A DNA stretch of 64,000 bases from Siphonodentalium dalli (Eukaryota > Mollusca > Scaphopoda > Gadilida > Siphonodentaliidae). Position 1 is the stretch's first letter, and the number at the start of each line of letters is the position of its first letter. Below the pieces are notes generated by a model. That model ran no database searches, was not told the origin of the DNA, and worked only from the letters and a program-made list of their open reading frames with translations. Location of the stretch: NCBI GenBank assembly GCA_032622095.1, contig CP136065.1, positions 155,005,577 through 155,069,576 of the forward strand. The letters are read 5' to 3'. Below, piece by piece: positions 1 to 64,000 of the stretch. Both the position numbers and the translations under genes were made by a program.

Positions 1-944
1 TTGGTACATTTCCGAAGTTAATAACGGGAGTAGCCATTCGCGTGTGAGCACGGGGTTTCGTCATTTTCCAGAATAAGGTTGGATCGTTGATCGCTGCTAA
101 TTCGACATCTAGTAGAATTTTTCTCTCCTGTGAATTTATAGCGTATCGCATAGCTCTCCGGAAACGGCGTTTTTGAATCCTTGTAGGCAACATATGCATT
201 GGATTTACACTTAGTGGTATCCCTAACAAATCCAACAGGTGCGGGCAGCATTTGCCTCTCTGTGCAAATGTGAGAGCCCTGCATTCCAGTAGGGCTTCGC
301 GTGTGAATAGAACGTCCATGCAACCAAGGCTTGTATAGATGCAACTATTGCCTCATATAGTGCACGGACATCACGCCTTTCCGAGGTCGGATGCATGATA
401 AGTTCAGGGCAACTGTTGTCCAACAGCGAACGATAAACATTTACATCTCCCTTGTACCAACTGTAGAGTCTCCGTGTGTATTGGATGCGATTTGTCATAT
501 ATATATATATATATACGTGTCTAATAGCAGAGAGCACGTCACAGGCAAACGGTTTGAAATGGTTAGTGTGTCGTCATTCAACACTGAACATCCGGTGATA
601 CAACTTAACATACTTTTGTGAATGATAATATGGTATATCGTTGTCAGTTGCGCAACTGCAATATGTAGATAGAATGTGAATTTTGGGCCGGAAGACATAA
701 TGTAGACTGCATAGATGCGCGCTCTAAGTATTGGTGCATCCACACCGAACGATCAGTATGACCAGCAAGAATGTTTTGTCCCCTTGAGTCACAAAGGTGT
801 ACATTTAGATAACACATTATTATGACGGGGTATCTTCAGAGAGTAACGATGTGTAGTTCTCCTGAGAATATAGGCAGTCTTTAAACAGAACGTCACTCCC
901 ACTGGTATTTGGCAGATACACTTATAGCATGTAAACGGGCGATA
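1..944. repeat. Direct duplication, copy 1 (partner 1527-2467)
   Basis: Bases 1-944 recur at 1527-2467, an offset of 1,526. Differences are few: single substitutions, a shorter (AT)n tract in the second copy near 2022-2035, and a 3-base insertion near 2366. The copy at the window edge may continue to the left. Confidence 0.95.
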
Positions 945-974
945 ATTATTGTCGATGGCGTATTGAATCGCCTC

Positions 975-1325
975 TTATATACGAGGAATGATGTCATGGA
1001 ACATCCAACATTCTTTTGGAACCCAAACTGTAGTCCGTGTGGGAAGCGTTGAAGAATTAAGAAATCTGACCATGAGGATGGACTCGAATAACTTGTATAT
1101 TAATGAAAACAGAGTGATAGCACGATATCTATCCGGTATGTCTCGTGGTTTCGGGTCACCTTTGAACAGTGGAATTATAATGCCGCATTTCAATCCATCG
1201 GGAATCCATTCGTGAGTGATCATGGCATTAAAAAGAGTACACAAGATTTTGAACAGACAGTTGGGACCAAACATTAAATGTTCATTAACTACATCGTCTG
1301 GGCCACCGGATTTCTTTTTCTTCAA
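975..1325 (-). pseudogene. Reverse transcriptase N-terminal fragment
   Basis: A fragment of about 115 residues with the conserved start of LINE RT domains: a KSGGPDDVVNEHL block, then LFNAMI, GIIIPLFKGD, YRAITL and LFESIL. In an intact element the palm motifs with the FADD box follow. Here the frame ends near 975, and at about 945 the DNA jumps back into endonuclease sequence because of the internal duplication. It is broken and not an active polymerase. Confidence 0.85.
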
Positions 1326-1428
1326 CAGTCTGATACATGCAATGATGACTTGTCAGTTAACGGCTCACAGAATATCGTACTATTCCAGCTCTGTGACTAT
1401 ACGTTCGTCGCCAGTTTCACGTGGTTTA

Positions 1429-1845
1429 TTACTGATCGTTCGAAGCAGGTATCTCTGTGAGCGCTGGGGTGTACACATGTTCAAAGTATTGTCTCCAGCC
1501 AGACATAATTGAACTGGGTTCGTGGGTTGGTACATTTCCGAAGTTAATAACGGGAGTAGCCATTCGCGTGTGAGCACGGGGTTTCGTCATTTTCCAGAAT
1601 AAGGTTGGATCGTTGATCGCTGCTAATTCGACATCTAGTAGAATTTTTCTCTCCTGTGAATTTATAGCGTATCGCATAGCTCTCCGGAAACGGCGTTTTT
1701 GAATCCTTGTAGGCAACATATGCATTGGATTTACACTTAGTGGTATCCCTAACAAATCCAACAGGTGCGGGCAGCCTTTGCCTCTCTGTGCAAATGTGAG
1801 AGCCCTGCATTCCAGTAGGGCTTCGCGTGTGAATAGAACGTCCAT
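1429..1845 (-). pseudogene. LINE endonuclease-RT linker fragment
   Basis: An open stretch of about 138 residues lies just upstream, in transcription order, of the RT fragment. It is rich in Arg/Lys and aromatics (RRFRRAMRYAINSQERK, then FWKMTKP, then WRQYFEHVY). This matches the region between endonuclease and RT in CR1/jockey-type ORF2, where 'FWK' and 'W..YF..V/LY' blocks are usual. The same region is repeated at 18-344 with only scattered base changes. Product: part of a dead ORF2. Confidence 0.75.
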
Positions 1846-2467
1846 GCAACCAAGGCTTGTATAGATGCAACTATTGCCTCATATAGTGCACGGACATCAC
1901 GCCTTTCCGAGGTCGGATGCATGATAAGTTCAGGGCAACTGTTGTCCAACAGCGAACGATAAACATTTACATGTCCCTTGTACCAACTGTAGAGTCTCCG
2001 TGTGTATTGGATGCGATTTGTCATATATATATATACGTGTCTAATAGCAGAGAGCACGTCACAGGCAAACGGTTTGAAATGGTTAGTGTGTCGTCATTCA
2101 ACACTGAACATCCGGTGATACAACTTAACATACTTTTGTGAATGATAATATGGTATATCGTTGTCAGTTGCGCAACTGCAATATGTAGATAGAATGTGAA
2201 TTTTGGGCCGGAAGACATAATGTAGACTGCATAGATGCGCGCTCTAAGTATTGATGCATCCACACCGAACGATCAGTATGACCAGCAAGAATGTTTTGTC
2301 CCCTTGAGTCACAAAGGTGTACATTTAGATAACACATTATTATGACGGGGTATCTTCAGAGAGTACTAACGATGTGTAGTTCTCCTGAGAATATAGGCAG
2401 TCTTTAAACAGAACGTCACTCCCACTGGTATTTGGCAGATACACTTATAGCATGTAAACGGGCGATG
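1527..2467. repeat. Direct duplication, copy 2 (partner 1-944)
   Basis: Second copy of the LINE segment. The join sequence gtaaacgggcgat is shared by both ends, after which copy 1 continues into RT sequence and copy 2 into further endonuclease sequence. Confidence 0.95.
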
Positions 2468-2570
2468 ATTCTGTGAATTGTAGTTTTACGCGGACGATAA
2501 AGTCACTTGTGATACGTGAATCAATGTCCAAACAGAAGATGTTAATGTCCGATCTTATCAATAATGCGAC
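2020..2570 (-). pseudogene. LINE endonuclease fragment (C-terminal half)
   Basis: Translated by eye on the minus strand, 2510-2580 gives GVALLIRSDINIFCLDIDSR, 2350-2440 gives VYLPNTSGSDVLFKDCLYS, and 2020-2090 gives a VTGCSVLNDDTL...SNRLPVTC ending. These follow the order of LINE AP-endonuclease blocks and end at the SDHxP motif, whose Asp-His is here Asn-Arg. Frames shift between blocks. A duplicate of the part below 2467 is present at 494-944. Confidence 0.75.
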
Positions 2571-3010
2571 ACCTTCTCTTGTGAATGGTGTACCGGTATT
2601 GCATGGTTGAAATAGTTTTACTGAATTGTGACAATGTTCTGAATGGCATATCTCTGATTGTTCAATGCAGTATATTTTCTAAGTATGGTTGCGCCGATTT
2701 AACACCGGTTGCATTCCACAATAACAATTAGTTAATATGTTTCTTCATGTCCATTGCCAATATAATCTGATGTCGGTGGTTCAGAGCGCCATGGTCTAGC
2801 AATGAAAATTTTCGGCCAGAATCCATCTTGTTTCATAAGTTTGACTTCAGTCGATAGAATGTTTACACGAGCAGACATTGTACCCCTCCGGGAGCTATAG
2901 GAAAGATGCGCACAAATGTTTGGTTCAATCCCCTTTTTTGAAGGTAAGTCCACAAAGCCTTCGCTGTACAGTTAGTTGAAATTCTGCCGATAGAATACTT
3001 TCGGGTTCTA

Positions 3011-3388
3011 TTATACGCCGAGCAGGGACCCCCAGAAAACCACTGGAGTCATCAAGTTCACGATTTGTGTCGATATATTCGCGCTCAGTGACGCCTCACA
3101 TGCCATCTTATTGATTAGACCGCGCAGTGTCGTTGATTCACTGGTGGATGATAGTTTCCCGATGATATTGCTAGGTTTGTAACTACCACCCCATGGCGTT
3201 GATGGTTTGGGTGGATTGCATGGAGGCCTCGGGTGAACAGACGTGTTCGCATTCGTTGCTTGTTCTGAACATTTTGTTTTATTCAGATTGCATTGTTCGT
3301 TTGTCAGCTGCTGGGAATATTCATAATCATCGAGATCGTTGATAATTTGGTCGGACCATTGTTGGCACAGGATGTCGACAGATAATTA
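3011..3388 (-). pseudogene. Open frame resembling LINE ORF1 C-terminal region
   Basis: On the minus strand there is an uninterrupted frame of about 125 codons, without an early ATG, closed by TAA at 3011-3013. It is hydrophilic, with a Pro-rich stretch (PRPPCNPPKPSTPWGG) and a Ser/Thr-rich section. Its place just upstream of the endonuclease pieces suggests the ORF1 end or ORF2 leader of the same element. I recognise no domain, so the assignment rests on position. Confidence 0.45.
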
Positions 3389-3540
3389 TTGTCACTACCT
3401 TATATCGTGTATGCTGCAGGACTGAATTTATCACCAACGACCTGTAACAGGTGCGCATGACAGCTACCGGCTTTGTTAGTTACGCGCACCGCGTGTATAC
3501 TAATGTACAAATTCTTGTTTCGCCTGGGCGCTGCCATAAC

Positions 3541-4108
3541 GCTGGTGGTACTATTTATAGAATGTTAATTATTGGGACACATTAAAAGTTGTAGTGCGAC
3601 CCCGAGGCGAGCCGTAATGCGACCCCGAGACCGAACCCGGTAAAAGGTGTAGTTGAGAATTTCAATTTCGTTTATTGGCGTTTACATTATGTCAATAAAT
3701 TTTTGGTTTGTGATAAGCTATGCCAATTACAAATAACAGAAATGAAAAAGATTCTATAATTACAATCATGGGTATATAATATATGATCTTGAGCGCGTTA
3801 CAATTTCTGACTATGGTTTTCTTCTTCCCTCTGTTCTAGAGTACCAGAAAAGTGCGTGGGCGTCTGTGAAGTATATCCCAACTAAATTGGTTCACGATAG
3901 CGTCGTCCAAACGGACAAAGGAATTAGCTCATCGACTCACAGGAGTTTGTCAAAATGATAGTAATAAATAAATAATAATAATAGATATATAACACATATA
4001 TATATGTACCGGTATATAAAGACTAGGATTGTAACTAGAGGGTTAGCGATATGACTAATAATTTTGATTTATCATTATTTGACTCAGAAATAGGAAACGG
4101 TAAACACG
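3541..4108. other. Gene-free stretch
   Basis: AT-rich DNA without a usable reading frame. A short (AT)-rich run lies at 3970-4015. Nothing else is recognisable. Confidence 0.5.
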
Positions 4109-4508
4109 TTAACCCTTTGCCCAACAAACCGGCCAAAACCGGCCAAATAAAGCTTCAACAGCCTAAAATATCTTCGGTCTGTCTCAATAAAACCATACAA
4201 ATATGGATATCATTGGAACCGGCTCCTTGACCACATTGTGATAGTTACAGTTATGCCCTGTGCCAATGCATTCTCTTATATATGCGAGTCGACCATAGGT
4301 CGCCTCGCATATATAAGAGAATGCATTGGCCTAAAAAAAATCGTTTTTTAACACCTTTTACCATTTTTTCTTACATTCTTTAACAATTTTATAATTTTTA
4401 ATGTGTTAAGCCAATGCATTCTCTTATATATGCGAGGCGACCTATGGTCGACTCGCATATATAAGAGAATGCATTGGCACAGGGCCGTTCTGTTGGGTAA
4501 AGGGTTAA
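4109..4508. mobile_element. TTAA-bounded MITE with two 69-nt hairpins
   Basis: It begins TTAACCCTTTGCCCAAC and ends GTTGGGTAAAGGGTTAA, so terminal inverted repeats are framed by TTAA, the target of piggyBac-type transposases. Inside sit two near-perfect 69-nt palindromes (4262-4330 and 4410-4478) in opposite orientation. It has no coding capacity. A piggyBac-mobilised MITE is the best reading. Confidence 0.8.
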
Positions 4509-6490
4509 TAAAATAGAACTCGTCATATGGTTTCGGGGAAACATTACAAGTTCTGCTGTTCCATGCAGGATGCCATAAGTACACTCTGTAAATTAATTCT
4601 CCAAAGGGTAAGTATGAATCACCGAGTCTCTCGGAATGTGCACGTTGAATGGCACACTTGCAGCTAGGTCTCGTTGAAAAGTGCACGGGAATGGGTTCAC
4701 ATGGTTGTAGATATGTCGTCTGATATAAATTTGACTATTTCAAATGTTCACTTTGATTCCCACAATTTAGATATTCAGCAAATATATGGTTGTGATTTTC
4801 ACGAAATCACGAAGTTGGCAATCCGTTGTCCATGCATATTATTGATCTCAGAGCAGACGTCACTTTGGATGGAAATACAATCATATGTGCACGTTTGACA
4901 AAGAAAGTGACGAATGGCATACGTACACATTCTTTGAAAGAATGTATAAGTATGTAATTCGTCACTTTCTGCAAACCATGTTTGCTCCCACTTTTTTTTC
5001 TTCTGGTCAGATTGCATCATTGACCCCCTTTCAGCCTTAATGTATGCGGGTATGATGCATAATGATCGTCGATTGTAACTCTTTGTATACGATTTTACTA
5101 CCGTTTGCGTGGCTCTGACATCTTACTAATAGTTCCCCCGTCCTTTTCTCACAGGTATAATAATTCAATAATGGAAAATAAATTCACCGTTTGCATGAAC
5201 GTTTTAATTTTGTGACGTGGCTTGAAAATTTACATTATTCCAGGTCGTTTTGACACAAGGTACGCTAATCATACGAAACAAACCTTATATGTTAATGCGC
5301 AAATTAACGATTCCTTCATGTAACTTAGTCTTAGAATTATGGAGTATTTAATATTGAGAAATGTGACGGGATATTAAAATTGGACATGCATGGGCCGAAA
5401 TTATAAAAGTTGTAATTTCTTGCAGTATAATTATATGCAACGTCATGGCACATTTGGTGCGCAAAACAAAGTCTGGTATTCGCCCCAACATTAATTAACC
5501 CCTTGTATTAAATCTCGTGTACCCCCCCCCCCCCACCCTGGGTACAATTACAACAACATAATTTTTGTAAAATCATATTTCATGTCTGCAAATACCTTTT
5601 TCTCACGTTTCTGTGAATCGAAATGACATTCTGCCTTGGCGGAGAGGGCAAAAAGATAGAGTTATCCCTCTTATTATACACTCCCAACGTTTCCGCGAGA
5701 GCGCCTGAATTTTCTGTTAAAAAATATCCAGTAAATTTCTCCCGAAAGGTGGTGTTATTATTATAACATACAAATCGAAATAAAATCAACATTAATTGAT
5801 AGAAGCGTTTCACGCCAGCTGTCTTCGATTCATATTTATTATTGTGTATCACGGAAACTATAGAAAACTCGTTAGGGAGTGCCAGATTATCTTTAACCAC
5901 ATACATGCATGATGCATCCCACCTAACCAATACTATAATCGATCTTCGGCTGGCAGCTACTGGGCTGGGAAATCAGTAATTACCCCCACCCAATCGTGAC
6001 ATTCTATTATATAGTAGTGTATATTTTGGTAAACGTGTAAGAAACACTAGAGACAACTCGACATTTTATAAACTTTTAATCTACAATATCTTCAAATGTA
6101 TAAACGTGATAACTATAGCGTTGTATGATGTCTTGACCACACATGCAGTGCTTCTCATTATCATTTTTTATCATAACAAAGGTTCTCGTTACAATTTGAA
6201 GGGGCCTATAGCAAACACTAAATGGATGCTAAAGATGATAAATGTTGCTCCAACGACATGCGCCGTGCGCGTTGCATGCACGAGTTTATAACGTTCGACG
6301 ACGTCGGTATATCATCGACGGTACTGGGCAGCATAACACGATTGATCAATATATCTGCTGTTTTCTATTGTTAAAAAAGTTCTTGTTCTGGCAGATGAGA
6401 CTTTTTTCCCTCATGGAAATAATTTCTGAAAATTGGCCACCAACACAACTGACAAGCTAGAAACACAAGACGCATACCGTTTGGAACAAC
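4509..6490. other. Gene-free stretch with poly-C tract
   Basis: No supportable gene. A poly-C run of 14 lies at about 5522-5535. A local inverted repeat at about 4924-4950 (cattctttgaaagaatg) sits between two further inverted segments (cagacgtcactttg... and ...cgtcactttctg). Confidence 0.5.
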
Positions 6491-6491
6491 G

Positions 6492-6874
6492 TTAAAGAAT
6501 AAAGATACATAATCCATATTAACGCTCCTAAATTACTATTTCTTTGGCTTCGGGGGTAAAAAACTATTTGATTCGAGTCGAGGAACCCACCTATCAAAGC
6601 TCAGAGTTATCAGATATAGATTTTGAAATTTGTTATTTTTCACCACTTGGAATTATTTGGCGGCCTAGCAAATATTCGACGAACCGACCGACATATACTC
6701 TCGATGCCAAATTGCGTTGAAATTTTTTTTATACCATATATTGAGTTGACATTGACAGCGGTTAGCATTATTTTTTGGTAATTAATCGATTCTGATAACT
6801 AAATCGTCTTTTGAGTAAATGTTGTTGGAATATGATGATACGGGGACCATCGAGTCGGATTGTGTACCTTTTAA
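6492..6874. mobile_element. MITE of the TTAAAGGTACTCAATCCGAT family, degraded copy
   Basis: Shares the core 'cctaaattactatttctttggcttc..ggggtaaaaaa' and 'attcgagtcgaggaaccca' with copies near 16.6, 18.0, 33.1 and 37.7 kb. It ends 'gtcggattgtgtaccttttaa', a decayed version of the family TIR. Confidence 0.75.
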
Positions 6875-7527
6875 CTTCACCAATGCGTGGAATTTAGTTA
6901 AAGCACGTGCATCATGGCTCGACATAAACGGTGCTCATAGCTCACCACATTGAAAGCAGATAAGATAAAAAAAATGCACAGATCTACATGTAGCTTACAG
7001 CACATATTATTAAAACACTAGGAGGAAAAGATAGATAGAAACCATGGTTATTATATAGTAGATAGCTTCACGTCGACTGGCTTAAATGTGTGTCGAAATT
7101 AGCACACATATATATATACCTTATGTATATATGATGAGAACATAAATTAAAGTAAGCAATGGGTGTTGATTTGCTTGCGTTCCACGGAGTATGGATCCAG
7201 GTTGGTCTGACATTTTGTGCACATGATTGTGGGACGCGAAAGTGTTCCAGGCCAACTTGCATCCACATACACTACACGGAACGCAACAAAATCAACATCC
7301 ATTTCTTATATTTACACTCAACTTGCAACTCAAAAGAGTATTTGTCGTTCCTTTTTGAACGATATTCTGGTATCGCGTTGCACGCTGCAAGTTGCGTCCA
7401 TACAATATTTATTGTCCCGGGGCGAATTTACGTAGAGTGTTCGTGAATTTATACAGTATGTTGTTCGGCCACTTACAATGTATAAGCCCATAAATGCAAC
7501 AAAAATACGTTGATTGCATACAATCTT
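6875..7527. other. Gene-free stretch
   Basis: No gene seen. The segment 7458-7520 (gttgttcggccacttacaat..., cataaatgcaac) recurs at about 42,192-42,262, so it is part of a dispersed repeat. It also contains a local inverted repeat around 7160-7290 (gttgatttgcttgcgttcc / ggaacgcaacaaaatcaac). Confidence 0.5.
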
Positions 7528-8010
7528 ATATCCCAACATAACGAGTTGAAAATCTTGATATCACATGAACAAAAAAACTAGGGCTGATCCTTATGCCTTT
7601 TTAACAAATCAAAATCCTTAAAAGAAGTTGCAAAATGCATATATTTACAGCGTTTGGCTGAGACGCTTTACAAACGTACTCGACAGTATTGCGTTCTGGG
7701 GCTGGTGACGGAAAATATAGTCCCCAAATTTGGCTCCTTGTTTTTGTGTCTATTTTCGTTACTGCAGCGAAGTTGGATTGTAATTTAACATTAATGAACA
7801 AAGCAATCATTTTGCTTTTTCTGGTGTTGATGTAATGCGCGGCTTTTCGAAATAGTATTAATCTACCTGAATTAAAGTAAAGGCGCGGCGCGGTCATTTT
7901 GTTGGTGCGATGCCAAGTGATATATAGCACGCGCCTATTCATAACTAATGAGAGGTAAGGAAATATGTAATGGCTTTTTAATGATATAATAGGGCTTTCA
8001 TGTGATATAT
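7528..8010. repeat. Dispersed repeat, copy 1
   Basis: Matches 17,156-17,625 in the same orientation at clearly less than full identity. Shared landmarks are 'atcccaacataacgagttga', 'tttttaacaaatcaaaatcc', 'ttttgtgtctatttt' and 'gataatagggctttcatgtgatatata'. No coding capacity is evident and the class is unknown. Confidence 0.8.
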
Positions 8011-9786
8011 AGTTATCTACCTTCTACAAAATTTAAACTGTGTACGGAAGTAAGAGCAATCCTTCAATCCGGCTAAGTGTTGGGTAATCTAAAAAAGGCT
8101 GCCTATATTTAGCTGATGACTAAAATTTTAAATAGACGGAGGGCATATATATAAAACCTAAAATACAAAGTTTAAAGCAACATATTCAAAAAGCTATAAC
8201 AATAAGTAATATAGCACAACGATAGAGAAGAAGTATATAATATTAAAGTAGAAAAATAAATTACATAATAAAATATAAGGCACATTATATACAGAATAAC
8301 ACCACCATTGTAGCTTTTTCAAGCATAAAATATGACAAAACAGCATATAACCCCTACACATTCAAACAAATGTATGATCGAACCAAATAAAGTTACAGAT
8401 TGAGTTTTAACTCGGGTGGCGTGGTGGATAAATGGGTTACTATATATGTCTTCTAATTCACCCACAGCCAGATAGAATACGCCAAGTTATTTCTATTTGA
8501 GAATATTTATCTATGTGAAATTTTGGGGAAAAAATTGCACATGGTCGGCTTCGAGACAGGAAATTGATGCTTTAAAAAAAAAAAATTCGTACCATTTCAG
8601 TTTTGTTATCACATTTTTGGGATGAAATTTGCTAGAAAAAAATTGTCCATAATTGAGTTTTGACAATTTGCATTCTTGTTACTTATTGTCGCCACATCCA
8701 ATGTAACTTTCTAGTTCGAGGGTTTGTCTATTCGGAAATATAGCTATAGGTAAAACTGTACAAACCTGATCGACCACAGTTTACTCTTTTATCAAAAGCA
8801 CCGCCATGCATCTGATTGACACCTAAAATGTGTCATATTGTAATGTCCGTGTTATAAATGAAGCATGTTCAGCCATTGCATCGAAAATGTTACATCAATA
8901 TAGTATACTTCATATAGAGAGATATATGAGTGAGTCGGTAAATACACTTAATACAGTTGCACCGTTACCATCTCAAAGAAACTCTCTCTCTCTGTCTATA
9001 ACCATGTTCACCGGAAATATACTATGAAGATGAAAATGAGATGTGGAGTCAATATATGGTGCTTTGTGCTGAAATGGTCATTCCCAACGAATTTTTGTTT
9101 TGGTGGGTACAATGGGTTCAATTAAAGATATATATAAAGTCTAATTGTTGGGAGGAGATTTTCACTTTGTGGCGAAATCCATCGGAGCAATGCGGGGCCT
9201 CGATAATTTCGTTTATTTTCCAAATAAATTAGGTTATAACTCATCTATCATAATTATTCACAATCAGACAAAATTAATGAAAAAAAAAAATACACCGTTA
9301 TTTGTGAAATGTTTTCGAGATACACATGCAATTTACATACAATATGTAGATCTACAAGTCTTGTTACCCAAGTCACATTTTACCGTCGCCGATGTACAAA
9401 ATAAAAAACAAACGTAGTGAAAATGACCATTTCAGAGTTAATTTCAGTCACACCCCCCCAATGTCCATTAAAACCAACCACAAATTGAGATCCAATGATA
9501 TGTTTATATCATAATACGATCGAATTTGTACCATATGATGACATAATTTCCTCTTGGCGTTTGAGGTGAGAATATCTTACCATATATAAATTGGGAATAC
9601 AATCATATACAGGGAATTGTATAAATATCGCCATACAGAGCCCCAGACAAACATGAGCAGACGACACTCTTCTATATGCTTCTATATATGTGTGTGGCTC
9701 CCTGCAGGGTAATGGATGTTTTTTATTTTATGTCCTAAAAATTGTGAGAAACATTTATTTTAAAAAATCTGATAAAAATTTGTTAG
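8011..9786. other. Gene-free stretch
   Basis: AT-rich DNA with short chance frames only. An A-run lies at 8574-8584. No feature supported. Confidence 0.5.
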
Positions 9787-9855
9787 GCCAATGCATTCTC
9801 TTATATATGCGAGGCGACCTATGGTCGACTCGCATATATAAGAGAGTGCATTGGC
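9787..9855. repeat. 69-nt palindromic hairpin, isolated copy
   Basis: Same palindrome as in the MITE at 4109-4508: arm gccaatgcattctcttatat plus atgcgag, then the mirror arm. One arm carries a single change (gagagtgc). No TTAA TIR was found around it, so it may be a fragment or an independently mobile unit. Confidence 0.85.
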
Positions 9856-10279
9856 ACAGGGTAAAAAAATCCCGACTTACGACTGGATTTGATATGGCGG
9901 GTCACAAATAGTATCGCATATAGAACCTGATCCCAATGGCTTTGCATCGGGATGTTCTATCTGGGTTCGAAAGATTACTCACAAAATTAAAGTATGCATA
10001 GTGAATGCACTTCGGGCAGTAGCGAAGCTGATGTTGGAAAATAACATGTCTGATCTACACATTCTTAATTTAGAGTATATAGAGGTTAGGAAACATAACT
10101 CATACATGCATGGGAATGCCATCACATTCACAAATTCGACACTTGGGCGGTGGAGAAGATGGCCTTGGTGAATATTATACCATGAATTATGTCTGAAATT
10201 CGTTGTTCCCAACCTAGAATTAAAGATGCTCTGTCCGATTTGACACAACATTATTTTAAAATTCCTAAGTCAATTTCCG

Positions 10280-10640
10280 AATATCAGGCAAAAGAAAAAG
10301 GAAAAGTACTTGGCCCCATGCACAAACATCACTCGCTTGGCACAGGCATCGAGAAAATAAATCCACCAATTACCACTTTATGTGAAATGAATCATGGTCG
10401 CTCTTTATCAGAGAGACGATAATTGGAAGTTTTTCTAGCCTGACAAAAAAGTAAAACGTATTAAAATTGCCACGTTTGAACGTCGATAGCTGACTATCAA
10501 AATGTTTTCTCCTGTGCCCATCATCGGCATAGGTACAATCTAATTATTTTCTTGTGTAGTAAACGTACCAATGGTAATATGACAGTGTCAAATCGGAGGG
10601 GAAGCTTTAAGGCCTGACACATTATAACTCATACATTTAA
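10280..10640. repeat. Dispersed repeat, copy 1, next to the NCX stop codon
   Basis: Aligns loosely with 40,625-40,935 (shared: 'tggtcgctctttatcagag'-like, 'gctgacaaaaa.gt.aaaacgta', 'tatcaaaa', 'gtgtcaaat..g'). It directly abuts the NCX stop, so the 3' UTR may include it. Confidence 0.6.
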
Positions 10641-10646
10641 TTGACA

Positions 10647-10895
10647 TTATATAGTCAAGTCCACCTGGATATATTCGTAAGCTTCCATGGCTGACATGAC
10701 GATGTAGAATAACCAGAGTGACAGGAGTATGATAGCTGAGACTATCTTCAATGGTCTGTTTCCTCCCAACTCGGCATTCCCAAAAGCAGAAACATTTCTT
10801 CGAAGGACGAGGAGAGCAATAGCTACAGAAGCACAGCAAGAATACAAGATGACGGAAAATCCTAAAGAGCCAGCCTCAACCTCGAATTCTTCTCC
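10647..10895 (-). CDS. NCX exon 11 (residues 780-861 and stop): last membrane helices
   Basis: 249 nt with stop TAA at 10647-10649, acceptor ctctttcag. It encodes GEEFEVEAGSLGFSV, two hydrophobic helices, the NAELGGNRPLK loop (vertebrate 'ELGGPRTAK') and LFYIVMSAMEAYEYI near the C-terminus. The short tail after the last helix is typical of the family. Confidence 0.95.
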   Translation of the reverse strand, partial: GEEFEVEAGSLGFSVILYSCCASVAIALLVLRRNVSAFGNAELGGNRPLKIVSAIILLSLWLFYIVMSAMEAYEYIQVDLTI

Positions 10896-13800
10896 CTGAA
10901 AGAGAATAGATATCCATTATATATATATGCAGGGACGTGGCTAGATTGATTCCGTGGGGTGTCAAATTTGGAATTTCCACAACCTCCCTTGTACCAGTTT
11001 AAAATGTTCGGGAAAATGCACCCGCCCTAAATGTTATTGCACTCATCCCTTGGGTTAGAATTTTCCGACCGGTGCTACCTCAAGATTTCCATCTGTTGGA
11101 AATTTCCATTTGAGTCGGAAAATTTGAAAAAAAAATAACAATATTCGCATTTAGTATTAAATAAACAAGAAATTTTCCACTAAATACTGATTGGAAATTG
11201 AAAATAAAACAATTTAAACCAATTTGTGTCTGAATTCCTAACTATTGTTGTGTCGGGAATGTTTAGTCAGGAATAAAATTCCGACTCTTTGAACATTTTC
11301 CCCACAATTGGGGGGAGGGGTGAGATTGATAAGAACACAACAACGTTGGGTATAACATACCAACTGAAACCGAAGTGTTTCAACTTCACAACTCAAATTC
11401 CATCCTCAGAAATATCTATTGTATCTACCGTATATAGATGTGATGTGATGTGAAACACTCCGGTGTGGTGGTCAAATAGAAATGGAGAATAATCTTGTTC
11501 AAAGTAATAATTTTTACAAATATTATATACAAATTGACGACACACACCGTCATTCTTATATATGAATTAAATGTATATACCGTAGATGTGATGTGATGTG
11601 ATGTGAAACACTCCGGTGTGGTGGTCAAATAGAAATGGAGAATAATCTTGTTCAAAGTAATAATTTTTAAAAATATTATATACAAATTGACGACACACAC
11701 CGTCATTCTTATATATGAATTAAATGCAGCGACTCTCGATGGCGAACTCGTTTTCGTTAGTTTATCGGAGATAGAAGCGTCCCGAATCGAGTAGTAAATA
11801 TTTACAATTGAGCGTAGTTCTGACGATGTTTTCTATCGAGTGGTACGGTCGATTTGCTTCAAATTTTCGGCGATGTTAGTAGAATGTTATAGTCCTCCAG
11901 TTGTCATAGCGCCTGACTAACTTATCAGTTTCACGCACCCGAACAAGTATACATAATATGTCTTTAAGCCGAAAGTTATGGCCTTTAATACCTTCTGATG
12001 TTAAGATGACGTTTACGTGACATATTTTAAGAAGGGCACATGCAGAATATAGTTATCTGGCAATTGGGTCTGATCGCGTAGATTGCTATTGGTACTGTGT
12101 GTAGTTAGTATAACAATGTATAAACAAGTTGATACACCCGCCATATATTCAGACTACGAAGGGAACAACATGGAATAACACTAATAATTATTTGACTGAA
12201 TGTTCTAAATGGCAGCACTCCTGAATTGGTCTGTATATAGAAAATTACTGAACAAGAGAATATCCACCCATTCACCAGCCATTATGACATGTCAGGTTAC
12301 TTTCCCCCTGTGTGTATATCACACATGTGCCTGTGCTCATAGGGGTTAGAGCTCGCTCGCAAACGATGGACGGCTCATGTTGGCTTAATTAATGCGCCAT
12401 GAACCTTTACAACTGAACCACCAGAATGTACAATGTAAGATATAGTTTGTACTTTGCCGTGAAAACTGACCTTTGACCACCAGTAGATTGTCGCCATCAC
12501 CCATGGCAACCCCAGACCGAGAAAGACGTTTACGGAGTTGCTGCCGTTGACATTTCCAACAGAGCTGTCGGCATACTTCTCTTGTGTAGCAGCCGTCTTA
12601 CTGGCAAAAGTATCGGGCATACTGGTTCCCAAGGCAACGAGCGTAATGGCTGTGATCTCGTCTTTTAATCCAATTAGACATCCGAAGATAGAAGCCAAGT
12701 CACCAATGATGGCGGTCAGGAAGCCAATAACTGCAAGAGCGATGAGGAACGCCAACCAACCACCGCCGTATTGAGTTGGTGGGATGAAGGCAAAAAGAAT
12801 CTGAAATTTAAAACATGCGGAAATTTTATTGATTTGCCATGACTGGACTTCTGGCTCGAGTCTGAGCACAGGGTGGGTCAATCACTTACCAAAGTAACTA
12901 CTTACAATCACGATGAGCAATACGTATATCAGTTGCCATGTAAAATTAAGTCACGTGGTCTTAATTTGTATTGTGGATATAAAATATATACGATATGTGT
13001 CTATCCCATGAACGGAGACAAAGAGTTGTGGTTTGGTTGACATCAATAAATATAAGATATTTCCGTTAATAGACAAAACTAAAACGAGTGCGTCAAGTGC
13101 AAGGAGTTGTACTTGCTGCCACCGACTCGATGCAAGCGGTCACAGCGTTTTGGACTTTTGTGTGATATAATCTATAAACTAAAAGATATCACGAATTCTT
13201 CTAATTGCTTTTTCTGTTGGCATTATTTTTCACAATTAATTTGGAGTATAGAGTAGATTATTCCACAAACAGTGACGTGCCAACATATACGTTATATATG
13301 CTGGACTAAAAATTCGTACGGTTCAGTGGTATTCGCCAATGTATTTCCCATACAAACATGTGGAACTCATAAAATATCATACATTCATATAAATACCCAG
13401 AATCTATTCACAAATTGAATATTTCATGAAAATATAAGCACTACAGTAATGCCCTAAGTAATCGACTCCTTAACCACAGCAGAAGTATTTGTAATATTTC
13501 AGGATTTAGTCGGAAATACGGCTTGTTGCCATTCATCGGAAAGCTCTCAGTCATGAATGCGGCAACAAGCCACATTTCCGACTAAATCCTGAAATGTTAC
13601 CCATAATTCTGCTGTGCTTAAGGAGTCGATTACTTAAGGCATTACTGTACGTCTATAAGCACTACGTAAATCACGTCAACTCACCTTCCACGGGAATGTC
13701 AGGAAATGCATAATGTAATCAAGGAAGGTAGCATTATCAAGGTCGCCGCCGTTAACATTCATGGCCTCCTTGAATTGTTCGATATACGAAGAATGGGAAA

Positions 13801-16800
13801 CGCTCAAGTAGTCCAGTTTAGCCTTTGTCAATCCGGCGATTCTACTGACTAAGCCATTATAATCTGGAAAATATCAACAGGGAAGATTATATCGGGATCT
13901 TCTCGGAATTATTTCACTATCTGCTGATTAACAATATCACTCTTCCCAAGTGTGTGTACCCCAGGACCATGAAATACATAGACAGAACACAACGCGCATC
14001 TTAATCGAGAATCTTTTATCCAATGAGTTGCGGATGGCGCAAGGATATATTTCGCGAGAGCGTAGCTCGAGCGAAATATAACTTTACGCCGTCCGCAACG
14101 AGTTCGATAAAATATTCGAGATTATGATGCAAGTTGTGTTCTGTATTTATTCTACATAGTTCAGTCAGATAAGTGCAATCCACGACTGTCACCTCCGTTG
14201 TTATTATAGCTACGTTTATTGTGATTTAAGTCTGACAAATAACCAGTAATTATGGGGGGATCACCGGAAGCGGATGATCGACGTAATGTACGTCATCGTT
14301 CTTGGCGACAACGTCAACAAGAATAGTTCCGGCTTGTATTCCACTAGAGGTATACACTACTATGTATTCAATGGCTGGGATTCCGTTGAATACATGTGCC
14401 TCACGTCAATGGGTGTGGAATAAATAAAGATAAGAAATTCCACAGAAATTTATACATCGATGAAATGAATGAGAAAAAATAAAAAAAAACTCTTCATCGC
14501 TCACGTTTATTATAGGCAGATTCAAGTACTCCGCGTGTAACGTATGGCGTTTATAATTTAAGACTATTGGCCTTTTCATCTATACCTTCCATTTGAAAGC
14601 CCCGTTGCTTTCGATTACACTGACATATTCCAAGTTGCAGAGGATCACCGAATAAGACAAATGACCAACGATCACATGCAATGCCACTCTTATGCAATCA
14701 TAAAACTCGTTACAATTTACAACTTGCCCAATTTCTGGCGATGATATATGCATCAACTATATGTTAACAATATTATATAGTCATACATGCGGCGTTGGCA
14801 ATGTCACATATTATAAGGGTACGTTCATATACACTGGCAAGGTTGCACTGCGTTTGTTGCAGACATTTTATCACAGAAAACCCTGTGATGCCAGAATATG
14901 AACGGCAACATGCAAATAAAATGCATATATACCAAAGCTAACGACATGAGAAGTAACATTTGTAACGATGATACTAACACATTGCCCTTAAACACATGTA
15001 TGATTGATTCTTGGGAGATAATTGCACGCTATTTACAGGAAAATTTCGATAGCACTAGTGGAACTACATACTTTTTACTTCTCATGTAGTTAGTAATGGT
15101 ACAAATGCATATTATAAGCATAGATTTGCATACTATTTCTGGCACATTGTATATATAGCGTTATATACCGAAACGCCTGCAATAGCCGGCATTGCAAATT
15201 TGTGAGTGTATATATATATATTATAAGCGGTGTTGACATTTCTGCTGTAACACTATATAGAGATCGACAAGGTTTCATGAATTGCAAGGAGATTCATCAT
15301 GCAATTTCATAATAGTTGGGATTGTGTTTTGATGTATTTATCTTCCACGATAAACAGGGTTTTCAAATGGGTACTTAACGTGTAAAGGTCACACCCACTC
15401 ACTTTGTGAAGTCTGTTGTTCGGACTTTTAAAGTTATTACTGTGGTCAGGGATCAGACAATAATCACAGTGCAATGGTCAATACATGCATTAACCCTTTC
15501 AGTGCCAGGGGCCGATCTCATCGGCCCTAATTTACGGTCTTTAAATCGGCCCTAAAAAAAAAAAAAAATATCACCAAGTATTCATAGTAATAATTTTGAT
15601 GCCCATGAAAAACGTAAGATTCCCTGGCACTAAACCTACAAAATAAGTCTGTTAAAGAATATAAGAAAAAATTATTAAAATTGTAAAAAATTGTAAAACA
15701 TAATAACAAATGATGAAAAATTGTTAGGCCAATGCATTCTCTTATATATGTGAGGCGACCTATGGTATATGGGTTGATACAAAAATCGGACTTGGCACTC
15801 AAAGGGTTAAACGGACGCAACTCGTTCGAACTCAAAACATTTGTATTACATAATTTGGTAAGAGGTATCTATATATAACATACCAATGCGCGGAAGATTT
15901 CCCAACAAACTCATTGATATTGCGCTATTTCAAATCGTTTCTTTTGTCGGTTTATTTATTTAAAAAAAATCAGCAGTCGAGCTGAGCAGTCGGGTAAAAA
16001 TTGCACATGTATACCATGTGAGAAAAATCTAGGGATGTCGTCGCTGTGAAACCTTATGTGCATGTAATGACTGTGTATAGCCATATGTATGTGTGTATGC
16101 ATATGTATATGCGTACGCGTGCGTGATGTATATTATGTTGTATTCATTGTATTTTGTCTTAAATGTCATTTCTTGACGAAGGCAATAAAACTATTTGAAT
16201 CTTGAATTTGAATCTATAATGGTATTACATAATTTTAATGATTAGAATGAAGAGAAAGCATGCAGTGCGTGAAGTTAAAATAGTGTGTTCCAATTTAAAT
16301 GAAATTAATGAACGCTCTTTAATAACTAAAGTAAACATAATTAATTAACTAGTCCAACACTTCAGTTAAAGGTCTGGTTTAGTAGGGGGTCACCATGTCA
16401 CCTCCATGGTGACATATATAGGTCCAGTTTGGTAAATATTACCGTTAGAGGCATGGCATTCGACGCGAACATAAAATTAGATCCTCGATTATTCGGTCCA
16501 TTTACTTATAGTATCCAACATTTACACAATCTAGTAAAATTTCGAACGATCTTGCAATAACATCGTAAAAGAGAAAGTATATAGCTGTGTGCTGAATATA
16601 GATAGTGCACTTCTGCAAGACTTAAAGGTATTCAATCCGATTCGATGGTCCCCATATCATCAGATTCCAACAACATTTTTTGAAATGCCGCTTCAGTTAT
16701 CAGAATCGATTAATTACTGGGCCACTCAAAATTATTGGTAATGAAAAATAGTAGATTTCAAAAATCGTTATCTGATCACTCTGGGCTTTGACGGGTGGGT

Positions 16801-17609
16801 TCCTCGACTCGAATCAAATATTTGTTATGCCCGAAGCTAAGGAAACAGTAATTTGCGAGCGTTAATTCGGATTATGCATCTTTAACGGGTTAATTCGTCA
16901 AAGTATACTGATATTGGGCGATGTTATTGGGGAGCGACATAACTATGTCATAGTAATTAAGACGACCAATTGTCACCAAATTTAACTCTACCATATAGGA
17001 AGGCAACACACCCAGTATGCCATTGCTAATGTGGTACGTTTGTCACCAGTCATTCGAGGGCGTTACAAAAAGTATGTCCATTTGGTATATCGAGGGTCTC
17101 CAACGAGTTATGTTGGGGTATAAGTTTTTATGAAATGAGTTTGATAAAATCTTTATCCCAACATAACGAGTTGAAGATCTTGTATATCACATGAAAAAAA
17201 CTAGAGCTTTATGGCTTTTTAACAAATCAAAATCCCTAACAGAAACTTAAAAATGCACAAATTTTCATCGTTGGCTGAGACGATTCACGACTGCACACGA
17301 CAGTATCGCGCGCTCGAGCTGCCGACGGAAAATATAGTCTCCCAATTTGCCTCTTTGTTTTTGTGTCTATTTTGTTTAGTGCAACGAAGTTTGGACAATA
17401 ATTTAACTTTAATGAACAAAGCAATCATTTTACATTGTCTGGTGTTGTTGCCATGTGCGGCTTTACGAAATAGAATTACTCCGCCTGATTCAATGTAAAG
17501 TCATTTGTTGGCGCGATGCCAAGTTGGCGGGAAGCCCGCGCTTATTATTCACTAGTGAGAGATAAGAAAATATCTAATGGCTTTTTTAATGATATAATAG
17601 GGATATCAT

Positions 17610-17659
<50 letters not shown>

Positions 17660-20600
17660 ACTATAATTATACCTTCATCGTTGACGATTGTAACTATACA
17701 TTTACAAATTTTCCCATGTTCTGCTCCTCCTCCGCACTCTTCCAGATCGATTTGGAAACAATCGTCTCTCTCAGCTTTCTGCAATTTATAAGATATGTTT
17801 AGTATTTTGTTTACATATATCTTATAGACTTTATCACAAAGAGAAATTTGTTTGACTCGAGTCATAAACTCATTTTCATTATTTCATGCATCGCTCATGG
17901 AGCACACGAGTGTATTTTGCACTAATCCATGGCTCAAATTCATTCATTTGTTGCATGGTACTCAATCCGATTTTGCACTAATCCATGGCTCATATTCATT
18001 CATTTGTTGCGTGATACTCAATCCGAGGCCGCCAAATAATCGAGGTGGTGAAAAATAACAAATTTAAAAAATCGAAATCTGTTAACTTTAGGCTCTGCTG
18101 ATTGGTGGGTTCCTCAACCCAAATCTAATATTTTTTATCCCCGAAGCCGAAGAAATAGTAAAAATTTAGGGGCGTTAATTCAGATTATGCATCTGTAATC
18201 TACCACATGAAAACTTATTCAAGTCAAATAGAACTTAGATCAATTGAGTCCCGACTTTTCTTCTGCGTGCATGGAACAATAAAGGGCGTTCCGTGTTAGT
18301 CTGTTCCTGGTATGATAAACAGAAAAATAGTTTCTGTCATTTTGTGTGAAACAAATTGAAAACGGTTGATAAATTGCTATGACTTTGGCAAGTTTTTCAC
18401 ATGCAGCGTATAAAACAGGTAGAACGTTATCACGAGTATTTAGTGACATATGTTATCCCTCCTTCGAACGCACGCGTACACATTGATTTAAACATTATAA
18501 TTTTAACTGGGAAATGAAAAGTTCTCAAATAACTTAGATGTACCTCAGGCCCTGTATCAACCCTCTCCACACTAAATGTATTCTCCAATTCAGTTGCAGA
18601 AGTATACATTGGAATGTTGTTTTCGGATGGGCATTCAATTCAGGTAGTAAATTAAGCAGACGATAGCCGTGGGGGGGGGGGGGGGGGGGGGTCGTGACAA
18701 AATTTGCAGACACATGGTTGAAAAAATTATATCAGCCTGGTTCTTTCTAGCCGTTATTATTTAGCATATTCCAACAAATTAATACAACCCACAATTCTGC
18801 TGAGGTTAAGTGGTCAATTACTTTGGGAATTACTGTATATGGAATTGTCGTGATTAAACTTACGTTGCTCTCGAAGAGATCGATATCAATGGTTTTGGCG
18901 GTTTCACCATTATCAAACAACAGTTCTCCCTCTCCTCCATTGTAATCCTTTCCGTGCATAGCCGTGATGTCCTTCGTACGCCATTTGACAGAGACATGAC
19001 CATCGGCACCATTAATTCTATTTATGGGAATCCTACACAACAGATTACTCTCCTTGGCAATGATAGTCGGTTTAGCGAATTCAATTTTACCAGGTTCTAC
19101 AATAACAAATGTATAATTTATTTGTGACGTAATCCAAAATCACGAGTTCAAAATACTAGAGAGGTTCCGATTGTAACTTGGTGCTTGATGTATCGTGTAT
19201 ATGCCAGGTACGTGTATGGCTACAGGTTTTTTCGTTGATCGTATTTTATCCGCCAGATCCAGCTAGCTGTTCCGTGGTTTTACTCAGATTTCCATATGTG
19301 GAAGTCATGAATAATTCAAAAGCTCCATATATGGAAATGCTACTGCAAAACTTTGACCCGTAGCACTACAAGACAGTCAAAGACTGTGGGGTCGCTCACC
19401 AGACTGCAAAGAATGATAAGACTGGGACTTTGGAGACCATAACAGTTAGAACTTTTCATAATCACTTTAAAAGAAGTATATCTAAACAGGATATGTGGAT
19501 AGAGAGGCTTCATGTATGTAGATCGGCGAATATCTACTTTTAAATTACCAACTGTACGCTACTGATCACACCACCCCTCCTCCAGCGCATGTCCCTTCCC
19601 GACCAGGCTCCAGACCCCCAAGTCTTAGATTGGAATTTCACAACCGCACATCTCAAACTTTCTCAATTGTTGGAAATTTCCAATCTCACAAGCACCTTTT
19701 TATAAAACTATTTAGACAAGTTTGAAGCCCAATTATCCATGGACCCAAAAACAGCTATATGTATGTCAGATTAATCAGTCAGGTAGTTCCAAGGTAGATG
19801 TTTTAATGAATTTTGTATTTTAATGATTTTATTAGACACAAAAGTGTTAAGTCCCCATAGCCCCGTCATTTCTTAACATGTTGCCTCATGTTAACAAATC
19901 TGAATCTCAGTCACTAAAGGATCCTCCATACTATATGTAAGCTAAATAGTCCAACCTCTCTTGAGACGACATTCTAAGTATTACTAGAGAGACATACAGT
20001 TATGTCTCTGGTCCCACCCTATTTAATCTGGTGACCCCATCTGAATAAATTTGAAACCCCATTTAAAACAATTGACCCCATTTGAACAAATCTGAACTCC
20101 AGTCACCCAAGGACCCTTCATACAAAATATGAACCCATTCAACCTGATGGTAGATGAGAAGAAGTCGTTTTTAAGAATTACTATGGAGGGCAAGAGTTAT
20201 GGCCCTGGCTTCACAACCATTTGAAAGAGTGACCTCATTTGAACAAATCTGAATGTGAGTCACCTAGGGAAAATCCACACCAAATATGAACCCATTCAGT
20301 CTTATGATCTAGAGAAGATGTTCACATAATTGTTGACAGATTGATGGACGGACAGACAGATGAACAGGTGACAGGTGAGAAGTGATGACTCTTGCTTCGT
20401 CTCAGGTGAGCTCAAAAATTACATTTCATTGAACAAATCTGTAAATCACCTCCCCAACACTGTTATATATATTATACCAGTAGCGTATCTTATTATACCA
20501 GTAGCATAGATACAGGTAGTGTGGGTGGGGCAGAGCTAAATCACTTACCTCTGCCCCTATTTGAACAAACATGAATCCCCATCTCTGATATCTATTCATC

Positions 20601-23600
20601 TTATAATTTTAAACATTCGCTTTTAAGAGTTGAAGTTAATTGATTTTCCAAAAAGGACCCCATTGGAACAGATCTAAACATGCCACCCAAGGACCCTGCA
20701 TACACAAATATAAGCTAAATAGACTTGATGGTTCTTGAGTAGTAATAGTTGTTAGAATTACTATGGAGGGAAAACGTTATGGCCCTGGCATCCCTCCTAT
20801 TTGACCTGATGAACTTATTTGAACAAATCTGAATGTGAGTCACATACAGGTAGGGAATTCAAATAGATCTCGAGAAGAAAACAATTGTTGATGGATGGAT
20901 GGACAGAACAATGGATGGAAGGACACTCCGACAGACCAACAGTTTTAATCCAATATACCCCCCCCCACTTTATTGTCCATAATAAGGTATAGTGAGTTCA
21001 CATAGATAAGTGGTTAAGAAAATAATATTGGAACAGCCAAGCGTGAATTTAGTGCGTCTGATGTTCCAAAAGGGTGAATGTAGTGATGCTATTCTGTAAG
21101 GTGGGCTCAACTGCTATGGGAGACTTAGGGACATATGACAGTATGCGCACCCATTTGACACCTCAATTATGCATTTTAGAATCTGAACAGAAGGGAAAAG
21201 AGCTGCTAAAAATGTCAATTTGAGACTCTAGATACTTCCCAGAAGATGAAGCCTAAGCAGAATGAGGTCATCATAGGGTGTATTTGGCGATGCTAGCCTG
21301 CTGTGCAGGGTAGCATAATTAAATTCATCCTCTGGGAACCTCATTCTACAAATGCCAGACACACTTAAAGCTCTGAGAAAAGGAATTTAATCTGATATTA
21401 ATGACCAGTGTATTGTAAACAATGATGGTGCTACATAGACAACTTTAGAAAACAAATGTACAACACCATTAATCTCATTTAAATTATGAATGACACGAAT
21501 ACACTCCCTGGGGACTCTGCCTATAGCTACAGAAGTTCTCTTATCTATCTATCTGGCCCTGGTTATAAACAACATGTGTCATGTCTATCAGCCTGGCAGT
21601 TCAGAGCAGAGTTGGCTTGTAATGGGAATGCACATACATTAAAAGGAATTTACTGAACATTTCTGTTATGTACATCTGTCTGTTCATGTTTTCTCCCAAA
21701 CCCCTGATTTCAACCAAATTTAGTGGGGTGACTAGATGTACCTAGCCCCCCCCCCAAGATGTAATGTCATAAGTTCTTCAAAATTTTTATTAAATGTTTT
21801 TTATTTTATTTAAATAAAAAATATTTTATTTAACCCTTTAGCGTTCAGAAATCCCCAGAGCGCCCGACCGCGTAGCGTCCAGAAAGCCCCAGAGCACCCA
21901 GAGTTTTTGGATTTTTTTCGGTCATAGTTTACAACAAAAATATTGCATTATAACACAACAAATTGATCTTATTTTTAATGTAAACAATAAAATGGAAGTT
22001 ACATTATTAATATTTATGTTTTTGTTGGGTTTTGTGGTAGATTTTGTACAATTTAATCGACATTTCATAATAAAATCGTAATAAAACGAAAACTGCGTCG
22101 TCGCGGTGCTATTTTTCAAGTCGACTAAATCAATTTATTATATACTTGCCCATGAATTATAAGGTTTTAGCAGTGAGATATAAGTGATATCCCACTAGTG
22201 AGATATAAGTGATATCCCACTGGTGAAATTTCTGATGTATTGACATGCATTGGGGGCCATAGGCAAGTAACTAAAGTATATAATAAACAGAATATCCACA
22301 CTTTTTCAGTGGATATGGGCTAAAGCCACTCGTGGAAATTCAATGTTTTGTCATCACTCATGAGATATAACCCATATCCACTGAAAAAGTGTGGATATCC
22401 TCTATGTATTCTGCAATTGTGATCTGTGTACAGCCATCTAATATAGTTTTTTATTCTACAGATTTTTATTTAAAAACTTTATTTTAATCTCTAATAAAAT
22501 ATTTATTTTACTTGTTTATGTTTTTGAGCTATTAATAATATGCACCTGAATTAAAAAGACCAATATCATGATTTGACCAGCGAAGCAAATATGTGTTCCG
22601 AGTCAACTCCAAGACACCTGCGCTGTTGCAGTGTTGGTGTTACTAAGGACGCCGTGTTGATCTAACTCTTTTGGCCCTAGATATGTTTTCAAATAAAACT
22701 GTAATTTGATTTGATTTTTCCCCTCATTCATCACAAGATCATATGAATAATATTTTATTTTAATACTCTGAGTGAGCAATTTTGAGAATTCAATAAAGTT
22801 TTGATCGGAAAGTTCGACAACATTTTCGATTTTCTCTTCAGTATACACGTCCCAACGTCACGCCAATTCAGCCCAACATTGTGGTCACGGGATTGCCTGG
22901 ATTATTACCCAAATAAATTATGTTGTTAAAGCGCAATGACAAATACATAATCTTGAGTATATTCTCCACACTATAATCGAAAAATACAAAGGAATGGACA
23001 CATGATTGAATCCAAATGGTTTATTTAATAAACACTCACGCCAAGAAACGCCCACTGATAACGTGCGCAAAAAATATGTACCTGTAAACACGTGGTCGGA
23101 AATTGGGGCGCACAATGGGGACTGTCATTTATCATGGCTATAACTATTACCCATTCGGTAATAGATAAATGACATTCATTGCAAATTCAAACAGAATATA
23201 TCTTAGATTTAGTATTAGTATCAATTGACCATTTATCGAATGTTGTCATTGAACTTATTGATCAGCTGATGACAATGAAAAAATCTAGGAACCTTGTCGA
23301 CGTCATAGCATCATGATAAAATACTGTAGCACAAATTTATGTGCATCGGCCGTTTTGTTCTCTCGTTTGATTAATAAAATTATTATTCTGCGAGCTTGAA
23401 CACGGCGAAATACTTCAGTAAATTGGCCATATCATGATGTGAAAAATCAAAGAAATGACATTGTATTACATTAGTTACTTTTATTTGAACACTGAGTTCA
23501 CGAGCATACGCGGCTATTTTTAAATTGAAAGTGCGCGCATCAATTCTGAATATAGTGCGCGAGGCATTTACCGCGAATTACTTATCGGCAATGTCTTGTC

Positions 23601-26600
23601 CTTTTATATTGAATATGATTGCTCAAAATTTAACTAAGAGAATCGTAAAATACAATGTAGGCACGAAAAAATTGTTTAATTTATTAATTGCACAAGATCT
23701 GTGCTGTGCGATTGTATTGACTGCAATGTCAAGGAAAAAAACCGGAGAAACAAAAGTAAACAAAACACACGTGCGATGTAATCGATCATCCGATGGTACA
23801 ATGTGGACTGGTGCGGACTATAATGCAGACAATTGTAACTGATTTACATAACTATCCAAGAATTAATATGTCACTTGATGATTTATTTTATGTTTCATTT
23901 CACCACGTAGCCATTGCTTAAAATATTAATAAATCACCCAATTTCGTGATGTGTTTTTCCGACAGTGAAATTGAAACTGGAAGTCACATTGATCTGTTGA
24001 TAAAACAAAACTTAACTTTTGTTTGTTTATTACATTTATTGTTATAAAATATAAATATAAAACCTAATAAATATTCACCATACTATCATGCTTGGGTAGG
24101 GGGATTAACAACTCTGAAAAAAATTACTCCCAGTCACATCCATGCAGATGAACATAATTTCATAAAACAAGAGCCACCATACAATTTAGTAATAATACAT
24201 TTTTTCCCAATAACTTTGACGTCACCAGAAAGTTCTGTTGGCTGGAGGTAATGACGTTAGTCATATTACTGTTGGGTAAAGGGTTAATAAATTTTTTTAT
24301 TTATTAAAAATAAAATATATACAGTTAAACTTCGTTAAATCGAACGTCGGTAACACGAATACCCCACTTAAGTCGAAGCCATCGCCTGGTCCCGGCTGAG
24401 CTTGTGAGCAAAGCCATTAGAATAATTACGGTTAAGTCGAAGGTGGATAAGTCGAAATTCCGCTTAAGTCGAAACGAAATTTAGTTCCACCAGCCAGATT
24501 TTAACACTAATTACTATGGTTAAGTCGAAGCGCCGTCGGCGACGCATCACCATGTGATTATAACTCAGTGTGCTTCTATTCATTACCCTAAAAAGCTGTG
24601 AAGTTTCCTGGAGTCTTTATTTATCCTAATGCATTGTTTATTTAACATATTAACGAGGTGTGGGGGTCAATTTCCCCTGTGAGGATTAGTAGTGTTGACA
24701 GGCGAAATGAAAACCATATTTAAACGGCCTGATACAGAGAATAATTTCATTCAGTCATGTCTTCCCAAAACGAAAACAATGTTCCAAACGAAGAAATGCT
24801 ATTGACAAGAAGGCTGAACTCAATATGAATGTTCTCGATGCCATGACACTGATGCAGCAATCGTGGGCCATATCGGATCGATATGAATTCAACTGGTTGG
24901 AATTTGTGGTCACCAAATGGTCAAAACAGTTAAGTCGAACACTCGGATAACTCGAAGTAATCCAACGGTCCCTTGCAATTCGACTTAACGAAGTTTAACT
25001 GTATAATTTTTGTTTTTGGTTAAATTGAGCAATAAGTTAAATCTATAAAAAAAAATTCTTCAGATTTATGTCCATACCCCACCCACATTTGACCCAGTTA
25101 CCTCATTTGAACAAATCTGAACCACAGTCACCCAAGGTACCCTCATACCAAATATGAACCCATTCGGCCCGACAACTTCAGAAAAGAAGTCGTTTTAAGA
25201 ATTACTATGTGGAAAAATAGTTATGGTCCTGACATCAAAACTATTTGACTTGGTGACTTCATTTGAACAAATCTGAATAAGAGTCACACAGGGAACATCC
25301 ACACCAAATATAAACCCAATCGGTCTGATGGTTTCAGAGGAGAAGATGTTTAAAGAATTGTTGACGGACGGACGGACGGACGACGGACGAGGAGTGATGA
25401 CTATAGCTACACCGGAGACTTCGTCTCAGGTGAGCTAAAAACCATGGAACCGGGGCTGGATGAATCTATCAAATCACGGAACCGGACCTGGTGGATCCAA
25501 TATGGCCGCGAGTTAGTCACAGGGCGTATATTGGATGGACTATTTTTGCGCTTCTTTTTCGGAAAATTTCCGACTAATTTATCTGATCGGGTCAATTTCC
25601 AATTGAACATTAATTTCTCAGAATAATGCATAATAAATTGTAACTATAACAAAAGTCTTTAATAAACCAAATGTAAGCGAAGCTTAAATTATGTTCGTAA
25701 TGGCAGTGGTCAGATCAGCGTAGTGATTGGAATGAACTCTGCTGTGCTGTTTGATACTGAATATACACTCACCGTCGTCGTTTATGATGGTCACTTGAGA
25801 GATACAGATATTTCCTAGTTTCGCGTACTCGTCCGCAGGGTCAATCAGGGTCAGCTTGACGAAGAAGAACTCGTCTGGTTCATATTCGTAATCATCGATG
25901 ATCTCAATGTAAAGCTGTGTGCACTTCTCGCCCTTTTCAAATTTTATGGTTTTGCTTACTGCGATGTAATCCTCGCCAGCCATGGCTGTGCCGTTGATGG
26001 TTTCAAGTCTGTAATGAATAGCACTGGCTCGGTATGTGTTCATTGCGTCATAATTATGTCGATTAATTATGTGCCCGAACAATTTTTAATTTCTTATCGA
26101 AATAGCCATGTTATGATCGGAATGGCACATTGAACTAGAATAGACAAAATTCCACAAAGAAATGTGGTACTATTTGATTACGTGGGAATATTAGCTTTAT
26201 ATATACATTTTTTGCCGATTGCATATTTGAGTTCTATTTGTGACATAGGATCAATTACAAAGATTTGTGACCTTGTTTCCTATCATAATGCCCATAACAA
26301 CCGTTGCTATGCAGCTACCCAGACAGTAAAATGTATATTTGGCACTCTTCTCTGACATTTTGAGACCTCCGCAAACAGGGACCTTCTGCGAATTGTCACA
26401 ACAGGCTATCTATCAGTTGGTTGAATACTATTTCCCTTTTCACTAAAGTAAATTAACAAGTAAATATCGAATGACGATACATATATTTGTAAACAAGCAT
26501 TGCAAATAATGTTATTGGAACGAAAAGTCGCAAGACTTGTTCCGTATTATGATGATCATGATGTGATTGGTAGAACAAACCACTATTATGATGATCGTGT

Positions 26601-29600
26601 CGTTATTTGTTTAAAATACGTATCAATTGACATATATACGCACCCGTTCCCTCATTAAAATCAACATATTTCGACCATTTTGGGCGATCTCCGCGAATTC
26701 GGGGACCTCCGCAAATAGACTTCCGCAAACAGATACCTATACTGCGAATTGTCACAACCGGAAACAGGAAAAACCAATTATCTATTTATAAAAGTTCCAC
26801 AGACACACGGCGACACACGGCGATCTAAAATTTCCCCACCAGTATACACCCGATGGGCGTGAATAATGCACTGTTGATCTCAGTATTAAAGGCCCACTTA
26901 ATTTTCGAGTCACCGATTATTTTTTTATAGTGACTTGATATACGGTTTCAATAACAATCTATGCCATAAAATATGATTAAAATACCATAATTCATCACTA
27001 TTTGAAACATCTAAACCTAATGTTTATTTCCATGTATAGAGTGACCCCCAAAACATGCGTATATAACGAACGTTCAACGGTTTGGTTGATCAGATATTAT
27101 GAAAATGAGTTTCAAAATCTCAAAACATTCAAATGGCATTTTCTCCCACTACATGCAATATTTAGGAGTTAGGACATTAACATTCTCGAAGGACGATGAA
27201 TCCAAGAAGAACACAAGAATTCCAGAGCAGTAATAATGTCAAAGGCCCACTTAATTTTCGAACCCCCAGATCACATTTATAAAATGTATGCCATATTATA
27301 TACCATTTGAAAGAGGAAGCTCCAAAACATTGTGTTATCAACTTATCCGGTGTAATAAACTGTGAACATGTTGTTTTTGTTGAGTTACTAACGTAGTTTT
27401 GTCATCAAGATCGTTGTAAAAAGTGAATTGTTTTCAATGGAGGGGGAATAAATCTATATCTTAAAGATAGAGTTATTCCCTTGCCATTGAAAATACATCT
27501 TTAGTTTGAATTTTGTTGCATTCTGGGAGCCAAAACGGGGGGAATCTTTATATGATTTCAGCTGTTTGTTATTTCTCTATGGGCATCTTCTGAGATACAG
27601 ATGCTTCAAATGGTGATGAATTATAGTGTTTTAATCATATTTCATGGCAGAGATTGTTATTAAAACCCTATATCAAGTCACTATAACAAAAAAAGTAATC
27701 GATGACTCGAAAATTAAGTGGGCCTTTAATGTAAACCCAGTTTATTGTGGTCAATTTGTCCGGAGTTCTTGTGTGCTTCCAGATTTCTTGTAGCCGCGAT
27801 TCGGGTGTTTGGATGCCGTTTAGCCAGTTTACATATACACACACACATATATACACATATACATACTTGATTGAGACGGGTTTGGAAAGATTTCCGTATC
27901 TCCTGAGGCCGACCCTCACTTTCTTGTCACTCTCGAGACACGACACGGCAGCAGTGGTGAACTCACATACTGCTTTCTTATCACCCTCACTGTGGTCAAA
28001 TTTTCCAAGCTGAACAATTCTTCCTGTGCGTTCATCTTCTGGGACACCGATATGTTTGTACAGCTGAAAAGATGAAGAACTGACATTGCATGTAATATTA
28101 CAAAGAAACCAGGTGTATATGTGTATGTTCAAATCAAATAATAGCCTCGACCGATGAGTCTAAATCGGAGAAAACCCGAGGTGGGGGCATCAAAATGGTA
28201 TACCATATTGCGCCGTGAACGTTAACTTTGAACGTTAACTTCCTAGTATATGTATCCTTGTCACGAGCTACACATTTATGCTATATAGGACAGTTATTCT
28301 AACATAATATTTGACGTAGCATTGTTTTCTTCTACTGCAAATGTGCTCTAGCTGGGAAAGATGTCACCAATTACGAACGGTCAGTTAGATTAGGTTATGC
28401 TTGATGTGATGAAACAATACAGTGACGAGATATATAGTCTCTTCGAAATACATTATGCATGTGTTCTTGGATTGAAAGCATGATATTCCAACTAAACCCT
28501 AACAATTTAACATAATATGTATATTTCGAAACGATGACTGCTTCATTAATATGAATGTTTATGCGCAAAATCCCGGATTCCTGAATAAAATCGATATAAT
28601 TATACAGAATTACAATACCCACGCATGTTTCTGAATAATGTTCATGTATTTAGGCTGCGTATACGACGATAAATTGAACGGTTCAAGGACAATATCCTAC
28701 AACTCCTCGTAAATGCTCATTTAGTTTATCCATGCAATTGTATACAAATTTATCTGAAAACCATAATGTATACCAAACATGGTCTCTCGGGTGGGTGGGG
28801 CTTGCCAAGACGACGGATGACGCGGTGCGATTCCTGCTATATATAACCACAATGTGTGCAACAGTTGCATTTGAGTCCTTCATATATATACAGATGCATC
28901 CGTTTACGATATAATATATACGATGCATGTGACTCGCCTCTAATTTGTTGCATACTATAACCTATCGCATTATAATTATTATTTTATCCCGCCACATTTG
29001 TTAGTTACATGACATTGATTTGGTTGACATTACTATAATCTTCTCCATTTCTGTTATTGAAATCTATGGAAGTCGCCATAATAAGCAGAAAGAACGGCGC
29101 GATTCTTATTCGACGTGTTTCGCTGCACAGAGACGAGGAAGCAACGCTCACCAATTCACACCAACGCATGCATATCTGCTATTAGCGACTGCATTTTCTT
29201 TTTGTAATTCTGGAAATCGTGGAAATAACCAATTGGCTATGTTTAAAGTTAACATATATAGTTGAAACATCTCTGCCAATATACCCAAGAAATAATGAAA
29301 CGCGACGCATGTCATTGCACAGCTGGAATACATCCAGTTATATATGATCATATATATACTCAACACGAAACATACCCTTGACGAAACACTTTGCATCAAA
29401 TGCACACGTATAATTATGCTGATGCGTCATGAAATGATTATGATTATTATAAGTTACTAACGTCACCAAACTCCTCAAGAACCATCGGCTTGAGTCGTTT
29501 ACGGCCAGCGAAAAACCTGGAGGCGTTGATTCTGTACCACCCTCGATCGTGACTCTGATTCGCCTCAATCCTCGCTGCGGCGATGTTGGCGGCTTCTTCT

Positions 29601-32600
29601 TCTGACAGTCCTTCCTCTCGACCCAATTCCTGAATTCATGGCACATCATGTGATCATCAGAGTGGATAATACACCTACCGTTTGCGACTCAAGTCGTTGA
29701 TGATGTTTCAAGAACGTAGTATTATCACCGAACTTTATAATAAGTTAATAACTTTTTCTTTTATTGTGTTTAAAGAAAATGTCAAACTATACACAAATAC
29801 ATAATTATGCGTATATATAAATATTTACGACTTCCGCCCCAATGAAAATTCCAACAGAGTATTATAAATTGGCTTATAATAGACATAGGTTGTATATATA
29901 TATATACACACACACATAAAGTGTTCGCCAATTGCCTATCATGCGGATAATAGCTTCGACTTTTTGAATTGGTTGAATTTGTCACATACTATACTACGAC
30001 AATTTGATAAAGATAACGATGCTTCTTCTTTATTCTCTCAACGCTGTTAGCTAATTCTGCACATAATACATGCCAATTTTCGAGTATATAATTATCACAT
30101 GACCACTGGCTAGAATCTATATCGGTCGACACACGCATGATTTGTTCAAAGATATCGAGTCCTATAATGCAGATTCGAATACATTTGGGCAGGATGTGTA
30201 TCAGGAGACATGCTGGTGCATGTCCATGTATATAGACAAAGGGTTATGGCACATGGATAGAGGAACATGCAAGTGTATATGGGCCTTGTTTTACAGTCGG
30301 TCAAACCTCACGTGACTGACGAAAGCCTATATATATACATGAGACAGTTAGACGTCACACTGCCATTTCATTGACCGATGGGCCATCAATTATAGAAGAT
30401 GAACCATACATAGAACTGTTAAAGACAGATACTAAATTGCCCGAACATGAACTGCATATATAATTCCACGTCGAACTTACAAAATCAAGTGGCCGGGTCT
30501 GCACACACAACCGATGAGATTTTTGCCTGTGAACATTTAGAGGTTTTTAATGCTGTTTTGGTCCAGTAAGATGATATAACCATAGAGTTTGAAAATCATT
30601 ATTTTCTCTTATATGAATTTAGAGTCGCACACGTGTTGGAATGGGTTAACGACAACCGCATATATGTGAGTCGTTGGTCGTTGGCGTAACCATACAGGTG
30701 CCGAAAAACTGAGAGCTTTATTTATATATAAGATCACATGTAACCATATATATATAGGCTAACACAATTTATATTCTTCATAGCTTTTAAATCTGGTTGA
30801 CGTTAATTGTTATATAACGAGTTAATGGATAAACATGCTGTCTGGTGTGATTTTGGGACATTTATCGGCGGTTTTTACAACGGAAAATGCAGTTTTACCC
30901 GTGACGCGAGGAACCAGTAAAACGGATATACGTCCCCAAATCACACCCAACAGCAATTTTGTCACCATTCTAATTCACACCGACCGAAAAATCAAGCTAT
31001 ATACATGTCACTCTGCCAAACAGTTGCTGAACTGGACATGATTGACAGTTTACAAACAATCCATACAAACTCCTCCAAGAAATTGCACTCCCATGGAGCC
31101 ACGAGGAATCCACGAAATCAATCGACTCAAAATTCGATAGCACACCAATTTGACATCGGATATATGATTATAATAATTGCAAGTTTCGTAGCCGTTGCGC
31201 CAAGGTATTACACTACTGACAGACCATTGCCGTTGTATTCCATCAGTGCCAGTGCTGGTCAAGGCATCGAACTTCATTGCATAGCGAACAACGGTTCGCT
31301 GCTTGCATCGTCACGTCCGCTGCAATTTCGTCACCATTCCGACGTCCGATTGGTTCCGAAAGACCTGTTTCAGTTAAAACCAGTTGTCTGAATAATTGTC
31401 CCGACATCCACGGTATCAAGTCAATGTGCGCTTCAATCATACTTCAAATTCCCGGCTGTTTACATTGTTGTCCATAGGAACGAAGTTACTTCCGGGATAA
31501 CCGCGTAACGATTCACATGATTTTGTTTATCAGTGAGTATCGGCAAGTTTGTACGCATGCTACACCTGGGAAACTGACCAATCGGCACCGCAGAAATTGG
31601 ATTCTAATTCACGTACTCACTCTGCTAACAGGTAAATCCAATTTCCGAGGCGCTGATTGGTCAGTTGCACCGGCGTAGCTGTCGTAAAATCATATGGTTT
31701 TACGTAGCGTGACGCATGCGTATACATATACGTATACAAGCCAGGAGCCTTTTCACTGATAAAACATATCTGAATCGTTACGCGGTTATCCGGGAAGTAC
31801 CTTCGTAAACAGCGGGGAATTTGAAGTATATGATTGAATCGCACATCGATCTGCTTGATTCCGTGAAGTATTCAGCCAACACGTTTCCATTGAAACAAGT
31901 CTTTCGAAACCAACAGCAGGACGCCAGCATGATGACGTAATGACAGCGAACACGACGTTGCAAGCAGCAAACCGTTGTTCAATCAGTATGTTCAGTATAC
32001 AATGAAGTTCGATGCCTTGGCCACTGGCACTGATGCAATGTAATGCCATGACCTGTCAGTATTGTGATACTTTGGCCACGGAACTTGCATTTATTAATAT
32101 ACATATCCGATGTCAAATTGGTGTGCTATAGAATTCGAATCGATTGATTTCGTGGATGTCTCGTGGCTCCAGGGGAGTACAATTTCTGGGAATAGGAGGA
32201 ATTGATATGCTCGTCTTATTGCTATTCGAAATATGGAATATATCCTCATCGAACGGAGTACAATTTCTAGGAGGAAGTGATATGGATTGTTTGCAATCTG
32301 TCAATCATGTCCAGTTCAGCAACTCTTTGGCAGTTTCTCGTGTCTATAGCATGATTTTTCGGTTGTTGTGAATTTGAATGGGGATAAACATGCTGCCTGG
32401 TGTGGAATGTTATGTCAATGTGGATTCTAATCCAAGAATCGTAACTCTAATTGATTTAGTTGCTTAGGGTCGTCTGATTCGTAATAATACTGTGAGTTAT
32501 CTTACCTTTGCAAGTTGCATAATAGAAACATTTCCGCCGTCTGCCTGTTGATCGCCAGGCATGGTATCAATGGCTGCTGCTCTCTCTTCATCTGAATAAT

Positions 32601-35600
32601 TCCCATCTATAAGAATATGCGTGCAACTACTAAATGACCACTACCAGTGTTAAACTACGAAGCAGGTGAAACATTGAACGACGCCAGTCAATGCTTTGCT
32701 TCAGCAGAATGATATTAATATAAACAAACGGAAAAGGAAACTATAAATGTAGAATAATGCGGATTAACTATTTCTGGAAATAGAAATGGAAAAGGGAACA
32801 GGATCAAGTCCTTAAAAGGTCTGTGAAAGTCATGTTCCCCGTTCCGCTCTTGGTACCAGGAATATTCAACCCCGAATAATGTCCATGGATGAAGTTATGG
32901 TAGCAGCCTGGCTATCCCGTTAACGCATATATATATATGCCAGTTTTATGGATTACAATCACAATACAAGAGCTGAGCATTTGATATTTCACTTATACAT
33001 CAGTTCCAAACATTGGCCAGTATGCTCCTTCCTCACAGGGATCATGAAACAAATAAAACTGCAATGCAGAGTTCAGTCCCCTCGCTAAGCTGGTCGGACC
33101 ACTGCCACCACGTACATATACGTAATTAAATCTAGTTTATTTAAAGGTACTCAATCCGATTAAGCACCCCTAAATTACTATTTCTTTGGCTTCGGGGGTA
33201 AAAAATAGTTGATTCGAGTCGAGGAACCCACCCTTCAAAGCTCAGAGTGATCAGATATCGATTTTTGAAATGTGTTATTTTTTGGAGATGTGGGCCACTT
33301 CCACGTCTCAAACGGACAAATTACGGACAAATTGCGGGTGTAAGATGGACAACTCTAAAATCAAGTGGTTATTATTAACCACTTGATTTTAGAGTTTTTA
33401 AGATGGACAACTCTAAAATCAAGTGGTTATTATTAATCGGATTGAGTACCTTTAAGAGTTTTGTCGATTACAATTCATTCTGATTTGATCTAGCCAATTT
33501 CCAAATGAATGTGGACTCTGACAAAAGTCTTAAATAAACAAAAATGAATGCAGTGGTCTGACTAGCGACATAGGGGACTTAACTCTGCCTTGCAGTTTGG
33601 AAACAAATCGAACTCAACTGACAATCTCCTTTTTGTGTCGACTGACTACCCCATGCATTGATTCAAGAAAATATTATATTATTTCCTAAACTCCCGAAAA
33701 TCTGCTATTAGTAGGCCTGCTGTATACACACACTCCCTCCACAAATCTTTGATTAGATTGTTATATATTTTCAGAATTGATTAACATAAGTAAAACACAC
33801 GTGTAAAGTTTGTGCTCAAATAATGCTAGAATATATGATATTTCTAGAATTATTGTAGCTGGTTTAACAGCAAAACGCCGAACACACAGATGGAAGCATA
33901 GGGGCCTACATTGGGCATATAAACTCGTTGATTAGCTATCGAAAAGATTTGTCTTAACCCTTTCTATTATAAATACGCTTTGATGAGTAGTTCCCTTTGG
34001 AAATGTTCAGATGATAAGTTCAACAGCGACCAGGTCGTTTGTCGAACTTATTATCTGAACAGTTCACACCAATGAACATGAATCCTTCTGATAATGTATT
34101 CACTTTTAGTCTCTCTGTCGTCTGTTTTTATTATGTGAACCCGCATCCCTCCAAATGAATAATAAACATGCCAATGTATACTTGTATGACTGAATGGGGT
34201 AAAACATTTAGTATTTAAATGGTTAAGCATTAAGTTCAACAAGAGAACATATATATAGCACGCCACGTGGGGTCACATGAAAGACGAGGGTAACATAGAT
34301 GTTTCAAATGAGAATGAACGTGAACGTTTTGATCAGATCAGATCTGGAAGACAATCTACCGTAGGGTGAGGATACATATTTCAGAAGAAGGAGAAAGCGG
34401 AAAGTGGAATGAAGAAAGTTCTATAGCTATACGCCTTGTAACAGTGTCGCGGCCATATTGGATCCATCCAGCCCAGTTCCGTTTTTTAGTGCTACAGGTC
34501 AAAGTTCCGGAGTAGCATTCAATATATGGAGCTTTTGAATATTCATGAATTCCATATATGTAGCACTAAAAAAACGAAACGGGACTGGATGGATCGAATA
34601 TGGTCGCGACTCAGTGACAAGTCGTATACGTGTGGTGGTATTGATGTATTCACAGTAATCCACACTGACTATATATTCAAGGAAAGGCTTGTGTCTGTTA
34701 GAATCTCGATTCGTTGCTCTGTTTCTGAAAATGAAGTACTGACCAAGAGCTAGTAGTTATCTTTGTGATAGGATGAGAGAGATGCACAATAATTGGGAAA
34801 TATAAATCCTATACACATACATACTCTGTCAAAAAGGGGTCTAGATCTATGGCAGGGACACACCAAGAATGCTTGCATATCGGCTGAATATTATAAGATC
34901 GAAACTATAGTAATAGGCGGAAAATAGCGACCAAAGGAAAAACTGATAGATTCAGAACACGACATTCTTCAAATGTTAGTAAGCTGGTCGCCAATATATG
35001 ACTCCGATGTTTCTTCGAGTTGCAAAAATGAAATAAAGCAGATATCTCCGAACAGAATGTGCGAAGAAAGCGAAGCAACTCGGTCTCCATTCCTGGTCAA
35101 CCATACAAGGAAAAAATGAAAGATCATAATTTATTTATAATTGGCTAAATATTCAGATACAATCTCAATGGCTCGGAATGCGAAAGCGGCGGTAATGGTA
35201 GAGCCATTGAGATTGATTCGGATAATTGATTGATTGATTGTTTATTTAACTCAACCATTACGTGGCGAATACAGAGTACAAATTAACATATTATACATAT
35301 ATTTACAAAAGAGGGGGGGGGGCACTGTTGTCTGGCTTGCCATTTTCATATGGCAGAAGTGTATAGTTGTACTATCATCATCATCATCATAATCACAATC
35401 ATCATTATCATCGTCGTCGTCGTCATCATCATCGAAATCATCATCATCATCATCGTCGTCACCATGATACCATACGCTGTTGAAAATCAACGTCAAATGA
35501 CTGCAGAAATAGCTGTACGCTGGGGGGGGGGAGGGTGTTTCTACATGTGGTTATAATTATTGTGACATCGTAAATATAAGATAACGGCGATAGCCACGTA

Positions 35601-38600
35601 TATTAGACCTAATATCAGTGTCTTATATGGTCATGTAGTAGATATAATAAAGGTACTTAGATATTTTACGAAAACCCATAAATGTTCCAGTCAGGCCGCA
35701 GACTATGCAAATTATAATAGAAACATATAACGCATATGAGTTCGGACTCCGATTGGTCGATTTGAATTGGACATATACTAAACCTCATAGCGTATTTACA
35801 CCTGGTGTATCTAAACTTTGTGCTTCTGTTTCGGCCAATGTCAGGTCGTGTCAGGTACGCTGGGCTATTTGTCAGTGGTACTAATTGAAAATTTCAGTAC
35901 ACAACTCAAGTGTAGCTTCTAAATCACAACGTTATTATGGAAAATTATTAAACAAAATTAGGAAGTGCTATATTCATATTAGATTAAATCCAGATTTAAA
36001 TATGATCATATTTACGACGATAACGACAACAGTGATCATGCATAAAAATATACGCTAATGGCTACCAAGGACATTTAAACATACATGTTGATGAATCTAT
36101 AGATGAGATCCGGTTATGATTTCATTAAATTTAATAACGACTACTTGATGACCAGTTACTTTTAACACATGTGCCATGTACCGAAAACTAGCCGTTCCCC
36201 TCAGTTTTCAATGACCACAGACCGAATGTCGAAAATCTAATGATGTTGAATATTTTTATGTAATTCGATTTGTCACATCCATCATATATACATTTGAATA
36301 CGTTTCCAGTGAATTTCATGTCTACACTGTGGTCTTATTGATAATGTGTGTCTTTATTCTATGTAATTATCTACACTTTTCCATCTGCCCCCTGTATTGG
36401 ACGGAGTGCAAATCACATGTGCAACCAAGAGGAATATCCACGTAAATCTCGTTAATGATACACTCCTGTTTCCATACATGCCAGCACCACAACAAAAATT
36501 TATAAAATCAGATATTACAACATTTTTGACTTTTAACCCAATGGCAAATATATGCCAGTAACGCTGAAGATGTCACTCTCACAAAAAATTGCTGGTCGGT
36601 ACACATGTGCAGAAGGGTACACAGGTTTTGAAATTTCGTTCTAAATGACATTTAGTTTTCGTATGTGCCATGATTTCTGTCAGATAATTTTTTTTTTTAC
36701 ATTCCAATCAAAATATTAAAATGAATTGAAAACAAACTGCTGATGGGGGCCATACTTCCAGGAACACAATTGAAGTAACTGCGTTTTGTTGATCACTACC
36801 CATGTCTTCAGTTACTCTTATCATCTATGAGATGTAGAACATTTTAGTTAGCAATGCCTCTTTCTCACTTGGTGCTTCTAGACTATGAATCAAAACCAGA
36901 ACATATTTCGTTTAAATTAGCTCTGCTAAACATCTCTTATAGAGTTATTTTTCCGAATGGACACCTCAAATTTTGAATCAAGTTTATGTTAAAGAGCGAA
37001 TACCCCCCAAAAATGTCGACATTTTCCAACTGAGAATGAATCATGTTAAGAACGAATTGGATTGTATATAGGAGCATTTTGCAATCCTAACTTCGAAAAT
37101 TATTTCTTGACATACATGTAAGATATTCAAAGTCTAAGTCTCAACGTTCTCATTTAATCATATTCTCTTCTTATCTGTATCTGGATAGAGATCACACATA
37201 ACCATCAACAAACCATCGGAGACAGATGGTGTTGACAAAAATTAACCGATGTATGATGATGACCGACGAGATTGTAACTTAGGATTATGTGAAATAATGT
37301 GGAAAACAAAATTCAATTGGTGCTGATAATGTAGATCTGATTAACACCAACTCACCTACTGGTGGAGGCTTAGGTTCTTCTGATGAACAAGCAAGAACAA
37401 TTAAATCAGTGGGTTAGTTTTAAAGGGACACAAGGCAATCGCAGTGGGTAAATGCGAAAACAGAATATATACATGTGTATACGTCTGTAAAAACCCCACC
37501 ACTAAGAAGAGCATTGAGAAATATATAAACTTTGTTCTTATATTCATTATTAGTTATCCAATAACGAAATATCGCTTGTTGAAGCCATTGTATGTAAATA
37601 AAACTTTACTGTTACGGTGATCTGTCAACAAACATCACTAATCGTGTAATATTAAAGATACTCAATCCGATTAAACACCCCTAAATTACTATTTCTTTGG
37701 CTTCTGGTGTAATAAATATTTGATTCGAGTCGAGGAACCTACCCATCGAAGCTCAGAGTGGTCAGATATCGATTTTTGAAGTTTGTTATTTCAATTGATT
37801 GTGGCCCAGAAATACGTCGTAAAATGGACGGTCTCGGTCAAAATTGCGGATGAAGATGGATAGCTCTAAAAACAAGTGATAATAGGCCATATTTCGTTGA
37901 ATAAAATGATGGTAATTAACACGTTTTTGGGGAAATTTGATACCATAGTTGACAGTGGTTAGCATTATTTTGTTGCAATTAATCGAATCTTTTAACTAAA
38001 GGGTATTTTGAAGAAATGTTGTTGTTGTTGTATCTTGATGATATGGGGACCCTCTGATCGGATTGAGTACCTTTAAGTTCAAATATTCTAGTCTGAATAT
38101 GGATTTTCTGAATAATCTCAAAATTCTTTTCACAATAGGAATTATTTTGAATTATATAGAAATATAAACAGTATTATACACACCTGGTCAAGTGGTCATG
38201 CTAATTTGCTGTGCTGTTGGTGGGTCTTGCTGAATTGTATGTTATGATGATGGTATGGCACACTTATGCTATTAAGAAAAAATACCTTTATTCAGCTGCT
38301 TGATTTTTTCAATTGTTGCGGTCTTTTGCTAATTTGGACGAATCAAAGAAAAGCCATTGGCTGTGAATCCTTCAAGAACCGCGATATGCTTTATATATTT
38401 CAACAATGGATCTGCTGGTGCATGCAAAATGGCAAAATTAGATCTTGATTATTTTCGGTTTGCACCAACACACCCATTGTTAAAATACATGTATGTTATA
38501 ACATATCTAGTTTTGAATGTTTTATACACAAAATGGCTTTTCCTCGATTCGTTCAGATTAGCAAAACACCGCGAAAATGACAACTTTAGATAAAATAACG

Positions 38601-39523
38601 GTACTTTTTCTCAACAGCATTATAGCTTGCCCTATCATCATCATCATCATCATGGCAGTTTATAGCATGACCCACCAACATCATAGTACATTACCAGGAC
38701 CTCTTGACCAGGGGTGATACCATTCCGAGATAGAAGCTGTTTCTATAAATCATAACTAACCTGCTTTTCGAATTGAAATCCCGACAACTCCTTCCATTTC
38801 GGTGTCTTTCATTTTCTTTTTACCACCAATACAGAAATCGCGATCAGCGAGATATGCTAGAGCGATGAGAATTGGGAAGAATAAAAGGGTTAAGATTGCT
38901 TCGACGAAATCTACCTTGTTCGGTGTAATCACAATGAGAACGAGGCCGAGCCACACATAGGCCCCGATGCAGGTGAATGCGGTGACGGCGAACACTTTCA
39001 TGCTTTTGACCCGCCTTACCTCCCCATCTGGGATTACGTACACACAGATGGCGCTGATAACTAGCAAGTTGAAGGCAGCAGAACCCACAATAGTACCAGG
39101 TCCCAATTTTCCGGCTTTGAAGTTATTGCCGACGATTTCAATGACCGAAAGAAGAATCTCTGGCGCACTCGTCCCCAGGGCGAGAAGACTCAGATTAGCA
39201 ACGGTGTCGTTCCAGACTTTAACGTTAACCGCCCGGTAACCTTCCGTTTCATTCTTGTCAGGAATTCGAATTGTGGTGGTTCTGCTCGTAATCATCTCTA
39301 TTGAACACATGAAGACATCGGCGACAATCGCGACTGCCAGGAAAATCCACACTAGCGCGAGGAGGTACAGACCGGCGCGTGTCCCATCTGACCACGTGTA
39401 TTCGCTTATGACCGGCAGGAGCAGTCCTTTGTTAGCACATGTGTAATTATATAGGTCACTGTAGCATGGTGCCAACGTTGTGGTTACGTTCGGTGCTTCG
39501 GTGGTTGTGTTTATAATACTCAT
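10647..39523 (-). CDS. Na+/Ca2+ exchanger, NCX/SLC8 family (complete, 11 coding exons)
   Basis: A plasma-membrane antiporter that normally exports one Ca2+ for three Na+. Joined minus-strand exons: 39523-38761, 37379-37356, 32606-32506, 29629-29462, 28063-27867, 26008-25773, 19096-18864, 17778-17673, 13863-13685, 12800-12471, 10895-10647. They total 2,586 nt (861 codons plus stop), with GT-AG at every junction and matching phases. Residues 50-225 hold five membrane segments and the alpha-1 repeat with GTSAPEI (117-123). Residues 226-669 are the regulatory loop: CBD1 about 370-500, CBD2 about 500-612. Residues 670-861 carry the alpha-2 repeat GTSMPDTFAS (727-736) and the last membrane helices. 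The length is slightly short for the family (about 900-970), mainly because the loop start is divergent and the XIP segment is not recognisable. Family assignment is firm; the paralogue is not determined. Confidence 0.95.
10930..11310. repeat. Dispersed repeat 'cagggacgtggcta'
   Basis: Shares 'agggacgtggcta', 'tttccaac', 'cccttgtaccag', 'gcactcatc' and 'gggttggaa/gttagaa' with 53,341-53,640. A weaker relative is at 19,580-19,700. Class unknown. Confidence 0.7.
11428..11726. repeat. Two-copy tandem repeat, about 150 bp unit
   Basis: The unit (gatgtgatgtgaaacactcc..., then gaattaaatg) occurs at about 11,428-11,572 and 11,573-11,726. The copies are nearly identical and differ in the number of gatgt repeats and one base near 11,517/11,669. 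Confidence 0.95.
12471..12800 (-). CDS. NCX exon 10 (residues 670-779): alpha-2 repeat
   Basis: 330 nt, acceptor aaatttcag, donor AAG/GTCAGT. It encodes ILFAFIPPTQYGGGW, GDLASIFGC, GLKDEITAI, VALGTSMPDTFAS (ion-site Asp D732) and SVGNVNGSNSVNVFLG. These are near-invariant alpha-2 features of NCX proteins, so a working ion pathway is expected. Confidence 0.97.
13442..13649. mobile_element. Foldback MITE with TACAGT ends
   Basis: A 208-bp imperfect palindrome. The ends are TACAGTAATGCC and GGCATTACTGTA, and the arms share 'gatttagtcggaaat' and 'cttgttgcc'. Ends in TA plus CAGT are typical of Tc1/mariner-type MITEs. A second full copy is at 55,565-55,780, and one half survives at 18,788-18,837. 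Confidence 0.85.
13685..13863 (-). CDS. NCX exon 9 (residues 610-669): post-CBD linker
   Basis: 179 nt, acceptor attttccag, donor AAG/GTGAGT. It encodes DYNGLVSRIAGLTKAKLDYL, a SYIEQFKEAMNV block matching vertebrate 'SWREQFIEAITV', and DYIMHFLTFPWK matching 'DYVMHFLTVFWK', which leads into the next membrane helix. Confidence 0.95.
15490..15810. mobile_element. TTAA-bounded MITE carrying half a hairpin
   Basis: Ends TTAACCCTTTCAGTGCCAGG and GGCACTCAAAGGGTTAA; 321 bp including both TTAA. Inside, at 15,727-15,766, is one arm of the 69-nt palindrome, truncated near its centre. Confidence 0.8.
16070..16215 (+). repeat. Probable LINE 3' end
   Basis: A purine/pyrimidine (TATG/CATA) run is followed by 'gacgaaggcaataaaactat' and a short tail repeat ttgaatc/ttgaattt. 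Such short tail repeats mark the 3' end of CR1/L2-like LINEs. No coding part remains. Confidence 0.5.
16622..16885. mobile_element. MITE of the TTAAAGGTACTCAATCCGAT family
   Basis: Starts TTAAAGGTATTCAATCCGAT, ends with 'ggattatgcatctttaa', and carries the family core in reverse orientation ('ccgaagctaaggaaacagta'). Bounded by TTAA. Confidence 0.8.
17156..17625. repeat. Dispersed repeat, copy 2 (partner 7528-8010)
   Basis: Same order of landmarks as copy 1, followed at once by the (AT)n tract. It seems to have inserted in the intron 8 end of NCX. Confidence 0.8.
17673..17778 (-). CDS. NCX exon 8 (residues 575-609): CBD2, last part
   Basis: 106 nt, acceptor aattgcag, donor GAAG/GTATAA. It encodes a Cys-rich strand pair (ERDDCFQIDLEECGGG) and ends CIVTIVNDE, which with the next codon gives VNDED, the closing Ca2+-ligand strand of CBD2. 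Confidence 0.92.
17779..18863 (-). other. NCX intron 7
   Basis: Carries a two-copy 'gcactaatccatggctca' repeat (about 17,920-18,000), a decayed MITE (18,011-18,206), a 21-base poly-G run (18,671-18,691) and half of a TACAGT MITE (18,788-18,837). No gene seen. Confidence 0.75.
18011..18206. mobile_element. MITE of the ACTCAATCCGAT family, decayed copy
   Basis: Begins 'gatactcaatccgag', contains 'gattggtgggttcctcaacc' and 'ccccgaagccgaagaaatag', and ends 'cagattatgcatctgtaa'. Recognisable, but the TTAA ends are eroded. Confidence 0.65.
18864..19096 (-). CDS. NCX exon 7 (residues 497-574): CBD2, first part
   Basis: 233 nt, acceptor ttattgtag, donor AAC/GTAAGT. It encodes EPGKIEFAKPTI, then VKWRTKDITAMHGKDYNGGE, then GELLFDNGETAKTIDIDLFE, the standard second Calx-beta strand order. 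In vertebrates the mutually exclusive A/B exons map to the part that follows; I found only one version here. Confidence 0.93.
19900..20416 (+). repeat. Dispersed repeat ending CTCAGGTGAGCTC, copy 1
   Basis: Segments 'gaccccatttgaacaaatctgaa', 'agtcacccaaggacc', 'caaatatgaacccattc' and 'gaagaagtcgtttttaagaat' lead to a gacggacag run and 'cttcgtctcaggtgagctc'. The same order occurs at about 25,075-25,440. From memory, this repeat type is very common in mollusc genomes. Confidence 0.75.
20560..20960 (+). repeat. Dispersed 'gaacaaatctgaa' repeat, copy 2 (truncated)
   Basis: Repeats the 'gaacagatctaaacatg..acccaaggaccctgcata' and 'gttatggccctggcatc' blocks, followed by a gatggatggacag run. It lacks the CTCAGGTGAGCT end. 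Confidence 0.7.
22165..22400. repeat. Inverted repeat and short tandem repeat
   Basis: A tandem 'agtgagatataagtgatatc' pair (22,172-22,218), then an inverted repeat whose arms are atatccacactttttcagtg (22,290-22,317) and its mirror at 22,371-22,398. This looks like the end of a non-autonomous DNA transposon; family not recognised. Confidence 0.7.
24320..25003 (+). mobile_element. pogo/Tigger-like DNA transposon relic
   Basis: TIRs TACAGTTAAACTTCGTTAA and TTAACGAAGTTTAACTGTA start and end in TA. Internal 'taagtcgaa' blocks repeat near both ends. A broken coding remnant (about 24,755-24,960) includes a LDAMTLMQQSWA-like segment that resembles the C-terminal part of Tigger transposases. Too short (684 bp) to be autonomous. 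Confidence 0.7.
25075..25442 (+). repeat. Dispersed repeat ending CTCAGGTGAGCT, copy 3
   Basis: Same block order as at 19,900-20,416, with a pure (GACG)n run at about 25,365-25,390 and the end 'cttcgtctcaggtgagcta'. Confidence 0.8.
25773..26008 (-). CDS. NCX exon 6 (residues 418-496): rest of CBD1
   Basis: 236 nt, acceptor ttcattacag, donor GACG/GTGAGT. It completes the first Calx-beta fold: TINGTAMAGEDY, then IEIIDDYEYEPDEFFFVKL, then VTIINDDG. The acidic ligand positions D-D-x-x-E-x-D-E are kept. The last cluster reads NDD where vertebrate NCX1 has DDD, so Ca2+ sensing is probably retained with one altered ligand. Confidence 0.93.
26009..27866 (-). other. NCX intron 5
   Basis: Mostly taken up by the TTAA-bounded element at 26,886-27,729. 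A (CA/TA)n tract follows the exon 5 donor (about 27,835-27,862). The rest is featureless. Confidence 0.75.
26886..27729. mobile_element. TTAA-bounded transposon, TTAAAGGCCCAC ends, 844 bp
   Basis: About 130-bp terminal inverted repeats: the left arm (aggcccacttaattttcgag...) is mirrored at 27,590-27,729. Both ends coincide with TTAA. A third copy of the end sequence lies inside at 27,241-27,262, suggesting a nested or rearranged element. It has no reading frame, so it is non-autonomous and probably mobilised by a piggyBac-type enzyme (inference). Confidence 0.8.
27867..28063 (-). CDS. NCX exon 5 (residues 353-417): start of CBD1
   Basis: 197 nt, acceptor cttttcag, donor AA/GTATGT, ends in phase 2. 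It has the CLE motif, whose Glu matches Ca2+ ligand E385 of mammalian NCX1, followed by VRVGLRRYG. The N-terminal part (HIGVPEDERTGRIVQLGKF) differs from the vertebrate CBD1 start. Confidence 0.9.
28064..29461 (-). other. NCX intron 4: nothing recognised
   Basis: AT-rich intron. No repeat, RNA or exon identified apart from short ATAT runs. Confidence 0.6.
29462..29629 (-). CDS. NCX exon 4 (residues 297-352): catenin-like helical segment
   Basis: 168 nt, in phase 0 at both ends, acceptor gaattcag, donor GAC/GTTAGT. It encodes an amphipathic helix (ELGREEGLSEEEAANIAAAR) and the WYRINASRFFAGRKRLKP block. That block aligns with the 'AFYRIQATRLMTG' block of vertebrate NCX1, which precedes CBD1. 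Confidence 0.9.
29630..32505 (-). other. NCX intron 3
   Basis: Contains a large foldback at 30,971-32,378. The stretch 29,650-30,820 has only short (TA)n/(CA)n tracts, for example at 29,893-29,917. Confidence 0.7.
30971..32378. mobile_element. Foldback element, about 1.4 kb long inverted repeat
   Basis: Left arm blocks reappear in reverse order and orientation on the right: cgaccgaaaaatca (30,992) with tgatttttcggttg (32,351); the 'ctgaactggacatgattgac' block with 32,303-32,325; ccaatttgacatcggat with atccgatgtcaaattgg; the 'aagcatcgaacttcat' region with 31,998-32,025; and ataaccgcgtaacgatt (31,498) with 31,771-31,787. The axis is near 31,650. A direct repeat (gataaacatgctg.ctggtgtg) lies at 30,825-30,846 and about 32,381-32,402, outside the arms. 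Class unknown; no protein evident. Confidence 0.75.
32506..32606 (-). CDS. NCX exon 3 (residues 263-296): loop linker
   Basis: 101 nt, acceptor ttatag, donor AAG/GTAAGA. It encodes an acidic, Ala/Gln-rich linker starting DGNYSDEERAAAIDTMPG and ending MQLAK. This corresponds to the stretch before the helical segment of vertebrate NCX loops. Confidence 0.88.
33141..33455. mobile_element. MITE of the TTAAAGGTACTCAATCCGAT family
   Basis: Ends TTAAAGGTACTCAATCCGAT and ATCGGATTGAGTACCTTTAA are near-perfect inverted repeats bounded by TTAA. It contains an extra inner hairpin built from 'ctctaaaatcaagtggttat' and its mirror (about 33,352-33,430). Confidence 0.9.
34448..34613. repeat. Hairpin repeat 'gcggccatattggatccatc'
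   Basis: The left arm (gcggccatattggatccatc, agcccagttccgt) is mirrored at 34,578-34,613, with an inner palindrome around 34,527-34,562 (tatatggagctt / aattccatatatg). Related sequence at 25,445-25,525 and 19,290-19,375 shows that it is dispersed. Confidence 0.75.
35221..35310 (-). repeat. LINE/SINE 3' tail, (AATC)n type
   Basis: On the minus strand, AT-rich sequence with 'gttgagttaaataaacaatc' ends in repeated AATC. This is the usual 3' end of several LINE families. Only the tail is present. Confidence 0.55.
35370..35470. repeat. Trinucleotide microsatellite (TCA/TCG)n
   Basis: An interrupted run of TCA and TCG triplets. It reads as poly-Asp on the minus strand and poly-Ile/Val on the plus strand; these frames are repeat artefacts. 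Confidence 0.95.
37356..37379 (-). CDS. NCX microexon, 24 nt (residues 255-262)
   Basis: Flanked by ttcatcag and GTGAGT. It encodes, with the split codons, EEPKPPPV and keeps phase 1 at both ends, so it can be included or skipped without a frame change. The Pro-rich insert falls at the start of the cytoplasmic loop. An alternative cassette exon is likely but unproven. Confidence 0.8.
   Translation of the reverse strand, partial: KNLSLHQ
37380..38760 (-). other. NCX intron 1
   Basis: Contains the MITE at 37,652-38,076 and a short (ATC)n run at 38,636-38,653. Nothing else identified. Confidence 0.7.
37652..38076. mobile_element. MITE of the TTAAAGGTACTCAATCCGAT family, longest copy
   Basis: TTAAAGATACTCAATCCGAT at one end and ATCGGATTGAGTACCTTTAA (one base different) at the other; 425 bp, bounded by TTAA. 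Non-coding. Confidence 0.9.
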
Positions 39524-39533
39524 CTTGACTTAT
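38761..39533 (-). CDS. NCX exon 1 (residues 1-254): TM1-TM5, alpha-1 repeat
   Basis: The coding start ATG is at 39523. An acceptor (tttgcag) at 39534-39535 leaves 10 nt of 5' UTR in this exon, so at least one upstream non-coding exon exists; I could not locate it. The extracellular N-terminus is Thr-rich with NTT, NVT and NYT glycosylation sites and several Cys. Membrane segments lie at about 50-73, 107-132, 146-164, 177-200 and 205-225. The ion-site Glu is E122 within GTSAPEI. GSAAFN at 147-152 and VYVIPDGE at 161-168 are family landmarks. It ends at donor CAG/GTTAGT in phase 1. Confidence 0.95.
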
Positions 39534-40144
39534 CTGCAAAGACAAAATATATTGAAAACGGTGAGTGATACTGCATGCATGCGTGGAACAATAAGCTCGC
39601 ATATATTTCCGTCCTCGGTGGGGTTTGAACACGTAGTTGTTTGTTATATCCTACAACTTTTCCCACAATTTCAATATTTCTATCCATTGCAGTTTTCACT
39701 GATAAAATTGAGGATAATTTAAAAAAAACTGTTCATATGATTTGCATGCGCCGATCATATGAGTCAACAACCAGACACACATGCAACACGACTCCGCAAT
39801 AACTACTCCGATATGCAATTCACTAATCCCACCTCTATGTTCTTGACCGTTCTAGGTCGAAACAGAAATTCGAAATTCAGAGTTGAAATACACACTAACC
39901 ACACCCATGTATGATATCAGTCAACCGCGTGGATGTGATTCCATGTGTATCGGTTGCTCGGTTTGTCTGTTTTACGTCAGCAGTAATTATTAACTTATCG
40001 TATGTTGCCATTTATCGAGTATACAGATTTATGATAATCTCACGTATACGCGTCACATAGTAGGAACTATTTGTGAACTATCGATACCAGCCCCTTCCAT
40101 GACTGGAGCTTCCTGATTTTTTGCGAATACCCTGTGCACTGCCT

Positions 40145-40470
40145 TCTGTTATATATTTGAGTTTCACATATGGAGTCTCGCATATATAAGAGAATGCATT
40201 AGCCTATATTTACCTTGACCTTGTAAGCCAGTGCATTCTTTTATGCGAGACTACACAGTAAGTTTTGAACAGTTAATAACCATTCCATGACTGAAGCTTC
40301 TTGAACTTTTACGAAAACCCTGTGCCAATGCATTCTCGTATTATGCCAGTCTCACATATATACGGAGCCTCGCGCATATATAAGATAATACATTGGCCCT
40401 ACAATATTTACATTGGGCTTGTTAGCCAGTGCTCCCTATAAGGAATACTTGCATATAGAAGCGAATGCAA
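40145..40470. repeat. Cluster of decayed 'ccaatgcattctc' hairpins
   Basis: Three imperfect versions: 40,150-40,206, 40,229-40,255 (half) and 40,323-40,400. All keep 'atatataaga.aatgcattgg' or its mirror. They are older than the copies at 4.2, 4.4 and 9.8 kb. Confidence 0.7.
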
Positions 40471-40624
40471 TGGAGCAGTATATTTAATACTATACACCAG
40501 TGCAGCTCCCGTCATTAGTGGGGCCCGCAAAGAAGCATGCACTATTAACAACCCACGATCCGATTTGACGCCAAATAATTAAGAATTTTCTAGGCCAACT
40601 TGACTCTTACCGGGATATGAAAAA

Positions 40625-40935
40625 AAACCCACTTGCAATCACCATCATTTGTATCGCACAGACATCGCGAATATCTCTTTATTATGTACCGCTTTTAGAC
40701 GGCAACTAGAAGCATGGACGCTCTTTATAAGAGTCGATCATTGGAATTGTTGCCAAGCTGACAAAAAGTCAAAACGTAATTAACACTTCTTATTTTGAAA
40801 ATTGATATGTGGTTATCAAAACCTCCAGTTAATGGGTTCAAGGGTCTAATCTAAGTATTTTCTGGAGTAGCTTATACCGATTGTGATGTTGTGGTGTCAA
40901 ATAGGATAGGGCACATTTAAGATAAGATGGCATTA
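40625..40935. repeat. Dispersed repeat, copy 2 (partner 10,280-10,640)
   Basis: Parallel landmarks with the copy beside the NCX stop codon, at moderate identity. Class unknown. Confidence 0.6.
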
Positions 40936-42913
40936 AGGTGACCAATGTGTTCACCCTTACACACATCTAAGCTCGGATGGGCGTCTGCATGCATGGTCGC
41001 CATTCGATGAATGAAACAACCTACACACCGTCTGAAATTCTATTGATCTGAACATTCTTGTATACACCAGTATAAGGATCAAATTTAAGGTACATGCACG
41101 CGGTCGATACCATGACATTCGGTGAAACATTACATTGTTTTGAACACAAAATGGTGACAAGACATTGATTTCATTTACGTTTTGAAAATTTCCCCATATA
41201 TAACCTATTGAAATGAGTCGGGCCATGTTCCCATGTCTTTGAGCAAGAAGGCTTTTGAGAAATCCGTGTATTCAATGGAACACACATAGATAAATTTAAT
41301 GTACAAATTATGTATAGTCTAAAAGCATTTCAATGGACCAAACTTCCGCCTTTGATCTTGTGTCTACACGTTACTTATTCGAATAAGCGGTCACGTCCAA
41401 AGTGTCAACTCAACAGGATTTTCAATTGATTTGTCCCATTACTGTCACGCCTTCGCCAAAATTATACATACATACATTGAATCTGTATACATGTTTATAC
41501 TATTATAGAACATATTATCTGTCACTGTTCACCGAATGGTTACAGGCTATCGAGACACATTTTCGTTGCTAAATTTGAAATATATATGCACAATACAATA
41601 GTAACAAAGTGCATGGACCAATCTTAATCCATGTCATTGCGCTACATGCGTCGACAGGAATGACCACGAACATTCCCATTCCTCTGCATGGGTGTGTCAT
41701 CGTGCTATCGGAATGAATGGTTGACGTTAAATTTTATTCGATTTTTATTTTTATTTTATGACTTTATGTTAGTTTGTCGCTTCTTTGTTGTTGAGCATGG
41801 GGTATTCTCTTGCTTGTTACACTAATTGATCAGCTTACAATCAACAGTCATCACGAAATTGGCGGATATTTGTGACTATATGTACAGGCCACATAGCCCG
41901 CTACAATCAAGACCTGTTATTGTCAATATGAAATAAATTTCTATTCAATTAGATTAATATCTAAATTATCGTACAAAATCAATCTATTACTGACCTTTCG
42001 GTCAATGTTGTCAACTTGGTTTGCACGTGTTATATAGTAATTGGCAAGGCATAGTATATATATTCAATAAACGTATTTTTTTTGCATTTCTGCTCTATCT
42101 GTATCTGTAGATGTTGCAGTGCTGATATACTTATACAATTGCCGAACAACATACAGTATAAATTTTCGAAGTGAAATTATACCAAGTATATGTTGTTCGG
42201 CCACTTACAATTTTATAAGCCCATAAATGCAACACAACATACTTTGATTGCTTATAATTACGCTCCGGAACATTAATTCCAACCTATTATAGAAAGAATT
42301 ATCTCAAATCTGTCTGATGTAAAAAAAAATATCAAAATTTCCGTTAGTGCGAACGATTGAACGAAGTTTTATTAACCGATTTTGCAAACTAACACAATGC
42401 GCGATAAACGAAGTTGAAGGCCGATTCAAATAAAATGAAACTGACGCGGAGGAACAACTAACAGTCGTGACTTGTGTCATTAAAAATCACTTTTCGAATT
42501 GGAAAATATAAATTAGATACTTTATGAATTTGACGTGAATCCGCCTAATGCATTGCCATTACTGGTTTACTGGGTTTATTGAGATTCCGCCGGTGATTTT
42601 ACAACGCACCCCGTCAATCGGGGTAAATATACAAGTGGAATGACTGAGTCAATTAATTATACATCAAGATAAAATACAGTTCATAGCACTTGGAATTTTC
42701 CCCACTGGTGCAAATGACGCAAAAGAATCATACGAAGTTCCGAAAAAATTACTTTTTAGTTCTTGGTATAATACTAGAATTTGAAATGCAACACATGGAC
42801 TGACTGGCCACAAGCACTGGGGTGCTGATGCTTTCCAGTGAAGCCAGTCACACTGTAGAACGAACGCATTGAGTTACACCAGTTTGTACATGTAAGTATG
42901 TACATACCATAAC

Positions 42914-44412
42914 AGTAGTACAGGAGGCTTGTTGACCCCACATCTAAAAATAGATTTTTTGGCGGTAAAATTGTTTGTACTAAAATATTCCAAACAAATT
43001 TTTTTTTCAAAACCTAATTTTTTTTCCCAAATTAAATATATTTTTTTTTTTTTAAATCTCAAAAATTTATAACGAGTTTTCGGTCTCTTACCCAAATATC
43101 GGCCGACTATTAAATGTCGAATGTTTTTAAATTATTTGCGTGTAATATCTTTTGTTATTGGCCAACTATTTTTGTTCAAACAAATTTTAAATATTTTTCA
43201 TGAAACTCTGTTAATTTTATTAATCGATGTTTAGAAATAGATTTATACCAATTATATGTGTATGGACTGGTCCGAGTCGCTGTAATTTTGGTCATTGTCA
43301 CCATCGGTATGAATGCATACATTTCAGTGTTTATCATCAGACGCAGTCTCGTCTATTACATCATATAATTGTCTCCACAATACCTGAAATAATTTGACGC
43401 CATTACTCTTACATAAATAATACAGAGCGTTTATTCTTTACTTCTCTATCCCGATGAAGTTATTGAGTATATGACAAGTGTGCATCATCGCGAATTATTG
43501 GAAGAATTATTGAAATGTTGTACTATTTTGAAAGCAGTCACGATCGGACGAAGAGCGTGATGCGTAATTACAACCCGAATGAACTGACATATTCTATGGA
43601 ACAAATTTTCAATTATGTACACACACACATAATCACACGCGTCAATGAGGGTAACACTGTATAGGTCGAAAGAGTGACACCTTGGATAAATTTACCAAAT
43701 GACTGTTATTATATCTGTTGACAGCTAATTGTGGTCCGACTCGTTTGATGTTAGCTCTCGATAGCGTGTCTGAACATCATTACCTGTTTAACGGGTTATG
43801 CTCACGTAAGTTTGATAAGCTGTGTCATTGTTAGCATTAACGCGATAATTAGTTATCAAAAAATATGCATACATAGTACGTACATGTGATAAGACACTCA
43901 ATAATAGAAGTTGCCTTTGTGTTGTTGTTATAACAACATTACGTAATAACCACTTATAGACCTATTCATACTTACGCTCATATATAATCTTATATAATGT
44001 TACCTCATCTGTGCTAACTATGTTAGGTAGTTATGGTATACAAATATCTATGACGAAGCTTCCTGTTATGCATGTACAGACACGCTTTCAATTAAGCTAT
44101 CGATAGCGTGTGCATTCTTATTACATCATTAGTTGTTTAACGGGATATGATCACGTAAGGTGATAAGCTGTGTCATTGTTAGCATTAACGCGATAATTAG
44201 TTATAAAAAATATGCATACATAATACGTACATGTGATAAGACACGCAATAATAGAAGTTACTTTGGTGTTGTTGTTATAGTCAAGAGAAACAAGGGCTAT
44301 TGAGAAGTATGGTCTTGTACATAAATAATAAAGCGCGTTATCGAATATATGTTACACCATATCTCCCCTCCCCACTTATAGATATATAACGAAAACGAGA
44401 ATAATATGTTGA
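42914..44412. repeat. Element left terminal repeat, non-coding part
   Basis: About 1.5 kb between the left end and gene A. It matches 48,435-49,329 inverted, except for about 620 bp (43,425-44,045) present only here. Inside, 43,760-43,945 and 44,095-44,280 are direct repeats of each other (tgtttaacggg..., agctgtgtcattgttagcat...). Poly-A/T runs near 43,000-43,050 differ between arms. Confidence 0.85.
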
Positions 44413-44428
44413 TGAAATTTATTGAAAT

Positions 44429-44980
44429 TTAATCATTGTCAGAATCTTCGACCGTTAGATTTATTTCTAACAGTTTCTTGAATTTTCTCATCACTTCATC
44501 TGCAGCCCATTCATTATCATATCCGTGTTTGGTCAGTTTGAGCATTTTCTTCATGATCATGTTATGTAGGGGTGATGTTTTCAATCGATACTGGTATTCT
44601 ATTAATCGTCTATAACTTTTGAGAAAGAGAGCAAACTCTGTGTCGATGGTAGCCTCTTCTCCCGACATGCTCTCTTCTCCTTTCGCATCATTGGTGACGC
44701 GTTTCATCATACTTTTGAATGTGTCCATCTCGTTGACACATCGCGCAGCTTTCTTACGACCGAATACCGTTCTACTACCGGCGACAGTATTATCTTCTGA
44801 ATCTGACGAAGCGGTTCTAGATTCAGATTCAGATGAACGGGGAACGATATCAGATTCTAGGTCATCGGTATCGTCTCCGAAGAAATTTGTCTCGGACATA
44901 ACTACGTGTTTAAGCTGTTTATGTCTTTGTAGATTGTAGTTCGTCGATAAAATAATTCCGCATAAATGACACCCGTGCAT
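44429..44980 (-). CDS. Element gene A, left: acidic protein with N-terminal C2H2 finger
   Basis: 183 residues. A zinc finger sits at the very N-terminus: C4-x2-C7-x12-H20-x4-H25. Next comes an acidic Ser/Asp/Glu-rich stretch (about 29-65), a basic patch (GRKKAARC, about 74-81) and a mostly helical C-terminal half (about 85-175) rich in Lys, Met and Leu, ending in acidic VEDSDND. An AATAAA signal follows almost directly after the stop. The right-arm copy (47,953-48,423) lacks the finger but otherwise differs at one residue. I do not recognise the family; a DNA-binding regulator is a guess from the finger only. Confidence 0.75.
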   Translation of the reverse strand: MHGCHLCGIILSTNYNLQRHKQLKHVVMSETNFFGDDTDDLESDIVPRSSESESRTASSDSEDNTVAGSRTVFGRKKAARCVNEMDTFKSMMKRVTNDAKGEESMSGEEATIDTEFALFLKSYRRLIEYQYRLKTSPLHNMIMKKMLKLTKHGYDNEWAADEVMRKFKKLLEINLTVEDSDND

Positions 44981-45168
44981 TATCGCGAATTATTGGAAGA
45001 ACGATCACTCTTATAAGTAGCGATAAAAAGAGAGAATAAGGTGTGGTATACAACCCTCACGTTAAGAGTGCGTTCGTCCCGGGTCTAGGGTATAGATCTT
45101 TGACCGCCGGTGATTCAATTAATGCCAATTTATCAGTATGGTACTCTATGTATTCATTCATGATTTGG

Positions 45169-45492
45169 CTAATCGTATGACACTTTTCTTTTCATTTTCT
45201 TCTTATTATTAGACAAACCTCCAGCTAACACTCTCTTGTTGGTTTGTTTGGACGCTTTACGTGTGTTTGTCAACTTATTTGCTGCAACTTCGGCCTTAGC
45301 CATTTCAATCGCTTGAGCGATGGGCGTCACTACGTTAATATGTGGTTTTAGAACGTCTTCTTCACTATCACTATTTTTAGTTCTGTCAATAAAGTATCGA
45401 CCCTTATTATCTGGCGTTAACTTCCCATCAAGCATGTCTCTGAAATGTTTTCTCCACGTTTCAATATCTGTTGGAATATACGGGATCGACAT
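45169..45492 (-). CDS. Element gene B: short Lys-rich protein (left arm only)
   Basis: 107 residues. The N-terminus has a W-x-x-HF-x-x-M-x-x-G pattern (ETWRKHFRDMLDGKL, residues 12-26), the middle a VVTPIAQAIEMAKAEV helix, and the tail is very basic (KKKMKRK). From memory, short proteins with a 'W..HF..M..GK' start, a 'VTPVQQ..EQAK' helix and a Lys/Arg-rich tail occur among Polinton/adintovirus-like genes of cnidarians and fishes. If right, this supports the element's class, but I cannot verify it. The matching place in the right arm is deleted. Function unknown; a nucleic-acid-binding structural protein is a guess. Confidence 0.65.
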   Translation of the reverse strand: MSIPYIPTDIETWRKHFRDMLDGKLTPDNKGRYFIDRTKNSDSEEDVLKPHINVVTPIAQAIEMAKAEVAANKLTNTRKASKQTNKRVLAGGLSNNKKKMKRKVSYD

Positions 45493-45673
45493 GTTTCTTC
45501 AAATGTAGTGTACAAGTCACTCTTTTTTCTGCATTTTATTTTAGAAAGTTTATCGCCTCTTATAAAAATCGATTATCTGGATATTTATTAATCGAATCGT
45601 CGCTAGTCAGGTACAGATAATAATTATCCATATGACTATAGTTTCTAAAAAAAAAACAATTCAAAGAGAATCA

Positions 45674-46144
45674 TTATTCTTCTTCTCTTATAGTTTTATT
45701 GATATCACTGAATATATGCTTGAAGATTAACCACTGGTTCAAATTTAACGGAATACCTATAATCGTCGGAGTGTTATTCACAACTCGCCTAATGTCTGTA
45801 TAAATGTGTCCTTGATCGTTACATAATGTAACAGTAATGTTTGATCGTATTGTCCACTTTTTCACGAAAACACACGGGTGTTGTTCGTAATCATTGGGGT
45901 GTGACATATTAGTATGAAGTAATTCATAGTCAACTGACTCACGCGGTATCTTCTTTGGAACTAAAATAAATGGTAGTGACACAGTGATTACCATAATAGT
46001 AATTCCTATCCATTTAAGGAGATTCATATGTAGACGACCACGTTCTGTTTGAAACGTATGTGTCAAGGTACCTGTTCTATTATCCATGATTGTAATTGTT
46101 CTCGTGTACAACTTACTCTTATTAATTTTGATATCTGGCGACAT
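45674..46144 (-). CDS. Element gene C, left: membrane-anchored protein with PC4-like C-terminus
   Basis: 156 residues. One clear membrane helix (about 44-63, IGITIMVITVSLPFILV) follows a basic N-terminus. The part after it has N-glycosylation motifs NMS, NIT, NNT and NKT. The last about 60 residues read like the PC4/p15 ssDNA-binding domain: ITVTLCNDQGHIYTDIRR, then GIPLNLNQWLIFKHIFSDI. These parallel 'VLIDIREY' and 'GISLNPEQWSQLKEQISDI' of human PC4. PC4 proteins are nuclear, so joining to a membrane helix is odd. A later start (Met20 or Met40) would not remove the helix. The right-arm copy (47,550-47,942) is cut within the PC4-like part. Confidence 0.75.
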   Translation of the reverse strand: MSPDIKINKSKLYTRTITIMDNRTGTLTHTFQTERGRLHMNLLKWIGITIMVITVSLPFILVPKKIPRESVDYELLHTNMSHPNDYEQHPCVFVKKWTIRSNITVTLCNDQGHIYTDIRRVVNNTPTIIGIPLNLNQWLIFKHIFSDINKTIREEE

Positions 46145-46295
46145 CAGACTCTAAAATCCATGAATTAAATTTGTCTGGCCATGAATGCCAAATGCACCAT
46201 GATAGTTATCGATGTCAATAATGCGTTTCGTTGAGATCTTGATTGAGTATGCACCAATCAATTAACAATGACACAGAATATCACCCAAAGTATAT

Positions 46296-46540
46296 TCAAA
46301 GGGGGTGAGAAAAAGAGCAAATGAGCAAAAAAAATGAGCAAATGAGCAAAAAAATGAGCAAATGAGCAAAAAAATGAGCAAAAAAATGAGCAAATGAGCA
46401 AAAAAATGAGCAAATGAGCAAAAAAAATGAGCAAATGAGCAAAAAATGAGCAAATGAGTGTTGTTGTTGTTGTTGTTGTTGTTGTGGCTGATGATACTGT
46501 TGTTGTTGTTGTTGCTGATGATACTGTTGTTGTTGTTCTG
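46296..46540. repeat. Microsatellites in gene D, left
   Basis: (tgagcaaa)n with A-run interruptions at about 46,312-46,457, then (ttg)n at 46,459-46,540. The mirror lies at 47,161-47,390. Confidence 0.95.
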
Positions 46541-46625
46541 AAGGCTTGTGTTTAACTTTGATATGACGTTTCAAACTATCTTGCCAAGCATAGACACTTG
46601 AGCACTCTTCACATTGATACTTCAT
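46296..46625 (-). CDS. Element gene D, left: C2H2 finger and polyQ protein
   Basis: 109 residues. Residues 5-26 form one C2H2 finger (C-x2-C-x12-H-x4-H). A Gln/His-rich tract (about 30-57) comes next, then a tail of repeated FAHFLLICSFF. That tail is encoded by a microsatellite of the unit tttttttgctcatttgctca. The finger and start are identical in both arms; the polyQ and tail vary in unit number and frame. The tail may be a by-product of repeat growth rather than a selected domain. The finger spacing equals that of gene A, so the two may be related. Confidence 0.7.
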   Translation of the reverse strand: MKYQCEECSSVYAWQDSLKRHIKVKHKPSEQQQQYHQQQQQQQYHQPQQQQQQQQHSFAHFLLICSFFLLICSFFCSFAHFFAHFFAHLLIFLLICSFFLLICSFSHPL

Positions 46626-46879
46626 TTTCCTATATAATCAGTGAAATCGAGCGTTCTTCTATGCACCTATATTTATATAGAACAGAAACAAGGGCAACGT
46701 GGTGGACTAGTTAACTAGTTCAGGCTGTCGTTCACAACGTCTCTTCGTGTTGTTTGTACTGGATACAAATTTATCACATTGGCTACAATACAACCTACCT
46801 ATCCAAATGTCAATGCAATTATGAGTGATTTCAATATGAGCACTCTATTATATAGATATGTGTAACCTGGTGACATGAT

Positions 46880-47035
46880 GAAATCGATTGTGATACAAAG
46901 CTAAAGTACCGACCATAGGGTAGATACAAAGCTAAAGTACCGCTCATAGAGCAGAAGCTAAAATACTATAGCGGTACTTTAAATATGTATCTACCCTATG
47001 GTCGGTACTTTAGCTTTGTATCACAATCGATTTCA
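46880..47035. repeat. Centre of the palindrome
   Basis: Arms meet here: gatacaaagctaaagtacc appears twice on the left (about 46,893 and 46,923) and mirrored twice on the right. The innermost stem is aaagtaccgct / agcggtacttt, with about 20 unpaired bases (46,947-46,966). Such a small loop is what a snap-back copy event would leave. Confidence 0.85.
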
Positions 47036-47074
47036 TCATGTCACCAGGTTACACATATAGGATTATATAGGAAA

Positions 47075-47398
47075 ATGAAGTATCAATGTGAAGAGTGCTC
47101 AAGTGTCTATGCTTGGCAAGATAGTTTGAAACGTCATATCAAAGTTAAACACAAGCCTTCAGAACAACAACAACAACAACAACAGTATCATCAGCAACAA
47201 CAACACCAACAACAGTATCATCAGCCACAACAACAACAACAACACTCATTTGCTCATTTTTTTGCTCATTTGCTAATTTTTTTTGCTAATTTGCTCATTT
47301 TTTTTGCTCATTTGCTCATTTTTTTTGGCTCATTTGCTCATTTTTTTGCTCATTTGCTCATTTTTTTTGCTCATTTGCTCTTTTTCTCACCCCTTTGA
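47075..47398 (+). CDS. Element gene D, right: C2H2 finger and polyQ protein
   Basis: Mirror copy of the gene at 46,296-46,625. I place the start at ATG 47,075 because it matches the left copy; the frame is open upstream to 46,985, but that part is palindrome-centre sequence. The finger residues are unchanged. The Gln tract is longer and contains extra His, and the hydrophobic tail has a different unit number and ends FFSPL. About 0.2 kb of upstream sequence found on the left is missing here. Confidence 0.65.
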   Translation: MKYQCEECSSVYAWQDSLKRHIKVKHKPSEQQQQQQQYHQQQQHQQQYHQPQQQQQHSFAHFFAHLLIFFANLLIFFAHLLIFFGSFAHFFAHLLIFFAHLLFFSPL

Positions 47399-47549
47399 AT
47401 ATACTTTGGGTGATATTCTGTGTCATTGTTAATTGATTGGTGCATACTCAATCAAGATCTCAACGAAACGCATTATTGACATCGATAACTATCATGGTGC
47501 ATTTGGCATTCATGGCCAGACAAATTTAATTCATGGATTTTAGAGTCTG

Positions 47550-47942
47550 ATGTCGCCAGATATCAAAATTAATAAGAGTAAGTTGTACACGAGAACAATT
47601 ACAATCATGGATAATAGAACAGGTACCTTGACGAATACGTTTCAAACAGAACGTGGTCGTCTACATATGAATCTCCTTAAATGGATAGGAATTACTATTA
47701 TGGTAATCACTGTGTCACTACCATTTATTTTAGTTCCAAAGAAGATACCGCGTGAGTCGGTTGACTATGAATTACTTCATACTAATATGTCACACCCCAA
47801 TGATTATGAACAACACCCGTGTGTTTTCGTGAAAAAGTGGACAATACGATCAAACATTACTGTTACATTATGTAATAATCAAGGACACATTTATACAGAC
47901 ATTAGGCGAGTTGTGAATAACACTCCGACGATTATAGCTTAA
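47550..47942 (+). pseudogene. Element gene C, right: truncated in the PC4-like domain
   Basis: 130 residues. Up to residue 129 it matches the left copy with two changes (His/Asn near residue 29, Asp/Asn near residue 111). After NNTPTII the frame reads Ala then stop, because 842 bp are deleted. The membrane helix remains, but the G-I-x-L-N-x-x-Q-W half of the PC4-like fold is gone, so any DNA-binding role would be lost. Confidence 0.75.
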
Positions 47943-47952
47943 ACACGTAGTT

Positions 47953-48423
47953 ATGTCCGAGACAAATTTCTTCGGAGACGATACCGATGACCTAGAATCT
48001 GATATCGTTCCCCGTTCATCTGAATCTGAATCTAGAACCGCTTCGTCAGATTCAGAAGATAATACTGTCGCCGGTAGTAGAGTGGTATTCGGTCGTAAGA
48101 AAGCTGCGCGATGTGTCAACGAGATGGACACATTCAAAAGTATGATGAAACGCGTCACCAATGATGCGAAAGGAGAAGAGAGCATGTCGGGAGAAGAGGC
48201 TACCATCGACACAGAGTTTGCTCTCTTTCTCAAAAGTTATAGACGATTAATAGAATACCAGTATCGATTGAAAACATCACCCCTACATAACATGATCATG
48301 AAGAAAATGCTCAAACTGACCAAACACGGATATGATAATGAATGGGCTGCAGATGAAGTGATGAGAAAATTCAAGAAACTGTTAGAAATAAATCTAACAG
48401 TCGAAGATTCTGACAATGATTAA
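47953..48423 (+). CDS. Element gene A, right: acidic protein without the zinc finger
   Basis: 156 residues, starting at the Met that is residue 28 of the left copy. The deletion removed the finger codons. The remaining protein differs at one position (Val for Thr in GSRxVFGRKK). AATAAA lies at 48,429-48,434, six bases after the stop. The frame is fully open, so it may still be made as a finger-less form. Confidence 0.7.
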   Translation: MSETNFFGDDTDDLESDIVPRSSESESRTASSDSEDNTVAGSRVVFGRKKAARCVNEMDTFKSMMKRVTNDAKGEESMSGEEATIDTEFALFLKSYRRLIEYQYRLKTSPLHNMIMKKMLKLTKHGYDNEWAADEVMRKFKKLLEINLTVEDSDND

Positions 48424-48434
48424 ATTTCAATAAA

Positions 48435-49329
48435 CTTCATCAACATATTATTCTCGTTTTCGTTATATATCTATAAGTGGGGAGGGGAGATATGGTGTAA
48501 CATATATTCGATAACGCGCTTTATTATTTATGTACAAGACCATACTTCTCAATAGCCCTTGTTTCTCTTGACTATAACAACAACACCAAAGTAACTTCTA
48601 TTATTGCGTGTCTTATCACATGTACGTATTATGTATGCATATTTTTTATAACTAATTATCGCGTTAATGCTAACAATGACACAGCTTATCACCTTACGTG
48701 ATCATATCCCGTTAAACAACTAATGATGTAATAAGAATGCACACGCTATCGATAGCTTAATTGAAAGCGTGTCTGTACATGCATAAAAGGAAGCTTGGTC
48801 ATAGATATTTATTATTTATTATTTATTATTTATGTAAGATTAATGGCGTCAAATTATTTCAGGTATTGTGGAGACAATTATATGATGTAATAGACGAGAC
48901 TGCGTCTGATGATAAACACTGAAATGTATGCATTCATACCGATGGTGACAATGACCAAAATTACAGCGACTCGGACCAGTCCATACACATATAATTGGTA
49001 TAAATCTATTTCTAAACATCGATTAATAAAATTAACAGAGTTTCATGAAAAATATTTAAAATTTGTTTGAACAAAAATAGTTGGCCAATAACAAAAGATA
49101 TTACACGCAAATAATTTAAAAACATTCGACATTTAATAGTCGGCCGATATTTGGGTAAGAGACCGAAAACTCGTTATAAATTTTTGAGATTAAAAAAAAA
49201 AAATAAAAATTTAATTTTGGAAAAAAAAATTAGGGTTTGAATTTTTTTTTTGGAATATTTTAGTACAAACAATTTTACCGCCAAAAAATCTATTTTTAGA
49301 TGTGGGGTCAACAAGCCTCCTGTACTACT
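48435..49329. repeat. Element right terminal repeat, non-coding part
   Basis: Mirror of the left terminal part but shorter. Where the left has about 620 extra bases, the right has a (ttatttat)n run at 48,805-48,835. Homopolymer runs near 49,190-49,250 also differ. It ends CCTGTACTACT at 49,329. Confidence 0.85.
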
Positions 49330-49335
49330 AATAAC

Positions 49336-52300
49336 CACGTTTTGTATGTCCTGACTCCCCGGCCTATTCACAAACATTCGTTGACTCAGTTGAATGTCCA
49401 ATTTGGATTTACATATTACCAAATTACATCTGAGAACACAAGTTTACAGACAGGAACAAGTCCACTAGGGTAAGTAGTCACACGTCTCCAGGTTCCATCC
49501 CTCAACTATACTAGCTGTCACACGTAGAACGGTTTAAAATAGAAGGTGATAAAAGATTAAGATCAACTAAAATGTTACCGAATGTTAAATGGTCCGAAAC
49601 TGTAATGGCGGTATCTCACAATTCCGTCCGTGCATGCAGGATGGTAAATGTTGCAGAACAAACATATTTGAAGCGGCACAGTTCTGGGTGAACGCCGAAG
49701 TAAGGTCCATGCTCGATTAAAAAGTGAAAATATTATATAAGAACTGACACAGCCGCCAAATCCTATAATTCCCAAAGAAACATTAAAAGTTATGAGCGGC
49801 CTCTCCAGCGCACATACACTTCATCGACGCCATTTTTCAATCTTTTTTTTGCAATTATATCAGGAATTTGAAATTACGCCTTGGAAAATTGAATTTGAAG
49901 TTTGCCGATTCGCAATATGCTGTTGATCATCTAATTGTTACAGGTGAAGCCAGTTATCACATCACAACATGTCAGCCATGTTATTTGGCAACAATCTGGA
50001 GATAAATTATTGTTTGGCATTTTGTATTATCAAACAATTAAACAAAGAGTTCAGTTTTTACTTTGAAGCAATCACTTTCAATTCACCGAGAAGGGATCGG
50101 TAACCAAGGGCACACGTCCATAAACACTCTAGGTAAATTCGCACCAGGGACAATCGACTCTGTTAACGTGACCCTTCCAGAATTCCTACGTCTGTTACTC
50201 GACCACTTAACATCTTTATCAAGAAATACAAACAACAAGTAACTAAGGCGTTGTTAGGACTTGTCCAATCGGAATCGAGGAAAATGAAAAAGTATAATAG
50301 AGGTGTAATTATACGGTAAATTCTTTCTTTCATTCTTTGCACAATAGTTCAATTTATAACGCTTCGTTTAATTATCGCTTCTATGTGCAAATTGGTTAAC
50401 CAGATAAGACACTAATTTCGGCTATTACTTTAGTGTCATGTTTTGTCTATATATTAGTATAAATATTCCCCATTTTCAAAATTCGGTACACAGTACATTG
50501 CAACAACGCTGTTTCAGTATGCAAAATCAGTTTATAATATGCGAAGATACACTCGAGAACCCGATATTAATACAGGTCATTTAAAAAAAATAGGTTTACA
50601 TATAAATAAAAACTTAATCGGAAGTGGTGATCAGATATTGTTTAATATCTAATCCCACCCACAGAGGTCACACGTGCATGATCACTATATAAAAGCATAA
50701 TATATTAAGATTGATCTCAGGATTAATTGAAGACGAATGTTGTCTAAGAAGAAGTGTGTTTAAGATTGATCGAGGATTAATAAATAACTGTGATATTGAA
50801 GAAGTGTTTTAAAATAATTTTAAAGAGCTTTCTCGGTTATGAGCTTTTATGATGGTTTTCGACGTATTGTGGATGATTTTCGCGAATAGATATGTGATAC
50901 GATTAATGATTGCAAGTATTTTCTATTTGAGTTTTCATTTGCCTGATAAGCGTAAAGTCAGGTTAGGAAATTATTATCTTCAACCTCCCTCTTTAATAAT
51001 TCATCGCAACTTGCTTCCGATTCTCCACATGAGCTATTATGAACTGGGACTGCAGCAAATGTTGCTTCTACAAAACCTCGATATTCGGTCATATATATAC
51101 AGGGAAACATCACGTATACTATATTGTTGGGATGTATATATATACGCAAACCGGATTTTCTACAAGCTGCATACCAGACACCCCGCGCGGGCAGTCAATG
51201 TAATCATTTTATGCCAGGTCAGACGCGTTATAATGAGGGAATAATTACTTGATGTATGGAGCCAACCGCTAGACAGTAATATGGTGTCTGTTATAGATGT
51301 ATATATAGCTCGTTCAAGAAAAATAAAGGCATAATGTATGTTCAACCATTATTGTCGATAACTCAATAATATCGGTTGTAACATTTCAGAAGACAAGATA
51401 CCTATATGTGTGTGTCATATATGTATACATGTATATAATATGCTAAGGTATAAATATTTAGTCTTTCCTTCAATGTTTTTAAAATCTGTGTACGAAATAG
51501 CGAGATTTATACACATTCACTCAATCCAAACATACTTCCGGTATAGCGTGCGAACGCCCCACATTCCACTGCATTTATGATGGCGTTACATGACATATAT
51601 AGCATGCAGACATGACAGAGCATCACACGACTTTTGCAATCAACGTCTTTCTGTTGCATTTATATGGTAAAAGGTTGTGGCTGAGAACGCTCTGTGATCT
51701 TCCGGCAATTCCGGGTCGTTCCTGTGCACGTATAGATTCTGAAAACCTATACACGAAAGAAATAGCTCTTCTTAAAGACGTATATGGACCCCTTTAATTA
51801 TACTAATGAGTTAGTATCAAAACACTTTCCCCATTTGGAAGAACGAAGCAATGAACTAAGATTGTCGAAACTTCAAACCACATCGCGACTGTACAAATTC
51901 AGAGAACACGGTGGTTGAACAACGCAAAATATTTATGTAAATAGTACTTTATTCGGGATACATTATTGGGCATAAACATTACGACAATGATTGCATCAAT
52001 AGTATAGTCACTGAATGTAATTCGTTTATAACGACGACGCTATCTTCTGACTATATTTGGGTATCAAATTTATTAACATAACTCTTTTAGCATGATTTAT
52101 TATTCATTATTCCGAACACCTCAGCTGAGTGTTTCACACTATTTTAACTTGTATCGTACACCGAATGACAGATGGCAATATATGCACTGAACGAATGTCA
52201 ATGAAAATATACCCATTCAAGTTGTTCAACCTGCCCTGACCTGTCTGACAACAAGTGGCGGGTTATCATTCACGACTTCGTATACTTCTAAAGCTTCTTT

Positions 52301-53340
52301 CAAGTCGGTTTTAAATGCTCATACTACAACTGTACATGTTAATTATTGGTTTAGTCTGGTGCATTTGGGTTAGTCTTTCGCTGACGAGTGATTTTGTTCT
52401 CATGAGTCATGATATCCAACCATTTTCTACAAATATTTTCTCGTTAATTCCTGGCCATAATTTATGACATATATGCATATGGAATTGTTTGAAAAGATCA
52501 TCAAATGTGAACCACGTTTACTTCGGCAATGTTTGCTAATATATAACAGAAGCTGGTCGATTGAATGAAACTATATTGTGTTTGGAAGAAATTGAAATGG
52601 AATCCATAATTATATAATGTTCCAAATTAGCTTTATATCAGCTGGTATATTTATTCTAAACTAAATGTCTATGCTCATGCATGACCCGATTGGATCTCGA
52701 GATTCTGGTATTCGCGCAGTTTCCTAGATCTGAATAGGTCTATGTGATTGGCAACAGCATATATTGGTAATTGAATATTCCAGAAATACACTGACACAAT
52801 AATAACATGCAGTGGATTGCAAAATTGTTGGTAGTCGATTATATAGAGATAGTGACACATTATTATCTGATTACGTGATTATAGAAATGGTGACACGTTA
52901 CATGATGGCGTGTATCATCGACTATATATTGGTGCACAATGCAAATGGGATATACTGTACATGCTTTCGAAAGTATATTCCCCAAGGAAATGATACACTC
53001 TTTCGTACTTGGCATGTTTCTTGTGGACAATCGATGGGAAGTGAGACTTTTTACCGGGATTGTCATCCATATATGTAAATTAGAAATCCCACGTGGAAGC
53101 ACATGGTCTGCAGAGACCATGAATTGCTTTAATGAATATAAAGACGCGAGGTTGATAATAAGACTATCCCAGAGAGGACGGTCCAAATTTCGTTATATGC
53201 GCAGGATAGGGAAGTGTGCATAAAAGTGACAGATGGCCAAGGTCGCACACTGCAAATAAGAGTGTTCAGATTTGAACGCGTTCAGCCCCGGATGTGTTCA
53301 GTTACTGAACAGTAAGTGTTCAATTTTGAACATATATAGC
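49336..53340. other. Gene-free stretch
   Basis: No supportable gene. A two-copy repeat of about 55 bp (aagattgatc..aggattaat..., aagaagtgt) lies at 50,706-50,812. Open frames near 50.85-51.24 kb and 52.81-53.22 kb have no recognisable domain and lie in AT-rich DNA. Confidence 0.5.
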
Positions 53341-53640
53341 CAGGGACGTGGCTATAGAGGAGTATCCGTTGAGGATGTAAAACTTGAAATTTCCAACTAC
53401 TCCCCCCCCCCTTTGTACCAGCCCAAACTACCATGTTGATAAAATACCATTTGGCGATATGCACTCATCTGGGTTGGAACTTTCCAACTGTTATATACGG
53501 TTGGAAAATTTCCCACTTATGACATTTGAGACTAAAAATATGCTGCTCTACCTTGTGGGCTAAAATTTCCAACTAATATTGTGTCACGCAGTAAATTTCC
53601 AACTGTTGAAAATGTTGACCCCTCTCGGCCCTGTCCTACC
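53341..53640. repeat. Dispersed repeat 'cagggacgtggcta', copy 2
   Basis: Partner of 10,930-11,310. Contains a poly-C run at 53,402-53,411 and several 'aatttccaac' blocks. Confidence 0.7.
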
Positions 53641-55290
53641 GATATCAGATAGCAGCTGCACCTCTAGCCGCCCGACATGGGTGACAAAGGTAGTAATAGA
53701 CAATTTGCTTCAATTTTTGTCAACTTGGGAGGGGTATAATGTACTGCAAATATATGCTGAGTCACTATTCTTGGCATATCCTTTAGACAGGAATGGAGGC
53801 GTAAAACAATTTTTGTTTCTTTGATTTGTTCCTATACCAATAATCACCGAGTTATGCCCATTGGTTTGCACACACGAAACGCGCCGATTTTTACAAATGT
53901 TTGACCAAAGGTTATGTGTGGTCGCTACCACCGTCCGCGCGTGGGTTTCCACGACACTCGCACTGCTATTCCCACTAAATCACCCCTTGACACCACAGGG
54001 GCGGACCGGGATGCTCCGGGCATTGTAATTATTCACATCCCGAAAAATTAATACGGTCTATCCAGATATGTATGCAGGATACCAATGTCCATACAAAACT
54101 CTCGTCTCTTTGCTAAAGTCGGCGCCCAGGAACGCACCGCGGTGAATTTGTTTTTGTTAACTGCATGGTAGTGGATGCATGGTAGGATACACGTACCGAT
54201 TTTCGAGAATTGCTAGGCATGCGAATTTGAGCACACCCATGCATTCAGTCAAACTCTTCAAGTTTAAGTTTGAAGTGTCAGGCCTCTCAGGGATATAATA
54301 TAATAGCTATTCCCTTACATAAGTTATAGTAAGTCAATATCAACAATAATTGGATCGGCTTAAAAGCAAATACTGGACCCCAGAGTGTTGTTAAACTCGC
54401 CCGTTATATAAAGCAAGATAAGTTATAGTAAAGTGAACGTAAACATGCGAAGCGGGTTATATGCTACACATCATTCGGTTGCTCAAATATGCCGATATAA
54501 ATCACCTTAGTTTATCGACTTACACGAGCGATATAAACAACAGGCAAGAAGATCCACTCGCCCTGTACTTAAGTTGAGTCAAGTGTAATAAACTGCCAGT
54601 CTCCCACGCACGGTCTACCAGGTCACACTATCATTCACACGCCCGTGTGCGTCAGCTCTTCTGCATGATATTATGTATTTGTACTTTGCAGATTTGAGAT
54701 AGCATATACTGTGGCATTGTGGTGCATACGGTACTGCATGACTTATTTATAACCTGCATTGTAAGTACACAAGGTGTGCAACAAGTATATGTGTAATGTT
54801 ATGCATCGCGTGCAAAAATTCGCGTGCATATTTTTGCACGAAGAATATCTGAATCAATACACATTTACATGCAACGCCCAAACACGCATGCAACAGACGT
54901 CAAAGCTATTCATCTGGAAGACCACTAATTGTTGGATATGCAGTGTTAGATTCTATAATGGTTTGTTGCGCATGTGCAATGAAGTGTTTGTGTGTTCGGG
55001 CACAGTGAATTAAAGTTTAGCGGGTAGCAAAATATATCAAAGAACAGTATACAGGTTTAAATTTTAATAGACTTGTTTTACAAGCACATTTGAGTTGTCG
55101 GGCTTCTATTGAAACGACGCTTTCGCTGGGGTTTTATCGATTTCAATGGCTAGTAGTTCTGTGAACAGTTTGCGCGGAGGGTTAACTTCATTCGGAAATA
55201 TTATGGCACGAATAAGCAGCAACGCCACAATGTACAAACGACATATTTGCCCAGATACACGAATCCAAATAATGTTCCTTTGCCCAATCC
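53641..55290. other. Gene-free stretch
   Basis: Somewhat less AT-rich than its surroundings, with scattered short frames. No feature I can support. Confidence 0.45.
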
Positions 55291-55294
55291 AAGC

Positions 55295-55390
55295 TCATTG
55301 GGATTTGAACCAGCTTCGCCAGTTATGGTCGACCTAAGACGGCTTGATGAGCGATGCTTATTACCGACTGAGCCACCAGACACCAGAGGA
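55295..55390 (-). repeat. tRNA-derived SINE head
   Basis: On the minus strand there is an A-box match TGGCTCAGTCGG (55,364-55,375) and, 52 nt downstream, a perfect B-box GGTTCAAATCC (55,301-55,311). The spacing and lack of a cloverleaf argue against a working tRNA. A SINE with a Pol III promoter fits better. Confidence 0.65.
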
Positions 55391-55564
55391 ATTATATACT
55401 CATATTTCGACTTAATGACCTCGGGTCGGCTAGATCATTGTGTACGAATATCGACCACGCATTTCCACTTCCTCGGTTATAACCTTCGAGTGAGCCCACC
55501 AGTGAATGTCAATGATGCTGATGGGAACTAATACCTATGGCGAAAATGCTGGATTATGTATGAC

Positions 55565-55780
55565 TACAGTAATGCCCTAATTAATCGACTCTCTAACCAC
55601 AGCAGAATTATGGGTAACTTTTCAGGATTTAGTCGGAAATATGGCTTGTTGCCATTCATCGGAAGCTCTCGGTGAGAGCTTTCCGATGAATGGCAACAAG
55701 CCATATTTCCGACTAAATCCTGAAAAGTTACCCATAATTCTTCTGTGGTTAGAGAGTTGATTAATTAGTGCATTACTGTA
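55565..55780. mobile_element. Foldback MITE with TACAGT ends, copy 2
   Basis: A 216-bp palindrome from TACAGTAATGCCCTAA to its mirror, same family as 13,442-13,649. The arms are nearly perfect here, with a short centre (agctctcggtgagagct), so it is a younger copy. Confidence 0.9.
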
Positions 55781-58700
55781 TGTGTGTACTGCGCATATAC
55801 TAACTGCGTACTTATACTTGAACCTAATCAGAACTAATTGTCAACACAGCGGACCGACATATACGAATACCCCACGCACCTTCGGATTACCCCTACATGC
55901 AAACATGTATTTGCGATTAGGAGTACAGGGGTATTCTGCTGTCAAGAAGCATTGTTTTTATACATTTGTGTTGTGTGCATATGACGTGAACCAAGCCCAT
56001 CTGACAGACGAATTTCTCTCAGTATTGGAGCAACTTGCCAAATAAATATTAGCTAATATATTCTAGAAATCAGTGACGTTTACTGCATTTAAAATCCCAA
56101 CGTCATCTATATCATCATGCATGTTGACACTAATTCGGATATGGATTCTTGAATACGTATTTTTCAATTTACAAGTCACATATTTGTTTCAACAGTAAAC
56201 ACAAAAACAAGGCATGTTCTTGTGTGTGTTCGAACATAAGTACAGAGCTGTTATAGTATGCACTAGCATGCGATTGCGCACATATAGCAGCAGCTATTCT
56301 CCGACCATGCACGCACTATACGTGCCTCTGCATTCATCCATTGACGTGTACAGATAGCCTCAAACGATGATATTAGAATGTCTAAATCGAGACAATTTTA
56401 GTTCTTAGGAATGTTGCATGTACCATATATAGGCTGGGCGATATATAGAGTAACACTCTAAGATTTATTTACAGTTGTTGGACTATTTGTTAAACTATAA
56501 ACTGAATATATCTTCAAATTGATCAAATGAAATGAAGGAACTACTCATCAATTTATATTTAGTTACAGGGATAATTGTTACACTTCAGCCCATAACAATT
56601 ATAGCGAACACCGTAATTTCAGGGGCATGTCACTGGGTATATGAGCTTAAAGTGACTCATAATCAAGCCTCAAATTAACCATATCGCAAATAATTCCAGC
56701 TTTGTCGTGTTACGGGGATCCACATATAGGTTCGTCAATACATAGAGACTTTCTATGGACAAACCGCACCGGAAGGCTAAAAATAATCGTATCACATAGA
56801 AAAAGTGCCCCCTTTTGTTCTCCAACATTACTGAACAATAAAGAGATGGCGTTCTCTGTCATCATATGCGCGTAAATTAGTTTACAATTAAGTGCGTATA
56901 GTAGTTTATGTATTTATTGGCATATTGTGATTCCAGGAATTTGACAACAAGAAATAGACTACTTTTCTGATATATAGGCTTAAATTGCACCTTGAAGATT
57001 GTGAGTAGCTTCACGAGATTTGCGTTTTCTCGAACAAAGTCGTGCTATACATGAATAATTTGTATCATATCATGTACACGTATAAGCAACATGCTCAAAA
57101 TTCAATTGAGTCATCATTTTTTGTATTGACTGTCACTCTTTCCGCAAGGCGGATTGCAATAAACTTTCATCCGTTGTTCGTGTGCACTTGAAGATCCCAA
57201 TATCACTGTATATACAATGTGCTTGAATTGCACTGATGTTATTGTATTTGTGTGCCGATATAGCTCGTCATTGTTTTAAGTTGACTAAAAGGATAACACT
57301 AAGGGCAAATTCAACATGTAAACGTTACACTAACATAGTGTCCTCAATATTCAAACTGACGGGTTAATTCTCACCTTCTATCGGTTTAACATTTTTATGA
57401 AAGAATTCGCTTCACAACTAATTACACTCTACAGGTTTCAAACGTGACACACCTTCAACAAATAGGTTTCACCAGGCATATGCTCCAAATGTAGACACGT
57501 GCCTACTTGAATGTGATTGATCGAGTAGATTTCCTATCCGTTAGACGAGAACTGAGTCAATTAACTACGAACATGTCGAAAAAATAACGTCCGAGGAGCA
57601 ATCGTTGCAATGTGCTAATACTATTACGTTTCGAGTCTTATATGCATGCCCCTGGGACATTGCGTCAAGTAATACTTCCGCCATTCCACCCGGCCGTCTT
57701 TGTATAAGTTGTGCATCGGGTGTGTATTGCCGGATTTGGTTGTCCTTCGGTATTATGATAACCAAGCTTGGTGGGAATAATACCAACACACGGGTTACAT
57801 CCATTCATTCTTACGACCCCTTTTGAACTTTGTAGCGAACGTACATACAGTGAAGTGATTTCCTAGCGAAGTTAATTATGTGTGGTCTTTCCTCCACCAA
57901 TAATACTGACAACGTATTGGCGATAAACACAAAAGAAACCAAACCAAACCAACCCCTTTATATATAGAAGTTGTTAATTGCAATGGAGTTGGCGTGGCTG
58001 ACTGATCAAGTTTCGCGTTTACGTCCTGTATATATATGCTTGCCACTTGATATTAGTCATGAAATAAAACACCAATAGATATACGTCTTGATTATGTAAG
58101 TATAATGTCACACAGCTATAAAGGATGAACACACTTAGCATCTGCTTAGATATCAAATAGAGGAAATACCTTTCCATGTTCACTTGTGCGTGAACTGTGA
58201 AGCCGATCTAACTCATTCAGAATTGAAATAAACCCAATATATTCATTGGTCTTGACCTAGTAAATTGGCCATAACTGCACGCAACTGCCTATATAGTAAT
58301 TTAAACCATTAGAATGTTACCGCTCAGAGGATGTAGCATTACTTTACCCATTTACTCGGCAATGGATTCAACACTTGGCTCTAATACACACACCAGAGTG
58401 GTTCATTCTTCATTCATGGGGTGGTTCAGATACCAGGGCCAGGATCATGTACGCCATCAGTCAAGTATCTAAACCAACGTTTTTTATTTTTTATTTTTAT
58501 TTTATTTTTTAAACATATAAACGTTTGTCAGACGCAATAAATTAGTACACGAGCTGTGGAAATGCACAAGGCACATTAAAAATAAGTAATCATCAAAACG
58601 CATAATTATATCTAAAATATATGTAGCCCCAATTTTGAACATAAAACACATCTCAGCCATTTAATAGATGTTCGTAAAATCAACATAACTTCTTTCATTC

Positions 58701-60009
58701 GCAAATACGATGACTCATGCAACCGCTTAATGCAAATTATTTTTCTCAATGTTTTATTATCTATATAATTGCTCTATTTATGTACTTCTATGTACGAATG
58801 AGCAATAAAAATGTTTACACTAACAAATATCTAGCTCAGCTATACTGCAAGAGTTCCAGATAGCAGCTATCGATCCAAACGCCCGAAGCGACGGTTTAGG
58901 GATTGTATTAGGGAGGTATACGTTCCTGGCTCTGGATACAATAACCATGCATAATAGATTATGTGGACATGTTCAGCTAATAAGTCGTGCCGTTTGTCGA
59001 ACTTACACGTAGTATCCCAATATTAAAAAAAAAAAGAATCACTGAGAATCATGTACCTGCCAATCAGCAAGAGGTCAGTTATCAAAGGGTCAATTTTACG
59101 TCAAGCTTCCATTGCCAGCGCGATATATCGGTTGTGATAGACGATGGCAATATTGCAATACTGAGCCTACCATATAACAACTTTACTCGAATAGATATAT
59201 ATCCATTCCGAGTGTAGCCCAGAATATATTTGCCTTCAAGATATCCGAGCAGACTGCAAAAAATATTACAGCTAGCCATATATACGAAAACCAAATGCTC
59301 TTGCATGTAAAACTCACCAATAACATTCTTAATTTGGGCTATTTTGTTTATTCACCCCAATCCGTAAAGAGTACATATATATTAGTGATAATAAAACATC
59401 ACCCTGTCATATTGTATTATCAATGTTGATCGTATACATATATAACATTGGAATATAGATATAACATGCATATATGTTTGGGACTACCTTTCATGGGTAT
59501 GCATGGTGTATACCATTTGTATGATACAACTTAGGCTCGAACTGTAGTAAACCCTGTATGTCACTTTAAGCCGAACATAAGAACACGGCGTGTATATGTA
59601 CATTGCAGATAAAAGTATATAAGAACGTACATACTCGCGTGACAAATTGCAAGTGCAATAAAGTACATCATGAAATATCGATTCAAATGTACCTGATGTG
59701 CTCAATACATACGGCAAACAGAGCTTCTAAATGGAAGTCGGAAGCAGTTGATTGAAATATCCGTTGTACACACATCACGTAGCCTCCAGAGCGTATTGTA
59801 CTAAAAATAACGTTTTGTTGAATGACAAAACACTTGCTGCGTCGTGCGTCTTACACTTAACGTTGAAATGACGAATAAGGGTGTATCTAGATCTGTATAC
59901 AAGCCCATACAGTGGTGGTATTACACATTAGAACAATATTTTCAATAACCTGGATTTGCCAGATAACTCAGAATAGGCAATTTGAAAAAAAATAACGGTG
60001 ATTGTTGTT
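55781..60009. other. Gene-free stretch
   Basis: AT-rich, with ATATAT runs. A T-rich (ttattttta)n run lies at 58,480-58,512. A slightly GC-richer open patch at 57,565-57,826 has no domain I know. Nothing else supported. Confidence 0.45.
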
Positions 60010-62530
60010 AACAGCGTCGCTATTCCACATCAAACACCACAGCTAAATCGGCAAAACACCCACATCATTGCATTATAGTATGACCAACCGACACCATAAT
60101 AATCTAAATCATTAGAACAATCAACATATCTAAATCAGCAGGACACACCCACAATCTAGCTACATCAGCGGGAATCAATAGCATCATAGCATTATAACAG
60201 AACCCCAAAACAACAAACACAAATCGGCAGGACCCACCAGAGTCATATCTAAACCAGCCGCCAAGGTCAACAAATCATATCTAAATAGCAGCCATTGTCA
60301 TCCATCAATCTAACTCAGCCAGCATGACACACAAACACCATATCTAAATCACCAACATCATATCTAAATCAGCAGAACCCACAACACAATCTCTAAACCA
60401 ATAACAATGAACCAATAATATAATATTCCGGCAGCACCAACTATTGCATTATAAGAAGACTACAACAATATTGCATTCTATCAGGATACATGTGCTAGCA
60501 CCATAGCATTATAGCATAGCAGGGCACACCAACATCATTACTAAAACAACAGCACTCAGCAACACCATAACATCATATCAGGGAGCGCCAACATCAGATA
60601 ATTATAGCAGGAGACACCAATAGCTTAGCTAAATCAGCAGGACACACCAGCAACATATCTCAATCAGCAGGAGAATGATGACATACCAACATCATATCTA
60701 AATAATCAGGACCCTACAACAACATACATAAATCAACAGGACCCACTCACCAACCAGAGCCATTTTTAAACCAGCAGCCAAGGTTAACCAACATCATATC
60801 TAAATCAACTCTCAGGGTCAAGCATAAATTTAAATCAGCAGGACCCACACACATCGTAACTAAATCACCAACATATATAAATCAGCAATGACCCACAATC
60901 ATCATAACAACATCTCTAAACCAGCATGGACCAATAACATCATATAATTCTAGCAGCACCAGTCATGGTATTACAATAAGACCACACAAACATTGCATTC
61001 TATAGGAGACACTACCACCTTACCATTATAGCATATCAGGGCACACCCATACCATAACTAAAACAACAGCAGTCAGCAAAACCATAGAAACATATTAGGG
61101 CGCGTCAGAGAATTATAGCCGGAGTCACCAATCGCTTAGCTAAATCAGCCGGAGAATGAGGACACCATATCTAAATCAACAGAACCACTAACGACATTAG
61201 TATATCTAACTCAGAAGGACCCACCAACATCATATCTAATTCATCAAGATCCACTGACCCACTGACACCATATCTAAATCAGCAACCAGCCGACATCATG
61301 ATTATATAAATCAGCAGGATCCACTAACACCAGAAATAAATTAGCAGGACCCATCAACATCACATCTAAATCAGCAGGACCCTTCAACATCATATATAAA
61401 TCCGCAAGACACTCCAAAAGCATATTTAAACCATTAGCGCCCAACAACATCTTATCTAAATAATCAGGAAACAACAATATCATGTCTCATTCAGAAGCTA
61501 GTGCCTACAAACAACGCACAGCTGTCTAATTCAGAAGGACACACCAACATCGTATATATATATCAACAAGACCCACGAACAAAGCATTAAAGCAGGACAA
61601 ACCGACATCATAGCATACTAAGCAGGTACCACCAACCTCATATTATATCAGGACCCATACAACACAACTCACAGAACAGGAACCCACATCATAGCAATAC
61701 AGCAGGACTGACCATCAAAGCTAAATGAGTAGGAACTACCAGCACCATACCAGTATAGCAGGTCCCACTAACAACATAGCCAAATAAGTAGGAACCGCCA
61801 AATTCATAGCAACACATGCAGAAGGAAATACAAACAACATTGGTAAACACACAGAAACCACCATTTATAACTAGCATAGAAATACAACAGGACCCACCAA
61901 CAGCATAGCTAAACTAAAGGTGGGCTGTCCCAACTGGACTAAGCCACCCACGCGACCGCCAGTCTTCTGCATGTTGCGAAATGTTTTGAATCGAAAAAGG
62001 TAGATAACATTACAAATAATTTGTCGGATGGACCTCCAAATCGCAGGTGCACAGGTTCCCATGGAACTAAATATATGTGCCAAGTTTAAAACAAAAATGA
62101 CAGAAAAATGTTGGAATAAAAGCTCGGACAAAGTTGCGTCTGTGGACAGACGGACGAGAAGAAGGCTGATTCCTGTATACCACCATAACTCGTTGTAGGA
62201 ACCATCAACACGATAGTAAGACAGCGGGACCCACAAAACTACATGCATAGCTAAATAAGTAGGAACCGACCAACAAACGACATAGCTAAATCGGCAGGAC
62301 CAATAACAGCATAGAAATATAGCAGGACCCACCAACAGCATTGCTAAATAAGCAGGATCCGCCAAAATCATAGCAATACAGAATGTCCCACAACAGCATA
62401 CTAGTAGCTAAATAAGCAAGAATCGCCAAAAACAGAAAAGCACAGCAATCGAGAAGGGCACACCAACAGCATAGCTAAATAAGCAGGAACCAACATGACA
62501 AAGAAACAGGACACACTTACACTATATAGC
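60010..62530. repeat. Degenerate minisatellite, about 30-bp unit
   Basis: Around eighty imperfect units near 'atatctaaatcagcaggacccaccaacatc', with drift in length and sequence along the array. At 61,916-62,205 it is interrupted by unrelated DNA (ggctgtcccaactggactaa ... ggacagacggacgagaagaa). Long minus-strand frames here, rich in Leu, Val, Gly, Pro and Asp, are read-through of the repeat. Confidence 0.85.
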
Positions 62531-62714
62531 TATTTAAAAGCGCCACTTAACCATGGCTGACCCCAACACTCCATAGAGACAATAAAGTGTTGGTTGTGCA
62601 GAATGGAGTATGACCACATGACACTTATCCGAGAAACAATGTGAGCACCTCCTCCAGCTCATCGAGTGTATAATAAAGAACAATCTTCCCTCCTTGTTGA
62701 CCCTACCAGTATAA

Positions 62715-62915
62715 GTTGCGTGTAACTACGTTGTCATTATAACATAGGGAAAAAAATGTACTCTGCGCAATTGCACACAACTTGTACTATTCCATTTGCT
62801 TCCAATTATACCAAAAAATAATGCAAACATGATTGTGTAGCTAAACATATAATTATCCTTGCCACCTTTCTTGTGTAAGTCGAGTGACAGAACACACGTT
62901 ATTGTAAACATATTG
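62715..62915 (-). pseudogene. LINE ORF2 fragment, partial second copy
   Basis: The minus-strand frame LSLDLHKKGGKDNYMFSYTI, then IGSKWNSTSC, parallels 63,550-63,730 (LSLNLHKKGDKDNYIFHYKM, IGSKWNCTSC). It lies about 0.83 kb away in the same orientation. Flanking sequence is not shared, so it is a truncated copy. Confidence 0.7.
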
Positions 62916-63249
62916 TGTTGAATTACAAACAACGGGATTGAGACACAAGGTTTGCAACTTACAAAGGGTCTCTCTCTCTCTCTCCACATAATTGTTTTGC
63001 ACAAAACGAACATAAAATACAGATTACACACAATCATGATAATTCATATGTATAACATCGTTTCACTTATATCGATATATGAGATAGTCTTGAGCATGAC
63101 AATAACGCTGATTATTACAATTTATGGGGGAGGGGGGGGGGGTAATCTCGTGGGTTGGCGTCTCAGGTGCATTTTCGCTTTTTATGTTCTGGGAATACAA
63201 CATGCATTTCATTTTGCGGCAGAGGTATGAACATTATATAGGTTTATAA

Positions 63250-63837
63250 TTAAATTTCAAACCGCGATGTCGAGGTTATGTATAATTGGACAGCCCTAAA
63301 TATGTTCATGTTTTGTGTATTATTCAGAGTAGTATACCCGAGGAGGAGTTTCTCGATGTTAATATATTTTACACCCAGGGTAGCAAGTTGGTGAAACAAC
63401 AAACATCGTTGAGATGTATAAAATGGACAGACAAACAAACAATGATTTGCTTCTTCTGTCGGGTGACCACAACGACAGCTTGGGTTGTCCCATATGAAGT
63501 TACTAAACTTGTCAGCGTTTAAATCGCTGCAGTAATTTCGAAGTTTACAAATGTTGTCGTTATTATAATAGAGAGAAAAAATGGAAGTGTCCTCTCTGTA
63601 GAATTGCATACAACTTGTGCAATTCCATTTGCTTCCTATTACACCAAACAATAATGCCAACATCATTTTGTAGTGAAATATATAATTATCCTTGTCACCT
63701 TTCTTGTGTAAGTTGAGTGAAAGAACAAACGTCGTCTTTATATTACAGAAAACTGGACTTCTTCCATCCGCATGTGAATGGCGAGGAGCTCGTATATACC
63801 ATGCACCACTTCTCGTTTTTATATATATATACTGCAC
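63250..63837 (-). pseudogene. LINE ORF2 C-terminal region with Cys-His knuckle
   Basis: 195 residues, open. Typical ends of CR1/jockey-like ORF2: a KLRNYCSDLNADKFSN block, a CRCG-x5-E-x2-HCLFVC knuckle (C-x-C-x8-9-H-x4-C), a YTSQRCLLF block, KLLLGY, and a final IFRAVQLYITSTSRF. The RT domain is missing; the frame begins inside the thumb or linker region. It differs from the element at 1-3.5 kb, which has lost this end, so a family link cannot be tested here. Confidence 0.8.
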
Positions 63838-64000
63838 CGAACCATGGCTGATACAAGATATTGCCGCTGCTGATAAAATATGCAGAAAACCCGCTCCTTA
63901 TTATTTACTCCCATTATTCGGGACTTAAGATAAATTTAAATGGTATGCGCTGAAGAACTTTATGAATCAACAATGAACATTTCAAGATTGGGAATATCAC
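63838..64000. other. Window end, nothing recognised
   Basis: Short AT-rich end of the window; no feature supported. Confidence 0.4.

Follow-up and report, generated by a model that had tools for sequence, protein, structure and literature searches.

In the prevailing view, Polintons replicate as linear DNA primed by a protein, and we know of no free Polinton molecule that has been observed. Protein-primed linear replicons such as adenovirus variants and the yeast pGKL plasmids give snap-back or palindromic derivatives, which depend on helpers and are by-products of growth in culture. The family described here resembles them in that one end of a linear genome is mirrored with the same terminus on both sides, and it may share their dependence on helpers. 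It differs in the many insertions of the palindrome, which sit at different target sites. Like palindromic MITEs and foldback elements, it is non-autonomous and has long inverted repeats with scant or no unique middle. Unlike these, it has Polinton termini, remnants of Polinton core genes and, in one relative (L043), intact small genes in both arms.

In the available sections of PMC8097293, vertebrate Mavericks have (AGT)2//(ACT)2 ends and 6-bp target-site duplications (TSDs), and intact ones span 12.7-24.6 kb with TIRs of 46-1,447 bp. The palindromes share the end motif, the 6-bp TSD and extra accessory ORFs with the Polintons and Mavericks of those sections, and the order of their gene remnants fits integrase, minor capsid, PW, capsid (PMC8097293). 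Unlike the intact vertebrate Mavericks described there, they are 6.4-8.2 kb long and almost wholly inverted repeat. They also differ from Polintons and Mavericks in having no PolB, ATPase or whole integrase. AAV snapback subgenomes contain one end, occur in particles and were proposed as regulatory satellites, as far as the available part of PMC8235507 describes them. They are like the palindromes here in being snapback genomes of one end. AAV differs as a parvovirus with hairpin-primed replication and particles and, in that part of the source, with no chromosomal families. Some adintoviruses carry zinc-finger regulators (PMC11071296, available part), and the palindromes likewise carry zinc-finger genes. 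Unlike the adintoviruses and meldviruses of that text, they are without PolB or hexon, and membership is not claimed. Literature searches found no class of palindromic Polinton satellites.

The window is the whole stretch of DNA that was analysed (64,000 nt), and it is free of N. It contains a palindromic element with exact boundaries at 42914-49329 (6,416 bp). The left arm (42914..46957, plus strand, 4.04 kb) is the fuller one, and its genes point outward on the minus strand. The right arm (46958..49329, minus strand, 2.37 kb) lacks three stretches of ~606, ~842 and ~216 nt that are present in the left arm. The inverted arms align in four blocks of 875, 548, 405 and 85 nt with 99% identity. 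A manual count gave 19 mismatches across 1,913 aligned nt, 5 of them inside a single A/T run. The left arm contains four outward ORFs of at least 100 aa and no inward ones, and four were reached in 0 of 1,000 dinucleotide shuffles. A sequence-only reading of this DNA had described nearly identical head-to-head arms, outward-reading small genes only, identical termini and three right-arm deletions, and the alignment and ORF counts agree with it on each. Small palindromic repeats of other kinds are common in the window.

The element begins with AGTAGT and ends with ACTACT, the (AGT)2//(ACT)2 terminal motif of the Polinton/Maverick superfamily. It is flanked by CATAAC on the left (42908..42913) and AATAAC on the right (49330..49335), TSDs that agree in 5 of 6 letters. 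The chance of a match of at least 5/6 letters between random pairs of sites in the window is 0.0067. Six relatives were tested, and each has a 6-bp TSD that matches in 6/6 letters and differs in its letters from the others. The terminal region (42914..44279, plus strand) is of Polinton type, and arm positions 1-1198 match the right end of a 19.8-kb relative (C8) at 90%. The Polinton-type ends of the earlier reading are thus confirmed by the motif, the 6-bp TSDs and the terminus common with C8.

The central hairpin is at 46856..47058, with its axis near 46957. The innermost arm stretch has a folding energy of -101 kcal/mol versus a shuffle mean of -16 (z -27; 0/200 shuffles). The innermost 89 nt of the arms pair at 97%, with 25 nt in between. 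In the relatives, the axis is a 6-7-bp hairpin, CCGCTC-(3-5 nt)-GAGCGG, and the centre spans about 230 nt versus 203 nt in the window copy. The 'loop' of the window copy is a scar of lost axis-hairpin nucleotides, because ~27 nt of the family axis hairpin are missing there. The ~20-nt loop reported earlier at the arm junction therefore stands as a 25-nt spacer and falls as the original axis.

Each arm is a cut-down Polinton virion module. It contains an integrase tail, gene B, a gutted minor-capsid-like (mCP-like) ORF, gene C, 20 codons of a capsid-position ORF and gene D. The core-gene remnants follow the Polinton order: the integrase tail comes first, then B, the mCP-like ORF, C and the capsid-position ORF. 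Gene A (46296..46625, minus strand) encodes 109 aa with a C2H2 finger (PF13909, 4.3e-07), a Gln-rich part and then TTTGCTCAT repeats. The last ~22 codons of a Polinton integrase lie at 46125..46190 (minus strand), with 95% identity to residues 348-369 of the integrase of C9, a 17.2-kb relative. The element had been called hallmark-less, a label that we reject since the arm retains this tail. The window element encodes no PolB, no ATPase and no integrase beyond these codons. It has no capsid genes; the mCP-like and capsid-position ORFs survive as remnants.

Gene B (45674..46144, minus strand) encodes 156 aa. Inspection by eye gave one membrane segment, and the C-terminus may be PC4-like. Its homologues follow the integrase in C8 and C9. 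The sole Pfam match of its C-terminal 66 aa was PF02229, a weak one (E 0.058, 13.4 bits of 25). Against the PDB, the same 66 aa gave two matches at E <= 10, a Drosophila CG1507 chain (E 0.67), which we take to be Pur-alpha, and PC4 (E 1.5). PC4 was absent from the profile matches of the whole product, which gave a weak DUF4971 match, as did the C8 and C9 homologues. The AlphaFold single-sequence model had a pLDDT of 36, too low for use.

The start and end of the C9 mCP-like ORF, with the interior deleted, are at 45493..45631 (minus strand). Gene C (45169..45492, minus strand) encodes 107 aa with a basic C-terminus and has 80% identity to its C9 counterpart. The first ~20 codons of the ORF downstream of gene C in C9, the capsid position, are at 45102..45161 (minus strand). 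The names of these two C9 ORFs are putative and go by position in the element, and the capsid-position ORF gave no usable match in Pfam or the PDB. Gene D (44429..44980, minus strand) encodes 183 aa, is acidic and serine-rich, and has an N-terminal C2H2-like finger (PF00096, E 0.0046, below the cut-off). By ORF and arm comparison, the right arm contains gene A (47075..47398), the integrase tail (47504..47569), gene B truncated within its PC4-like part (47550..47942) and gene D without its zinc finger (47953..48423), all on the plus strand. It does not contain gene C.

Genes B, C and D had no match at E 1 among 5.8 billion proteins, and genes A, B, C and D and the terminus gave no locus in IMG/VR. 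With gene D, IMG/VR indicated a single stretch that codes for a relative of gene D, without a locus. The matches of the gene products in PHROGs and NCBIfam were all weak and were left unused, and an Rfam scan gave nothing at the gathering threshold. Near-identical copies of gene D give no sign of purifying selection (pooled pN/pS 2.94). The value was 1.55 for gene C and 1.80 for the window versus L047. Genes A to D may bring some benefit.

The window palindrome is a member of a multi-copy non-autonomous Polinton (Maverick) family. Gene-D pairs at most 10 kb apart were divergent (-+) in 44/50 cases, with 1 in +- orientation and 5 on the same strand (150 copies scored of 3,409 candidates). Random placement yields 0.115 neighbouring pairs in all, with the size of contig C7 approximated. 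All six divergent pairs that were fetched are inverted arms extending past gene D. Further palindromic copies were retrieved (L010, L031, L033, L042, L043, L047-L052 and C9), as the earlier reading had hoped, and a one-off event is rejected by these and the divergent pairs. L043 contains 8,171 bp with the TSD TTTATT and arms of 98.2% identity, and it is symmetric through the axis. The same build in relatives elsewhere, the exact ends with a near-perfect TSD and the three large deletions that distinguish the arms agree with the earlier statement that this is no plain assembly mirror. With neighbouring gene-D pairs divergent across contigs as well, an assembly artefact, or collapsed haplotypes joined head to head, is scarcely credible.

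Four elements up to 8.2 kb long, palindromic or with long inverted repeats, were tested at both ends. In all four, and likewise in C9, the two ends are exact Polinton termini. The 69 scored PolB places (1,596 candidates) have none of the 150 scored gene-D places (3,409 candidates) within 25 kb. L009 and L011 have inverted ends of 1.36-1.38 kb with unmatched middles and may be simple long-TIR deletion derivatives. L044 and L053 are one-armed copies, and in L055 the second arm was absent from the 9 kb fetched.

In L042, L043 and L010, the common terminus is on both sides and the arms are joined at a short hairpin. The axis and an AAAT arm marker are shared by L030-L037 (L034 partly altered), L010 and L038, and the axis-adjacent deletions differ among L010, L030, L032 and L034-L037. 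The sister palindromes have one common axis, and their target sites and one-sided deletions differ; therefore, a single event made the palindrome, which then moved in palindromic form. Head-to-head recombination of two neighbouring or nested Polinton insertions, with no special replication, is improbable. Some relatives are complex or nested, as it would predict, with two more termini near each other in L054 and several rearranged copies among L022-L029. A single 6-bp TSD brackets every complete element tested, and independent insertions have the axis and AAAT marker in common, which argues against it.

C8 has termini 89-90% like the window arm. It encodes an ATPase-like protein, an integrase (rve), gene B and a PolB (PF03175, 4.6e-23) spread over two broken frames. 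The longer element with the same ends that the sequence-only reading looked for is thus present with integrase, PolB and gene B, and genes A, C and D were absent from the 13.5 kb of C8 examined. C9 is a palindrome of a different Polinton part, with outer arms of 98.6-99.3% identity over ~4.2 kb, inner arms of 95.8% and a spacer of 848 nt. Other palindrome axes occur in L022, L024, L051 and L052. The earlier view of the arm as a plain copy of one Polinton end is rejected, since the interior has deletions compared with C9 and corresponds to an internally deleted virion module.

The window element is probably a palindromic, non-autonomous Polinton satellite integrated in the chromosome, of snap-back origin and mobilised in trans (probability about 0.72). 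The earlier interpretation as a Polinton-derived snap-back palindrome is supported. A Polinton genome would have been stripped of its replication genes and of most of its virion module. As the linear protein-primed molecule replicated, the nascent strand would halt at the short hairpin CCGCTC-ATA-GAGCGG, fold back and prime synthesis along itself. The product would be a duplex whose two ends are the same, so that each has the origin and the integrase site. Full Polintons would provide PolB/terminal protein and integrase in trans, and the palindrome would be copied and inserted repeatedly as such, each time with a new 6-bp TSD. Deletions after insertion, mostly one-armed, would erode the symmetry. 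Several of the L022-L029 rearrangements are not explained by a single snap-back. The one-armed copies, the possible long-TIR derivatives L009 and L011, the pN/pS values and the one mismatch in the TSD of the window copy also count against this reading.

The palindrome may instead have a chromosomal origin, which we consider unlikely. A broken, internally deleted Polinton would be doubled head to head, through fold-back repair or a template switch at the axis hairpin, and a Polinton integrase would then mobilise the two-ended product. The axis hairpin fits this equally well, L044, L053 and L040 lose the family relation at or near the axis, and the frequency of other small palindromic repeats in the window points the same way. 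Against it, both ends are exact termini in the tested elements, and Polinton palindromes also exist with other axes and contents (C9; L022, L024, L051, L052); such recurrence is easier to account for if the mode of replication generates them. Hairpin-primed inversion is possible in chromosomal DNA too.

Palindromes that arise repeatedly, with ends exactly at Polinton termini and a short hairpin as pivot, may be the expected residue, a fossil trace, of linear protein-primed replication. The idea can therefore be tested within a single genome, where datable copies are numerous. If the snap-back reading is true, palindromic derivatives can turn into widespread mobile elements and are not mere dead-end by-products. 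More tentatively, the family could represent satellite viruses of Polintons, a lineage with palindromic genomes. These would be heritable snap-back genomes with two origins per molecule, parasitic on helper PolB, integrase and possibly capsids, with their own small regulatory or DNA-handling genes as doubled outward cassettes. Two of these genes would encode zinc-finger proteins, one a PC4-like membrane protein and one a basic protein.

The window corresponds to C5:155005577-155069576 of a 2.23-Gb, 9-contig genome. It contains a Na/Ca-exchanger-like gene on the minus strand (PF01699 in Pfam, 1.2e-17; NCX1 in PDB, 8.3e-63), which marks the host as an animal. The palindromic element (42914-49329) lies upstream of the apparent first coding exon of this gene (38756-39529, placed by eye). 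Across their main blocks the two arms are 99% identical, and the right arm (46958-49329) has three large deletions. The left arm (42914-46957) contains four outward ORFs of at least 100 aa, a number reached in 0 of 1,000 shuffles. It also contains a duplication of about 180 bp (43753-43932 and 44095-44279), one copy of which is absent from the right arm. The duplicates are 89% identical, far more diverged than the arms, and the duplication therefore probably predates the palindrome.

Judged by its ends, the element is a Polinton. It begins with AGTAGT and ends with ACTACT, and its flanks (CATAAC/AATAAC) agree in 5 of 6 letters. According to PMC8097293, (AGT)2//(ACT)2 is the most frequent end motif among vertebrate Mavericks, and intact ones have 6-bp target-site duplications (TSDs). 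Six relatives with the same kind of terminus have a 6-bp TSD that is identical at both sides and differs in its letters between relatives: TTTATT (L043), CTCACC (L009), CATCCG (L010), GCTGCC (L011), AATACA (C8), and AACAAT (C9). With the 200-bp terminus as the genome query, the best 40 of 1,117 candidates were scored as matches. C8 is 19.8 kb long, and its inverted ends align at 95% over 773 columns. It encodes a PolB spread over two broken frames (PF03175, 4.6e-23 and 1.5e-12), an integrase (rve, PF00665, 1.3e-13), gene B, and an ATPase-like ORF with weak P-loop matches under the cut-off. PolB is abundant in the host genome (best 69 of 1,596 candidates scored). The Polinton load is very large, with PolB frames of about 952 and 1,312 aa, and stops are absent from nearly all of these best 69 places.

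The palindromic form recurs across the genome. The gene D protein gave 3,409 candidate matches, and the best 150 were scored. Inner stops were absent from 120 of these by our count, a sample biased toward intact copies because the best matches were scored. Among these 150 places, 50 neighboring pairs lay no more than 10 kb apart, with 0.115 expected under random placement. The orientation was -+ in 44 pairs, +- in 1, and the same strand in 5, so that 88 of the 150 places belong to -+ pairs. All six -+ pairs that were fetched contain inverted arms (98.3-99.3% identity, from 675 nt per side up to the whole stretch). L043 is a symmetric form of 8,171 bp with arms at 98.2%. On the left its ORFs are D, C, and B; on the right they are A, B (closed early), C, and D. 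L042 resembles it, and its right end lies just past the fetched stretch. Three unpaired gene D copies were also fetched. In L054 the second arm is short, and no second arm was found within the 9 kb fetched for L053 and L055. Family similarity stops at or near the axis in L044 (near 4908), L053 (near 2643), and L040 (near 3001), followed by unrelated DNA that is perhaps host. Either these three lost the second arm or they are broken half-molecules that integrated.

The central hairpin gave 82 matches in the genome (best 40 of 396 candidates scored). Five places other than the window align with almost the full length of the hairpin on both strands. The axis in relatives is a 6- to 7-bp stem (CCGCTC...GAGCGG) with 3 to 5 nt between, and the flanking arms differ by AAAT. 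This marker is common to L030-L037, L010, and L038 (partly altered in L034, by eye), and these copies therefore stem from one founding palindrome. By our reading, axis-adjacent deletions affect one arm in L010, L032, and L034 and the other arm in L030, L035, L036, and L037, with an extra loss on the first arm of L036. L031 and L033 are symmetric across the 630 nt fetched. The differing TSDs and deletions show that the palindrome was mobile as one piece and that individual copies decayed afterward. L022, L023, and L025-L029 contain a half-axis followed by gene D sequence in direct orientation or unknown DNA. They are perhaps nested or second-round palindromes.

Other palindromes have other axes. 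C9 (17.2 kb) contains inverted arms at 98.6-99.3% across about 4.2 kb from its ends, and arms at 95.8% about an 848-nt spacer near its center; about 4.6 kb lies outside the sequence compared. Its arms encode ATPase-like, integrase, and gene B ORFs, so that the Polinton section duplicated in C9 is a different one. For L022, L024, L051, and L052, symmetry extends across all of the sequence fetched, about axes other than the family axis. L009 and L011 (4.04 and 4.75 kb) have inverted ends of 1.36-1.38 kb and may be ordinary derivatives with long terminal inverted repeats.

Snap-back replication is the simplest account of the palindromes (probability about 0.72). During protein-primed copying of a linear genome, a nascent strand would halt at the hairpin, fold back, and copy itself to the end. 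Both sides of the product would then have the same terminus, and trans-acting functions could replicate and integrate it. This account agrees with the hairpin axis, with the identity of the two ends, and with the recurrence of palindromes about other axes. For any single founder, fold-back within the chromosome and subsequent ordinary mobilization fit nearly as well, although we consider this route unlikely. Among the open-licence PMC papers listed by the searches, none describes palindromic Polintons by its title or abstract start. The closest functional parallel among them is found in AAV, whose snapback genomes PMC8235507 proposes to be regulatory satellites.

The arms retain a stretch of Polinton gene order. 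C8 and C9 both encode integrase and then gene B, followed in C9 by an mCP-like ORF, gene C, and a capsid-position ORF. In the same order, the window arm has the last 22 or so codons of integrase, a complete gene B, an mCP-like ORF reduced to its start and end, a complete gene C, and a capsid-position ORF cut back to its first 20 or so codons; gene D and the terminal region come after these. The mCP and capsid names are presumptive and follow ORF position, by the gene order in PMC8097293. Neither identity was confirmed by a profile in Pfam and PDB searches. An integrase tail (21-26 residues) was present in all eight gene D-family loci tested (window, L010, L042-L044, and L053-L055), and none of them matched PolB or ATPase. 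L009, L011, and L016, which do not contain gene D, matched no query, including integrase tail, PolB, and ATPase.

Gene A encodes a C2H2 finger (PF13909, 4.3e-07). At 46306-46458 and 47245-47385 it leads into TTTGCTCAT repeats, which by eye are open and hydrophobic in all three frames, so that arm-to-arm indels leave the frame unclosed. Gene D encodes an N-terminal C2H2-like finger below the cut-off (PF00096, 0.0046). Zinc-finger regulators are reported for some adintoviruses in PMC11071296. Gene B encodes a membrane segment (by eye). The only Pfam match of its C-terminal 66 aa was PC4 (E = 0.058), and the two PDB matches were a CG1507 chain, which we take to be Pur-alpha (E = 0.67), and a PC4 chain (E = 1.5). 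Speaking against PC4, the full-length product, like its homologues in C8 and C9, had a weak DUF4971 match listed and no PC4 match. The C-terminal matches suggest, but do not prove, a PC4-like C terminus. The gene C product is basic toward its C terminus and shares 80% identity with its C9 counterpart. It contains LAGG-L, which presumably resembles an adenovirus-protease site, and the C9 counterpart has LPSG-L instead. The dN/dS was 0.43 for gene B versus C9. For gene D it was 0.60 and 0.56 versus the diverged L024 and L051 and 1.80 versus L047. Pooled pN/pS among near-identical copies was 2.94 for D, 1.55 for C, and 0.49 for B. Over longer spans constraint is thus weak, and among recent copies little of it can be seen.

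The window also contains a direct repeat (1-947 and 1527-2470, 98.6%). Nearby ORFs look like reverse transcriptase by eye and had no such match in Pfam. Palindromic repeats are common in the window. Two near-complete, MITE-like palindromes (13442-13649 and 55565-55780) belong to one family (about 85%), and more lie at 4255-4485, 13982-14144, 31074-32191, 34428-34628, and 38179-38716.
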